This document shows positions 1 through 64,000 of a stretch of DNA of 64,000 nt, in pieces. Below the pieces are notes generated by a model. The model was not told where the DNA came from. It searched no databases and worked only from the letters and a program-made list of their open reading frames with translations. The position numbers and the translations under genes are program-made. The stretch is from Argopecten irradians. Its lineage: Eukaryota; Mollusca; Bivalvia; Pectinida; Pectinidae. The stretch lies in the NCBI RefSeq assembly GCF_041381155.1, contig NC_091135.1:64693067-64757066 (forward strand). The letters are read 5' to 3'. Numbering within the stretch: position 1 is the first letter of the stretch; each line of letters opens with the position of its first letter.

Positions 1-250
1 TGTAAGCATCTAGTTTTGTAAATATAATGTTTAATATAAAGAACAATTTCATTATCAATTCTATGATATATACAATTTTGATCTAGTTTCCCAAAAAGCA
101 TAGTTTCTTTATTAACAGCAAAAGGAATAAAAAGAATATCCAAAAGATTTTCAAAATTGGCTAAAAAGTTCTGAACTTCAGAGCATTCCCAAAAAAGATG
201 TATGATTGTCTCCCTTTCTAATACACATAGCATACAGTGAGGATTATTTC
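1..250 (-). pseudogene. LINE ORF2 C-terminal fragment (zinc-knuckle region)
   Basis: Read on the minus strand, an open frame gives HCMLCVLERETIIHLFWEC, a C-x2-C...H-x4-C pattern. It continues for about 55 residues of hydrophobic and basic sequence and runs off the left edge. This pattern is typical of the region after the reverse transcriptase in L1/Tx1-like LINEs. The same type of tail occurs at 51559-51798 and in the decayed LINE at 61.85-63.6 kb. It lies downstream of PSMG2 exon 5, in the same orientation, so it is probably an intronic insertion. No start or reverse-transcriptase core is visible here. Confidence 0.7.
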
Positions 251-252
251 CA

Positions 253-3200
253 TTGTATTACAATACCTCCAATAAGGACATAGCTATACCCTGTTCTATA
301 TTTGTCCCATTTTACCATTCCTCCAGTAAGGACATAGCCATACCCTGTTCTATATTTGTCCTGTCTCACCATTCCTCTTGTAAGGACTTAACAATACACT
401 GTTCTTTATTTGTCCCATTTTATCATTCCTCCAGTAACAACATAGCCATACCCTGTTCTATATTTGTCTTGTCTTACCATTCCTCCAGTAAGGACATAGC
501 CATACCCTGTTCTAAATTTGTCTTGTCTAACTATTCCTCCAGTAAGGACTTAGCTATACCATGTTCTATATTTCCATTGTATAACAATACCTCCAGTAAG
601 GACATAGCTATACCCTGTTCTATATTTGTCCCATCTTACCATTCCTCCAGTAAGGACATAGCCATACCCTGTTCTATATTTGTCCAGTCTTACCATTCCT
701 CTTGTAAGGACTTAACAATACACTGTTCTTTATTTGTCCCATCTTACCATTCCTCCAGTAACGACATAGCCATACCCTGTTCTATATTTGTCTTGTCTTA
801 CCATTCCTCCAGTAAGGACATAGCCATACCCTGTTCTATATTTGTCCTGTCTTACCATTCCTCCAGTAAGGACATAGCTATACCCTGTTCTATATTTGTC
901 TTGTCTCACCATTCCTCCAGTAAGGACATAGCTATATCCTGTTCTATATTTGTCTTGTCTTACCATTCCTCCAGTAAGGACATAGCCATACCCTGTTCTA
1001 TATTTGTCCTGTCTTACCATTCCTCCAGTAAGGACATAGCCATACCCTGTTCTATATTTGTCCTGTCTTACCATTCCTCCAGTAAGGACTTAGCTATATC
1101 CTGTTCTATATTTATCCCATCTTACCATTCTTCCAGTATTAAGGACATAGCTATAGCTTGTTCTATATTTGTCCCATCTTACCATTCCTCCAGTAAGAAC
1201 TTAGCTATACCCTGTTCTATATTTGCATTCAGTAAGAACATAGCTATATCCTGTTCAATATTTGCCCTGTCTTACCATTCCTCCAGTAAGGACATAGCTA
1301 TGCTCTGTTCTATATTTGTCCTGTCTTACCAATCCTCCAGTAAGGACTTAGCTATACCCTGTTCTATATTTGCATTCAGTAAGAACATAGCTATATCCTG
1401 TTCAATATTTGCCATGTCTTACCATTCCTCCAGTAAGGACATAGCTATGCTCTGTTCTATATTTGTCTTGTCTTACAATTCCTCCAGTAAGGACTTAGCA
1501 ATACCCTGTTCTATATTTGTCCTGTCTTACCAATCCTCCAGTAAGGACATAGCTATACCTTGTTCTATATTTGTCTTGTCTTACCATTCCTCCAGTAAGG
1601 ACATAGCCATACCCTGTTCTAAATTTGTCTTGTCTAACTATTCCTCCAGTAAGGACTTAGCTATACCATGTTCTATATTTCCATTGTATAACAATACCTC
1701 CAGTAAGGACATAGCTATACCCTGTTCTATATTTGTCCCATCTTACCATTCCTCCGGTAAGGACATAGCCATACCCTGTTCTATATTTGTCCAGTCTTAC
1801 CATTCCTCTTGTAAGGACTTAACAATACACTGTTCTTTATTTGTCCCATTTTATCATTCCTCCAGTAACGACATAGCCATACCCTGTTCTATATTTGTCT
1901 TGTCTTACCATTCCTCCAGTAAGGACATAGCCATACCCTGTTCTATATTTGTCCTGTCTTACCATTCCTCCAGTAAGGACATAGCTATACCCTGTTCTAT
2001 ATTTGTCTTGTCTCACCATTCCTCCAGTAAGGACATAGCTATATCCTGTTCTATATTTGTCTTGTCTTACCATTCCTCCAGTAAGGACATAGCCATACCC
2101 TGTTCTATATTTGTCCTGTCTTACCATTCCTCCAGTAAGGACTTAGCTATATCCTGTTCTATATTTATCCCATCTTACCATTCCTCCAGTATTAAGGACA
2201 TAGCTATAGCTTGGTCTATATTTGTCCCATCTAACCATTCCTCCAGTAAGGACTTAGCTATACCCTGTTCTATATTTGCATTCAGTAAGAACATAGCTAT
2301 ATCCTGTTCAATATTTGCCCTGTCTTACCATTCCTCCAGTAAGGACATAGCTATGCTCTGTTCTATATTTGTCCTGTCTTACCAATCCTCCAGTAAGGAC
2401 TTAGCTATACCCTGTTCTATATTTGCATTCAGTAAGAACATAGCTATATCCTGTTCAATATTTGCCATGTCTTACCATTCCTCCAGTAAGGACATAGCTA
2501 TGCTCTGTTCTATATTTGTCTTGTCTTACCATTCCTCCAGTAAGGACTTAGCAATACCCTGTTCTATATTTGTCCTGTCTTACCAATCCTCCAGTAAGGA
2601 CATAGCTATACCTTGTTCTATATTTGTCTTGTCTTACCATTCCTCCAGTAAGGACATAGCCATACCCTGTTCTAAATTTGTCTTGTCTAACTATTCCTCC
2701 AGTAAGGACTTAGCTATACCATGTTCTATATTTCCATTGTATAACAATACCTCCAGTAAGGACATAGCTATACCCTGTTCTATATTTGTCCCATCTTACC
2801 ATTCCTCCAGTAAGGACATAGCCATACCCTGTTCTATATTTGTCCAGTCTTACCATTCCTCTTGTAAGGACTTAACAATACACTGTTCTTTATTTGTCCC
2901 ATTTTATCATTCCTCCAGTAACGACATAGCCATACCCTGTTCTATATTTGTCTTGTCTTACCATTCCTCCAGTAAGGACATAGCCATACCCTGTTCTATA
3001 TTTGTCCTGTCTTACCATTCCTCCAGTAAGGACATAGCTATACCCTGTTCTATATTTGTCTTGTCTCACCATTCCTCCAGTAAGGACATAGCTATATCCT
3101 GTTCTATATTTGTCTTGTCTTACCATTCCTCCAGTAAGGACATAGCCATACCCTGTTCTATATTTGTCCTGTCTTACCATTCCTCCAGTAAGGACTTAGC

Positions 3201-4380
3201 TATATCCTGTTCTATATTTATCCCATCTTACCATTCCTCCAGTATTAAGGACATAGCTATAGCTTGTTCTATATTTGTCCCATCTTACCATTCCTCCAGT
3301 AAGGACTTAGCTATACCCTGTTCTATATTTGCATTCAGTAAGAACATAGCTATATCCTGTTCAATATTTGCCCTGTCTTACCATTCCTCCAGTAAGGACA
3401 TAGCTATGCTCTGTTCTATATTTGTCCTGTCTTACCAATCCTCCAGTAAGGACTTAGCTATACCCTGTTCTATATTTGCATTCAGTAAGAACATAGCTAT
3501 ATCCTGTTCAATATTTGCCATGTCTTACCATTCCTCCAGTAAGGACATAGCTATGCTCTGTTCTATATTTGTCTTGTCTTACCATTCCTCCAGTAAGGAC
3601 TTAGCAATACCCTGTTCTATATTTGTCCTGTCTTACCAATCCTCCAGTAAGGACATAGCTATACCTTGTTCTATACTTGTCCCATCTTACCATTCCTCCA
3701 GTAAGGACATAGCTATACTCTGTTCTATATTTGTCCTGTCTTATCATTCCTCTAATAAGGACTTAGCTATACCCTGTTCTATATTTGTCCTGTCTTACCA
3801 TTCCTTGAGTAAGGACATAGCCACACCCTGTTCTATATTTGTCCTGTCTTACCATTCCTCTTGTAAGGACTTAACAATACACTGTTCTTTATTTGTCCCA
3901 TTTTATCATTCCTCCAGTAACGACATAGCCATACCCTGTTCTATATTTGTCTTGTCTTACCATTCCTCCAGTAAGGACATAGCCATACCCTGTTCTATAT
4001 TTGTCCCATCTTACCATTCCTCCAGTAAGGACATAGCCATATCCTGTTCTATATTTGTCCCATCTTACCATTCCTCCAGTAAGGACTTAGCTATATTACC
4101 ATTCCTCCAGTAAGGACATAGCTATACCCTGTTCTATATTTGTCTTGTCTTACCATTCCTCCAGTAAAGACATAGCCATACCCTGTTCTATATTTGTCTT
4201 GTCTTACCATTCCTCCAGTAAGGACATAGCCATACCCTGTTCTATATTTGTCCTGTCTTACAATTCCTCCAGTAAGGACATAGCTATACCTTGTTCTATA
4301 TTTGTCCCATCTTACCATTCCTCCAATAAGGACATAGCTATGCTCTGTTCTATATTTGTCCTGTCTTACCATTCCTGCAG
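253..4380. repeat. 54-bp minisatellite with ~1,053-bp higher-order period, derived from PSMG2 exon 5/intron 5 junction
   Basis: About 76 tandem copies of a 54-bp unit, with a few shortened units. A marker variant (CCATTGTATAACAATACC) occurs near 574, 1681 and 2734, spacings of 1,107 and 1,053 bp. This shows that blocks of about 19.5 units were themselves duplicated. Because 54 is 18 codons, long frames stay open on both strands; the plus-strand frame at 253-4113 runs 1,286 codons but is repeat-driven and has no other sign of being a gene. On the minus strand each unit contains about 29 nt like the end of PSMG2 exon 5, then the donor GTAAGA, then about 25 nt ending in AACAG. The exon's own last 28 nt match the adjacent unit at 24 of 28 positions by eye. 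Confidence 0.93.
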
Positions 4381-4576
4381 TAAGGACTTTGCTATGCCCC
4401 CTCCTGGTATATAGATACAGTCAGGCTGTTTTAGTCCATTTTGCAGCTCCTCTGGGGTTGGTGCAGGAAAGGTATGTCTGCGTTCTAGTTCCATCCAGTT
4501 CAGTGGAGAAGTCCTAAACCTTTGGCCAGTCGTCAATTCCTCCATGGACTTAGAGGCCAGAAAACGGAGTTGGTCA
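4370..4576 (-). CDS. PSMG2: PSMG2 exon 5, donor at the edge of the minisatellite
   Basis: Acceptor TTTAAAG (weak pyrimidine tract), then 207 nt in phase. The exon contains SPLNWMELERR and CIYIPGGGIAKSLLQE, matching the LNW...IPGGG segment of PAC2. The best donor is GAATG|GTAAGA at 4370/4369. This donor is also the first of the minus-strand series repeated every 54 bp through the array. If it is skipped, the frame hits a TAA at once. Confidence 0.88.
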
Positions 4577-7500
4577 CTTTAAACAGATTGTGTGAAGTAT
4601 TAATCTACCAGTATATGACAACAATAAGATTAAAGTCTTCCACTTCACTAATAATCAGAAATCGTTTTAAAAACTTGCTTAATGGTATGATAATAGGGAA
4701 TCTATTGTTTATTCTCCACTAAACGTACAAATTCCATTATAAAGTGTCCTCTATCAATATCGAGACTTAAAAATCATGTTTGTATATAATATTTGTTTCA
4801 CACGTGAAATGTATTGATTGATTTTCGAAAATAATCAAGTGTGGTTCCTCGGACCAATTAAGATTTTTCTCATCATCACATTAAATATGGCTCTTGTGAC
4901 GAATTTCGACTGTCCTCTTAAGCTATAATGTATTTCATAAATCATCTGTGACTAAGTAAATGGGTAAATGTTACATTTTTTCCTATCATATCATAGATAT
5001 TAGCATACGCAATGAGAATAGACAAATATTGGCACACAAAATGCTTAGATATTTTTTTTATATCTCATTTTATCATTGTCACAAACTATGCTGGCAGATA
5101 CGTTACCAACAAATAAAATCATGTACACAATTGATATATTATCAAATGTCCACTTTTTTTCGTGATAATGAACTTTAATTTGTATACTTATTTTTACCTT
5201 TATGACATGGACACATCCATTCACAATTAAATGGACAGGTGCGATCTAATCTTGAAAATATACATGTTACGCAACGACATCAACAGATACGTTACTACTA
5301 TGTACTTGATAACATAAGATGCCACTTTCCCACAGAGATAAATTCACATCACAGTTTGAAAAGTATATTATACTAAGTGTTACAATGTTTGTGGTTTGGT
5401 CGACAATTCACACAGTGTCATTTAAATGATGAGAGGGGTTAGTGTCGGTCAGTACGTTACCGACAGATACGTTATGGAAAAATACCCATATCGACAGAAA
5501 TTCTCACGCTTGTCATAAAAACATTCGAAATTAGCTTAACCACGTGGCAAGTGTCCGAGAGTTTGTCAATAGTTTATTAGCGGGAAGATTCGTTGTGTTG
5601 CCAGTGTTGGGAAACTCGAAATAAGAAAAACCTTTACTTTCCTTTAGTATATACCTGTACATAGTAACATATATATACATTTCTGACAATAATCACATGA
5701 TTTCTAACACTAGTTAGCTGTATTGATTAAGCTATTAGGTATATAGTTAATTGTTAAATGTATAAATCACATATCAAAATAGTAACGTATCTGGTATAAA
5801 AGATCATGTATCTGTTTGATGAAAGGTGTACCGTTAACTCTAATATTTAGTGTAAAACTAATAATAAAAATAGTGTTACATCGACTAATTCAAATACATT
5901 TTATAGCCAGATATTGTTAGAATGTTTGTTAATCTAATGATACGGTAATGTGATATATAAACATGAAATAACATATCTGTTTATTTGGTAACGTACCTGT
6001 CATATTTGGTAATATATTTGTTCTTTTGTATGTAAACTCCAATTTGAGTGAACTTGGTTTCATTTGTTGCAATTTGTTTCAGACTAGAAATGGTCAGAAA
6101 ATTTAAGTTTAGGATTGTTTGTGGCAATCAAATATGATGGAGACTGATACGTTTCTCAGGTGAAGGAAGGCGAGGACAATGAGAATGATTTATTCCTTTC
6201 CTTCATGTCAAAAAACATCAACAAAGGACAAGTGAGGTTTCGTTGGCCAATAATATCAGACGAACTGTTTATCCTGAGTTATCACATCAACCTGTCAGCT
6301 GTGCGGGTCGTTTTTTCCCCAATTTAATGACAAGAACGCCGAAACCATCCGCAGTCAATGAGAATCGGTGTAGACAGATACGTTACCAATATGGTACAAA
6401 CATAATCATCCCTTCATCGACGCCACTTTTAATAGTTTTTATCTATCATTTGATAATTTCGATGTTGTAGTTTTGATTACAAGTTTTGAAGCAGATTCGT
6501 GTTATTGAATTTGTTTATTTTCTAATACTTCATAAAGACATATATCCCAAGAGAACAGATATGTTACCGCTGCGAATTTAGGCAAAAATCATCTAAAGTA
6601 CTGCAGAGAAGTGAAACCGCTGAAAAGTACATTTTCTTTGATGCATTTTGACGAATTAATGAAACAGAAAAACATAATAATCCTGTCAGATTTCTACAGT
6701 CATATATTAAGTATGTTGTAACATATACGTTACTGTTTAAAGCAGGATTTTAATGTCCTATACAGTAATTTGTGATTTATACAAATAAAAAATTACTGAC
6801 ATGTACTTATGCCGATATAAGTACAGTTTGATAATAAGGAAAAATATAGAAACAAAATACAAAAGTCCAAAACCAAAGCAAAAATTCAGTTAAAGTTTAT
6901 ATTTTGTGGCATTTCTAATGACAAACCTCAATTTAGTTCATTTTAACAAAGTCACGTATCTGTTATTTACCAAAATATGATGGTTGACTGTAACAATTAT
7001 AACTTTTCTATAAGTAAAGATAGGAGCCAGCCCTTATGGATTTAAAAAGTAGTGATATTTGCCAAACAAATGACAATACATAAGAACTTTGTTTTCAATT
7101 TTCATATTTTATGTTTTTATTTCTGAAAACATGCAAATTAGTGGAGAATGAACGTATAGATAATTTCATGCATAGAGTCTGCATTCTACATTACAATTGA
7201 TATTCAGTATTTGATTATTCATTTTTTTAGAATTTAAACATTGTAAATAATCATCTCTCTGCTAGATATGCTTTATCTTGATTTGAAAGCTTACCCCTGA
7301 AGCTGTATGTCCAGACGTTCCTCACTATGACTGCTGGTCAGAATAACAAGCTTAGCAAAGGACTTACTGGTGATCCACTCCTTCAGCCACTGTCTATACA
7401 GGCCCCTTTTACCCTGTGTTAGATAGACACACATAACAACATGTAACATAGTCAGAGTTTGTAAGACACAGTAAATGCCTTCACATTCTCAATCATAGGA

Positions 7501-10500
7501 AATCTCAACGGGACATGCTGCATACGTTTTTAAATGCTAAAGGAGAGACAAAGAAGGGAAGCAAAGGGAGAAAGAGGAATTAAAGGAAGGAAGGAGTTTG
7601 TGATTGTTATCTATGAGTGCTATTTATTGTTGCTGTAAAAATAGTAGAGCATAAATGATATTCATCATTTGAACAATAATTAGTGTTTAATTTTGTATAT
7701 ATATGCCTAATTAACACAAAAAAATAACATAAAATAATTTATTTCGCATTTGGTGCATGCGCAATCATTACTTCATTCTATATTGGATATAGTGCCACGG
7801 AATTTTTTCAGGATGCAATTAATTATTTTTCATATTTTTAACTTGAAGTAAAATTATAAGCTTAACTTTTCAATGGTGGAGCATCTTTAATATTAGACTT
7901 GTAATTCTGCAGCACTATGATGCTTTATGATACGTTCCAATACAAAATATAATAATTCTCCGTTCAGGTAACCTCAACATGACCCCTGGCCTAGAATCTG
8001 AAACATCTCGGGATGCACTAGTAGCCATTTATACATCCAAGAGAGCTGCAGTGGCGTAGGAAGATGAAACGTCATGGGGGGGCAAAGGTCCTCAATATTT
8101 TGTAACCCCAACCCCAACCCCCCCTTACGAGAGGAGATTAATTCAACTCCCAACCATATAATATATGCTTTATGTACATTTTTCATATATCACTAAATTT
8201 AATCCTTGTACACATTTATAGACAGTGGGGTCGCTAAAAGGAAATTAACAAAAACGCAAATTGGCCAAATTAGCGTGTGAGCGTCGAAGGCGCGAGATTT
8301 TTGTGTTTTGTTAGGGGTCTGAGGGTGACCCCCAGGATGAGTTTTATGTATTTTGATGATTTTGAGATCGCCCGAAAGTGCGAGATTTTGGTGTTTGGGG
8401 GGGTCGGGGGTCTCCCCCGGAAAAAAAATTACAATTTAGAATGGCTTAGATGAGTTTTACGATGCATTTTGATGAATTTGTGAGCGCCCAAAGGCGCGAG
8501 AATTTGGTGTTAGGGGGGTCCGGGGGTCTCCCCCGGGAAAAAAAATTACGATTTAGAATGGCTGAGATGAGTTTTACGATGCATTTTGATGAATTTGTGA
8601 GCGCCCAAAGGCACGAGAATTTGGTGTTAGGGGGGTCCGGGGGTCTGCCCCGGGAAAAAAAATTACGATTTAGAATGGCTGAGATGAGTTTTACGATAAA
8701 GTTTAATGATTATAAAGCGTTCTTAACATGGTAATTTTTCGATTTAAAGCTACCTGCATTTAGAAATGATAATTGTGTCGTCATAACACTACGCAACCCT
8801 TCTCGGCACATTGTTGTGTAACATAAAAAATGAATTAATTGTTTCGCTAAGACATATAAACAAATTGATCTTTTAAGAGACATTTTTCTAAATAGTACAT
8901 AGAATCCCTTGATGGACATTTTTAGTCTAGTTTTTGTGTATTGAATTTTCACTATTTAAGGTTTGACAATATGTGCTTGAACGTTTTAGGAAATGCGCTG
9001 CACAGCGGAAAATTTTCTAGAATGAAGTACGAAAAATGTGCAGGAGGACCCTTTTTTCTTTCAAATAAGCATTTTTAGAAAATTTCAGTCGGCGAAAATG
9101 GGGGGGCAAAAAGACATGTTTGCCCCCCCGTCCTCGGGAACGGGGGGGGCAGTTGCCCCCCCTGCCCCCCCCCCCGCTTCCTACGCCCCTGAGCTGTCCA
9201 CACTGAAGATTAAACTAGAAGAATATATATACAACACAACATGCTGATAAGCTAATCATAGGGGTCATGCTGAGATGACCTCATAAGGAGAGTTGCTAGA
9301 TCTTGAATTGAATCATAGAGCATCGAAGTGGAGCGAAATTACAAGTCTAACTGTAATTAGATTTTAATTGCATCTTACCCGCACAAAGGGAGCCCTTTGT
9401 TGAATCACCACCACCTTATGTTCAATACTTTCGTAGACTGAAAAAAAAACATGCATTAGTTTACACACCAGAACACATATTTTTTTATAATTTGTTTATA
9501 TATTTGAAACAGACCATCAGGTTACTGAAATATAGCATTAAGAAAACTCATTTGCCCTTTGAAATTTGACCTACCATCACAGCTTGTTACAAGTTTACAG
9601 TCATTAAAGTCTTCGTGAGCGAATGGATCATTGCCGACCAGAGGAAGGATGCTTTCATGATGAATATGTCCTACCCTTTCCATCCATAGTGTAGATATCA
9701 ACAGATCTACTGCTAGTTGTCCAACATTACCAACAGACACTGATGGCTGCAACATCAGAACACATTATTGTACAATAACTCAATCTAAAATCAATGAAAT
9801 AAATGTCATTACATGTGTTTGAGACTAAAACAAAAATTTGGTTAGCCTGTGTTGTGTTATATTAATATTTATAGTTAATATGAAGGTGGCCGAATTTACT
9901 GATTCAGACAAGTCTAAAACCCTGACAGCCAATCCCCAAAAAGATAAAACTAGTCCAAGGTAAAAATAAAAAGTCTCAAACAGATGCCTTATAAGTTGAC
10001 TATTAGTGTTGGATAAATGTCAAAACATTTAACCATGGGGCCAACTTGGCCCTTATCAAGGAAAACCTTAGAATTGTGTCACTTTCATATTTCTGACTAT
10101 TGCCTAGATAGTTTTAATGCATAATCTTTCCTGAGATATACTAATATGTAACAGGAGTCTAAAGAGAAGAGAAAATGAAGCAACCAGACCAGTGTTTGAA
10201 CCAGGACCCCTAAAAGTCTTTGCCTCTGAGGATACAACTACACAAAATTGCATGTTCTTATTTCGCCTGCTCCCAGCCAGATATGGGTTCAAACACTCTA
10301 CATGTAGTTGAATGATCTAATACCGATGATCGACTCATTCCTGTTCTGTTATCAAATGTTTGGCGACTGTCAATTGATAAATATCTCTGAGTCTCATCTT
10401 AGGCATGCATTAAATATATAGAGAATACATGGTTAGTATCTTACAATACAAGTTTTATTTCGGTGCGAGACTTAAAGGATTTGTGCAGTCAAAAATGATA

Positions 10501-13500
10501 ATTTCAGTTTATGCTGGAAATGGCTTTATAAGCATGTGTAGAAACCTCTCCGTACCGCGCGCGACCGGAATAACCCATAAGCCGTCGATATCGAGGTCAA
10601 ATTTTCAGACCACCCGATTATGCATATTTTCTAGCTCTAAAGCGTGTGACGTCATAATAGTCCGTGGCTTATAGCTGTACTATAACTGATGTGCTATCAC
10701 TTATATCGACGGTCACAGGAAAAGTCGATCAACAATGTTTTATGATTATTTTTGAGTGAAGTTAATCGTACAATAACTTTGGCTCGAATATAAATAACTA
10801 AAAGAGTGAAGTTCGATGTTTCAAATACTCTAATTTATGCTCTAGTAGCAGGTATCTTCGTGTGATTATGAAAGAAAATCCGCACAGAAATAAAAGTTTC
10901 GGATTTCTTTTGTCGAGGAGTTCAGCAAAGAATAAGCTTTAATTAGATAATATTTTCCTGTAGTCTGTATCTTTGATACATTGTGAATTGCAAAGTTTTT
11001 GACTGTAAAATGAAATTTTACGTATAACAAGTAAAGAAATCCTTGATTAAAGCATCATGGATATGATGCTTGACGTACGTACACACCGATGATTGATTAT
11101 TACAAACATTGTGTTGTGTTTGTAACCGAATAAATTGAGATACATTTATTACAATACCGTAATACGTTTCAACATGTGGTAGAAAGAATTTATTTTTGAT
11201 AGCATAAAAGATCAAAATATTGAAATATTAAGCAAAGCAAACTATTTTTTAAAGACAGTGCGGTCGCGTTCAATTTTTAATCGATATACGAATAGATACA
11301 CCGATATAGATGTATAATTAGCCATGCCTTTGATTTGATGGTTATGTAATACCTGGACCAGGATGTTGTTTACCTGTATACAATGCCATTCATCGAACTC
11401 ACCTGTAATTACCTGGCCGCGGGCAGTTTGCTAATCAGTGGACTATATCGGGTATTTGGTATTGTCTTACTGTCAATCAGATTAGGACATCCGTTAATTG
11501 GATCGTGATTTGAATTATGGAAACACCGTACATCTATGATCTAGGTATTTGATTGTCACCTAATTTTTTAAAATGAAGATGTAAAAGCAAATGGAAATAA
11601 AATATCCCTGATCATACCTAGGAATATATATTACACACAGACACATATATATATATGTCGTACACAGATAAAATAATAATGGAAGTTGACTTATTTAGAA
11701 ACAAAAATGGTTCTAAGAACTATTTCAACTAAAGGTTTAACCTTAAAAATTATTCCAGTCAAGTACTGTAATAACGGAATCGTGGCATATATAGCAATCT
11801 TCCGTAATTTCTAAGGTATAAGTAAGAATTCTAAGCATGTATATTCACCGTTTCGAATGTACATGTATAGTCATATAAGAAGGGTTACAGCATTACCACA
11901 CTAAATATACTTATTTATTTTATTTTTTGTTCATATATCACATTATTTAAATCTCGGTATGATATACAAAAGGATCGACAATGAATAAAGGATCGACAAT
12001 GAATAGGCTATTTTAAGGATTAGTATAATTTTCAAGTAATGTTGGTTTTTTTTTCAAAATCTACACTTATACTGTAATTATAAAACCTATATCAGAAATA
12101 TCATTGATGTATTTCTGCTTTTTAGTAAACATTATGGATAAAGTTTCAAAGGCAACATTATAGCTATACATGTTATTTTTGGTATAAGATCGGTACTGTT
12201 ACTCCAATATCACATAACTGACAACCGTCTACATTTTATTTTTACTCAAAAACTGTGCCATTTTTGCATCGTTATGGAAGAAGTTTGAAACAAGGAGCCG
12301 CAAAGCTTGGCATTATCCCCCGCGCCCAGTTGTGTATGAAAGCTCAAACATAAAATAAATGAAGCTCATTGTAACTAAGAGTTTAAATCTTGATATTGTC
12401 ATCCATGTAGGTTTAACTATTTGAACAGAGCTAAGTATTGTCCTTGAATAAATTCATACAACAATATATCCGCTCTCCAGTAACATGACATTTAAAAGAA
12501 TAATTTAAAAGATCATGTACAGAAAGTTTCGTGTAGCCAAGTTGAACGGTTTTTGAGTTATAGCCTGAAATAGAAAGGAAACTTTAATAATATGGTATTT
12601 TTAAATAAGTTTCCATGGTAACAGAAAAAGTATTGAAAATGAAAGATTCCCATTAGCAAAAGGCACAACTAGAGCACTAGCCTAACATGTACAGAAAGTT
12701 TCGTGTAGCCAAGTTGAACGGTTTTTGAGTTATAGCCTGAAATAGAAAGGAAACTTTAATAATATGGTATTTTTAAATAAGTTTCCATAGTAACAGAAAA
12801 AGTATCGAAAATGAAAGGTTCCCATTAGCAAAAGGCACAACTAGAGCACTAGCCTAACATGTACAGAAAGTTTCGTGTAGCCAAGTTGAATGGTTTTCGA
12901 TTATAGCCCGGAATAGAAAGGAAACTTTAATAATATGGTATTTTTTAATAAATTTCCATGGTAACAGAAAAAGTATTGAAAATGGAAGGTTCCCATTAGA
13001 AAAAGGCACAACTAGAGCACTAGCCTAACATGTACAGAAAGTTTCGTGTAGCCAAATTGAACGGTTTTCGAGTTATAGCCCAGAATAGAAAGGAAACTTT
13101 AATAATATGGTATTTTTGAATAAGTTTCCATGGTAACAGAAAAAGTATCGAAAATGAAAGGTTCCCATTAGCAAAAGGCATAACTAGAGCACTAGCCTAA
13201 CATGTACAGAAAGTTTTGTGTAGCCAAGTTGAACGGTTTTCGAGTTATAGCCCGGAATAGAAAGGAAACTTTAATAATATGGTATTTTTTAATAAGTTTC
13301 CATGGTAACAGAAAAAGTATTGAAAATGGAAGGTTCCCATTAGAAAAAGGCACAACTAGAGCACTAGCCTAACATGTACAGAAAGTTTCGTGTAGCCAAG
13401 TTGAACGGTTTTCGAGTTATAGCCCGGAATAGAAAGGAAACTTTAATAATATGGTATTTTTGAATAAGTTTCCATGGTAACAGAAAAAGTATCGAAAATG

Positions 13501-15401
13501 AAAGGTTCCCATTAGCAAAAGGCACAACTAGAGCACTAGCCTAACATGTACAGAAAGTTTCGTGTAGCCAAGTTGAACGGTTTAGGAGTTATAGCCCGGA
13601 AACGATACTCGGACGGACGGACGGACGGACGCACGGACGGACAGAGCCCAAATCAATATCCCCCGCAAACGCGTTTCGCGGGGGATAATAAAAACACGCA
13701 TCATAGATATAATCGTGCTTATTTTTGTGATTTTACTCGTAAAAAGATAGTGTTACATTATACTGTTTTTTTTATTACACAGAAATTTACATAATATTCT
13801 ATCTAAATCTCAGTCCAGACTGATCCGAACATCATTTTGATATCGCTATCAAATTGGGCTGATTATCTAATCTAAAGTTAGATATATATTTGTTTGAATG
13901 TTTGAAATGGTGTAAATGGAATATTTTGAAACTGAAAATATCTACATCATAAAGCTAGAATAACCATTTACTCGAAAAACTCAAATTGTAGATCTAACGT
14001 ATACGTATACGTACATGTGCTGTATAGATGTATAGTACTAGGCTTACCTTGTGTAGCCGCGGACTACTCTGACATCACAAGACCACGTGACCGCCTAGCT
14101 CATTATCTCTGAACCCTTGTCGGCACTACCCGTAAATCACGACCAAAACCAACCGATAGCGCTAAAAGCTAGTCGATTCCTTGGGTGGGACTTGATTTTT
14201 CATTCATCCAAAGCAATATCCTGACGTATTATCAAAAAAAAATTTTGGCTGCACAAATCCTTTAAGAAAGGCGAGATGACACAGTATTTATATACCGTGT
14301 ATTCTGTTTATCCTACAACCATTATGACATTCAAAATGAAAGCAAATTGCCGGATATTTACTTGGTTCGCTCGAAGCGGGATGCTTCTTTGATGCGGAGG
14401 AAAAGAATCATTCCTAAAACTGAAGGATGTGGGAAGTATATGCACATTCGCATAAAGTACCAGTAATTCTATTCAGTGTGTAATATCACTGAAACAATAT
14501 AAAAATACTCCAAAAACATCAAAGAATTACTTTACAATACATGCCTTTCCTATAAGCCAAGAAGAATACAATAACTTACAAGATTTTCGATATCATAAAA
14601 ATCATGTCATTCCGGTAAATGTAATGTCGCTTTTTGGTGGGATTGAATGACGTTTCATTCAACGAAAGGTTAAAGTTCTGGGTCAAGTTACAAAAAGTTC
14701 TGTCATATGACTGTTGGCACAATACTCTCGCCCTGTTACATTTGGTGCCGTAGACCACTCCAAGCGAAAGCTATACGAGATTGAGAGGCTTTGTTGGAAA
14801 CAGAACCTGAGTTGGTCTTTGTTCGGAGGCGGACACGTTTGAAAGGGGGTAGTGGTGTAGCAGGTTTTAATTGTACATAGTGATACAGTCGCCTTCTAGC
14901 TTCATACTAGGGGAATTTCCCTTTGGCTCAGTCGGTAGAGCGGCGGACCAATAAGTTCAGTGTTGCGGGTTCGAGCCCTGCTGCCGGCACACTACTCTCG
15001 CCCTGTTACATTTGGTGCCGTAGACCACTCCAAGCGAAAGCTAAACAAGATTGCATGAGAGCTAGGCTTCGTTGGAAACAGAACCTGGGTTGGTCTGTGT
15101 TCGGGGGCGAACACGTTAGAAAGGGGGAGTAGTGTATACGTAGATACACGTAGAAATTATGACAAGTTCAAATTGTTTTTTTTATCAGTTTCTTGTTTTA
15201 AAACATGAAATAAACATAGGGAGTTATTCTGAATCCTAAACACAATAACTGAACTGGATGATGTTCCCGTTAGTCAGTTAGTCTGTTAGTCCCGAGGAAA
15301 ACATAGATCACACAAATAGTGCAAATGATCGATCTTACCACAATCAGCGTGTAGTCTTGCCATTCCCGTAGTTTTCTTTTGGGGTCCGATTGTATAAACA
15401 T
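4370..15401 (-). CDS. PSMG2: Proteasome assembly chaperone 2 (PAC2), five exons, 3' end beyond window
   Basis: PAC2 pairs with PAC1 (PSMG1) and helps assemble the 20S proteasome alpha ring in the cytosol and nucleus. Spliced exons 15401-15339, 9746-9575, 9437-9379, 7413-7295 and 4576-4370 join in frame (phases 0, 1, 0, 2) and give about 206 residues. Recognised blocks compared with animal PAC2 are PSVSVGNVGQLAVDLLIST (exon 2), the central VILTSSHSEERLDIQL (exon 4) and CIYIPGGGIAKSL (exon 5). The vertebrate protein is about 264 residues, so roughly 60-70 C-terminal residues should lie left of position 1. Introns are swollen by transposons and by the 54-bp array. All splice sites are GT-AG, so nothing seen here says the gene is broken. 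The identification rests on remembered family sequence. Confidence 0.9.
4577..7294. repeat. PSMG2 intron 4 with dispersed CAGATACGTTACC-like 13-mers
   Basis: This is an AT-rich intron with no coding signal. The exact 13-mer CAGATACGTTACC occurs at 5095 and 6375. Near copies lie at 5284, 5451, 5464, 6556 and 6723 on the plus strand, and on the minus strand at 5782 (GTAACGTATCTG), 5988 (GGTAACGTACCTG) and 6953. Weaker ones lie near 5664 and 6142. Sequence between copies is not obviously repeated. Spacings are often 165-205 bp. Confidence 0.65.
7295..7413 (-). CDS. PSMG2: PSMG2 exon 4
   Basis: Acceptor ACACAG and donor GTAAGC bound 119 nt. The exon encodes a Trp-rich helix followed by AKLVILTSSHSEERLDIQL, matching the conserved V-L-S/T-S-S-H-S core of PAC2. 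It ends in phase 2. Confidence 0.92.
8049..9191. mobile_element. TIR DNA element (CAGTGGCGTAGGAAG / CTTCCTACGCCCCTG) with 5-bp TSD
   Basis: The ends are inverted: CAGTGGCGTAGGAAG at 8049 and CTTCCTACGCCCCTG ending at 9191. They are flanked by AGCTG on both sides (8044-8048, 9192-9196), a likely target duplication. Inside are G/C homopolymer tracts near both ends and a tandem array. No transposase frame was seen, so it is non-autonomous. It sits in PSMG2 intron 3. The superfamily is not assigned. Confidence 0.75.
8230..8700. repeat. ~117-bp tandem repeat inside the TIR element
   Basis: The start GATGAGTTTTACGATGC recurs at 8449, 8567 and 8683 (periods 118 and 116), with a more diverged copy from about 8230. 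Each unit carries GAGCGCCCAAAGGCGCGAG and a GGGGGTC/CCCCCGG palindromic stretch followed by an A run. An open frame of 94 codons at 8450-8734 is only a product of the repeat. Confidence 0.8.
9379..9437 (-). CDS. PSMG2: PSMG2 exon 3 (59 nt)
   Basis: A small exon with a strong polypyrimidine tract and CAG acceptor and a GTAAGA donor. With the carried-over G it encodes VYESIEHKVVVIQQRAPFVR. This fits between exons 2 and 4 in phase and in family alignment. Confidence 0.88.
9575..9746 (-). CDS. PSMG2: PSMG2 exon 2
   Basis: Acceptor TTGCAG, then 172 nt opening in phase 0 with PSVSVGNVGQLAVDLLIST, the most conserved block of PAC2, and LVGNDPF. The donor is GTAGGT. It ends one base into a codon. Confidence 0.92.
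12289..13690 (+). mobile_element. Helentron-associated (pearl/HINE-like) element, 172-bp repeats
   Basis: Architecture in order: a 5' end near 12289 containing ATTATCCCCCGCG; six full copies plus a part copy of a 172-bp unit; a (GGAC)n tract at 13609-13642; and a terminal hairpin at 13657-13688 whose arms are TATCCCCCGC and GCGGGGGATA. The 5' segment repeats one hairpin arm. This layout matches the non-autonomous Helentron derivatives (pearl/CvA type) known from bivalves. It has no coding capacity. Confidence 0.8.
12516..13605. repeat. 172-bp tandem repeat, about 6.3 copies
   Basis: TGTACAGAAAGTTT begins units at 12516, 12688, 12860, 13031, 13203, 13375 and 13547 (periods 171-172). Copies differ by a few substitutions (for example GTTTTTGAG versus GTTTTCGAG), and alternate copies look most alike, hinting at dimer-wise spread. 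Confidence 0.93.
14730..15135 (+). mobile_element. tRNA-derived SINE, tail duplicated
   Basis: A tRNA-like head at about 14915-14990 has an A box (TGGCTCAGTCGG), a D-arm (GCTCAGTCGGTAGAGC) and a B box (GGTTCGAGCCC) with a pairing T-stem, but no matching acceptor stem. It is therefore a SINE head and not a tRNA gene. The body that follows (14990-15130, starting ACTCTCGCCCTGTTACATTT) is also present upstream at about 14735-14855. This gives a body-head-body arrangement. Confidence 0.75.
15339..15401 (-). CDS. PSMG2: PSMG2 exon 1 (start codon, 21 codons)
   Basis: Minus-strand ATG at 15401-15399 encodes MFIQSDPKRKLREWQDYTLI plus V, ending exactly at the donor GTAAGA. It resembles the PAC2 N-terminus, which begins MFV and ends in an aromatic-TLL motif. 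It ends in phase 0, which fits exon 2. It is separated from exon 2 by a 5.6-kb intron full of mobile elements. Confidence 0.85.
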
Positions 15402-15520
15402 TTTTTCTCCGATGTATGTTTATTTCTGAGAAGTGTCTACACAAAGAGGGAAATATCACGTCATGTAAACAAACGCATTGTCATGCACCACAAGGGGGCC
15501 GCCATTATGAATCGTACTGC
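15402..15520 (-). promoter_or_regulatory. PSMG2 5' UTR and putative promoter with YY1-like site
   Basis: Directly upstream of the PSMG2 start codon. The minus strand carries ATAATGGCGGC (plus 15498-15508, GCCGCCATTAT), matching the YY1-type AANATGGCGGC core common near start sites of housekeeping genes. There is no clear TATA box. The functional role is inferred. Confidence 0.4.
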
Positions 15521-16040
15521 ACACGTGAAATTAGTTCTGACGCTTTCACATTTCAGATCGACACCATCAGTCTGCGTTAAATTGTTTATTTAAATCATTC
15601 CTTAAGTTTTTTGTTCACTTATTAATATTTACATAAAGAGATTTTAACATCGATTATGTATTTATATATCATTCCGATACATTATAATGAAATTCAATAT
15701 ATTTTACTTTTATCGAGTAAGTGAACCGATTACACAAGGGCGGAAGAGGAGGATAGGTAATTATGGCTTTATATTATTTCAATCATTTATTTGCTTTAAA
15801 TAGTTAAGGCACGGCAGCCCATTTGGGGTGTTTATGTCTGTATGAACGCTTTTACAAATCCACGTGGTTTAGGATCTCGAATGCCTTTATTGAGGTCGAA
15901 GGTCAAAGGTAAAAACATAGATGACAGACTGAACAACACGAAACTGGTCGTGCTCATGGTTTAACATGAAAAGCTTTCATTGAACGAAAGTTACGTTGAC
16001 GTCAAATTGTTTGAATGTCAACAATCACGTCGTCAGTACG
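15521..16040. other. Intergenic, nothing recognised
   Basis: Sequence upstream of PSMG2. No splice-bounded coding segment, RNA gene or clear repeat was seen. Confidence 0.5.
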
Positions 16041-16042
16041 GT

Positions 16043-16520
16043 CATCCTCGATACTCCAGGGGTTACTATCACTAACGTTATGTCAGTGGATTATATCATC
16101 AGTGATAGTAACACCTGAAGTATCAAGGATGTATAACGGTATAAGGTCTTTGACAATGTAGTTGCCGCTTATAGAGGATACTACAAGGATGACTTATATG
16201 AATATTGTATCCCATCCTCGATACTCCAGGGGTTCCAATCACTTACGATCTCTACACCCCTGGACTATCTCATAGTGAAATTGAAGGTAGCTCAGCGGAA
16301 AACATTTGACCAATCACAGGCCAGCAAAGATTTCCTTTGAAGACTACAGAGAGAACGACGCCTAACATCAAAGCCAAACAGTAAACCACAGTGTACCGTT
16401 ATACGGCTCTTTTGATGTACATCAAATGACTAAATTACCTGTTCTGTTACCTCCAGTTTTACTATGAGATAGCCCAGGGGTGTAGAGATCGTAAGTGATC
16501 GGATTCCCTGGAATATTGTA
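16043..16520. mobile_element. MITE/foldback pair sharing ATCCTCGATACTCCAGGGG
   Basis: The first unit has inverted arms at about 16043-16071 and 16102-16130 (ATCCTCGATACTCCAGGGG versus its diverged complement), a short hairpin. The second unit begins at about 16213 with the same sequence. Its arm (CACTTACGATCTCTACACCC... to ACTATCTCATAGT, about 16236-16280) is repeated inverted at about 16458-16510. Spacer is about 180 bp. No coding capacity. Confidence 0.75.
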
Positions 16521-16754
16521 TCCATGCATATGGCAGCACCTTGTCTTGGACCAACACCTTCCCACTAGGTCGTAAACAACAAGTGGTTGTCGACAGCTAA
16601 GACTCACCACCGGTCGAAGTTACCTGCGGTGTAACCCAAGATACAGTTTTATGAATCATTTAAATTTGTTACTCATCTTCATCGATGACATTGACTCAGT
16701 AATCGACTGTTCGCCGACCACCGTGTAGTTTACCATATGCTGCAAACGATCATC

Positions 16755-17105
16755 TTTATGTAGAAGAATAGAGAAAAAGACACATTCCTGTAGAGTGCTC
16801 TGACCAGGAATCGAACCCGGGTCTCCCGTGTGAAAAAACTACGGATCTACGGACTGAAGCTATAAGAAGCATGCTCCGTATTTAAGATCATATGCAAACC
16901 ACACCGACTGGCTTTTACACGACTGAACCTAGCCGTTTCCTTGAAATTTCATACTCTCAAACCACTTTCAATGGCCCGGTTATTTAATTGCACCGATCTA
17001 GAAGAACAGGGAAATTACATAATCCTGTCGAGTGTCCCAACCAGGAATCAAACTCGAACTGAGCCAAAGAGGAATACTCCGTCAGCTGAGTGACATTGGC
17101 CATAT
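16755..17105 (-). mobile_element. Two diverged SINE fragments, head to tail
   Basis: About 16755-16830 and 16995-17070 are homologous (GTAGAAGAATAGAG... and CTAGAAGAACAGGG...), each followed by minus-strand B-box-like sequence (GGGTTCGATTCCTGG and GAGTTTGATTCCTGG). The second also shows TTTGGCTCAG on the minus strand, like the SINE head at 14915. Fragments only. Confidence 0.55.
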
Positions 17106-17284
17106 TTAACACCACTGTTTTAAATATTTAACACCCTACAAAAGAGTCTCCGTAAACACTCTAGTAGAACGGAGTGATACTTGGCAGTTGGAATTCAATG
17201 TCAGTAAATGCGCAACCATGGACAAATAAAAAGGGGGAAAATACAGTTGGCATACTCAATGAAGCATCAGACAGTCCAAGTCGT

Positions 17285-17510
17285 AAAGTCGTAAAATTGG
17301 CTGGTCAACCCTAGGCTTGCCGAGGGTTGATGGTCAAAATCTTTCCCGAGGGTTGAGATATCCATGTCCACCTGACAGGCCAATGTTTGATTCTTTTTCT
17401 CCCATACTTTGAAAATTCAGATGATATAACGTCCATTTGCGTAAAAATGGTTCCCTACCCTTAAGACAGAGTTATCTTTTCCCTAGTAAACGCGGGATAA
17501 CGCTGTCAAG
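17285..17510. mobile_element. Partial foldback element, same family as 57585-58395
   Basis: It shares GGTCAACCC..GGCTTGCCGAGGGTTGA, the GAGGGTTGAGATATCC stretch and GTTTGATTCTTTTTCTCC with the tandem foldback at 57.6-58.4 kb. The copy is degenerate and lacks the far end. Confidence 0.65.
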
Positions 17511-17715
17511 AACAGGAGAAAACTCGTATCACATCTAAACTATCACGACACACTGGAGAGCTTCATAACTGCTGTCCAATCGGGATGTCCCTGTGTTTTA
17601 TTATCTAAATACATGTGACGGCTTCTTACTTTGAGTAATCACATGGAGGCGAAGTTCTTTGAATTATGGCATATGTAACATCTATTCTTGTTGTGTCTTG
17701 TTATATCGTGATAAA

Positions 17716-18045
17716 ATGAAAACGAGAAAAACTGAACTGACGCTGATTACTGTACTGACATATTTCCTCGCAGTTGTGTTTTCCACTATGCATGGAATAC
17801 ACTGTACATCTTATGAGGGATGCAAAAAGCGGAAATGGCCGGATCAACATTTAATTTGAACTCGTCTTCGAAGGGAAATCTTGCCAAAAGATCCTCCAGA
17901 AGTACCTTCTAGCGACAGAAGAGTTACAAAGCTATTGATTGGAAGTTATGATTTCGAAGTAGAAGAGGGTCTATTCTTACCCGGGGCTCGGAACACTTGC
18001 CGAATACTATACATATATATTGTGCGACCTAGACGCTGGCAATAG
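17716..18045 (+). pseudogene. Secretory-looking frame interrupted by one TGA (unknown family)
   Basis: From ATG 17716 the frame encodes MKTRKTELTLITVLTYFLAV followed by a hydrophobic run typical of a signal peptide or signal anchor, then a Cys-containing basic stretch. It reaches TGA at 17857-17859. The same frame then stays open for 61 codons with protein-like composition (REILPKDPPEVPSSDRRVTK..., then GSYDFEVEEGLFLPG) until TAG 18043. I do not recognise the family. It could be a decayed first exon, a chance frame, or, much less likely, a readthrough or Sec codon. No splice junction is clear. Confidence 0.3.
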
Positions 18046-18927
18046 GCGCGATCCAGAAATGTTGTACATCAACCATTGGTTGTCATATTAAAGTTCGATC
18101 GCATTCGTTTTGAATTCCATCCTTACACTTTGTCGAGGGTTCCTTCCAGATGTTTTAACTACTATTTGGGTAACAACCAGACATTCATTTAACAACGTTT
18201 TGTTTTCGAGTTGACATTTCCCGTCTGGTAATCGTTGATAAAATGTAAAAACAAAATAAGACCCTACCCATGAATTTATGGGTGAATTGGAAATTTCCCA
18301 GAGACCACAGAATACCAACGGGACGGACTATTAGTTTGACAATAAAAAAAACTGGCGGCAATCGGATAGGACATGCTGCACTGAGAGTTTTCCCAATACC
18401 TAAAATAAGCGATTTCCACTCTCGCATCGTCATGGCTAGACGTTTTTCCATGTGAAAGTCTATGGAAGAAATGTTCCAGATATTTAGAGCATTTGGAGTC
18501 AATATGGACATATTATCAGCGTTGCGTTTGGTACTAAGTAGTCATGGTTGATGGACGTCAAAGGAACTGATGGTTCTTATTAAGTCTTCTCTCGGCCCTT
18601 TTAGCTGCTTAGTTATCTGTAAAAGCAAAATTCGACGGACAGCTTGTTGGTGCCACCATATAATTATCAAATAATGGTTGTGGTATCTGTGAATATTTAA
18701 ACAACATTAATATCTACCTCCTAATTCAGACTGCTATGGGTTCGGAGTATTCCATGTCAATATGCAACGAGACTACAAACCGTTCGTTCCCTTCACTTCT
18801 TTGTTTTGATGAAGATGCACAACTTGGTGTAGATTAACTGCCATTGTCTTTGATTAACATTTGGCCTCTCAATGGAAGATTGATAATATGCAATATTATG
18901 CCGTAAAGTAATATTGGCTCAAGTGGT
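18046..18927. other. Intergenic, nothing recognised
   Basis: Short overlapping open frames on both strands (for example 18185-18511 minus) have no recognisable domain and no splice context. They are treated as chance. Confidence 0.5.
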
Positions 18928-21900
18928 ACACAATAACTACCAACAACTATATACAATAACTACCAACAACTGTATACAATAACTACCAACAACTATATAC
19001 AATAACTACCAACAACTATACCAACAATTATATACAATAACTACCAACAACTATATACAATAACTACCAACAACTATATACAATAACTACCAACAACTAT
19101 ATACAATAACTACCAACAACTATATACAATAACTACCAACAACTATATACAATAACTACCAACAACTATATACAATAACCACCAACAACTATATACAATA
19201 ACTACCAACAACTATACCAATAACTATATACAATAACTACCAACAACTATATACAATAACTACCAACAACTATATACAATAACTACCAACAACTATACAA
19301 CAACAACTATATACAATAACTACCAACAACTCTATACAATTAACTACCAACAACTATACAATAACTACCAACAACTATACACAATAACTACCAACAACTA
19401 TACACATTACTTACCAATAACTATATATACAATAACTACCAACAACTATATACAATAACTACCAACAACTATACCAACAACTATATACAATAACTACCAA
19501 CAACTATATACAATAACTACCAACAACTATATACAATAATACCAACAACTATATACAATAACTACCAACAACATACAATACACCAACAACTTACAATAAC
19601 TACCAACAACTATATACAATAACTACCAACAACTATACAATAACTACCAACAACTATACAATAACTGTATACAATAACTACCATCAACTATATACAATAA
19701 CTACCAACAACTATACCAACAACTATATACAATGACTACCAACAACTATATACAATAACTACCAACAACTATATACAATAACTACCAACAACTATATACA
19801 ATAATCCAACAACTATATACAATAACTACCAACAACTATATACAATAACTACCAACAACTATATATACATAACTACAACAACTATATACAATAACTACCA
19901 ACAACTATATACAATAACTACCAAACTATATACAATAACTACCACAACTATATACAATAACTACCAACAACTATATACAATAACTACCAACAACTATATA
20001 CAATAACTACAACAATATACAACTATATACAATAACTACCAACAACTATATACAATAACTACCAACAACTTATACATAACTACCAACAACTATATACAAT
20101 AACTACCAACAACTATATACAATAACTACCAACAACTATATACAATAACTACAACAACAACTATATACAATAACTACCAACAACTATAACTACAACAACT
20201 ATATACAATAACTACCAACAACTATATACAATAACTACCAACAACTATATACAATAACTACCAACAACTATATACAATAACTACCAACAACTATATACAA
20301 TAACTACCAACAACTATACCAACAACTATATACAATAACTACCAACAACTATATACAATAACTACCAACAACTATACCAACAACTATATACAATAACTAC
20401 CAACAACTATATACAATAACTACCAACAACTATATACAATAACTACCAACAACTATATACAATAACTACCAACAACTATACCAACAACTATATACAATAA
20501 CTACCAACAACTATATACAATAACTACCAACAACTAATACAATAACTACCAACAACTATATACAATAACTACCAACAACTATATACAATAACTACCAACA
20601 ACTATATACAATAACTACAACCAACAACTATATACAATAACTACCAACAACTATATATACAATAACTACCAACAACTATATACAATAACTACCAACAACT
20701 ATATACAATAACTACCAACAACTATATACAATAACTACCAACAACTATATACAATAACTACCAACAACTATATACAATAACTACCAACAACTATATACAA
20801 TAACTACCAACAACTATATACAATAACTACCAACAACTATATACAATAACTACCAACAACTATATACAATAACTACCAACAACTATAACAACTAACTACA
20901 ACAACTACCAAAACTTATACAATAACTACCAACAACTATATACAATAACTACCAACAACTATATACAATAACTACCAACAACTATATACAATAACTACCA
21001 ACAACTATATACAATAACTACCAACAACTTATACAATAACTACCAACAACTATATACAATAACTACCAACAACTATATACAATAACTACCAACAACTATA
21101 TACAATAACTACCAACAACATATACAATAACTACAACAACTATAAACAAATACAATAACTACCAACAACTATATACAATAACTACCAACAACTAACTAAC
21201 TACCAACAACTTATACAATAACTACCACAACTATATACAATAACTACCAACAACTATATACAATAACTACCAACAACTATATACAATAACTACCAACAAC
21301 TATATACAATAACTACCAACAACTATAACAATAACTACCAACAACTATAACAATAACTACAATATACAATAACTACCAACAATAACTACTACCAACAACT
21401 TATACAATAACTACCAACAACTATATACAATAACTACCACAACTATAACTATACATACTACACAACTATATACAATACTACCAACAACTATATACAATAA
21501 CTACCAACAACTATATACAATAACTACCAACAACTATATACAATAACTACCAACAACTATATACAATAACTACCAACAACATATACAATACTACCAACAA
21601 CTATATACAATAACTACCAACAACATAACCAACAACTTATAAATAACTACCAACAACTATATACAATAACTACCAACAACATACCAAAACTATATACAAT
21701 AACTACCAACAACTATATACAATAACTACCAACAACTATATACAATAACTACCAACAAACAACTATATACAATAACTACCAACAACTATATACAATAACT
21801 ACCAACAACTATATACAATAACTACCAACAACTATATACAATAACTACAAACTACCAACAACTATATACAATAACTACCAACAACTCTATACAATAACTA

Positions 21901-24900
21901 CCAACAACTATATACAATAACTACCAACAACTATATACAATAACTACCAACAACTATATACAATAACTACCAACAACTTATACAATAACTACCAACAACT
22001 ACCAACAACTAAACATATACTACAAAACTATAACTACCAACAACTATATACAATAACTACCAACAACTATATACAATAACTACCAACAACTATATACAAT
22101 AACTACCAACAACTATATACAATAACTACCAACAACTATATACAATAACTACCAACAACTATATACAATAACTACCAACAACTATATACAATAACTACCA
22201 ACAACTATATACAATAACTACCAACAACTATATACAATAACTTACCAACAACTATATACAATAACTACCAACAACTATATACAATAACTACCAACAACTA
22301 TATACAATAACTACCAACAACTATATACAATAACTAACTAACCAACAACTATATACAATAACTACCAACAATATATACAATAACTACCAACAACTATATA
22401 CAATAACTACCAACAACTATATACAATAACTACCAACAACTATATACAATAACTACCAACAACTATATACCAATAACTTAACAATAACTATACAAAACTA
22501 CCAACAACTATATACAATAACTACCAACAACCTACCAACAACTATATACAATGACTACCAACAACTATATACAATAACTACCAACAACTATATACAATAA
22601 CTTCCAACAACTATATACAATAACTACCAACAACTATATACAATAACTACCAACAACTATATACAATAACTACCAACAACTATATACAATAACTACCAAC
22701 AACTATACCAATAAATCTATACAATAACTACCATCAACTATATACAATAACTACCAACAACTATACCAACAACTATATACAATAACTACCAACAACTATA
22801 TACAATAACTACCAACAACTATATACAATAACTACCAACAACTATATACAATAACTACCAACAACTATATACAATAACTACCAACAACTATATACAATAC
22901 TACAATAATACTACCAACAACTATACAACAACTTTTACAATAACTACCAACAACTATATACAATAACTACCAACAACTATATACAATAACTACAACTATA
23001 TACAATACTACAACAACTAATACTACTACCAACAACTATATACAATAACTACCAACAACTATATACAATAACTACCAACAACTATATACAATAACTACCA
23101 ACAACTATATACAATAACTACCAACAACTATATACAATAACTACCAACAACTATATACAATAACTACCAACAACTATATACAATAACTACCAACAACTAT
23201 ATACAATAACTACCAACAACTATATACAATAACTACCAACAACTATATACAATAACTACCAACAACTATATACAATAACTACCAACAATATATACAATAA
23301 CTACCAACAACTATATACAATAACTACCAACAACTATATACAATAACTACCAACAACTATATACAATAACTACCAACAACTATATACAATAACTACCAAC
23401 AACTATATACAATAACTACCAACAACTATATACAATAACTACCAACAACTATATACAATAACTACCAACAACTATACAATACAATAACTACCAATAACTG
23501 TATACAATAACTACCAACAACTATATACAATAACTACCAACAACTATACCAACAACTATATACAATAACTACCAACAACTATATACAATAACTACCAACA
23601 ACTATACCAACAACTATATACAATAACTACCAACAACTATATACAATAACTACCAACAACTATATACAATAACTACCAACAACTATATACAATAACTACC
23701 AACAACTATATACAATAATAATATACCAACAACTATATACAATAACTACCAACAACTATATACAATAACTACCAACAACTATATACAATAACTACCAACA
23801 ACTATATACAATAACTACCAACAACTATATACAATAACTACCAACAACTATATACAATAACTACCAACAACTATATACAATAACTACCAACAACTATATA
23901 CAATAACTACCAACAACTATATACAATAACTACCAACAACTATACCAACAACTATATACAATAACTACCAACAACTATATACAATAACTACCAACAACTA
24001 TATACAATAACTACCAACAACTATATACAATAACTACCAACAACTATATACAATAACTACCAACAACTATATACAATAACTACCAACAACTATATACAAT
24101 AACTACCAACAACTATATACAATAACTACCAACAACTATATACAATAACTACCAACAACTACACCAACAACTATACAATAACTACCAACAACTATATACA
24201 ATAACTACCAACAACTATACCAATAACTGTATACAATAACTACCATCAACTATATACAATAACTACCAACAACTATACCAACAACTATATACAATGACTA
24301 CCAACAACTATATACAATAACTACCAACAACTATATACAATAACTACCAACAACTATATACAATAACTACCAACAACTATATACAATAACTACCAACAAC
24401 TATATACAATAACTACCAACAACTATATACAATAACTACCAACAACTATACCAATAACTGTATACAATAACTACCATCAACTATATACAATAACTACCAA
24501 CAACTATACCAACAACTATATACAATGACTACCAACAACTATATACAATAACTACCAACAACTATATACAATAACTACCAACAAATACAATAACTACCAA
24601 CAACTATATACAATAACTACCAACAACTATATACAATAACTACCAACAACTATATACAATAACTACCAACAACTATATACAATAACTACCAACAACTATA
24701 CCAATAACTGTATACAATAACTACCATCAACTATATACAATAACTACCAACAACTATACCAACAACTATATACAATGACTACCAACAACTATATACAATA
24801 ACTACCAACAACTATATACAATAACTACCAACAACTATAAACAATAACTTCCAACAACTATATACAATAACTACCAACAACTATATACAATAACTACCAA

Positions 24901-25300
24901 CAACTATATACAATAACTACCAACAACTATATACAATAACTACCAACAACTATATACAATTACTACCAACAACTATATACAATAACTACCAACAACTATA
25001 TACAATAACTACCAACAACTATATACAATAACTACCAACAATATATACAATAACTACCAACAACTATATACAATTACTACCAACAACTATATACAATAAC
25101 TACCAACAACTATATACAATAACTACCAACAACTATATACAATAACTACCAACAACTATATACAATAACTACCAACAACTATATACAATAACTACCAACA
25201 ATATATACAATAACTACCAACAACTATATACAATAACTACCAACAACTATATACAATAACTACCAACAACTATATACAATAACTACCAACAATATATAAT
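18928..25300. repeat. 23-bp satellite array, ~6.4 kb
   Basis: About 270-280 copies of TATATACAATAACTACCAACAAC. Variants include shortened units (ACTATACCAACAAC), TGTATACAATAACTACCATC units and ACAATGACTACC units. The last three recur together near 19660, 22730, 24220, 24460 and 24700, marking higher-order blocks. Single-base deletions cluster at about 19550-22500; these may be real decay or long-read errors. Confidence 0.97.
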
Positions 25301-25302
25301 TA

Positions 25303-25690
25303 ATTTTTCTTTGTTTTCATACCAAATCTGGCTTTCTGATTGGCCAATATTTTTTTTGCATACCACTATGGAAAAAAAATTCCTAGAATGGCGCGAAACC
25401 CCGACGTTATCGTGACGTCACAATAGAGACATTGCGTTGCATATTGATTCGGAAAAAAGAATCCCTTGAAAAACCATTATAACGTTACATTTAAACATAC
25501 TTCATTTTATCAAATAGAGTATAAAAATAATTATAAGTATTGATGTCACTATTTTTTAATTTTATCGGGGTATGAAAAAAAAATTGTTTGCAAACTGTGT
25601 GAATCTGCGTAGCGGATTCTCACAAAAGTTTGCAAACATTCTTTTTTTCATACCCCGATAAAATTAAAAAATAGTGACATCAATACTTAA
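25303..25690. mobile_element. Foldback element inserted in the 23-bp satellite
   Basis: The satellite stops at 25300 and resumes at about 25692. Between them, arms at 25535-25595 and 25628-25688 are near-perfect inverted repeats (AAGTATTGATGTCACTATTT... against ...AAATAGTGACATCAATACTT). They enclose a second small hairpin around GTGAATCTGCGTAGCGGATTC. The left third (25303-25534) is AT-rich with a short GC stretch (CGACGTTATCGTGACGTCAC). No coding capacity. Confidence 0.8.
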
Positions 25691-25770
25691 ATAAAATAAC
25701 TACCAACAACTATATACAATAACTACCAACAACTATACCAACAACTATATACAATATATATATATATATT
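25691..25770. repeat. Residual 23-bp satellite copies ending in (TA)n
   Basis: About three satellite units after the foldback, then a TA run at 25755-25770. The satellite and the TA tract end together. Confidence 0.85.
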
Positions 25771-26194
25771 GATCTTCAACCTTATAGATCTCTATTGCCT
25801 CATGGCATCATCTGATTAATGAAGAGAAAACAATGTGCGAGAAATAGTTAAGGTAACGGAAAAACCCGAATTACCAAAACAACCAGGAGACCGGATAATC
25901 ACAGCGAAACTCGAGCACAAGTTAATGTAGCCAAGGACGTGGGTATCACAACATTCATGGACGTAATTCGGCAGACTGCATTTGCATAAGAATACGTTCT
26001 TACCGCTTCTTCGTTTGTCTACAAACAATGTGTTCATGTGTTTTATCATTGGGTTTCCTTTTCTATTAATTTAGTGTCATTCACTCGTGTTGACGTCTGT
26101 GCCTAAATAAGGGGTATGCTGTTAGAACATAGATGTTTCTCTGTCAGTCTTATGCAGTTAGGATGCTTCGCTATTGAAGTGGTGGAATTATCTA
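25771..26194. other. Intergenic, nothing recognised
   Basis: A 77-codon minus-strand frame (25816-26049) has no recognisable domain. No repeat was noted. Confidence 0.45.
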
Positions 26195-27784
26195 AAACAA
26201 GAGGCCCAGAGGGCCTGTATCGCTCACCTGGTTTGTAATGCCAAGTAATGTTCTGAATACAAGTTCATTGTTTCTTTTCTGAAGGAATTTTAATATTAAC
26301 CTCTAAATCCCCTATTGGGCCCCACCCCTCCTGCCCCCAGGGGGTCAGAGCCAAAATTTATACAAGTTCTGTTCCCCTTCCCCCAAGGATGTTTATGGCC
26401 AAATTTGGTCACAATCCAAGCACAACTCTAGGACAAGTAGCGATTTATAGGATTTACCTCTATTTCCCCTATTGGGCCTCACCCGTTCTGCCCCCGGGGG
26501 CCAGAGCCAAAATTTATACAAGTTCTGTTCCCCTTCCAAAAAGGATGTTTGTGGCCAAATTTGGTTACATTCCATGCAGAACTCTATGACTAGTAGCGAT
26601 TTAAAGGATTTACCTCTATTTCCCCTATTGGGCCCCACCCCTCCTGCCCCCAGAGGGTCAGAGCCAAAATTTATACAAGTTCTGTTCCCCTTCTCCCAAG
26701 GATGTTTGTAGCCAAATTTGGTTACAATTCATGTAGAACTCTATGACTAGTAGCGATTTCAAGGATATACCTCTATTTCCCCTATTGGGCCCCTCCCCTC
26801 CTGCCCCCGGGGGACCAGAGCCAAAATTTATACAATTTCTGTTCCCCTTCCCCCAAGGATGTTTGTGGCCAAATTTGGTTACATTCCATTCAGAACTCTA
26901 TGACTAGTAGCGATTTAAAGGATTTATCTCTATTTCCCCTATTTGGCCCCGCCCCTCTTGCCCCTGGGGGATCAGAGCCAAAATTTATACAAGTTCTGTT
27001 CCCCTTCCCCCAAGGATGTTTGTGGCTAATTTTGGTTACAATCCATGCAGAACTCTAGGACAAGTAGCATTTTAAAGGATTTACCTCTATTTCCCCTATT
27101 GGGCCCCGCCCCTCCTGCCCCCCGGGGGTCAGAGCCAAAATTTATACAAGTTCTGTTCCCCCTCCCCAAGGATGTTTGTGGCCAAATTTGGTTACAATCC
27201 ATGCAGAACTCTAGGACAAGTAGCGATTTATAGGATTTACCTCTATTTCCCCTATTGGGCCCCGCCCCTCCTGCCCCCAGGGGGTCAGAGCCAAAATTTA
27301 TACAAGTTCTGTTTCCCCTCCCCCAAGGATGTTTGTGGCCAAATTTGGTTACAATCCATGCAGAACTCTAGGACAAGTAGCGATTTATAGGATTTACCTC
27401 TATTTCCCCTATTGGGCCCCGCCCCTCCTGCCCCCGGGGGGTCAGAGCCAAAATTTATACAAGTTCTGTTCTCCCTCCCCAAAGGATGTTTGTGGCCAAA
27501 TTTAGTTACAATCCATGCAGAACTCTAGGACAAGTAGCGATTTATAGGATTTACCTCTATTTCCCATATTGGGCCCCGCCCCTCCTGCCCCCGTGGGGTC
27601 AGAGCCAAAATTTATACAAGTTCTGTTCCCCCTCCCCCAAGGATGCTTGTGGCCAAATTTGGTTACAATCCATGCAGAACTCTATGACTAGTAGCGATTT
27701 AAAGGAAATGTTGACGGACGGACGGACGACGGACGCCGTGCCATGACATAAGCTCACCGGCCCTTCGGGCCAGGTGAGCTAAAA
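26195..27784 (+). mobile_element. Helentron-associated (pearl/HINE-like) element, 157-bp repeats
   Basis: The 5' end AACAAGAGGCCCAGAGGGCC is followed by GCTCACCTGG. Next come about 9 copies of a 157-bp unit, a GGAC-rich tract (27713-27735) and a terminal hairpin at 27751-27780 (AGCTCACC-GGCCC-TTCG-GGCC-AGGTGAGCT). As in the 12.3-13.7 kb element, the 5' end carries one arm of the 3' hairpin. No coding capacity; short ORFs inside are repeat artefacts. Confidence 0.85.
26300..27700. repeat. 157-bp tandem repeat, about 9 copies
   Basis: TACAAGTTCTGTTCCCC recurs at 26361, 26517, 26674, 26831, 26988, 27145, 27301, 27458 and 27615 (156-157 bp). Units contain CCCCTATTGGGCCCC and CAAATTTGGTTACAATCCATG. 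The size matches the ~160-bp class of bivalve repeats. A part copy in opposite orientation lies at 52.1-52.3 kb. Confidence 0.93.
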
Positions 27785-28067
27785 ACGAAGTGTTATTCTC
27801 GGGGAAATGTGTTTTCTATTCCACGACTGATTTTATACTATAACTGGAGTAACTTTTATATTTTTTTATGTTAATATAGATTATGGAAACTTTTGACAAA
27901 TCTAATATTGTAGCATTGACAGCATTTGGTTCAAACAATATTTCATTTTGTTCAATAACGATACAGCACAATATACATGTCATAAAGGTTAGATTCAGAA
28001 ACAAGTATAATGTACTTATATTAATCCGTCTATTAATATCATATGTAAAATATCAAAGAAACACAAT

Positions 28068-29348
28068 CACTGTGGGTACCCGTACACCGGATATTGGTAT
28101 CGACGAGGCGGTGATAGGTCATAACAAGGGGAAGTTTTGCAATATTTTCACAGTTTTAATGTAATTAATGTATCTGTAACTATTGTCCAGTTCAAGCTTA
28201 TTATATATCGCGTCCGTATGCGGTCTGTCAGCCCCCAGCGCCATACATTTATTGAGGAATAGACAGGAATCCAGGGTCACATGCAGAGGGGTACCGCAGT
28301 AAAAAAAGGCGGTTCAAAATAAATCACTTATATGGATATTAATTGCTTTCCTGATTACCGAATTAATTTTCTATGGCTAATTCACAACATAAGAAATCAA
28401 CTCACACCCCGATGGCTAATTTTCAGGTCATGAAGATTACGAAATGAATCAGTGAAAATCACATTGTGTACGGGCGCTTGCTTGTTGTTAAAAATCAAGT
28501 GTACGGGGGCTTTGATGACGATTGTACGACGAATTGGTTGAGGAATTGAGAAACGTAGCTTTATAAGCCAAATATTCCTTTCTAGATAGCAATATATATC
28601 CTTTCGACGGCCGGCAGGATTCGAACTTGACTCAATTTTGATAGTAGGTTATTACAAATGCCATCTATGAAAGCAGCTTGCATCTAGATTTCGGTTTGAT
28701 GCCATTTTCACGATGATAACAAACAGTACACACTACAAACAAGCAAAAACAGTCACAGGAAGTCCCCTAAAGGTCACCACGCACGGGTCATGGGAGGCAG
28801 AAACCTGCGCGTGGGACTTGTTTTTTTTTTTGTTTTTTTTTTTGAAATTGGTGCTATTTGCCCCTTCCTTTTGCCTAAACATAAACTTTCCTATCATAAC
28901 CCGTCTATGCAACCCGAAAATGGTAACATGGAACAATCTAGTAATTGAATATTATCAACAGTAGTTCACAGTTGTTTTCATTGAGGTACTCCCTTACAGG
29001 TGACCCTGGATTCCTGTCTATTCCTCAATGAATATTAATCCAATAATATTAGATCTCGATATTGAGAAAATTCTGATGTGCAATATCGAGTCGCGACGTA
29101 ATGATCAAAAGTATAATGATCAAAAGTGTCTCGTCGTGCTATACCTCTAACATTGTTGGAGTACAATGAATATATGACGATGGGGGTTGACAGATCGCAT
29201 ACGGACGCGATATATAATAAGCTTGAACTGACCAATAGTTACAGATACATTAATTACATTATAACTGAAAATATTGCAAAACTTCCCCTTGTTGTGACCG
29301 GTCACCGCCTCGCCAATACCATGATCCGGTGTACGGATACCCACAGTG
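28068..29348. repeat. Large inverted repeat, ~160-bp arms
   Basis: 28068-28231 is repeated inverted at about 29188-29348 (AACAAGGGGAAGTTTTGCAA against TTGCAAAACTTCCCCTTGTT). A second pair lies inside: 28250-28281 (TTGAGGAATAGACAGGAATC...) and 28998-29030. The spacer is about 0.7 kb and includes a T-rich run at 28820-28842. The right side has about 150 bp extra between the two arm blocks. No gene is recognised inside. Confidence 0.85.
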
Positions 29349-29364
29349 ACAATTTAACAAAGCA

Positions 29365-29495
29365 TGACAATTTATTGGTCCGGGCCTCGAACTCACGATC
29401 TACAGCACCCAATCGCCTAGCCAAAACATACATGTGCCTTCTACCACTGCGCCACATCCACATCCCCCAAAAAAGGATGTTTCTATGACGAAGTG
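29365..29495 (-). mobile_element. tRNA-derived SINE head
   Basis: The minus strand has an A-box-like GTGGCGCAGTGGTAGAAGGC near 29460 and a B box (GAGTTCGAGGCCC) near 29385. Spacing is larger than in a tRNA and there is no acceptor-stem pairing, so this is SINE-type and not a tRNA gene. It abuts the right arm of the large inverted repeat. Confidence 0.6.
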
Positions 29496-30265
29496 ATGGT
29501 CGGTTCGATATGCTGACATGATCACTGTTTATCATTTGTATAGATACAGAGATTCAAATAAAAGAATAATATTACTGGTACGGCTGTTCATATTTTCATT
29601 GCATATATTCATTAATAAAATCACAACAATTCAAGTCTTCCCTTCTCTTCTCTGTATTTTTCACAAGCGCCCTCCTGACGCAGATATCCATACATCATCA
29701 AATACAAAACGGAAACGAATACAAAATTATCCGGAAAACTAATTATAACAAATTTTCGGAATATAACAAAACCTTGATTCAGAAATACATAATTTACATT
29801 ACTTTAGAAATAAAATAGATTTATTGTAACATTCTTATGATTCAGAAATAAACTAGATTGATAGCAAAGTAGCATTTATATAATTGGAACGATAAGTAAA
29901 GGGGAATAACTCTGATGAGCTTATAGCAAATCAACACACACACAATGTAGTATATAACACATCTTTTCAGTCTATAGGCTTGTGAAGGACACCGGTCATT
30001 GTGTTTTATGTACGACCATTAAAATCTTTTTCAAGTTTTCGTCATTAATCCAGAACTTTTCGATTTATAATTTTCTTAAAGACACTTAATTCAGAAATAT
30101 TTGATGACGCGTTAGTTACATGAAACACCTGTTGCATATGACAATATATTAGTTATTCAATGAAAATCTTTATTACTTTCAGCCGTATGATATACATGTA
30201 TATAACCTGAACTATCGGCTGAGTTTCAGTATAGAGGTAAGCCTGTACACCTGTTGATAGCTGGG
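29496..30265. other. Upstream region of the FMO gene
   Basis: AT-rich and without coding signal. No convincing TATA box or start site could be placed for the downstream FMO gene. Confidence 0.4.
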
Positions 30266-30465
30266 ATGACGATCCGAGTGGCCGTTATCGGGGCGGGAGC
30301 GGCGGGTCTTTGTGCCCTGCGGCACCTCACCACCAGACAACCAACATTCCAGGCTGTTTGTTTCGAACAGAACAGTCGAGTTGGTGGCACATGGATTTAC
30401 ACTGATCAGACAGGAGTGGATGACCATGGACTTCCAATACACTCCAGCATGTACAAAAACCTTAG
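30266..30465 (+). CDS. FMO exon 1
   Basis: Start ATG at 30266 places the Rossmann FAD motif at residue 7, usual for FMOs. The frame is open 12 nt upstream but without ATG. Donor GTGAGT after AACCTTAG; ends in phase 2. Confidence 0.85.
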
Positions 30466-33400
30466 GTGAGTTATACATTCCGATGATCAACAGGAATCCA
30501 TGTCCATATTTTAACAATGCTGTCGTATATATTGTCTAATCCTTGTAGACTTAATCTTTTCATATTCCACGTTTTCAATCCGAAAACCGAAACTCAGAAG
30601 GAAGCACAAAAATATATTTGATTGAGCTGTTATCAGTCCTGATTCTTCATATGGCACTTGACGTTAGTCTTTCTGAAAGTGTTCTCTTGGTCAATAACTA
30701 GATTTAATTTTACGGTTAAAAATGAAATGCTTGAAAATATTGCAGTAGTCTAACGATCATGTTGCTTGCAGACAAAGTTCTTCTGCTACACCAAGATGTT
30801 TAGCTGGAAATGAGAAACAAAATCTTTTCATTTCTTCTTGCATCTGTTTATCAGGACAAATCTGCCGAAAGAGGTGATGGCGTTTCCTGATTTCCCGTTT
30901 CGGAAGGATCTACCATCTTTTGTACGACATGAAGATATGTTAGATTACCTCGAAAGTTATGCGGATCGTTTTGACCTACTAAAGTATATTAAGGCAAGTA
31001 AACGTGTTTGTAATAACTTCAACTTTTTGTAACAACTCATGTAATTATCTCGTAAGCGGCTTTGTCTTGCATTTCACAAAGATTCTTTTTTGGACCAATA
31101 TGTTTCCACGATAATGTTAACCTGCAGTCTTCTTACTGCAAAGCGCACCATGTGTAACGAAAATGTTTGGTGTTGTAAATTATCCATCCCTTTAATAATG
31201 GACAATTTCAACCTTTGAATCAGAAGAGTTCAAATGTGTATCTAGAGGTGAATAAGATAAAGGTATTGCGGACATTTTTTAAAACAGGTGAAGACAGTTT
31301 TGTGTCCAAATTTATTAAGTTGTTAATGCATGTCCGCATACAATTTCAGTTATCAACCACTGTGGATTTAGTTCATCCCCAGAAACACACCGACAAAGTA
31401 GAATGGCAGATAACATACAAGACCCTAACAGATCCCGATGTTATTCCGGTCACAGAAACGTTTGATGCCGTTATGGTTTGTAATGGGTAAGTTATAATTT
31501 CATTTTACAGTGATGTTTATTTCGAATTTGGACTTTTCGTATGACTGAGTATAGTAATATGAATTAAGCACGGCATGGTAAGAGCGAAACTCTACTTGTT
31601 TATTTTATTTTATTTCATGTAGAAGGCATAATTTAGAAATAAAAGGACGCACTTTAAACTATATATATAGAAGTATATGATGTAATAATTGTCTAGCATA
31701 AACTCAAAGAAATGAACTCAGAGATTCGGATTTCTCTGTGTCCATTCAAGGCCTGTAGTGCCGCGTATGCGAATCCTTTGATTTCGCGCCATTTGTTGAC
31801 GTTATGTGACGTCATGATGCCTGTGCTCATCTTGCTTGGTGGATATTTTGACTCCATTCGATAGCTTTTAATTTTCAAAGTGTTATTATCATTATTATTT
31901 TAAAAATGATAAGGGCACAGCCCTCTTCGGGCACGAAGTGCGAAGCACTTAATTCTAAGGGGTAACGCATACATGAATATATAAGAAAAAACACAATCTT
32001 CAAAATTCAATCCTACACACTGACAGATTCAGTTTGCGGCCGCCATTTTTTTACCCAATGTAAAAAATCCCATCAGCGTGAATGCGATGCTTTGAAATCA
32101 TCTCAATATATAATCAAGCGGTTCAAACGCTTTTATGATCCGACGAACGTAATTTTCGTCCGGTAGAAGCTCAGTGCAGTATGCTCTTTATTTGCAAGCG
32201 TTCAAGTGATATACCACCTGCCAATATTTATTTAGAAATAAAAGGACGCACTTTAAACTATATATATAGAAGTATATGATGTAATAATTGTCTAGCATAA
32301 ACTCAAAGAAATGAACTCAGAGATTCGGATTTCTCTGTGTCCATTCAAGGCTGACCGAAAACGGAATATCTGTTACGGCAACAAAACATTCTTCTATCTC
32401 TTATGTGGATTTCCTTCTCAAATGGGGGTTTTGGGACAAGGAAAGAGTGAGATATAGGAATAAAAAAATAAACATAAAATTCGGCTCCGTTATTTCTTTA
32501 ATTGAACTTTTTAACATTTTATAATTAATGGTTACTGAACCATCTGGCTGCGCCCTTAAAGGCCTTGCCTTCAGTCATAATATGAATCATGCACGGCATG
32601 GGAAGAGCGAAGCTCTACTTGTGTACTTTATTTTTTATTTCATGTTGAAGACATAATTTAGAAATAAAAGGACGTACTTCAAACTATAGAACTATATGAT
32701 ATACTAATTGTCTATCATAAACCCAAAGAAACGAACTCAAAGCTTTCTCTGTGTCCATGCAAGGCCTGGAGTGCCGCGTCTGTGAATCCTATGATTTCGC
32801 GCCATTTGTTGACGTGATGTGACGTCATGATTCCTTGTGCTCATCTTCGCTTGGGGGATATTTTGACTACATATCATAGCTTTTATTTTTCAAATTGATA
32901 TTATTATTATTTTAAAAAATAATAAAAAATGTTTCATTTCTCCTGTTATGAATTTGCATTAGTTAAATATATATTTACTTGGGAGAACAGTACCGGAGCG
33001 AGGCAGGTAAAACCGGAAGTACGAATTTTTTTAGCCATCCATGCCTGCAAGTCATTGATCTCAATATGTACTTTTGCTTATGTACATGTTACCGGAACAG
33101 AGCTTCGATATTCGACGCGCTTCGCGCGTCGAAAGAGCTTCGCTCTTATTAATCAAGGCCACTCATAGATGCTGTGAATGAAAGACTCAAACAAAGGAAT
33201 AAAGGAATTGGTTTTTCATTTCAATATTGAATTTAGTATACTAAGTGTGCAGTGTTGAATTTCGGAGTTTAACAAAATATGTATTTATTTCATGATGTTT
33301 TAAGTTTTTCAAGAACAGTAAGTTGAATAACTCATTTTCTTGAAATAACTGTAATAAATTTTATATCTAAATTATTTCTGAAACAACGATTTTAACACTA

Positions 33401-34872
33401 ATGAAACCAGAAACATATCCCAGTATACATATTATATATATTTCTGCAGTAACGAACATTTTATCGTGAGTTTTGCTTTGCCGACTTTTGACTTATAATA
33501 AATAATGGCCATATATTTGATTACTTATGGCACTCAAATTTCTTTTGAATTCATAAGAACACTCACATCAAGAAAACTTAATGCAACACGTACTCAAAAC
33601 TATTAACTTTTACTGCGCAATAATATCATCAGATATAGTTCGTCAATGCAACCAACACAAAAAAAACTTCATAAGCGTTATAAGAACTTTCTTTTGCAGT
33701 TACCTTCCTAACATTTGATTAAAATAATCGATCAGTAGCATGAATTACGTAAAATTTAAATAAACATACACAAGCCAAAATCCACCGAAAGTCTGCCGCG
33801 GAGGAAGACAGCGAAGGCGGTGTTGTTCGTGATTTTCGGGAGACCGTTGATCTCGGAGTAATACAAATATCATAGAGTCCCATCTGAACACTTAAAACAC
33901 TCCATCCATGGTGTATATATATGTACAAATTCAATGTCTGTGGTTTTGAATATTGGGGTTTTATTTTTTCATACCATGAAGTATTACGAAGTATTACGTG
34001 AAATGAACTAAACAACTTTTAATTTTCATCGCGAAGTGGTTTCATTGTTTTGATGTGCACAGGCTCGCCGATCGTACCTTAGAATGCTGTTTCACAGCAT
34101 CAAAAATGTTAAATTGCTCCTGTTATGCATTTGCAATTTACCGCGGAGAGCAGTACCGGAGCAACGCACAACCGGAACAAGTTTAACCGGAAGTACGAAA
34201 AAATTTTAGCCATCCATGCATGCAGGTCATTGATCTCAATATGTACTTTTGCTTATGTACATGTTACCGGAACAGAGATTCTTAATAACTATTAATTATA
34301 CAATGATTAAAAGTGCAATTTATGGAAATAACGGAGTCGAATTATCTGTTTATTTCTTATTCATATATTAACACTCTATCCTTATCTCAAATCCCGCATT
34401 TGAGAAGGAAACCTGCAGTAGAGAATGAAGAATTTTTTCCCTAACATATATTTGCAAATAAAGAGCGATAGTTCTGAGCTTCTGCCGGATGAAAGCGTCA
34501 TATCCATAGTGATTACCAATGGTTCCCCTCCCCATATATATATGAAAAAATGGCGGCCGCAAACTGAAGCTGTCAGTGTGTAGGGTTGAATCTTCGGGCA
34601 CGAAGGGCTGTGCCCTTATCATTGGATGTACAATGTGAAGTAACAACGTTTTATTGAAACTCTATCTAAACAACTGAGTTCTTGATATTTGCAGTCATTA
34701 CTCGGTGCCAATGATACCGTCTGTTCCCGGCTTAGACCTGTTCCGGGGTAAAGTGACCCACAGCCACGACTACCGGTATCCGTCCGAGTTTGAGGGACAA
34801 CGTGTGGCTTGTCTAGGGGCTGCTGCTTCAGGACAGGACATCAGTGTGGACGTATCGTCTGCTGCAAAACAC
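30266..34872 (+). CDS. Flavin-containing monooxygenase, N-terminal half only (4 exons)
   Basis: FMOs use FAD and NADPH to oxygenate soft nucleophiles (N and S), usually at the ER. Exons 30266-30465, 30855-30993, 31350-31486 and 34695-34872 join in phase and give 218 codons. Visible features are the N-terminal FAD site VAVIGAGAAGL (residues ~4-14), ERVGGTW-like SRVGGTW, the CNGHYSVP block across the exon 3/4 junction, the FMO signature FRGKVTHSHDY (FxGxxxHxxxY) and an NADPH-site loop CLGAAASGQDI. Family members are usually 430-550 residues, so the C-terminal half is missing. After AAKH the sequence either splices at GTACTT or reads to TAA at 34890, and the 41-bp satellite starts 160 bp later. 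It is probably a truncated copy, or a gene with a giant satellite intron. Confidence 0.85.
30855..30993 (+). CDS. FMO exon 2, GC donor
   Basis: Acceptor TTTATCAG. Encodes TNLPKEVMAFPDFPFRKDLP and YLESYADRFDLLKYIK, matching the FMO N-SNLPKEVM-FPDFPF block. The frame to exon 3 (YIK|LSTTV) is kept only if the intron starts at AAG|GCAAGT, a consensus GC-AG intron. Confidence 0.85.
31350..31486 (+). CDS. FMO exon 3
   Basis: Acceptor AATTTCAG. Encodes LSTTVDLVHP and the strand leading to FDAVMVCNG. Donor GTAAGT; phase 2. VMVCNG-HYSVP is the conserved C-[TS]-G-H/N-Y region. Confidence 0.88.
31565..34627. mobile_element. Composite repeat island in FMO intron 3: long-TIR element plus direct repeats
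   Basis: Long inverted arms: about 31905-32220 (and parts to 32510) against about 34310-34627. Both ends begin AATGATAAGGGCACAGCCC and share GCGGCCGCCATTTTTT and CTCAAAT..GGG segments. Direct repeats: a ~360-bp block at 31565-31920 and 32580-32935, and a third, 123-bp inner part at 32230-32352 that looks identical to 31629-31751. A ~180-bp block at about 32935-33115 recurs at 34105-34285. No transposase was found. A small hairpin (GACGCGCTTCGCGCGTC) lies at 33113-33129. Confidence 0.75.
34695..34872 (+). CDS. FMO exon 4, last recognised
   Basis: Acceptor TATTTGCAG after a 3.2-kb intron. Contains the FxGxxxHxxxY signature and the second nucleotide-binding loop. The possible donor GTACTT is weak. 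The unspliced frame adds VLNSL then stops. The middle Gly of the second GxGxxG is Ala (GAAASG). Confidence 0.8.
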
Positions 34873-35048
34873 GTACTTAACTCTTTATAACACTTTCTCA
34901 ACATGTCTCATGCAAATGCTACTATACTTCCCGATTATCGCCTTCGCTAGATTATATATTGCCACAACTGAATTAAACTATTTTAAACTTGCTTGTTTCT
35001 TTTAAATTCTGTCAACATGACCCTTTATAGTATCAACCCCAGTGTTTC

Positions 35049-38000
35049 TAGTGATCAGTAATTCCGTGACTATACACATACCTTACTTATAGTGATCAGT
35101 AATTCCGTGACTATACACATACCTTACTTATAGTGATCATTAATTCCGTGACTATACACATACCTTACTTATAGTGATCATTAATTCCGTGACTATACAC
35201 ATACCTTACTTATAGTGATCATTAATTCCGTGACTATACACATACCTTACTTATAGTGATCAGTAATTCCGTGAGTAATTCCGTGACTATACACATACCT
35301 TACTTATAGTGATCAGTAATTCCGTGACTATACACATACCTTACTTATAGTGATCATTTAATTCCGTGACTATACACATACCTTACTTATAGTGATCAGT
35401 AATTCCGTGACTATACACATACCTTACTTATAGTGATCATTAATTCCGTGACTATACACATACCTTACTTATAGTGATCATTAATTCCGTGACTATACAC
35501 ATACCTTACTTATAGTGATCAGTAATTCCGTGACTATACACATACCTTACTTATAGTGATCATTAATTCCGTGACTATACACATACCTTACTTATAGTGA
35601 TCATTAATTCCGTGACTATACACATACCTTACTTATAGTGATCAGTAATTCCGTGACTATACACATACCTTACTTATAGTGATCAGTAATTCCGTGACTA
35701 TACACATACCTTACTTATAGTGATCATTAATTCCGTGACTATACACATACCTTACCTTACATTCCGTGACTATACACATACCTTACTTATAGTGATCAGT
35801 AATTCCGTGACTATACACATACCTTACTTATAGTGATCAGTAATTCCGTGACTATACACATACCTTACTTATAGTGATCAGTAATTCCGTGACTATACAC
35901 ATACCTTACTTATAGTGATCAGTAATTCCGTGACTATACACATACCTTACTTATAGTGATCAGTAATTCCGTGACTATACACATACCTTACTTATAGTGA
36001 TCATTAATTCCGTGACTATACACATACCTTACTTATAGTGATCATTAATTCCGTGACTATACACATACCTTACTTATAGTGATCAGTAATTCCGTGACTA
36101 TACACATACCTTACTTATAGTGATCATTAATTCCGTGACTATACACATACCTTACTTATAGTGATCAGTAATTCCGTGACTATACACATACCTTACTTGT
36201 AGTGATCATTAATTCCGTGACTATACACATACCTTACTTATAGTGATCAGTAATTCCGTGACTATACACATACCTTACTTATAGTGATCATTAATTCCGT
36301 GACTATACACATACCTTACTTATAGTGATCAGTAATTCCGTGACTATACACATACCTTACTTATAGTGATCATTAATTCCGTGACTATACACATACCTTA
36401 CTTATAGTGATCAGTAATTCCGTGACTATACACATACCTTACTTATAGTGATCAGTAATTCCGTGACTATACACATACCTTACTTATAGTGATCAGTAAT
36501 TCCGTGACTATACACATACCTTACTTATAGTGATCAGTAATTCCGTGACTATACACATACCTTACTTATAGTGATCAGTAATTCCGTGACTATACACATA
36601 CCTTACTTATATAGTGATCAGTAATTCCGTGACTATACACATACCTTACTTATAGTGATCATCGTAATTCCGTGACTATACACACATACCTTACTTATAG
36701 TGATCAGTAATTCCGTGACTATACACATACCTTACTTATAGTGATCAGTAATTCCGTGACTATACACATACCTTACTTATAGTGATCATAATTCCGTGAC
36801 TATACACATACCTTACTTATAGTGATCAGTAATTCCGTGACTATACACATACCTTACTTATAGTGATCATTAATTCCGTGACTATACACATACCTTACTT
36901 ATAGTGATCATTAATTCCGTGACTATACACATACCTTACTTATAGTGATCAGTAATTCCGTGACTATACACATACCTTACTTATAGTGATCAGTAATTCC
37001 GTGACTATACACATACCTTACTTATAGTGATCATTAATTCCGTGACTATACACATACCTTACTTATAGTGATCAGTAATTCCGTGACTATACACATACCT
37101 TACTTATAGTGATCAGTAATTCCGTGACTATACACATACCTTACTTATAGTGATCAGTAATTCCGTGACTATACACATACCTTACTTATAGTGATCAGTA
37201 ATTCCGTGACTATACACATACCTTACTTATAGTGATCAGTAATTCCGTGACTATACACATACCTTACTTATAGTGATCATTAATTCCGTGACTATACACA
37301 TACCTTACTTATAGTGATCAGTAATTCCGTGACTATACACATACCTTACTTATAGTGATCAGTAATTCCGTGACTATACACATACCTTACTTATAGTGAT
37401 CAGTAATTCCGTGACTATACACATACCTTACTTATAGTGATCATTAATTCCGTGACTATAACAAACACCTTACTTATAGTGATCAGTAATTCCGTGACTA
37501 TACACATACCTTACTTATAGTGATCAGTAATTCCGTGACTATACACATACCTTACTTATAGTGATCATTAATTCCGTGACTATACACATACCTTACTTAT
37601 AGTGATCAGTAATTCCGTGACTATACACATACCTTACTTATAGTGATCAGTAATTCCGTGACTATACACATACCTTACTTATAGTGATCATTAATTCCGT
37701 GACTATACACATACATTACTTATAGTGGTCATTAATTCCGTGACTATACACATACCTTATAGTGATCATTAATTCCGTGACTATACACATACCTTACTTA
37801 TAGTGATCAGTAATTCCGTGACTATACACATACCTTACTTATAGTGATCAGTAATTCCGTGACTATACACATACCTTACTTATAGTGATCAGTAATTCCG
37901 TGACTATACACATACCTTACTTATAGTGATCATTAATTCCGTGACTATACACATACCTTACTTATAGTGATCAGTAATTCCGTACACTACCTTACATCAT

Positions 38001-41000
38001 AATTCCGTACATACCTTACTTATAGTGATCAGTAATTCCGTGACTATACACATACCTTACTTATAGTGATCAGTAATTCCGTGACTATACACATACCTTA
38101 CTTATAGTGATCAGTAATTCCGTGACTATACACATACCTTACTTATAGTGATCATTAATTCCGTGACTATACACATACCTTACTTATAGTGATCAGTAAT
38201 TCCGTGACTATACACATACCTTACTTATAGTGATCAGTAATTCCGTGACTATACACATACCTTACTTATAGTGATCATTAATTCCGTGACTATACACATA
38301 CCTTACTTATAGTGATCAGTAATTCCGTGACTATACACATACCTTACTTATAGTGATCATTAATTCCGTGACTATACACATACCTTACTTATAGTGATCA
38401 TTAATTCCGTGACTATACACATACCTTACTTATAGTGATCATTAATTCCGTGACTATACACATACCTTACTTATAGTGATCATTAATTCCGTGACTATAC
38501 ACATACCTTACTTACCTTACTTATAGTGATCAGTAAATCCGTGACTATACACATACCTTACTTATAGTGATCATTAATTCCGTGACTATACACATACCTT
38601 ACTTATAGTGATCAGTAATTCCGTGACTATACACATACCTTACTTATAGTGATCAGTAATTCCGTGACTATACACATACCTTACTTATAGTATATCGTGA
38701 CTTCATACCTTACTTAATGATCATAATTCCGTGACTATACACATACCTTACTTATAGTGATCATTAATTCCGTGACTATACACATACCTTACTTATAGTG
38801 ATCAGTAATTCCGTGACTATACACATACCTTACTTAATCGTGCATACACATCCTTACTTATAGTGATCATAATTCCGTGACTATACACATACCTTACTTA
38901 TAGTGATCAGTAATTCCGTGACTATACACATACCTTACTTATAGTGATCATTAATTCCGTGACTATACACATACCTTACTTATAGTGATCATTAATTCCG
39001 TGACTATACACATACCTTACTTATAGTGATCATTAATTCCGTGACTATACACATACCTTACTTATAGTGATCAGTAATTCCGTGACTATACACATACCTT
39101 ACTTATAGTGATCAGTAATTCCGTGACTATACACATACCTTACTTATAGTGATCATTAATTCCGTGACTATACACATACCTTACTTATAGTGATCAGTAA
39201 TTCCGTGACTATACACATACCTTACTTATAGTGATCATTAATTCCGTGACTATACACATACCTTACTTATAGTGATCATTAATTCCGTGACTATACACAT
39301 ACCTTACTTATAGTGATCATTAATTCCGTGACTATACACATACCTTACTTATAGTGATCATTAATTCCGTGACTATACACATACCTTACTTATAGTGATC
39401 ATTAATTCCGTGACTATACACATACCTTACTTATAGTGATCAGTAATTCCGTGACTATACACATACCTTACTTATAGTGATCAGTAATTCCGTGACTATA
39501 CACATACCTTACTTATAGTGATCATTAATTCCGTGACTATACACATACCTTACTTATAGTGATCATTAATTCCGTGACTATACACATACCTTACTTATAG
39601 TATAGTGATCAGTAATTCCGTGACTATACACATACCTTACTTATAGTGATCATTAATTCCGTGACTATACACATACCTTACTTATAGTGATCAGTAATTC
39701 CGTGACTATACACATACCTTACTTATAGTGATCATTAATTCCGTGACTATACACATACCTTACTTATAGTGATCAGTAATTCCGTGACTATACACATACC
39801 TTACTTATAGTGATCATTAATTCCGTGACTATACACATACCTTACTTATAGTGATCATTAATTCCGTGACTATACACATACCTTACTTATAGTGATCATA
39901 ATTCCGTACTATACACATACCTTACTTATAGTGATCAGTAATTCCGTGACTATACACATACCTTACTTATAGTGATCAGTAATTCCGTGACTATACACAT
40001 ACCTTACTTATAGTGATCAGTAATTCCGTGACTATACACATACCTTACTTATAGTGATCAGTAATTCCGTGACTATACACATACCTTACTTATAGTGATC
40101 ATTAATTCCGTGACTATACACATACCTTACTTATAGTGATCAGTAATTCCGTGACTATACACATACCTTACTTATAGTGATCAGTAATTCCGTGACTATA
40201 CACATACCTTACTTATAGTGATCATTAATTCCGTGACTATACACATACCTTACTTATAGTGATCAGTAATTCCGTGACTATACACATACCTTACTTATAG
40301 TGGTCATTAATTCCGTGACTATACACATACCTTACTTATAGTGATCAGTAATTCCGTGACTATACACATACCTTACTTATAGTGATCATTAATTCCGTGA
40401 CTATACACATACCTTACTTATAGTGATCAGTAATTCCGTGACTATACACATACCTTACTTATAGTGATCAGTAATTCCGTGACTATACACATACCTTACT
40501 TATAGTGATCAGTAATTCCGTGACTATACACATACCTTACTTATAGTGATCATTAATTCCGTGACTATACACATACCTTACTTATAGTGATCATTAATTC
40601 CGTGACTATACACATACCTTACATTCCTTGACTATACACATACCTTACTTATAGTGATAAGTAATTCCGCGTGACTATACACATACCTTACTTATAGTGA
40701 TCATTAATTCCGTGACTATACACATACCTTACTTATAGTGATCAGTAATTCCGTGACTATACACATACCTTACTTATAGTGATCATTAATTCCGTGACTA
40801 TACACATACCTTACTTATAGTGATCATTAATTCCGTGACTATACACATACCTTACTTATAGTGATCATTAATTCCGTGACTATACACATACCTTACTTAT
40901 AGTGATCATTAATTCCGTGACTATACACATACCTTACTTATAGTGATCAGTAATTCCGTGACTATACACATACCTTACTTATAGTGATAAGTAATTCCGT

Positions 41001-44000
41001 GACTATACACATACCTTTACTTATAGTGATCAGTTAATCCGCGACTATACACATACCTTACTTATAGTGATCATTAATTCCGCGACTATACACATTCCTT
41101 ACTTATAGTGATCAGTAATTCCGTGACTATACACATACCTTACTTATAGTGATCAGTAATTCCGTGACTATACACATACCTTACTTATAGTGATCAAGTA
41201 ATTCCGTGACTATACACATACCTTACTTATAGTGATCAGTAATTCCGTGACTATACACATACCTTACTTATAGTGATCAGTAATTCCGTGACTATACACA
41301 TACCTTACTTATAGTGATCATTAATTCCGTGACTATACACATACCTTACTTATAGTGATCAGTAATTCCGTGACTATACACATACCTTACTTATAGTGAT
41401 AATTTAATCCTCCGTGACTATACACATACCTTACTTATAGTGATCATTAATTCCGTGACTATACACATACCTTACTTATAGTGATCAGTAATTCCGTGAC
41501 TATACACATACCTTACTTATAGTGATCATTAATTCCGTGACTATACACATACCTTACTTATAGTGATCAGTAATTCCGTGACTATACACATACCTTACTT
41601 ATAGTGTCATAATTCCGTGACTATACACATACCTTACTTATAGTGATCAGTAATTCCGTGACTATACACATACCTTACTTATAGTGATCATAATTCCGTG
41701 ACTATACACATACCTTACTTATAGTGATCTAATTCCGTGACTATACACATACCTTACTTATAGTGATCATTAATTCCGTGACTATACACATACCTTACTT
41801 TATAGTGATAAGTAATTCCGTGACTATACACATACCTTACTTATAGTGATCAGTAATTCCGTGACTATACACATACCTTACTTATAGTGATCAGTAATTC
41901 CGTGACTATACACATACCTTACTTATAGTGATCATTAATTCCGTGACTATACACATACCTTACTTATAGTGATCAGTAATTCCGTGACTATACACATACC
42001 TTACTTATAGTGATCAGTAATTCCGTGACTATACATATACCTTACTTACCTTACTTATAGTGATCAGTAATTCCGTGACTATACACATACCTTACTTATA
42101 GTGATCAGTAATTCCGTGACTATACACATACCTTACTTATAGTGGTCAGTAATTCCGTGACTATACACATACCTTACTTATAGTGATAAGTAATTCCGTG
42201 ACTATACACATACCTTTACTTATAGTGATCAGTAAATCCGCGACTATACACATACCTTACTTATAGTGATCATTAATTCCGCGACTATACACATTCCTTA
42301 CTTATAGTGATCAGTAATTCCGTGACTATACACATACCTTACTTATAGTGATCATTAATTCCGTGACTATACACATACCTTACTTATAGTGATCAGTAAT
42401 TCCGTGACTATACACATACCTTACTTATAGTGATCATTAATTCCGTGACTATACACATACCTTACTTATAGTGATCAGTAATTCCGTGACTATACACATA
42501 CCTTACTTATAGTGATCAGTAATTCCGTGACTATACACATACCTTACTTATAGTGATCAGTAATTCCGTGACTATACACATACCTTACTTATAGTGATCA
42601 GTAATTCCGTGACTATACACATACCTTACTTATAGTGATCATTAATTCCGTGACTATACACATACCTTACTTATAGTGATCATTAATTCCGTGACTATAC
42701 ACCTTGCTTACCTTACTAATAGTGGTCATTAATTCCGTGACTATACACATACCTTACTTATAGTGATCATTAATTCCGTGACTATACACATACCTTACTT
42801 ATAGTGATCAGTAATTCCGTGACTATACACATACCTTACTTATAGTGATCATTAATTCCGTGACTATACACATACCTTACTTATAGTGATCATAATTCCG
42901 TGACTATACACATACCTTACTTATAGTGATCAGTAATTCCGTGACTATACACATACCTTACTTATAGTGATCAGTAATTCCGTGACTATACACATACCTT
43001 ACTTATAGTGATCATTAATTCCGTGACTATACACATACCTTACTTATAGTGATCATTAATTCCGTGACTATACACATACCTTACTTATAGTGATCATTAA
43101 TTCCGTGACTATACACATACCTTACTTATAGTGATCAGTAATTCCGTGACTATACACATACCTTACTTATAGTGATCATTAATTCCGTGACTATACACAT
43201 ACCTTACTTATAGTGATCAGTAATTCCGTGACTATACACATACCTTACTTATAGTGATCAGTAATTCCGTGACTATACACATACCTTACTTATAGTGATC
43301 AGTAATTCCGTGACTATACACATACCTTACTTATAGTGATCAGTAATTCCGTGACTATACACATACCTTACTTATAGTGATCATAATTCCGTGACTATAC
43401 ACATACCTTACTTATAGTGATCATTAATTCCGTGACTATACACATACCTTACTTATAGTGATCATTAATTCCGTGACTATACACATACCTTACTTATAGT
43501 GATCAGTAATTCCGTGACTATACACATACCTTACTTATAGTGATCAGTAATTCCGTGACTATACACATACCTTACTTATAGAGACTAATAGTGGTCAGTA
43601 ATTCCGTGACTATACACATACCTTACTTATAGTGATCATTAATTCCGTGACTATACACATACCTTACTTATAGTGATCAGTAATTCCGTGACTATACACA
43701 TACCTTACTTATAGTGATCAGTAATTCCGTGACTATACACATACCTTACTTATAGTGATCAGTAATTCCGTGACTATACACATACCTTACTTATAGTGAT
43801 CAGTAATTCCGCGACTATACACATACCTTACTTATAGTGATCATTAATTCCGTGACTATACACATACCTTACTTATAGTGATCAGTAATTCCGTGACTAT
43901 ACACATACCTTACTTATAGTGATCATAATTCCGTGACTATACACATACCTTACTTATAGTGATCAGTAATTCCGTGACTATACACATACCTTACTTATAG

Positions 44001-46729
44001 TGATCATTAATTCCGTGACTATACACATACCTTACTTATAGTGATCAGTAATTCCGTGACTATACACATACCTTACTTATAGTGATCATTAATTCCGTGA
44101 CTATACACATACCTTACTTATAGTGATCAGTAATTCCGTGACTATACACATACCTTACTTATAGTGATCATAATTCCGTGACTATACACATACCTTACTA
44201 TAGTGATCAGTAATTCCGTGACTATACACATACCTTACTTATAGTGATCAGTAATTCCGTGACTATACACATACCTTACTTATAGTGATCATTAATTCCG
44301 TGACTATACACATACCTTACTTATAGTGATCATTAATTCCGTGACTATACACATACCTTACTTATAGTGATCAGTAATTCCGTGACTATACACATACCTT
44401 ACTTATAGTGATCAGTAATTCCGTGACTATACACATACCTTACTTATAGTGATCAGTAATTCCGTGACTATACACATACCTTACTTATAGTGATCATTAA
44501 TTCCGTGACTATACACATACCTTACTTATAGTGATCAGTAATTCCGTGACTATACACATACCTTACTTATAGTGATCATTAATTCCGTGACTATACACAT
44601 ACCTTACTTATAGTGATCAGTAATTCCGTGACTATACACATACCTTACTTATAGTGATCATTAATTCCGTGACTATACACATACCTTACTTATAGTGATC
44701 AGTAATTCCGTGACTATACACATACCTTACTTATAGTGATCATTAATTCCGTGACTATACACATACCTTACTTATAGTGATCATTAATTCCGTGACTATA
44801 CACATACCTTACTTATAGTGATCAGTAATTCCGTGACTATACACATACCTTACTTATAGTGATCATTAATTCCGTGACTATACACATACCCTTACTTACC
44901 TTACTTATAGTGATCAGTAATTCCGTGACTATACACATACCTTACTTATAGTGATCAGTAATTCCGTGACTATACACATACCTTACTTATAGTGATCAGT
45001 AATTCCGTGACTATACACATACCTTACTTATAGTGATCAGTAATTCCGTGACTATACACATACCTTACTTATAGTGATCATTAATTCCGTGACTATACAC
45101 ATACCTTACTTATAGTGATCATTAATTCCGTGACTATACACATACCTTACTTATAGTGATCAGTAATTCCGTGACTATACACATACCTTACTTATAGTGA
45201 TCATTAATTCCGTGACTATACACATACCTTACTTATAGTGATCATTAATTCCGTGACTATACACATACCTTACTTATAGTGTGATCAGTAATTCCGTGAC
45301 TATACATATACCTTACTTACCTTACTTATAGTGGTCATTAATTCCGTGACTATACACATACCTTACTTATAGTGATCATTAATTCCGTGACTATACACAT
45401 ACCTTACTTATAGTGATCAGTAATTCCGTGACTATACACATACCTTACTTATAGTGATATAATTCCGTGACTATACACATACTTACTTATAGTGATCATA
45501 ATTCCGTGACTATACACATACCTTACTTATAGTGATCAGTAATTCCGTGACTATACACATACCTTACTTATAGTGATCAGTAATTCCGTGACTATACACA
45601 TACCTTACTTATAGTGATCAGTAATTCCGTGACTATACACATACCTTACTTATAGTGATCAGTAATTCCGTGACTATACACATACCTTACTTATAGTGAT
45701 CATTAATTCCGTGACTATACACATACCTTACTTATAGTGATCAGTAATTCCGTGACTATACATATACACATACCTTACTTATAGTGATCATTAATTCCGT
45801 GACTATACACATACCTTACTTATAGTGATCATTAATTCCGTGACTATACACATACCTTACTTATAGTGATCAGTAATTCCGTGACTATACACATACCTTA
45901 CTTATAGTGATCAGTAATTCCGTGACTATACACATACCTTACTTATAGTGATCATTAATTCCGTGACTATACACATACCTTACTTATAGTGATCAGTAAT
46001 TCCGTGACTATACACATACCTTACTTATAGTGATCAGTAATTCCGTGACTATACACATACCTTACTTATAGTGATCATTAATTCCGTGACTATACACATA
46101 CCTTACTTATAGTGATCAGTAATTCCGTGACTATACACATACCTTACTTATAGTGATCATTAATTCGTGACTATACACATACCTTACTTATAGTGATCAG
46201 TAATTCCGTGACTATACACATACCTTACTTATAGTGATCAGTAATTCCGTGACTATACACATACCTTACTTATAGTGATCAGTAATTCCGCGACTATACA
46301 CATACCTTACTTATAGTGATCAGTAATTCCGTGACTATACACATACCTTACTTATAGTGATCATTAATTCCGTGACTATACACATACCTTACTTATAGTG
46401 ATCATTAATTCCGTGACTATACACATACCTTACTTATAGTGATCATTAATTCCGTGACTATACACATACCTTACTTATAGTGATCAGTAATTCCGTGACT
46501 ATACACATACCTTACTTATAGTGATCATTAATTCCGTGACTATACACATACCTTACTTATAGTGATCAGTAATTCCGTGACTATACACATACCTTACTTA
46601 CTTAGTGATCATTAATTCCGTGACTATACACATACCTTACTTATAGTGATCAGTAATTCCGTGACTATACACATACCTTACTTATAGTGATCATTAATTC
46701 CGTGACTATACACATACCTTACTTATAGT
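35049..46729. repeat. 41-bp satellite array, ~11.7 kb
   Basis: About 285 copies of a 41-bp unit containing AGTGATCA[G/T]TAATTCCG and TGACTATACACATACC. A two-state site (TGATCAG versus TGATCAT) mixes irregularly along the array. Rare units have junction scars (CTTACCTTACTTATAG at 38513, 42045, 44893 and 45313), and an indel-rich pair of units recurs at about 40980-41100 and 42180-42300. No open frame of note, since 41 is not a multiple of 3. It begins about 160 bp after the last FMO coding base. Confidence 0.98.
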
Positions 46730-48541
46730 TTTATATAGCAAAACAAAATATCTCAAACTATTATATAGTAGCCGTTATGAGTTTTACCATGATTACAATG
46801 CACTTAATTCGATGTGAAATGGATATACAGGCCCCTTGGGTTTGTCGTCCTTACATGGCTTTAGACCAACACCTTAACCTAACCAAATGACCACTAAAGT
46901 CGTTGATAAGATGGAAACACAGTTACACGTTAATTAATGTGTTTATATCCTGATTCGTCGGAATTGGAACAATGTTGAGGAATAAATACTTAGATTCTAA
47001 ACAGTCTTATTCATTATTAAGGACGAAACACGTTCTCAACATGATATGATTAATAGTAAACATCAATACTGTAACGGACAATAGCGACAGTATCAATATA
47101 GTGTTTTTTCCTCGAAATGTGATTGCCTTATTAACACATGAAAAGATCTGATACATTATACTAAGAACTACATCATTCTCGGAATGTAGTTTACAACCGA
47201 TGTTTTTTTCGGGAGTTACGTGATACGTTGTTTTATAAATTCAGTTGAGCTAAGATGTCCAATATTAATTTGTTTGTCCTAGGTTTTGTGGTCGGTGTTT
47301 TGAAGACAATAAACCCAGAATGGTTATACGAAAAGTATGAAAATAATTTTCAAATTTATTAAACTCAAAATCAATGCTTATGCTTAATGCTTAGGCGTTC
47401 ATATATTGGCCACTTAACGATGCTGCTTATGTTTACCGAAATTATTATTTCAATATTTCGACAAAATATCCTTATTCCCTTTGTTAGTTTCAATATCTGC
47501 AACAGATGTGTTTTGTACAATATAATTAATTGATTAATTTTAGCTATTAACAAATTCATCAGGGATGCAATGTAATTAACATTTTATTATTATACAATAT
47601 AAACAAATACTTACAGGGTTAGCGAGCGGTTGCTTGGGAAAAAAATGATTTTATGAATGATTCTGGCTGTGAATACTCGACAAGACCTGCTAAAATCTTT
47701 GACTCGGGTAAAATTTCTCTGTCGTCTTGAAAGACCCATGTAAGATTCACTTAATCCTGTATTTGTTTGACAGACCCATGTAAGATTCACTTAATCCTGT
47801 ATTTGTTTGACAGACCCATGTAAGATTCACTTAATCCTGTATTTGTTTGACAGACCCATGTAAGATTCACTTAATTCTGTATTTGTTTGAAACTATTTGT
47901 CTCTGGCGTACCTCCTCTATCATTACATAATACAACTTTAAATGATCGAAATATTGTCTAGAAGAAAACACTCTAAAACAAATAAAAAACCTTCTTATTT
48001 GTAATTGATTCTTATTATATATTCACACAAATCAAAATTTTAGTTATAAGTATACATAATTTTCATCTTAAAATTTTATTCTTGCCATTTCTGATTTCCA
48101 TCACATTGGACGCCATGTTGATATAAACATTTGCATTGGTTCTGGATAGTCTGATCGTGATGGGTTTTTCACCATCTCCTTACTGAGAAGTGTTTGATAA
48201 AACTATATAATTCAGCCTTATTTCTATAAGTATCTAAATTTGTTTTGAACAGGCCTAAAACCTTGTACATCTTTTGTACACGTACAAGTAAGTGTCTGGT
48301 TTAATCTGTTTGTCACCTAGCCGAACGCCATTGACTTCGTCTGGTTGATGAGTTCTGTGAAACAGACAATGAGGAGTGTTTGATAAATGTGCTTTTGGTT
48401 GTTGAAAATTGCCACCAGAACCATCTGTGTCTAAACATCACGTACTCAATCGGATATCAGTGCAATATGTCACCAAACTGTGAATGGAAAAACGACGTAC
48501 GTAAATTAAGCCCGTGCTTAAACAATAGGATAGGATTGCAG
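46730..48541. other. Intergenic; no FMO exons found
   Basis: Searched by eye for the missing FMO C-terminal exons (CTGY and YPLYKH-type blocks) without success. Contains the small 40-bp tandem repeat described separately. Otherwise AT-rich. Confidence 0.5.
47728..47890. repeat. 40-bp tandem repeat, four copies
   Basis: The unit starts GACAGACCCATGTAAGATTC and contains CTTAATCCTGTATTTG. Its first 22 nt are identical to the complement of the inner junction of the foldback elements at 57996-58017. The sequence just upstream (AAAATCTTTGACTCGGG) resembles the same family, so the array likely grew from a fragment of that element. Confidence 0.88.
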
Positions 48542-48587
48542 TATATAAGATGAGAGAGATTGTGTGAATATCACAAGAAGACGCTTC
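48542..48587 (+). promoter_or_regulatory. TATA box and short 5' UTR exon of the cysteine-rich gene
   Basis: TATATAAG at 48542-48549, with a probable start about 25-30 nt downstream. A short leader follows, ending at the consensus donor TTC|GTAAGT (48587/48588). The next acceptor (TTGTTTAG, 48850) opens the exon carrying the start codon. Exon 1 limits are inferred. Confidence 0.5.
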
Positions 48588-48866
48588 GTAAGTATTCTAT
48601 ACATCTAGTACTGGATATCTTTATATTTGTAATATTGTTTGCTTAATAAGACTGTAATTGCCAAAATGCTACGTCTATCATGTTATGTGGAGTTAATAGT
48701 TATCAATAATTACAAATAGTGTTATATCGAAGACTATATAGTAAATACGACATCACGTTCCGTTATGTATTTGGTTCTATAGAAAACTATCTATATTACA
48801 TCTTCTGTGATTTCACGTTATTATTCAACCTTTCATACTTTGTTGTTTAGCCTATTTTTGCCAGCC

Positions 48867-48933
48867 ATGGAGTGGTACCCTTTATTACCTTTCGTCACAA
48901 TCTTCCTTTTCGTTTATACCACAGAAGGACGAT
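48867..48933 (+). CDS. Cysteine-rich gene: signal-peptide exon
   Basis: ATG at 48867, 16 nt inside an exon whose acceptor is TTGTTTAG. 22 codons plus one base, donor GTAAGT. Confidence 0.82.
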
Positions 48934-51900
48934 GTAAGTTGTTTTTTATTTGAAATTTATTGAAATCAAAGTGTTTAGCTTTACAGTTTTTTGTTTGTTT
49001 GTTAAATTTTAACGAATCTTGGGCAGTTTATAATCTTTAATGAAGACGGTTGTCATAATAGCGCTCTTTTCTACAGTTTTCATTACTTCCTACATCGTTT
49101 TGGTTTTTATGTGTGCTGATTTTGCCATTTTGCGTATATTTGTGTCAGTATTTACAGCAAGCCGTTTTAGTTCTTCTTAAATACAATAATTCATACCTAT
49201 GTCAATTCATGTCGTTGTTTGTGTACAGCCCCGCCCATGTGTGAACATGACGGTAAGTACTACACTGATGGAGAGACCGTGACTGATGGCTGTGTCACCG
49301 CCATGTGTTACCGCGGTCGGAAGTGGAGACCCACCAAGGCTGGTTAGTGATCACCTATTGGTTACATATTCAAGATAGAACACCCACTATCAAACTTAAA
49401 ATAAACCCTTAATGACCTTAATATGGATTTGACAGATATTTGCACAGCAATAATTTTAAGTGAGGTAACAATGCAGAAAATAGAACAAATTATTTCGCAT
49501 GGAAATTATTTATCTGAATTTCGTGATGCATTTTGGGTGCTAATCTTTTTTTGTCTGTCTTTCTCTGGTTTTAGTCAATCTTTGTAGTATATTTCATTTT
49601 CTATTCTAAGTCATGTATTTTTAAGCAACATTTTTGGTTTACTGTCTTTGAAATCATATTAATTAAGAATTTAAGACATTTTAATCTGTTTTGGACTAAT
49701 AACCAATGATAAAGTCAACGATGGTTATGTGCACTAATTATGGTGAACATATTTTCAGTGATAGACATTACCTTTTAAACATCCTAGGTATTATAATGCT
49801 GTGCTTGTTACACCAACAAATTGTACGTGTTTCTTTCCGTATCTCCAGGATGTCTGTTTAATGGTAAATGCCTTAGAAACAGACAGACTGTGAATGCTGA
49901 GGAGTGCCAATCTGTTCAGTGTATAGCCAACAAAAGGATGACGAGAACCAAGCTTGTGTATAAGACAGGTAACAGGTCCAAATTTACTTAAGATTGCTAC
50001 TAAACAATGATTTTACCACAAGTGTTGTGGCAGGAATTCGTTCTGCATTGTTATTGATCCATCTTGATTGTTTGTATCACGATTTTCTTTTCTTTTATCG
50101 CTTCCTTTTCGTGGTTCTGATAATTTCTATACACTTAACCAACTCTTAAACCTTGAAATCGCCACTACCAGGTCATAACACGTGCATCACTCTGATATTT
50201 TGATAGACTGTCCGTGGAAAGGCGAGTGTATGAAGAACAGACGGACCTGGATGGAAGGCTGTATTGAATACAAATGTCGTGTAAAGAAGAATAAAGCCAA
50301 GGTCGAGATAGCCAAAAAAGGTAATATTGTCTCCACATTGTTTCCATACAATTTTACTTTCATTTCCATGTACTGTCGTTTATCTATACACAGCGTCAAA
50401 GCTTAAAGGCCCAATATCCGTATCTTTCTTATTTTTTCATGATTTAGAAGAATGTTGGGAAAAAAAATCCTGTTGTAAATCATGCAGAGAGAGGACTAAA
50501 TCGAAGTCAAGATGAGCGATTATGATTCGGAGTATTTTTTTTAAAATCTAATGAACATTAAAACATCGCTAGGTGGGTCCCGCTTAGTCAAACAAGCCGA
50601 AGTTAGCCGACATTGTAACGTCGTTGCCGAGAACGTCATGTGACTGCCGTACATAACGTCTCTCCGAACTCTTACGAAAACGGGTTATGAACTTTCCGAC
50701 TTCCGTTCGGCAATAATTGTAACTTCTATGGCGACCAGTTTAAAATGAAGGCATGTTTACATGTATCGATTTTCAACAACTGCTGTACCAAAGTTATTAA
50801 AAAAACATTATAAATATTTTATGTATATATCTTAATTTCAACTACTTCTACAAATACTAAAAATTTCGGAGTCGAATTTAACTTAAATTTTTGTTGATAG
50901 ATACGTATAGTATTTTTTTAGAATCAGACAATTTTAAAGTTACAAATAAACAAACAACTTATTATGTATGCATTTTCACGATGACTTTTACGATAGAAGT
51001 GTACGTAACGTTTCTCAATACATTGATTGAAGCACAAATATTGTTTAATTAAGACATCTAGCAATGCAGGAAAACAACTCGACAAAACTACAAGTTGTAG
51101 ATGGTTAACAAGTATTTTTATTTGCATATACTTACTGTTAACGAAGGATAAATTAGTTATTGATAAACAGCTCTTTTTGCGACCTAAATGATCCCACAAA
51201 TGCTCTATGGGGTTGAGATTAGGACTTTTCGGCGGCCTAGAAAAAGTGTCAATGGCATTGTTTTGGGAGAAGTCGATCGATGGGGCCCAGCATTGTCGAC
51301 CATAAATATGGGAAGGGATATTAGTGGATGGTTGTCGAAATTGGGAACTAAAACTCTTTCTATGATGGTATTCTGCTATTGTAGACTATTTGATGTCCCT
51401 TTGGCTGTAAGGAAATTTAACTTGCAGTCATATAGGAAACACAGTGCAGACAATTACAGAGCCACAACCGAATGTAACTGTTTGTAGGATAGTTCTTTGG
51501 TGATATGCAGTTCTTCGTTCCATCCATACACTCGTGCAACCATCGGGAACGTGGAGAACTAGACCAACGGAATGATTACGGTGTCAAAACTTTCATTATT
51601 GTAGAGATTAGCATGTATTATATTTAACAATTGTGTTGCGAATAAACAGTTAAAAAACAAATGGGTGAAATTCTCATGTTCAGTTCTACACATATGACAT
51701 AGTCCATCGGATCTTTTCATTAGTTTGTTTTCAGTATATATTACATTATGTATACTTCTCCAACTTGCAAAAAAAATCATTATATTTTTTAATCTCAAAA
51801 TGTATATTTTTTAATTGTATTGTCAGTTTTAAGGATCTTTTCTCTTCTTCCTAACTTGTTTTATTCTTCCTAACGTCTCCATTGACATCGCCTCGCTTTT

Positions 51901-52847
51901 GACCTACAGTTGAGCGCTCCCTGTAAGAAAAGTTCAGTATTCTATCCACTGGCCCACACACATCATATTCTATAACAGTGATAACAGTGTTGGGTTTTTT
52001 TCTTCTTCTTCGTCTTCTTCTTCTTCTTCTTCGTCTTCTTCTTCTTCTTTTTTTTCTTCGGCATGCTTCGGTAATAGAGTTTGTATAAATTTTGGATCTG
52101 ACCCCCGGGGGGCAGGAGGAGCGGGGCCCAATAGGGGAAATAGAAGTAAATCCTTTAAATCGCTACTTGTCCTAGAGTTATGCATGATTGGAACCAAATT
52201 TGGCCAGAAACATCCTTGGAGGAAGGGGAACAGAGTTTGTATAAATTTTGGCTCTGACCCCCGGGGGCAGGAGGAGCGGGGCCCATTTGGGGAAATAGAC
52301 CTAATCTTAATCATATGTTATATCATGATGTCCTAAAACCCGGGTATCTGTGTACAAAAAATAATGCTTATCGGTCATAGCCACCACAGGGCCCAAATTG
52401 ATACTCCTCATTTGGTTCGATGATTCTTTGTTGCATTGGTTATTGGAAATGGTGATAGTTTGACGCATGCTTTTTTAAAATTCACACAACAAAATATTTG
52501 GTGTAGCCGGTTTTCACTAAGGTACACCCTGCGAACATATGGAAAAATATTATTAATGAAATCATCATCTATGATATATAATCACAAATATATATAGCTC
52601 GACAAGGTTACGAGCCATTTGATTTAAACATTTCTCCATTAGCTATCTTCGATGTTTACACGTGAATTTCCTTACTTCAGGTTGTGAATATGCTGGAAAG
52701 TGCTACAAAAACGAAGAGCATTTTTCGGACGACAGTGGGTCATGTTACTGTAGTAATGGAGAATTGATGTGTGTTGGTGTACCAGTCACACATGTACATA
52801 CAACAAGGGGTGGCCGCAGTACCCGTCCGCCAATCACAATGCAGTAA
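48867..52847 (+). CDS. Secreted cysteine-rich protein with four SVWC-like repeats
   Basis: Coding exons 48867-48933, 49229-49342, 49849-49968, 50207-50320 and 52681-52847 give 193 residues. The first encodes a signal peptide (MEWYPLLPFVTIFLFVYTTE). Each later exon holds one repeat of the form C-x2-GK-x..C-x2-5-C, for example CEHDGKYYTDGETVTDGC, CLFNGKCLRNRQTVNAEEC, CPWKGECMKNRRTWMEGC and CEYAGKCYKNEEHF. All internal introns are phase 1, so repeat exons are symmetric and can be duplicated or skipped without shifting the frame. The pattern resembles single von Willebrand C-type secreted proteins common in molluscs and arthropods. An extracellular role (matrix, adhesion or immunity) is inferred only. 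An alternative terminal exon at 50448 would give 160 residues. Confidence 0.82.
49229..49342 (+). CDS. Cysteine-rich gene: repeat 1
   Basis: Acceptor GTGTACAG, donor GTTAGT. Encodes PPMCEHDGKYYTDGETV then DGCVTAMCYRGRKW. Three cysteines; 114 nt, phase 1-1. Confidence 0.82.
49849..49968 (+). CDS. Cysteine-rich gene: repeat 2
   Basis: Acceptor ATCTCCAG, donor GTAACA. Cys pattern C-x5-C-x11-C-x5-C. 120 nt, phase 1-1. Confidence 0.82.
50207..50320 (+). CDS. Cysteine-rich gene: repeat 3
   Basis: The acceptor TTTTGATAG keeps the frame; an upstream AG at 50170-50171 would hit an in-frame TGA. Donor GTAATA. Cys pattern C-x5-C-x10-C-x4-C. Basic C-terminus (VKKNKAKVEIAKKG). Confidence 0.8.
50448..50515 (+). 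CDS. Cysteine-rich gene: alternative last exon (short isoform)
   Basis: Acceptor CATGATTTAG at 50438-50447, then in phase EECWEKKSCCKSCRERTKSK and a stop at 50513-50515. The CC-x2-C ending is typical of the close of VWC-type domains. A polyadenylation-like ATTAAA follows at 50557. It would compete with the exon at 52681. Confidence 0.6.
50557..50562 (+). terminator. Putative polyadenylation signal ATTAAA
   Basis: ATTAAA about 42 nt after the alternative stop codon, consistent with 3' end formation of the short isoform. Short motif, position-based support only. Confidence 0.4.
50925..51560 (-). pseudogene. Tc1/mariner transposase remnant
   Basis: Minus-strand translation in more than one frame shows MVDNAGPHRS (the second catalytic Asp region) at about 51285-51315 and RPPKSPNLNPIEHLWDHLGR at about 51175-51235 (the SPDLNPIE block with the third catalytic acidic residue). 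An N-terminal VWMERR and TFGCGSVIV lie near 51450-51530. Stops and frame changes break it. The N-terminal DNA-binding part and the ends were not identified. Sits in the last intron of the cysteine-rich gene. Confidence 0.78.
51561..51798 (-). pseudogene. LINE ORF2 C-terminal fragment
   Basis: Minus-strand frame with CHMCRTEHENFTHLFFNC, the same C-x2-C...HLFxxC knuckle as at 1-250. A 79-codon fragment without an RT core. Adjacent to the Tc1 remnant. Confidence 0.7.
51994..52058. repeat. (TTC)n microsatellite
   Basis: Imperfect TTC/GTC tract. It explains the Glu/Asp-rich tail of a spurious minus-strand frame here. Confidence 0.9.
52075..52305 (-). mobile_element. Helentron 157-bp repeat fragment, about 1.5 copies
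   Basis: GTTTGTATAAATTTTGG..TCTGACCCCCGGGGG..CAGGAGG recurs at 52080 and 52231, and the unit is the complement of the 26.3-27.7 kb repeat. No element ends were seen. Intronic. Confidence 0.85.
52681..52847 (+). CDS. Cysteine-rich gene: repeat 4 and C-terminal tail
   Basis: A strong acceptor (CTTACTTCAG) after a 2.36-kb intron. Encodes CEYAGKCYKNEEHFSDDSGS then CYCSNGELMC, and a Thr/Arg/Pro tail to TAA at 52845. Phase 1 in. Confidence 0.8.
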
Positions 52848-54764
52848 CCATGGTCACAGCTTAGTCACTATGGTAACCACTAATTGACCTAATTGTTACA
52901 GAAACATTGAAAACAGAGATTACCTTTCAAATGATTACAACTTTGCGGAGAGAAATTTTAATATCAAAAAATATTATTTTCAATCTTAGCCATTAAATTA
53001 ATGATAGAGTTTAACGTTTGTTTATTTGAATTCGTGCTTACATAGTTTCTAGACAAAACAACATTTTTTGTGAACAATGCATTATAAAAACACTGATATA
53101 CATTTGATTTGGTTTTATCTTCATGTTAAAATCTAAGTACTGAAAGTACTGAGAGCTTAAGGCTAGTGAAGAAAGTTAATTTGCAGGTATTCAGACGAGT
53201 AGACATAAAAAACAAGTATTAGCTTCCTAAAAAGCTAAGAAGGCTACCATACAGTATTATTTATTAGGAAGCAATGATAGGAAAGCTTGATGAATTGTTC
53301 TTTTCACAGTTAGCTGCCATAGTTCTTATAATAATTCATTTTTGAAGAATGATAATTCAAATGCTTTCACATTCAATGTAAAAGATTATCAACTTCATGA
53401 TATTCATGAAAGAGCTACTAGGCTACCTTTCCGAAACAAAAAAAATAAAAGTCTTTTTATAACAATTATAACATAATAAATTGAAGTTTTGCCGTGTGGG
53501 CTAGAAATTGTCAACTAACGCAGCGTAACTATGACGACGCTAGGAGCATAATACGACCTGCGTTATGAAAGTTAGCGTTTTATTTATTTCAATTAAGTTG
53601 TTCAGAAAGTGTAGTGGGCCTTTTCCTTATGCTAACAAATTTTCCGTCAAATATACACTATACTGATATACATTTACATGTACTTGGACAAGTTGGTGAA
53701 ATACATAGTATACCATAGAAACAAGCATTTAACGTTTCGGTTAAAACTGTACTTTACTTTAGCGCATACAGTTCTTCCACAAATATCCCCAAAGTAAAGC
53801 CTAATTTTTGTTTCAGCATCTCCCATGTACGGACAGTTTTTACAAGTAGGTCATGATCATCTAGCGTACAGTACTAGTTAGGCTATACATAGATGCTCCA
53901 CGCGCTCCCGTCAATGTTTCTATTCACTACGTGTAGCGACGCCTTGTGTGATTTCTAAGAATAATGTCCGACAACCAGAAAAAAACATTCAGACTTTTCT
54001 GGGTTTATCTAATGATAATTTGTTTGCATTAATTTCCCCACTGGTACCCCTTACACACATGAAATCTTCAACAACAAGTAACTAATCAACACACGTAAAT
54101 AGTTTTTGCCAGCCAATCAAAGTGAACAGACTATTTATAACCATGTGAAATCCCAACAACATGGCAGGCAAAGCAACCGATTATAATCTGGAATGGTAGC
54201 AATAATGAAAATCACTGGAACATACAACTTAAAAAATGTGTTCCTATCCAAATAATCTCCCTAGAGAGAAGTAAAAGTGTAATTAACAAAATTTGATTAT
54301 TGATCTTGAGGACAAGGTCATGGAGACATAGAGCTAAAAGCTGTTTGCTAGAAAATGACAAGGGAAACAAGCTAACTTTTCCTTAAGACTCAATTAAAGA
54401 ACTGACACGTGTACATGTATATTCCTATATGGTGTATGATAACAGATAATGATATTGCTTTTCACAAGTTTCATGGCTTTTATCTTAAATGTTGTTTACA
54501 GATAGCATTGATAAGGAACTATATGCAATATCTAAAATTTACATGTAAAACTTTCTGGATGAGCTCAGTGGTATAGATCAACTACAGAAGGAAAGGCAGA
54601 TACTAAAAAAGTTATCAAGACAAGAAATTGAATGCAAGTAATAACAAAAGGATCATGGGTCGTAATGATCATCTGACTATTGGAACAACACAACATTTAA
54701 AATAAATAGTAATTGCAAATAATTAAGACAATAAAAAGAACTCTTTAGTTTGATTATTCTACCT
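52848..54764. other. Intergenic, nothing recognised
   Basis: 3' flank of the cysteine-rich gene and AT-rich sequence. No gene, RNA or clear repeat was seen, and no consensus polyadenylation signal could be assigned with confidence. Confidence 0.45.
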
Positions 54765-55195
54765 TGAATGAAGGTCAAGGTCATTCATTTGAACAAACGT
54801 GGTAGCCCTTCATCCCAGCATGTCACAAACCCAATATCAGGTCTGTAGGCCTCTTAGTTATTCACAACAAGTCGTTTTAAATATTTATGCCTACTTGACT
54901 CGTGTGACCTAAAATGGCAGTCAAGGTCATTGAACGTTGTAACCCTTCATCCTAGCATGTCACAGGCCCAATATCAGTTCTCTGGGCTTCTTAGTTATTC
55001 GCAAGATGTTATAAAAATATTTTAGACTATTTGACCCCTGTGACCTTAAATGGCGGCCAAGGTCATTCATTTGAATAACCTGTTAGCCCTTCATTCCAGC
55101 ATGTCACAAGCCCAATGTCAATTCTCTAGGCCTCTTAGTTATTCCCAAAAAGTTGTTTAAAGCTATAAATTTTTGACCCCTGTGACACTGGCAGT
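54765..55195. repeat. ~150-bp tandem repeat, three copies (GTGACCT...AAGGTCATTCATTTGAA)
   Basis: Markers AAGGTCATTCATTTGAA, AGCCCTTCATCCCAGCATGTCAC, CTTAGTTATTC and TTGACCCCTGTGACC recur at about 54770, 54920 and 55060, with moderate divergence. The size and style match other bivalve Helentron internal repeats, but no termini were seen. Confidence 0.8.
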
Positions 55196-57270
55196 CACAA
55201 GCAAAATTGTTGCAATTTTTATTTCCCATGATCGGAGAACTAATCATGAATGGCGCACATGTTTACTTTCACTATCGGTATGCTGTATATGATAACACCA
55301 GAGGCTATCCGAATGAAGACTACGTCACTCTTTTGTACTTCCTGTTGCGCATATGTGCGGTAAAACAACATTCTGGGCTCTGTCAGCTTGTTACATTACT
55401 ATTGTATGATGTTACCGATTGATATTAAATTGATTATCCAATACCATTTGCAGTATTGAAGAATAAATTTCTCACATATCATTATGATTACATTGAAATT
55501 TGCTCCATCTGAAGATCGCCCCAAACAACATCAGTAAATTGTACCACTAACTCACGAAGTTGATACATTCACATAGGAATACGTGCCGAGTACCTAGGTA
55601 CGGATCGGATACTTAAATTCAGGTACCCGAGGACAAAAATTAGCACCCATACCAGCCCTACTTATACATACTGAAATCCTGCCAATTCCTTTATTCAGTG
55701 TTACCTAGACCAGAAGTTCATCCTATGCAAATGACTGGCGAGAATTTACATTGTAGGTCATCGATCGCTATTATTCATGCAAATTATTCTCACTATTTTC
55801 CATTAATAGAAAACGATATTACAGTTTTGGACACATTTTTGAAACTACATGTATAACATTTAAGGAAATACCACAGATTTTTTCATGCAATCATAATTAA
55901 CACTATGACAGCATATTTGCTTAAGAAAGCGGATTTTTTTAGACCGGAGTTGTAGTACTTTTTCACGCTAGGTGGTGTCGTAGTCGAAAGGGAATTTCCG
56001 GTTTTAGAGGTAATCACAATACGCTGTAAGGCTTATAGCCTTAAGCGTAAAAACTTTCTCAAAATGAGATAAAAAGAAATAGAAAGTAGACATATAAAAA
56101 TATGGGAAACTGCCTCTAATGTAAATAAAAAACCACGAACTGCCTTCTTATCCTTTACTCTGGGAGATGATCTACCAAACTACAGCTAATACACTGAATT
56201 CATATTTTGGGACGCATTGGATTCTGTATGTATTACATTAAAAGTAAATATTTAAATTACTAAAATAGTCGTCGAAATTTTAATTTTTAAAACTGAATGT
56301 CGATCATTCCTAATATATTTTTCATTAGTATGTTTGTTTACTCCGTCTTTTACCATTACTTACGTAAAGGATAACATCTGACGATTTCTTGAACGACCAA
56401 TCAGCAGCATGGATAACACGTGCATGGCAATGTGAGGCATAATCTCAATGTTCATTTTTTTACGTCATACACATAAAATACTCACGTGGAGGAGACTGAT
56501 GTCCCGCATTCTGTCTAGGTCAAGGTCATTTTCTTTCGCATGAAACACCCAGAGCAAATAGGCACGTGGGTGGCACTGATGTTTATTGTAGATGCAATAA
56601 CCATATTCACTTGTTTTAAAAATCAGCCATCACGTTGATGAGACCCATTTCCAAGTTAACAAACAACTAATGGAGAGAATCTCGCTTTAGACCAAATCCA
56701 TATCCTTTCGTAACACGGAATAAATCGAACATGCACTTAAAAGATGAGAAGAGTTTAAATGATGTTAGCTCTTGTATTTATTTACCTATTGTCTTCCAAT
56801 TGAGTATTTGTTTTGTGTTCAATACACTATTGACCAGACATTCAATGATTGAAGCCCTATGATCCCGCCCATTGTTGGTATTGGGTTAGATAAGCGAATC
56901 GATAGGCAAATGTGTCTATCTTAAGTGCACAATGGTATTTAAAAAATTATGTTTAATAGAAGTGGTTGAACTATCTTCTATCAAACAGTAAGTTTGTTTT
57001 TTATCGTTAAAACATTTTGTATATCTCTTATTCACTATACGTAAATTACAAAGACTTTCTATGAGTTGGTAGAAAACATCAACAAGAATATTGAAATATT
57101 ACGAATTATCATTAAACATATCGATATTACATGTATTTCCCTTTGCAATTATTCAACCACAGATGAATAATACAGGTGTAATTATATCATAACGCTTTTC
57201 AACTGATATCATAGTCCTAAGATATGAAAGCACAAATGAGACAATCTAAATAGCATTGTTGGTCTGTTGA
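55196..57270. other. Intergenic, nothing recognised
   Basis: AT-rich. Small frames such as 55207-55422 lack any domain. A palindrome-rich patch near 55580-55640 (GAGTACCTAGGTACGGATCGG) is probably a repeat fragment. Confidence 0.45.
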
Positions 57271-57274
57271 TTGG

Positions 57275-57455
57275 GCCCAATGCGGTCACATTATACTGAC
57301 AACGGACGAACCAGTCGTCCCACTCCTTTAATCCTGAACGTTAAGCAGGAGTGGAAACTACCACTTTTATGGACTATATGGTGTCTCGACCAGAGGACGG
57401 ACCCTGGAACCTTCATCACAGGGGCGAGCGCTCAACTCAAAGCCTGCGGTGTTCA
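57275..57455. mobile_element. Dispersed SINE-like repeat, copy 1
   Basis: ATACTGACAACGGACGAACCAGTCGTC..CACTCC and ACTACCACTTTTATGGACTA..GGTGTCTCG recur at 61318-61450. The later GGACGGACCCTGGAACCT is B-box-like. Copies are clearly homologous and about 80% alike by eye. SINE type is inferred. Confidence 0.6.
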
Positions 57456-57584
57456 GGGGGACATTAGGAAAGTAAAAAACAAATTGTCATAACAAGCACG
57501 AACGCATCTTTCGCTTTGTGCAATTGCCTTTGTGTTTTCAATATTATTTTATTGTCTTAATAAGTTTTTGATCTGTTATTCAGC

Positions 57585-58395
57585 TTACATGGGTCTGTGA
57601 TGTGGACAGGGATATCTCAACCCGAGAGAAAGATTTTGGCCGGTCAACCCGAGGCTTGCCGACGGTTGAGGGCCAAAATCTTTCACGAGGGTTGAGATAT
57701 CCCTGTCCACTTCACAGACCCATGTTTGATTCTTTTTCTCCCATACTTAGTAGAAAAAAATGATGAAATTCCACTTGGTTTCCAGCTTTTTCATCGCGCC
57801 ATGATCGCAGGAACGTCGTTATGCGTCAAAATTGATGACGTCATCTACAATGCGCGCCGCAGTTACGCCGCATGTATTGATGACGTCACGTTATTGTCTA
57901 GCGCGTGTGAGCTGTCTTACACCCCCCTGTGTAAGATAGAGATTTCGCCCATAATCACAGGGATATCCCGTGGTTGCAAGGGAAAAGATTGATAGAATCT
58001 TACATGGGTCTGTCAAGTGGACAGGGATATCTCAACCCGAGTGAAAGATTTTGGCCGGTCAACCCGAGGCTTGCCTAGGGTTGACGGCCAAAATCTTTCA
58101 CGAGGGTTGAGATATCCCTGTCCACTTCACAAACCCATGTTTGATTCTTTTTCTCCCATACTTAGTAGAAAATATGATGAAATTCCACCTGGTTTCCAGC
58201 TTTTTCATCGTGCCATTATCGCAGGAACGTCGTTATGCGTCAAAATTGATGACGTCATCTACAATGTTACGCCGCATGTATTGATGACGTCATGTTATTG
58301 TCTAGCGCGTGTGAGCTGCTTACACCCCCCTGTGTAAGATAGAGATATCTTTTCCCTAGCAACCGCGGGATATCCCTGTGAAGTATGGGAGAATA
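57585..58395. mobile_element. Two tandem foldback elements
   Basis: Units at about 57585-57995 and 57996-58395. Each starts TTACATGGGTCTGT.., then GGACAGGGATATCTCAACCC. After a short loop comes the complement GGGTTGAGATATCCCTGTCC, a ~40-bp-arm hairpin. Next is an AT-to-GC tail with TTTGATTCTTTTTCTCCCAT and CATCGCGCCAT..CGTCGTTATGCGTCAAAA, ending with GCGGGATATCCCTGTGAAG. A third partial copy is at 17285, and a tip fragment seeds the 40-bp array at 47728. Confidence 0.82.
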
Positions 58396-58553
58396 TCCGT
58401 TCCGAAAACATGTTATTTTATTTCTAAAACATTTTCCACGTGATGTTAAAGGTTGTTTTGCTAATTGTGTATATCAATTTTGAATGGTTACATCGAGAAT
58501 TTGTCCTTCACATTTAATGGCTAAGACCACAAGAGACTGACGTTATGGTATTA

Positions 58554-59275
58554 GTTACTGTAAACGTGGAAATGTTTGCGGGTGGTTATTTTCGCGATTT
58601 CCTTCTTCGCCATCTTATGATATTCGCGTAAAATATAAAAAAAAATTCGTTAGTTTCCTCCCTTGATTCCTGTTTGACCTTGAATTCTTGCGGTGTACAG
58701 CATAAATGTAAAATCTGAATATATATCATATCATACGTCAAATGTCCCTTTATTCTGACCAATTTGACCAGTGTTTTTAAACATACCTGTCGTGCAACGA
58801 CCCGTTAACAACTGGACGCTAGACAGGCTTTCGGTCTTCCGTTTTCAAATCGTATAAGATGTATGTTTGACGGGGAAGGTGTAATTATCAGTTTTTTTTT
58901 TTTTTTTTTTTTTTTTTAAAGTTGTCAAAGGTATTATCCGTATAATCTGTTTGTTTGCCAATACAAATCCTCGTAGATAGGCTGAGATAAAGTCTAGAAT
59001 ACAAAAAAAACACAATTGTTTTATAAATCGAAACAGTTACACGCCAAATTGATAAATCATTCTTTCAAAGATAAGATATGTTCGTATCTGTCATTAATTA
59101 AGTGATTGATTAAAAATGAGATAAATCGGAATGTGTGACTAATCCGCCGTCATGATTTAATTATATCACGAAGTTTACAAAATATTACGCGTGGGAGAAT
59201 TTTCGCGGTCGAGCGACCTTCGCGTAATTAGCGTAAATTCCCCCTCACGTAAATTGGTTGTTTACTGTAAGTAAT
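58554..59275. mobile_element. Possible MITE bounded by TACTGTAAAC / GTTTACTGTAA
   Basis: TTACTGTAAACGTGGAAATG near 58554 and CACGTAAATTGGTTGTTTACTGTAAG near 59247 are roughly inverted. Both sides carry TTTCGCG/CGCGTAA motifs facing inward (58591-58631, 59187-59232). The interior is AT-rich with a T24 run at 58894-58917. The family is common-looking in mollusc DNA but not named here. Confidence 0.45.
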
Positions 59276-59659
59276 ATCGATAATATTAAAAGCACGTTTC
59301 GTAAGGTGTTTGTTTTATTACCAGCACTATTCCCACAGGTTGTATAACGCTTAAATTGTAAAGGTTGTAAATGTCGCCATCAGCTGATTCCCCTAGGGAT
59401 CATTCATGTGTACACATCCTATACAAACTCAGCTCCCATTGTTAACATTTGTGGACAATAGAGTATCATTGAAGCTTTGAACATGTCCATTAACTAAACA
59501 AAAAATTAACCAGTACATACAGACAAAGAACTGATTGAATTGGTGTCCAATGAAACACACCTATTTAACGTCAAAATTCTGTAGCTAGCATCCAATCGAA
59601 TGAAATACAGAAAAGGCAGTGACATTACTTTCCGAAGAAATACGCAGTTCGCGACAGAT

Positions 59660-60916
59660 ATGAATGTCTTTGCAGTGCTGCTTTCGATGTTGTGCATTTC
59701 TTATATAACTTGTAGTGTAACAAACAGTGAGACTGAACTGCTGGACCATATCTTCACTGGCTACAACCCACTCGCCAGACCAGTAATAAATGGTACCACT
59801 CCTGTCATCGTGGACGTGTCCATGTATCTAAATTCATTCGAAATTGCCGAAGAAAGTCAAGAACTGACCACGAGAGGGTGGTTTATATTCAAGTGGAAAA
59901 ACGAATTGTTGGCCTGGAACATGACTGAATACCCAGTGTCTAATCTGATTGTTAGCCCCTCGATGGTTTGGCTACCTTCTTTGACCATTTTCAACTCGAA
60001 TGATGACAGAAATGCTATAATCAGAAGCATTTCCGGTGTCAAGCTTTCACCGGACGGAACAATATCTTGGTCACCAGATGTATCGATGAAGACATCGTGT
60101 CCAATATCCGTTATGAAATACCCATTCGACAAACAGAACTGCGACATCAATGTCATAGCGTGGTTAAGACGATCTTCTGAACAAGAGTTCAGGTCGGTAT
60201 ACAATAAAATAAGTGTGGTGTCGGACGAATTAAACACGGAATGGGAATATCTCGGATCGTCCATTAAGGTTGAAACGATTATATACGCTGATTTATCTTC
60301 GGTTGAGTTTAATATTGAAGTGAAAAGACGTCCGTTTTATCAGATTGTTCACACTCTTATACCCATTGTACTATTATCCTACATGAACTGTTTCATTTTC
60401 ATCATTCCCATCAACTCCGGCGAGAACACCTCGTTTGGAGTAGCCATATTTCTGGCTTTTGCCGTTTTCATTGGCCCCGTAAAGGAGTCGCTGCCTGTGA
60501 CGTCTACTGAGACGTGTATTCTGACAGTGTATATGATCGCCCAGTTCTGTGTTGGAGGTTTGGAAACTTGTTTGTCTTGTATAACTCTACGTCTGGCCTC
60601 AAGGACAACACCAGTCAAAACAAATAGCTGGTGGAATACACTCATAAACATAACCTTTCGTCAAAAACAAGGTGGTTTAAAGGTTTCTCCTGAGCAGATA
60701 TCTTCGGACGCTCAGATTATTAAAGTGAAATCCTCGAAAGAGAGTGATGAAATCGGTGTAACGAAACCTCAAGGCATCAGTACTTCTGAACAACCACAAG
60801 GTGATGTCGACATTGATTGGGTAACATTGTCATCCAAGTTAAACACGGCGCTATTCTTTTTATGTATATTGGTAAAAACGGTGCTTCTTATGGTTTATCT
60901 GGTATCGACTGTTTAA
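59660..60916 (+). CDS. Cys-loop ligand-gated ion channel subunit (nAChR-like), intronless
   Basis: 418 residues from ATG 59660, which gives a good signal peptide (MNVFAVLLSMLCISYITCS). An in-frame ATG at 59600 would add 20 polar residues, so the inner start is preferred. Ordered features: loop D WFIFKWKNELLAW (~74-86), loop A WLPS (104-107), the Cys loop C147-x13-C161 with YPFDKQNC, pre-M1 RRPFYQIV, M1 (~227-250), M2 (~255-278) beginning SGEN and keeping L9' and E20', M3 (~285-310), a short acidic intracellular loop, and M4 (~393-416) at the very C-terminus. There is no vicinal Cys pair in loop C, so it is not an alpha-type subunit. Asp of loop A is Ser and M2 has Pro at 17'. Ligand and ion selectivity are uncertain. 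Bivalves have many intronless copies of this family. Confidence 0.93.
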   Translation: MNVFAVLLSMLCISYITCSVTNSETELLDHIFTGYNPLARPVINGTTPVIVDVSMYLNSFEIAEESQELTTRGWFIFKWKNELLAWNMTEYPVSNLIVSPSMVWLPSLTIFNSNDDRNAIIRSISGVKLSPDGTISWSPDVSMKTSCPISVMKYPFDKQNCDINVIAWLRRSSEQEFRSVYNKISVVSDELNTEWEYLGSSIKVETIIYADLSSVEFNIEVKRRPFYQIVHTLIPIVLLSYMNCFIFIIPINSGENTSFGVAIFLAFAVFIGPVKESLPVTSTETCILTVYMIAQFCVGGLETCLSCITLRLASRTTPVKTNSWWNTLINITFRQKQGGLKVSPEQISSDAQIIKVKSSKESDEIGVTKPQGISTSEQPQGDVDIDWVTLSSKLNTALFFLCILVKTVLLMVYLVSTV

Positions 60917-61011
60917 TGGTTGTTATGTGTCTATGTAATTACACATTTCCTTTTATACACTGTCTGTAAATGCAAATATTGATTATTTTCTTACTAAATG
61001 TTCGTGTATCA

Positions 61012-61017
61012 AATAAA
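61012..61017 (+). terminator. Polyadenylation signal AATAAA of the receptor gene
   Basis: AATAAA 96 nt after the stop codon, the first consensus signal downstream. Confidence 0.55.
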
Positions 61018-61309
61018 TTAAACATAAAAATGGACAATAAGCAAGAAAATCTGATGATGTTATAATTGTAGATCGCTGTTGTATCTTATTAATGATGAAA
61101 TAAATATGCATGTATTGCAAATCTAGATTAACGTCATTGTTATAATTCCAATTGTATATGGCTACTGAGTAAGGACGGCTTGTGAAATGAGAGATGTGTG
61201 TTTTGGTATGCTGTGGTATATTCGTGCCGTGTTTTCTTGTATAGTGGAACTTTTGTTGACATTTTTATAGTGCTATATCACTGAAGACATCAAGCAACAC
61301 ATCCCATCG
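61018..61309. other. Intergenic, nothing recognised
   Basis: AT-rich flank of the receptor gene. Confidence 0.4.
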
Positions 61310-61455
61310 GTCATTTTATACTGACAACGGACGAACCAGTCGTCACACTCTTAATACTGATCGCCACGAAATAGCAGAGACTATCACTTTTATAGACTAC
61401 GGTGTGTCTCGGCGAAGGAACAGAACCCAAAGTCTGCCTGACCGGGGCGAGTGCT
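61310..61455. mobile_element. Dispersed SINE-like repeat, copy 2
   Basis: Homologous to 57275-57455 (ATACTGACAACGGACGAACCAGTCGTCACACTC... GGTGTGTCTCG...). More diverged in the middle. Confidence 0.6.
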
Positions 61456-61644
61456 CAACCGGTTTAAAAGTAATATAGTGTCATGGGAGACGTAAGGAAG
61501 AGAAGAAAGGGAAAGGATAAGATCCTAAAGTTAGTCGCCTTTTACGATCATGCAATAGGGGCAGTAATTCTAACGCCTACCTACAGGACAGAAACTGTTG
61601 AACACAATCCGTTTATTATGATTTCACATTTTTAGAATAGAAGG

Positions 61645-61835
61645 ATCATCATGGATTTTGAAGAACGATTTCTCTTTTCAAACCTCTTCCAAACTCATCT
61701 TTATTAAATCCCTTTTAGTCAAATTTGATTTTAAAATATGCAGATCGTTAAGACCAGTAATGTTTTATAGAAATCACCTCTATTTTGCCCTATTGGGTCC
61801 CGCCCCTGCTGGCAAAGGGGTGACGTCCGAACCAA
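61645..61835 (+). mobile_element. Diverged Helentron-type repeat fragment
   Basis: TTTTATAGAAATCACCTCTATTTTGCCCTATTGGGTCCCGCCCCTGC matches, in parts, the CTCTATTTCCCCTATTGGGCCCCGCCCC block of the 26-kb 157-bp unit; the match weakens outward. Directly precedes the LINE coding remnant. Confidence 0.55.
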
Positions 61836-61849
61836 CATTTTACTCTGTT

Positions 61850-63600
61850 AAAACAGCTGCTTATGTATTGGCAAGAAGAATTAAACCACTGATGCAACGC
61901 CTGGTAAGTACATATCAAAACGGAGATATTAAAAACAGATTTCCTGGTTATAACATAAGACAAATTCATGACATTATAGATTATTCAAAGAAATTTTAGA
62001 TTTCACTAAAGCGTTTGATACGAAAGAGTGGGATTATGTTTGGATGTTTAGATAAGTTTGGTTTGGGCTAATCTTTTATTAAATGGGTTTAGATGTTATA
62101 ATATAAAAGGCTGTGTTAAATATAATAACTGGTTCACCGGAAGTTAGGTAGTGTCACGTGGTATCAGGCGAGTTTGCCCCCTCTCATTTTGACCTTCGTC
62201 GTAGCAACGGAAGTACTTGCTCAGAAAATGAAAACTGATGCAAACATGAGTGGTATCAAAATAAGAAATAGAAAAATAATAATCTCCCAACTAGCCGATG
62301 ACACTACATTATTTATGTGGTATAGGGACATCAATACAGCATTATATATTGTTGAACAGTTTGGAAAAGTATCTGGTTTAAAAGTAAACAAATCTAAAAC
62401 AGAGGGGTTGTACTTGGGTTGTAACAAAATACCACAAATAACGCATTAAGTAAGTGTTCAATATGTAAGAATCGATCAAATTAAGGAAATTGAAAGGAAT
62501 ATTATCGATTTATTTGGAACGATGGACCAGAGCGTGTTAAAGGTAGTATAATGATTGGTGATAAATCGGAAGGTGGTCCGTTTATTCCAAATGTTGAATC
62601 CCATGTTGATGTTTTAAATGTATCCCGGATAACAAGGTTATTATCTACTGAAGATTCATTTTGGAAAGTGATTCCAAATTAGCATTTGGAAAAACTAGGT
62701 GGAACCAGAATATTGTTTCAAATATTTCCGGAACACATACGCAATCTTCCAAAAAAAGATGTTCCAAAATATTACATCAATATATTGCAATCGTGGTTGA
62801 AACTCGGGTAATACCACTCGTTGGTTATAATTATCGAGATATTTTTCGAGAGGTCATATGGGGAAACAAATACAATATACATCAAAATTAATGGAAGTTC
62901 CCTTGACTACAATACATGGATTGAATCTGATCTAATCTTCATTAATGATATAATTGGTAATGACGGAATAGATGAATTGAAAATTCATCGGCAATTAAAA
63001 GAAACAAGAAATTGGATAAGTGAAGTAATTCAGGTAAAGAAAGCTATTCCAAAAGAATGGGAAGATTATTTTTCGTAATGTAGAGGTATGTGAGAAGGTA
63101 TTTTTCAACTAGAAAATACTGGTTTGATTTATCATGAATTCTTTGAATTTATCAATAATATCGTCATAGAGAATGATGAAAAGATATACACAAATGGAAA
63201 CTATTTAATAATATCCTTCAAAATGGAATTTTGCTTAAAAGATGGAATATTATTGAAGATGATTCAGGTTTGATATGTAAAATTAGGATGATTATAAACA
63301 CTATTTATTGAATGTCAATGTGTAGATGCTTTGTGGAATTTAATCGATATAATTTTAGAAAAATATCACTACAATGTATAATTAATGAAAATGATATTCA
63401 TTGTTATAGGTTATAAGATTGCTGGTAAGAATTACAGCGAAATTAATGTCTTTTTTTCTTGATTATACAATATACAAATGTAAAAACATTATCATATTTC
63501 TAACAGAAGAGTTGACAATTGTTCTATAGTTTCCCTATTCAAATTATTTCTCGATAGAAAGCTATTGTTACAACGATACAGAGATATGAAATTATCAAAG
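61850..63600 (+). pseudogene. Decayed L1/Tx1-like LINE ORF2 (reverse transcriptase to C-terminal region)
   Basis: Consecutive RT blocks appear in shifting frames. Near 61850-61990 is ARRIKPLMQRLVSTYQNGDI, ending IDYSKKF. Near 62000 is LDFTKAFDTKEWDY (the first catalytic Asp block). Near 62160 is a broken SRG-type stretch. At 62290-62330 is SQLADDTTLFMW (the ADD catalytic block), then VSGLKVNKSKTEGLYLG. Near 62560 is DKSEGGPFIPNVESHVDVL. At 62850-63078 is INGSSLDYNTWIESDLIFI then AIPKEWEDYF, and near 63310 FIECQCVDALWN. Many stops and frameshifts mean it is dead. No endonuclease domain or 5' end is seen, so it is probably 5'-truncated. Confidence 0.85.
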
Positions 63601-63739
63601 AATATGTCAATTAACCTAATTGAAGAACAGAATAGTTAAAAAAAATGATTAAAAAATAAATGAAAAGGACATTTGCAATGATGATAAATTTTGTGGCTCT
63701 GAGCGCTTCGCGTTCAAAATATAGTTATAACAGTTTAAT

Positions 63740-64000
63740 GTATAGATTTTATATGTAAAAGATGGTGGTTACGGTTGAGACGAGATGAGGTGAAAGTGAA
63801 ATGGCGGTTGAGCCGAGATGGTGGTAGAAGTGAGATGGCGGTAGAAGTAAGATAGCGGTTGAGACGAGATGGTGATAGTAGTGACATGGCGGTAGAAATG
63901 ACAGCGGTGGAGTGATATGGCGGCTGAGACGAGGTGACTAAAATGATATGGTGAGATGTTGGTTGATACATATACGAGATGCTAGTGGGGATACGAGCGG
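63740..64000. repeat. Degenerate purine-rich minisatellite at the right edge
   Basis: Irregular GAGATGGCGGTAGAAGT / GAGACGAGATGG-like units of about 15-20 bp on the plus strand; runs out of the window. The matching minus-strand 78-codon frame is a repeat artefact. Confidence 0.75.

Follow-up and report, generated by a model that had tools for sequence, protein, structure and literature searches.

The closest described systems are the lancelet 'mirages', minisatellite-like tandem duplications of an exon-intron boundary in Adh3 and in the globin genes BflGb6 and BflGb9 (PMC3087553), to which troponin C was added as a further lancelet mirage together with similar repeats in PGBD5 (PMC3902484); the account of these and the other published systems given here follows the accessible parts of the reports. 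Regular splicing was reported to be undisturbed by the lancelet mirages (PMC3087553, PMC3902484). Their units measure 10-160 bp, and the copy numbers given are 6 and 3 for two BflGb6 haplotypes, a triplication for PGBD5 and a duplicate for BflGb9. We describe an array of 115 units of ~54 bp in intron 5 of PSMG2 in the scallop Argopecten irradians. It resembles the lancelet mirages in that a boundary is duplicated in tandem and splice signals are found in many units, and BflGb9 in that the 3' boundary of an exon is duplicated. It differs from them in its higher-order copies, in being split by a LINE, in its mollusc host and in a codon present in the units but lost from the exon.

Human IFI6 contains a minisatellite with a 12-bp unit. 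This minisatellite reportedly provides multiple donors, according to the title of Turri et al. 1995. Two of its downstream units are used as donors, which gives three mRNA species (PMC4526556). Minisatellite units offer alternative donors in both IFI6 and PSMG2, but the IFI6 units are used, whereas use of the PSMG2 units is predicted to truncate the protein. Human genes in segmental duplications contain exon-intron-boundary tandem repeats, mostly minisatellites of on average four 30-bp units, which may cause novel introns by cryptic splice sites (PMC2812944). Such novel introns are not apparent at PSMG2. When an intron is gained by tandem genomic duplication, a splice signal lies within the duplicated part. 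Tandem duplication is the starting event of that process (PMC4974935) and likewise comes first in the PSMG2 array. Compared at the protein level, PSMG2 as joined here can be aligned end to end, over 282 residues, with its Ylistrum and Mizuhopecten orthologues, and shows no sign of an added coding intron or exon. A variable 27-bp intron minisatellite of abalone is not described as exon-derived in the accessible text (PMC6905558), and the accessible parts of reports on earthworm intron minisatellites (PMC12783039) and on DDX3Y (PMC3039753) offered no closer precedent. A bivalve report of such an array was not found among titles and abstract openings, a coverage outside which most subscription journals lie.

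The window, i.e., the whole 64,000-nt stretch of DNA analysed (contig positions 64,693,067 to 64,757,066), contains five of the seven exons of a minus-strand PSMG2 gene (proteasome assembly chaperone 2); the last two lie to its left and were given negative window coordinates (Table 1). All intron borders are GT/AG and the 849-nt CDS is intact. The joined protein of 282 amino acids is identical to the Ylistrum balloti protein at 87.6% and to that of Mizuhopecten yessoensis at 84.8% of positions, both over 282 residues, and to that of Pecten maximus at 86.9% over 260 residues. It matches the Pfam family PAC2 (E 5.3e-18), and its matches in the PDB are chains that bear the name proteasome assembly chaperone 2 (E 5.6e-55).

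Table 1. Features of the PSMG2 locus in window coordinates; a slash marks the exon-intron boundary.
Feature	Position	Strand	Basis or location
PSMG2 exon 1 (coding part)	15339..15401	-	exon map
PSMG2 exon 2	9575..9746	-	exon map
PSMG2 exon 3	9379..9437	-	exon map
PSMG2 exon 4	7295..7413	-	exon map
PSMG2 exon 5, 207 nt; its final 28 nt (4370-4397) make up the exonic part of 'unit zero'	4370..4576	-	exon map, intact CDS
Authentic 5' splice site of intron 5, ATG/GTAAGA	4364..4369	-	joining exon 5 to exon 6 at -13702 restores the conserved reading
Array block C: 78 units, most of them of 54 bp; GT in 67, GTAAG in 53	253..4369	-	TRF, unit table
Three 1053-bp higher-order copies inside block C, 94-99% identical	560..3718	-	autocorrelation peak at lag 1053
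1290-aa antisense open frame over the array, period 18 aa	241..4113	+	ORF list
Fragment of LINE origin next to the far end of block C	1..252	-	blastn against the A-to-B insertion
Array block B: 28 units	~-1183 to -2645		intron 5, outside the window
Array block A: 9 units	~-12524 to -13004		intron 5, outside the window
PSMG2 exon 6, left of the window	-13702..-13819	-	exon map
PSMG2 exon 7, left of the window	-14261..-14371	-	exon map

Tandem repeats of 54 bp were found by TRF at 254-4095 and 4096-4399. The first donor of the array is located exactly 54 nt beyond the donor of exon 5 itself, and the repeat continues in exact register down to 253. This confirms the sequence-only reading, which had placed a 54-bp array next to exon 5. 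Units were accepted with up to 9 mismatches in a 24-nt core, a cut-off on which all unit counts depend. From 118 candidates, the exon itself and two weak units outside the blocks (-332 and -14447) were dropped, and the remaining 115 form three blocks, all within intron 5. The donor GT is present in 102 of these 115 and GTAAG in 82, while six units of block C are truncated and lack the donor. The same reading had assigned a donor to every unit and counted about 76 of them, both of which are too high when set against block C in Table 1. The spacing between neighbouring units is exactly 54 bp in 94 of 114 cases; the others are 39 bp (n=7), 57 bp (n=7), 31 bp (n=2), 93 bp (n=2) and the two gaps between blocks.

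The assembly was searched with a 28-base query, allowing up to 3 mismatches, in 846 Mb on 1508 contigs; repeat counts from this search are lower bounds. At least 89 matches were obtained, all of them in PSMG2 intron 5, at the exon edge or on contig C255, compared to none for the reversed control. Contig C255 looks like a poor-quality haplotig of the PSMG2 locus; it carries block A and part of block B, and its sequence is poor near its end and degrades inside block B. Within the limits of this search, the 54-bp repeat was not found elsewhere in the assembly, and a dispersed repeat is unsupported by it. Widespread occurrence away from PSMG2, named beforehand as a finding that would speak against an origin from the gene, was not encountered in this search. 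An assembly artefact, by which repeats were collapsed or multiplied, might be suspected from higher-order copies of up to 99% identity and from the decay of the haplotig within block B. It is nevertheless highly improbable, since 60, 8 and 63 differences were counted between the three higher-order copies of 1053 bp, both the contig of the window and C255 carry parts of blocks A and B, and the relation between unit and exon is independent of copy number.

The unit combines a copy of ~28 nt from the 3' edge of exon 5 with a copy of the 26 nt that open intron 5. At this edge, the unit consensus agrees with the gene in 24 of its 28 exonic and 25 of its 26 intronic bases, whereas the donor-side edges of exons 1, 2, 3, 4 and 6 reach only 7-11 of 28 exonic and 8-13 of 26 intronic bases. 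When both strands of the 84-kb locus were scanned outside the array, the best background identity in 155,124 placements was 18/28. Of the units, 100 of 115 show 21-25 identical bases to the 28-nt exon edge, and the other 15 show 12-18. Chance is excluded as the source of the match between exon and unit. A count of 24/28 for the unit nearest to the exon, as given in the sequence-only reading, was obtained again on recomputing. The units most similar to the exon in sequence (50/54; at 3436, 2383 and 1330) are not those beside it but sit in the higher-order copies. Upstream of position -28, a resemblance of the unit to the exon (ATATA..CAGG) gave p = 0.11 in local alignment, and homology of this part is not claimed. 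Accordingly characterized, the array is a tandem, minisatellite-like repeat of 115 units which copy an authentic, adjoining exon-intron boundary of their own gene, and splice signals are kept in many of them (GT in 102/115).

Homology links the exon edge to the array, and similarity alone gives no direction, so that an older minisatellite could also have produced or overwritten the 3' edge of exon 5. This reverse direction is exceedingly improbable. The motif PGGGIAKSLLxE at the edge is conserved among scallops, and forms of it can be recognised in oysters, mussels and the PDB chain, which indicates an ancient coding edge, and the repeat was not found elsewhere in its own assembly by the search above. 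The exon edge encodes PGGGIAKSLLQE here, compared to PGGGIAKSLLEE in Ylistrum and Mizuhopecten and PGGGIAKSLMEE in Pecten; as the protein of the edge is conserved, copying very probably proceeded from exon to array.

A single codon points the same way and provides the strongest evidence. The penultimate full codon of exon 5 is CAG (Gln) in this gene. At the corresponding position of the array, GAG (Glu) is found in 104 of the 115 units, AAT in 7, AAG in 3 and GAA in 1. Glu is also the residue in all three other scallop proteins (Ylistrum, Pecten and Mizuhopecten) and, among the top 25 protein matches, in 10 of the 13 motif-bearing bivalves given by name, the exceptions being Mytilus and Solemya with Lys and Dreissena with Asn. 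A wider tally was taken from the best 120 of 312 protein matches, of which 15 without the motif were dropped; the 105 motif-bearing animal proteins have T (42), D (21), E (17), N (7), Q (4), K (4) or others. The residue varies widely across animals, hence the argument from Glu rests on scallops and other bivalves. Four units read GIAKSLLEEW followed by a stop codon, of which GIAKSLLEE is identical to the Ylistrum and Mizuhopecten proteins. For the Lys codon, which is AAG in the exon, 72 of the 115 units have ATG and 35 have AAG. Since most units keep the Glu that the exon lost, the edge of exon 5 is very probably the source of the array and was copied before its own change: the array would have been seeded from an exon 5 still coding for Glu, and exon 5 would then have changed to Gln. 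At the protein level, the comparison with orthologues proposed earlier shows that the orthologous exon fits the unit better than the scallop's own exon does at one residue. Both this Glu codon and the match to the edge support the origin suggested by the sequence-only reading, namely tandem duplication of the 3' edge of exon 5 together with its 5' splice site.

Between blocks A and B lie ~9.8 kb of sequence which contains a LINE. The sequence TTTTTGTCCCATCTT is present at the right edge of block A as well as at the left edge of block B; a run of T is located beside one edge of the insertion and an RVT_1 frame near the other. From these edges, we strongly infer that a LINE, oriented in sense with the gene, entered an already existing array unit. 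Using blastn, positions 1-132 and 126-249 of the window were found to match two separate parts of the A-to-B insertion with 97.7% and 96.8% identity, and 153 bp adjoining block B also match part of it with ~97%. The sequence between blocks B and C is therefore partly the same LINE, with 153 bp beside B and 132 + 124 bp beside C, matching three parts of the insertion. The possibility that the array itself is part of the LINE was rejected, as the repeat shares its origin with the conserved coding edge of an exon; in addition, the array sequence found at both LINE edges resembles a target-site duplication. Elsewhere in the window, a 41-bp array (35049-46729) carries a donor-like AAG/GTATGT on the minus strand, and no exon was seen at either of its edges, which were read by eye only.

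The long open frame antisense to the array was considered as a gene and rejected on present evidence. A repeat period which is a multiple of three keeps a frame open, and the 1290-aa frame is a by-product of 54 = 3 x 18. A 164-aa piece of it gave 2 weak matches, the best with an E of 0.55 (7991 candidates scored; proteins of similar length).

For the donors, pairing with U1 was predicted using the ViennaRNA duplex program and the U1 sequence. The donor of exon 5 has a predicted pairing energy of -8.0 kcal/mol. In 78 of the 115 units, GT is present and predicted pairing is as good or slightly better (-8.0 kcal/mol or lower), thus pairing alone cannot pick the first donor. Only the exon's own donor completes a 207-nt exon with the upstream acceptor, which, by exon definition, would favour its normal use. 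Splicing at this first donor is also what the conserved protein suggests, and the gene is intact when this donor is joined to exon 6. If a later donor were used now and then, exon 5 would grow by multiples of ~54 nt and meet an immediate TAA, and the truncated mRNA would be prone to decay. Exon extension, as proposed in the sequence-only reading, would lead to an in-frame stop at codon 208 with each of the 102 GT donors (LLQEW followed by TAA; 207 residues).

A 29-nt micro-exon had also been proposed, with AACAG as a weak acceptor 29 nt upstream of each donor. The position of the motif holds for most donors: of the 102 GT units, 77 have AACAG and 78 have CAG at precisely this distance. As an acceptor it is hardly credible, for the 16 nt before AACAG in the consensus unit contain 25% pyrimidine, compared to 53-76% at the six real PSMG2 acceptors (17-nt measure, -20 to -4). 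Another AG (unit column 21, 62% pyrimidine) is located only a few nt before the donor. Among 79 modelled inclusions (78 of 29 nt and one of 34), 47 end at 206-208 residues and 32 run out of frame to 223 residues. Without a credible acceptor, and with modelled inclusion either stopping or shifting the frame, the micro-exon idea is weak and was rejected. For recursive splicing, also raised in the sequence-only reading, the analysis yielded no pertinent observation.

Upkeep of the donors was assessed in the 98 of 115 units which are regular (17 dropped), representing 58 distinct sequences. GTAAG is intact in 78% of these 58 and ranks 14th among 54 five-base windows, and divergence of the donor nine-mer ranks 19th of 54. 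The donors appear neither clearly maintained nor purged, which suggests near-neutrality, although the test is weak because units copy each other. As drift in the donor columns is similar to that in the other columns of the unit, the array is read as a tolerated bystander, with splicing at the first donor.

The array could instead be a working regulator of splicing, in which leaky donor use yields exon-5-extended, early-stopping and decaying mRNAs and array length tunes the level of PSMG2. Predicted U1 pairing of 78/115 units as good as that of the real donor, the same early stop from all 102 GT donors and the use of repeat units as donors in IFI6 (PMC4526556) are in line with such a role. We consider it unlikely, given donor columns without special upkeep, the fact that each later donor would lengthen exon 5 by ~54 nt, and lancelet mirages which, in the accessible parts of the reports, do not disturb splicing (PMC3087553, PMC3902484).

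Alternatively, the array might be a landing platform for U1 snRNP which aids recognition of exon 5 or shields the 18-kb, LINE-bearing intron from premature polyadenylation. Downstream of exon 5, such a platform would offer 78 GT sites predicted to be U1-competent. The acceptor of this exon, TTTAAAG/TG, is the only AAG among the six of PSMG2. Intron 5 has a length of 18,071 bp with 24 AATAAA matches on the gene strand. Suppression of polyadenylation by U1 and correction of exon skipping by U1 particles bound downstream of a donor have both been described (PMC3826338, PMC4822034). The pyrimidine fraction at the exon-5 acceptor is, however, not low (0.65, the third highest of six), 6 of the 24 AATAAA matches are inside the array blocks themselves, and the growth of intron and LINE could be more recent than the array. 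A protective or assisting role of this kind is therefore decidedly improbable. In a more specific form, quite unlikely as well, ~80 donor copies derived from the gene itself would hold U1 near exon 5, with its unusual acceptor, and across the 18-kb, LINE-bearing intron, and their number would set PSMG2 output; if true, this would be a self-derived, tunable splicing rheostat whose copy number could be changed by unequal exchange.

Taken as a whole, the array is likely an exon-intron-boundary minisatellite, i.e., a mirage of the 5'-splice-site kind, which arose from PSMG2 exon 5 and persists as a tolerated bystander. Within this reading, we infer with less support that the array is tolerated and close to neutral; the bystander role would follow from the intact gene, the neutral-looking drift of the donors and, by analogy, the lancelet precedent.

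The PSMG2 array belongs to a known type of repeat and is set apart by its size, its host and its fossil codon. The type is now placed in a mollusc, with far more units than in the lancelet cases cited, as far as the accessible parts of those reports give copy numbers. With dozens of donors of equal predicted U1 pairing behind one exon, the locus is a natural experiment in splice-site choice. The array further suggests that repeats of this type can preserve an earlier state of a coding exon like a fossil, here a codon which has since changed in the gene.

Next to block B of the 54-bp minisatellite in intron 5 of PSMG2 lies the reverse-transcriptase frame of a LINE, which is oriented in the sense of PSMG2. 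The spacer between blocks B and C (-1162 to 252; negative coordinates lie left of the window on the same contig) unites pieces that are about 7.4 kb apart within the insertion between blocks A and B. Because of this distance, the spacer looks like an internally deleted copy of that insertion which also carries a further insertion. In C255, a contig read as a haplotig of the PSMG2 locus, the sequence (stretches L012 and L013) is noisy and homopolymer-rich toward the contig end, within block B and past it; this degraded end has the appearance of unpolished long-read sequence.

Features in and around the PSMG2 locus (window coordinates, except for L010, the stretch of the main contig with block B)
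Feature	Coordinates	Strand	Remarks
PSMG2 exon 5 acceptor	4577-4586		TTTAAAG|TG
LINE reverse-transcriptase frame	L010:5984-7300	-	RVT_1, E 1.7e-12; inside PSMG2 intron 5
Open frame, 443 aa	59585-60916	+	Neurotransmitter-gated ion channel match
Tandem array, 41-bp unit	35049-46729		283 copies, 11.7 kb
Tandem array, 23-bp unit	18930-25298		276 copies, 6.4 kb; upstream of PSMG2 exon 1
Open frame, 1290 aa	241-4113	+	Antisense across the 54-bp PSMG2 array

The AAG acceptor of exon 5 is the sole non-CAG among the six acceptors of the gene. On its minus strand, the array with the 41-bp unit carries a donor-like AAG|GTATGT; both array ends were inspected by eye and an exon edge was recognised at neither. 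The 443-aa frame was matched by Neur_chan_LBD (E 5.8e-38) and Neur_chan_memb (E 1.2e-10). For a 164-aa piece of the antisense frame, the top match had an E-value of 0.55. Gene predictors are likely to be misled by this frame.
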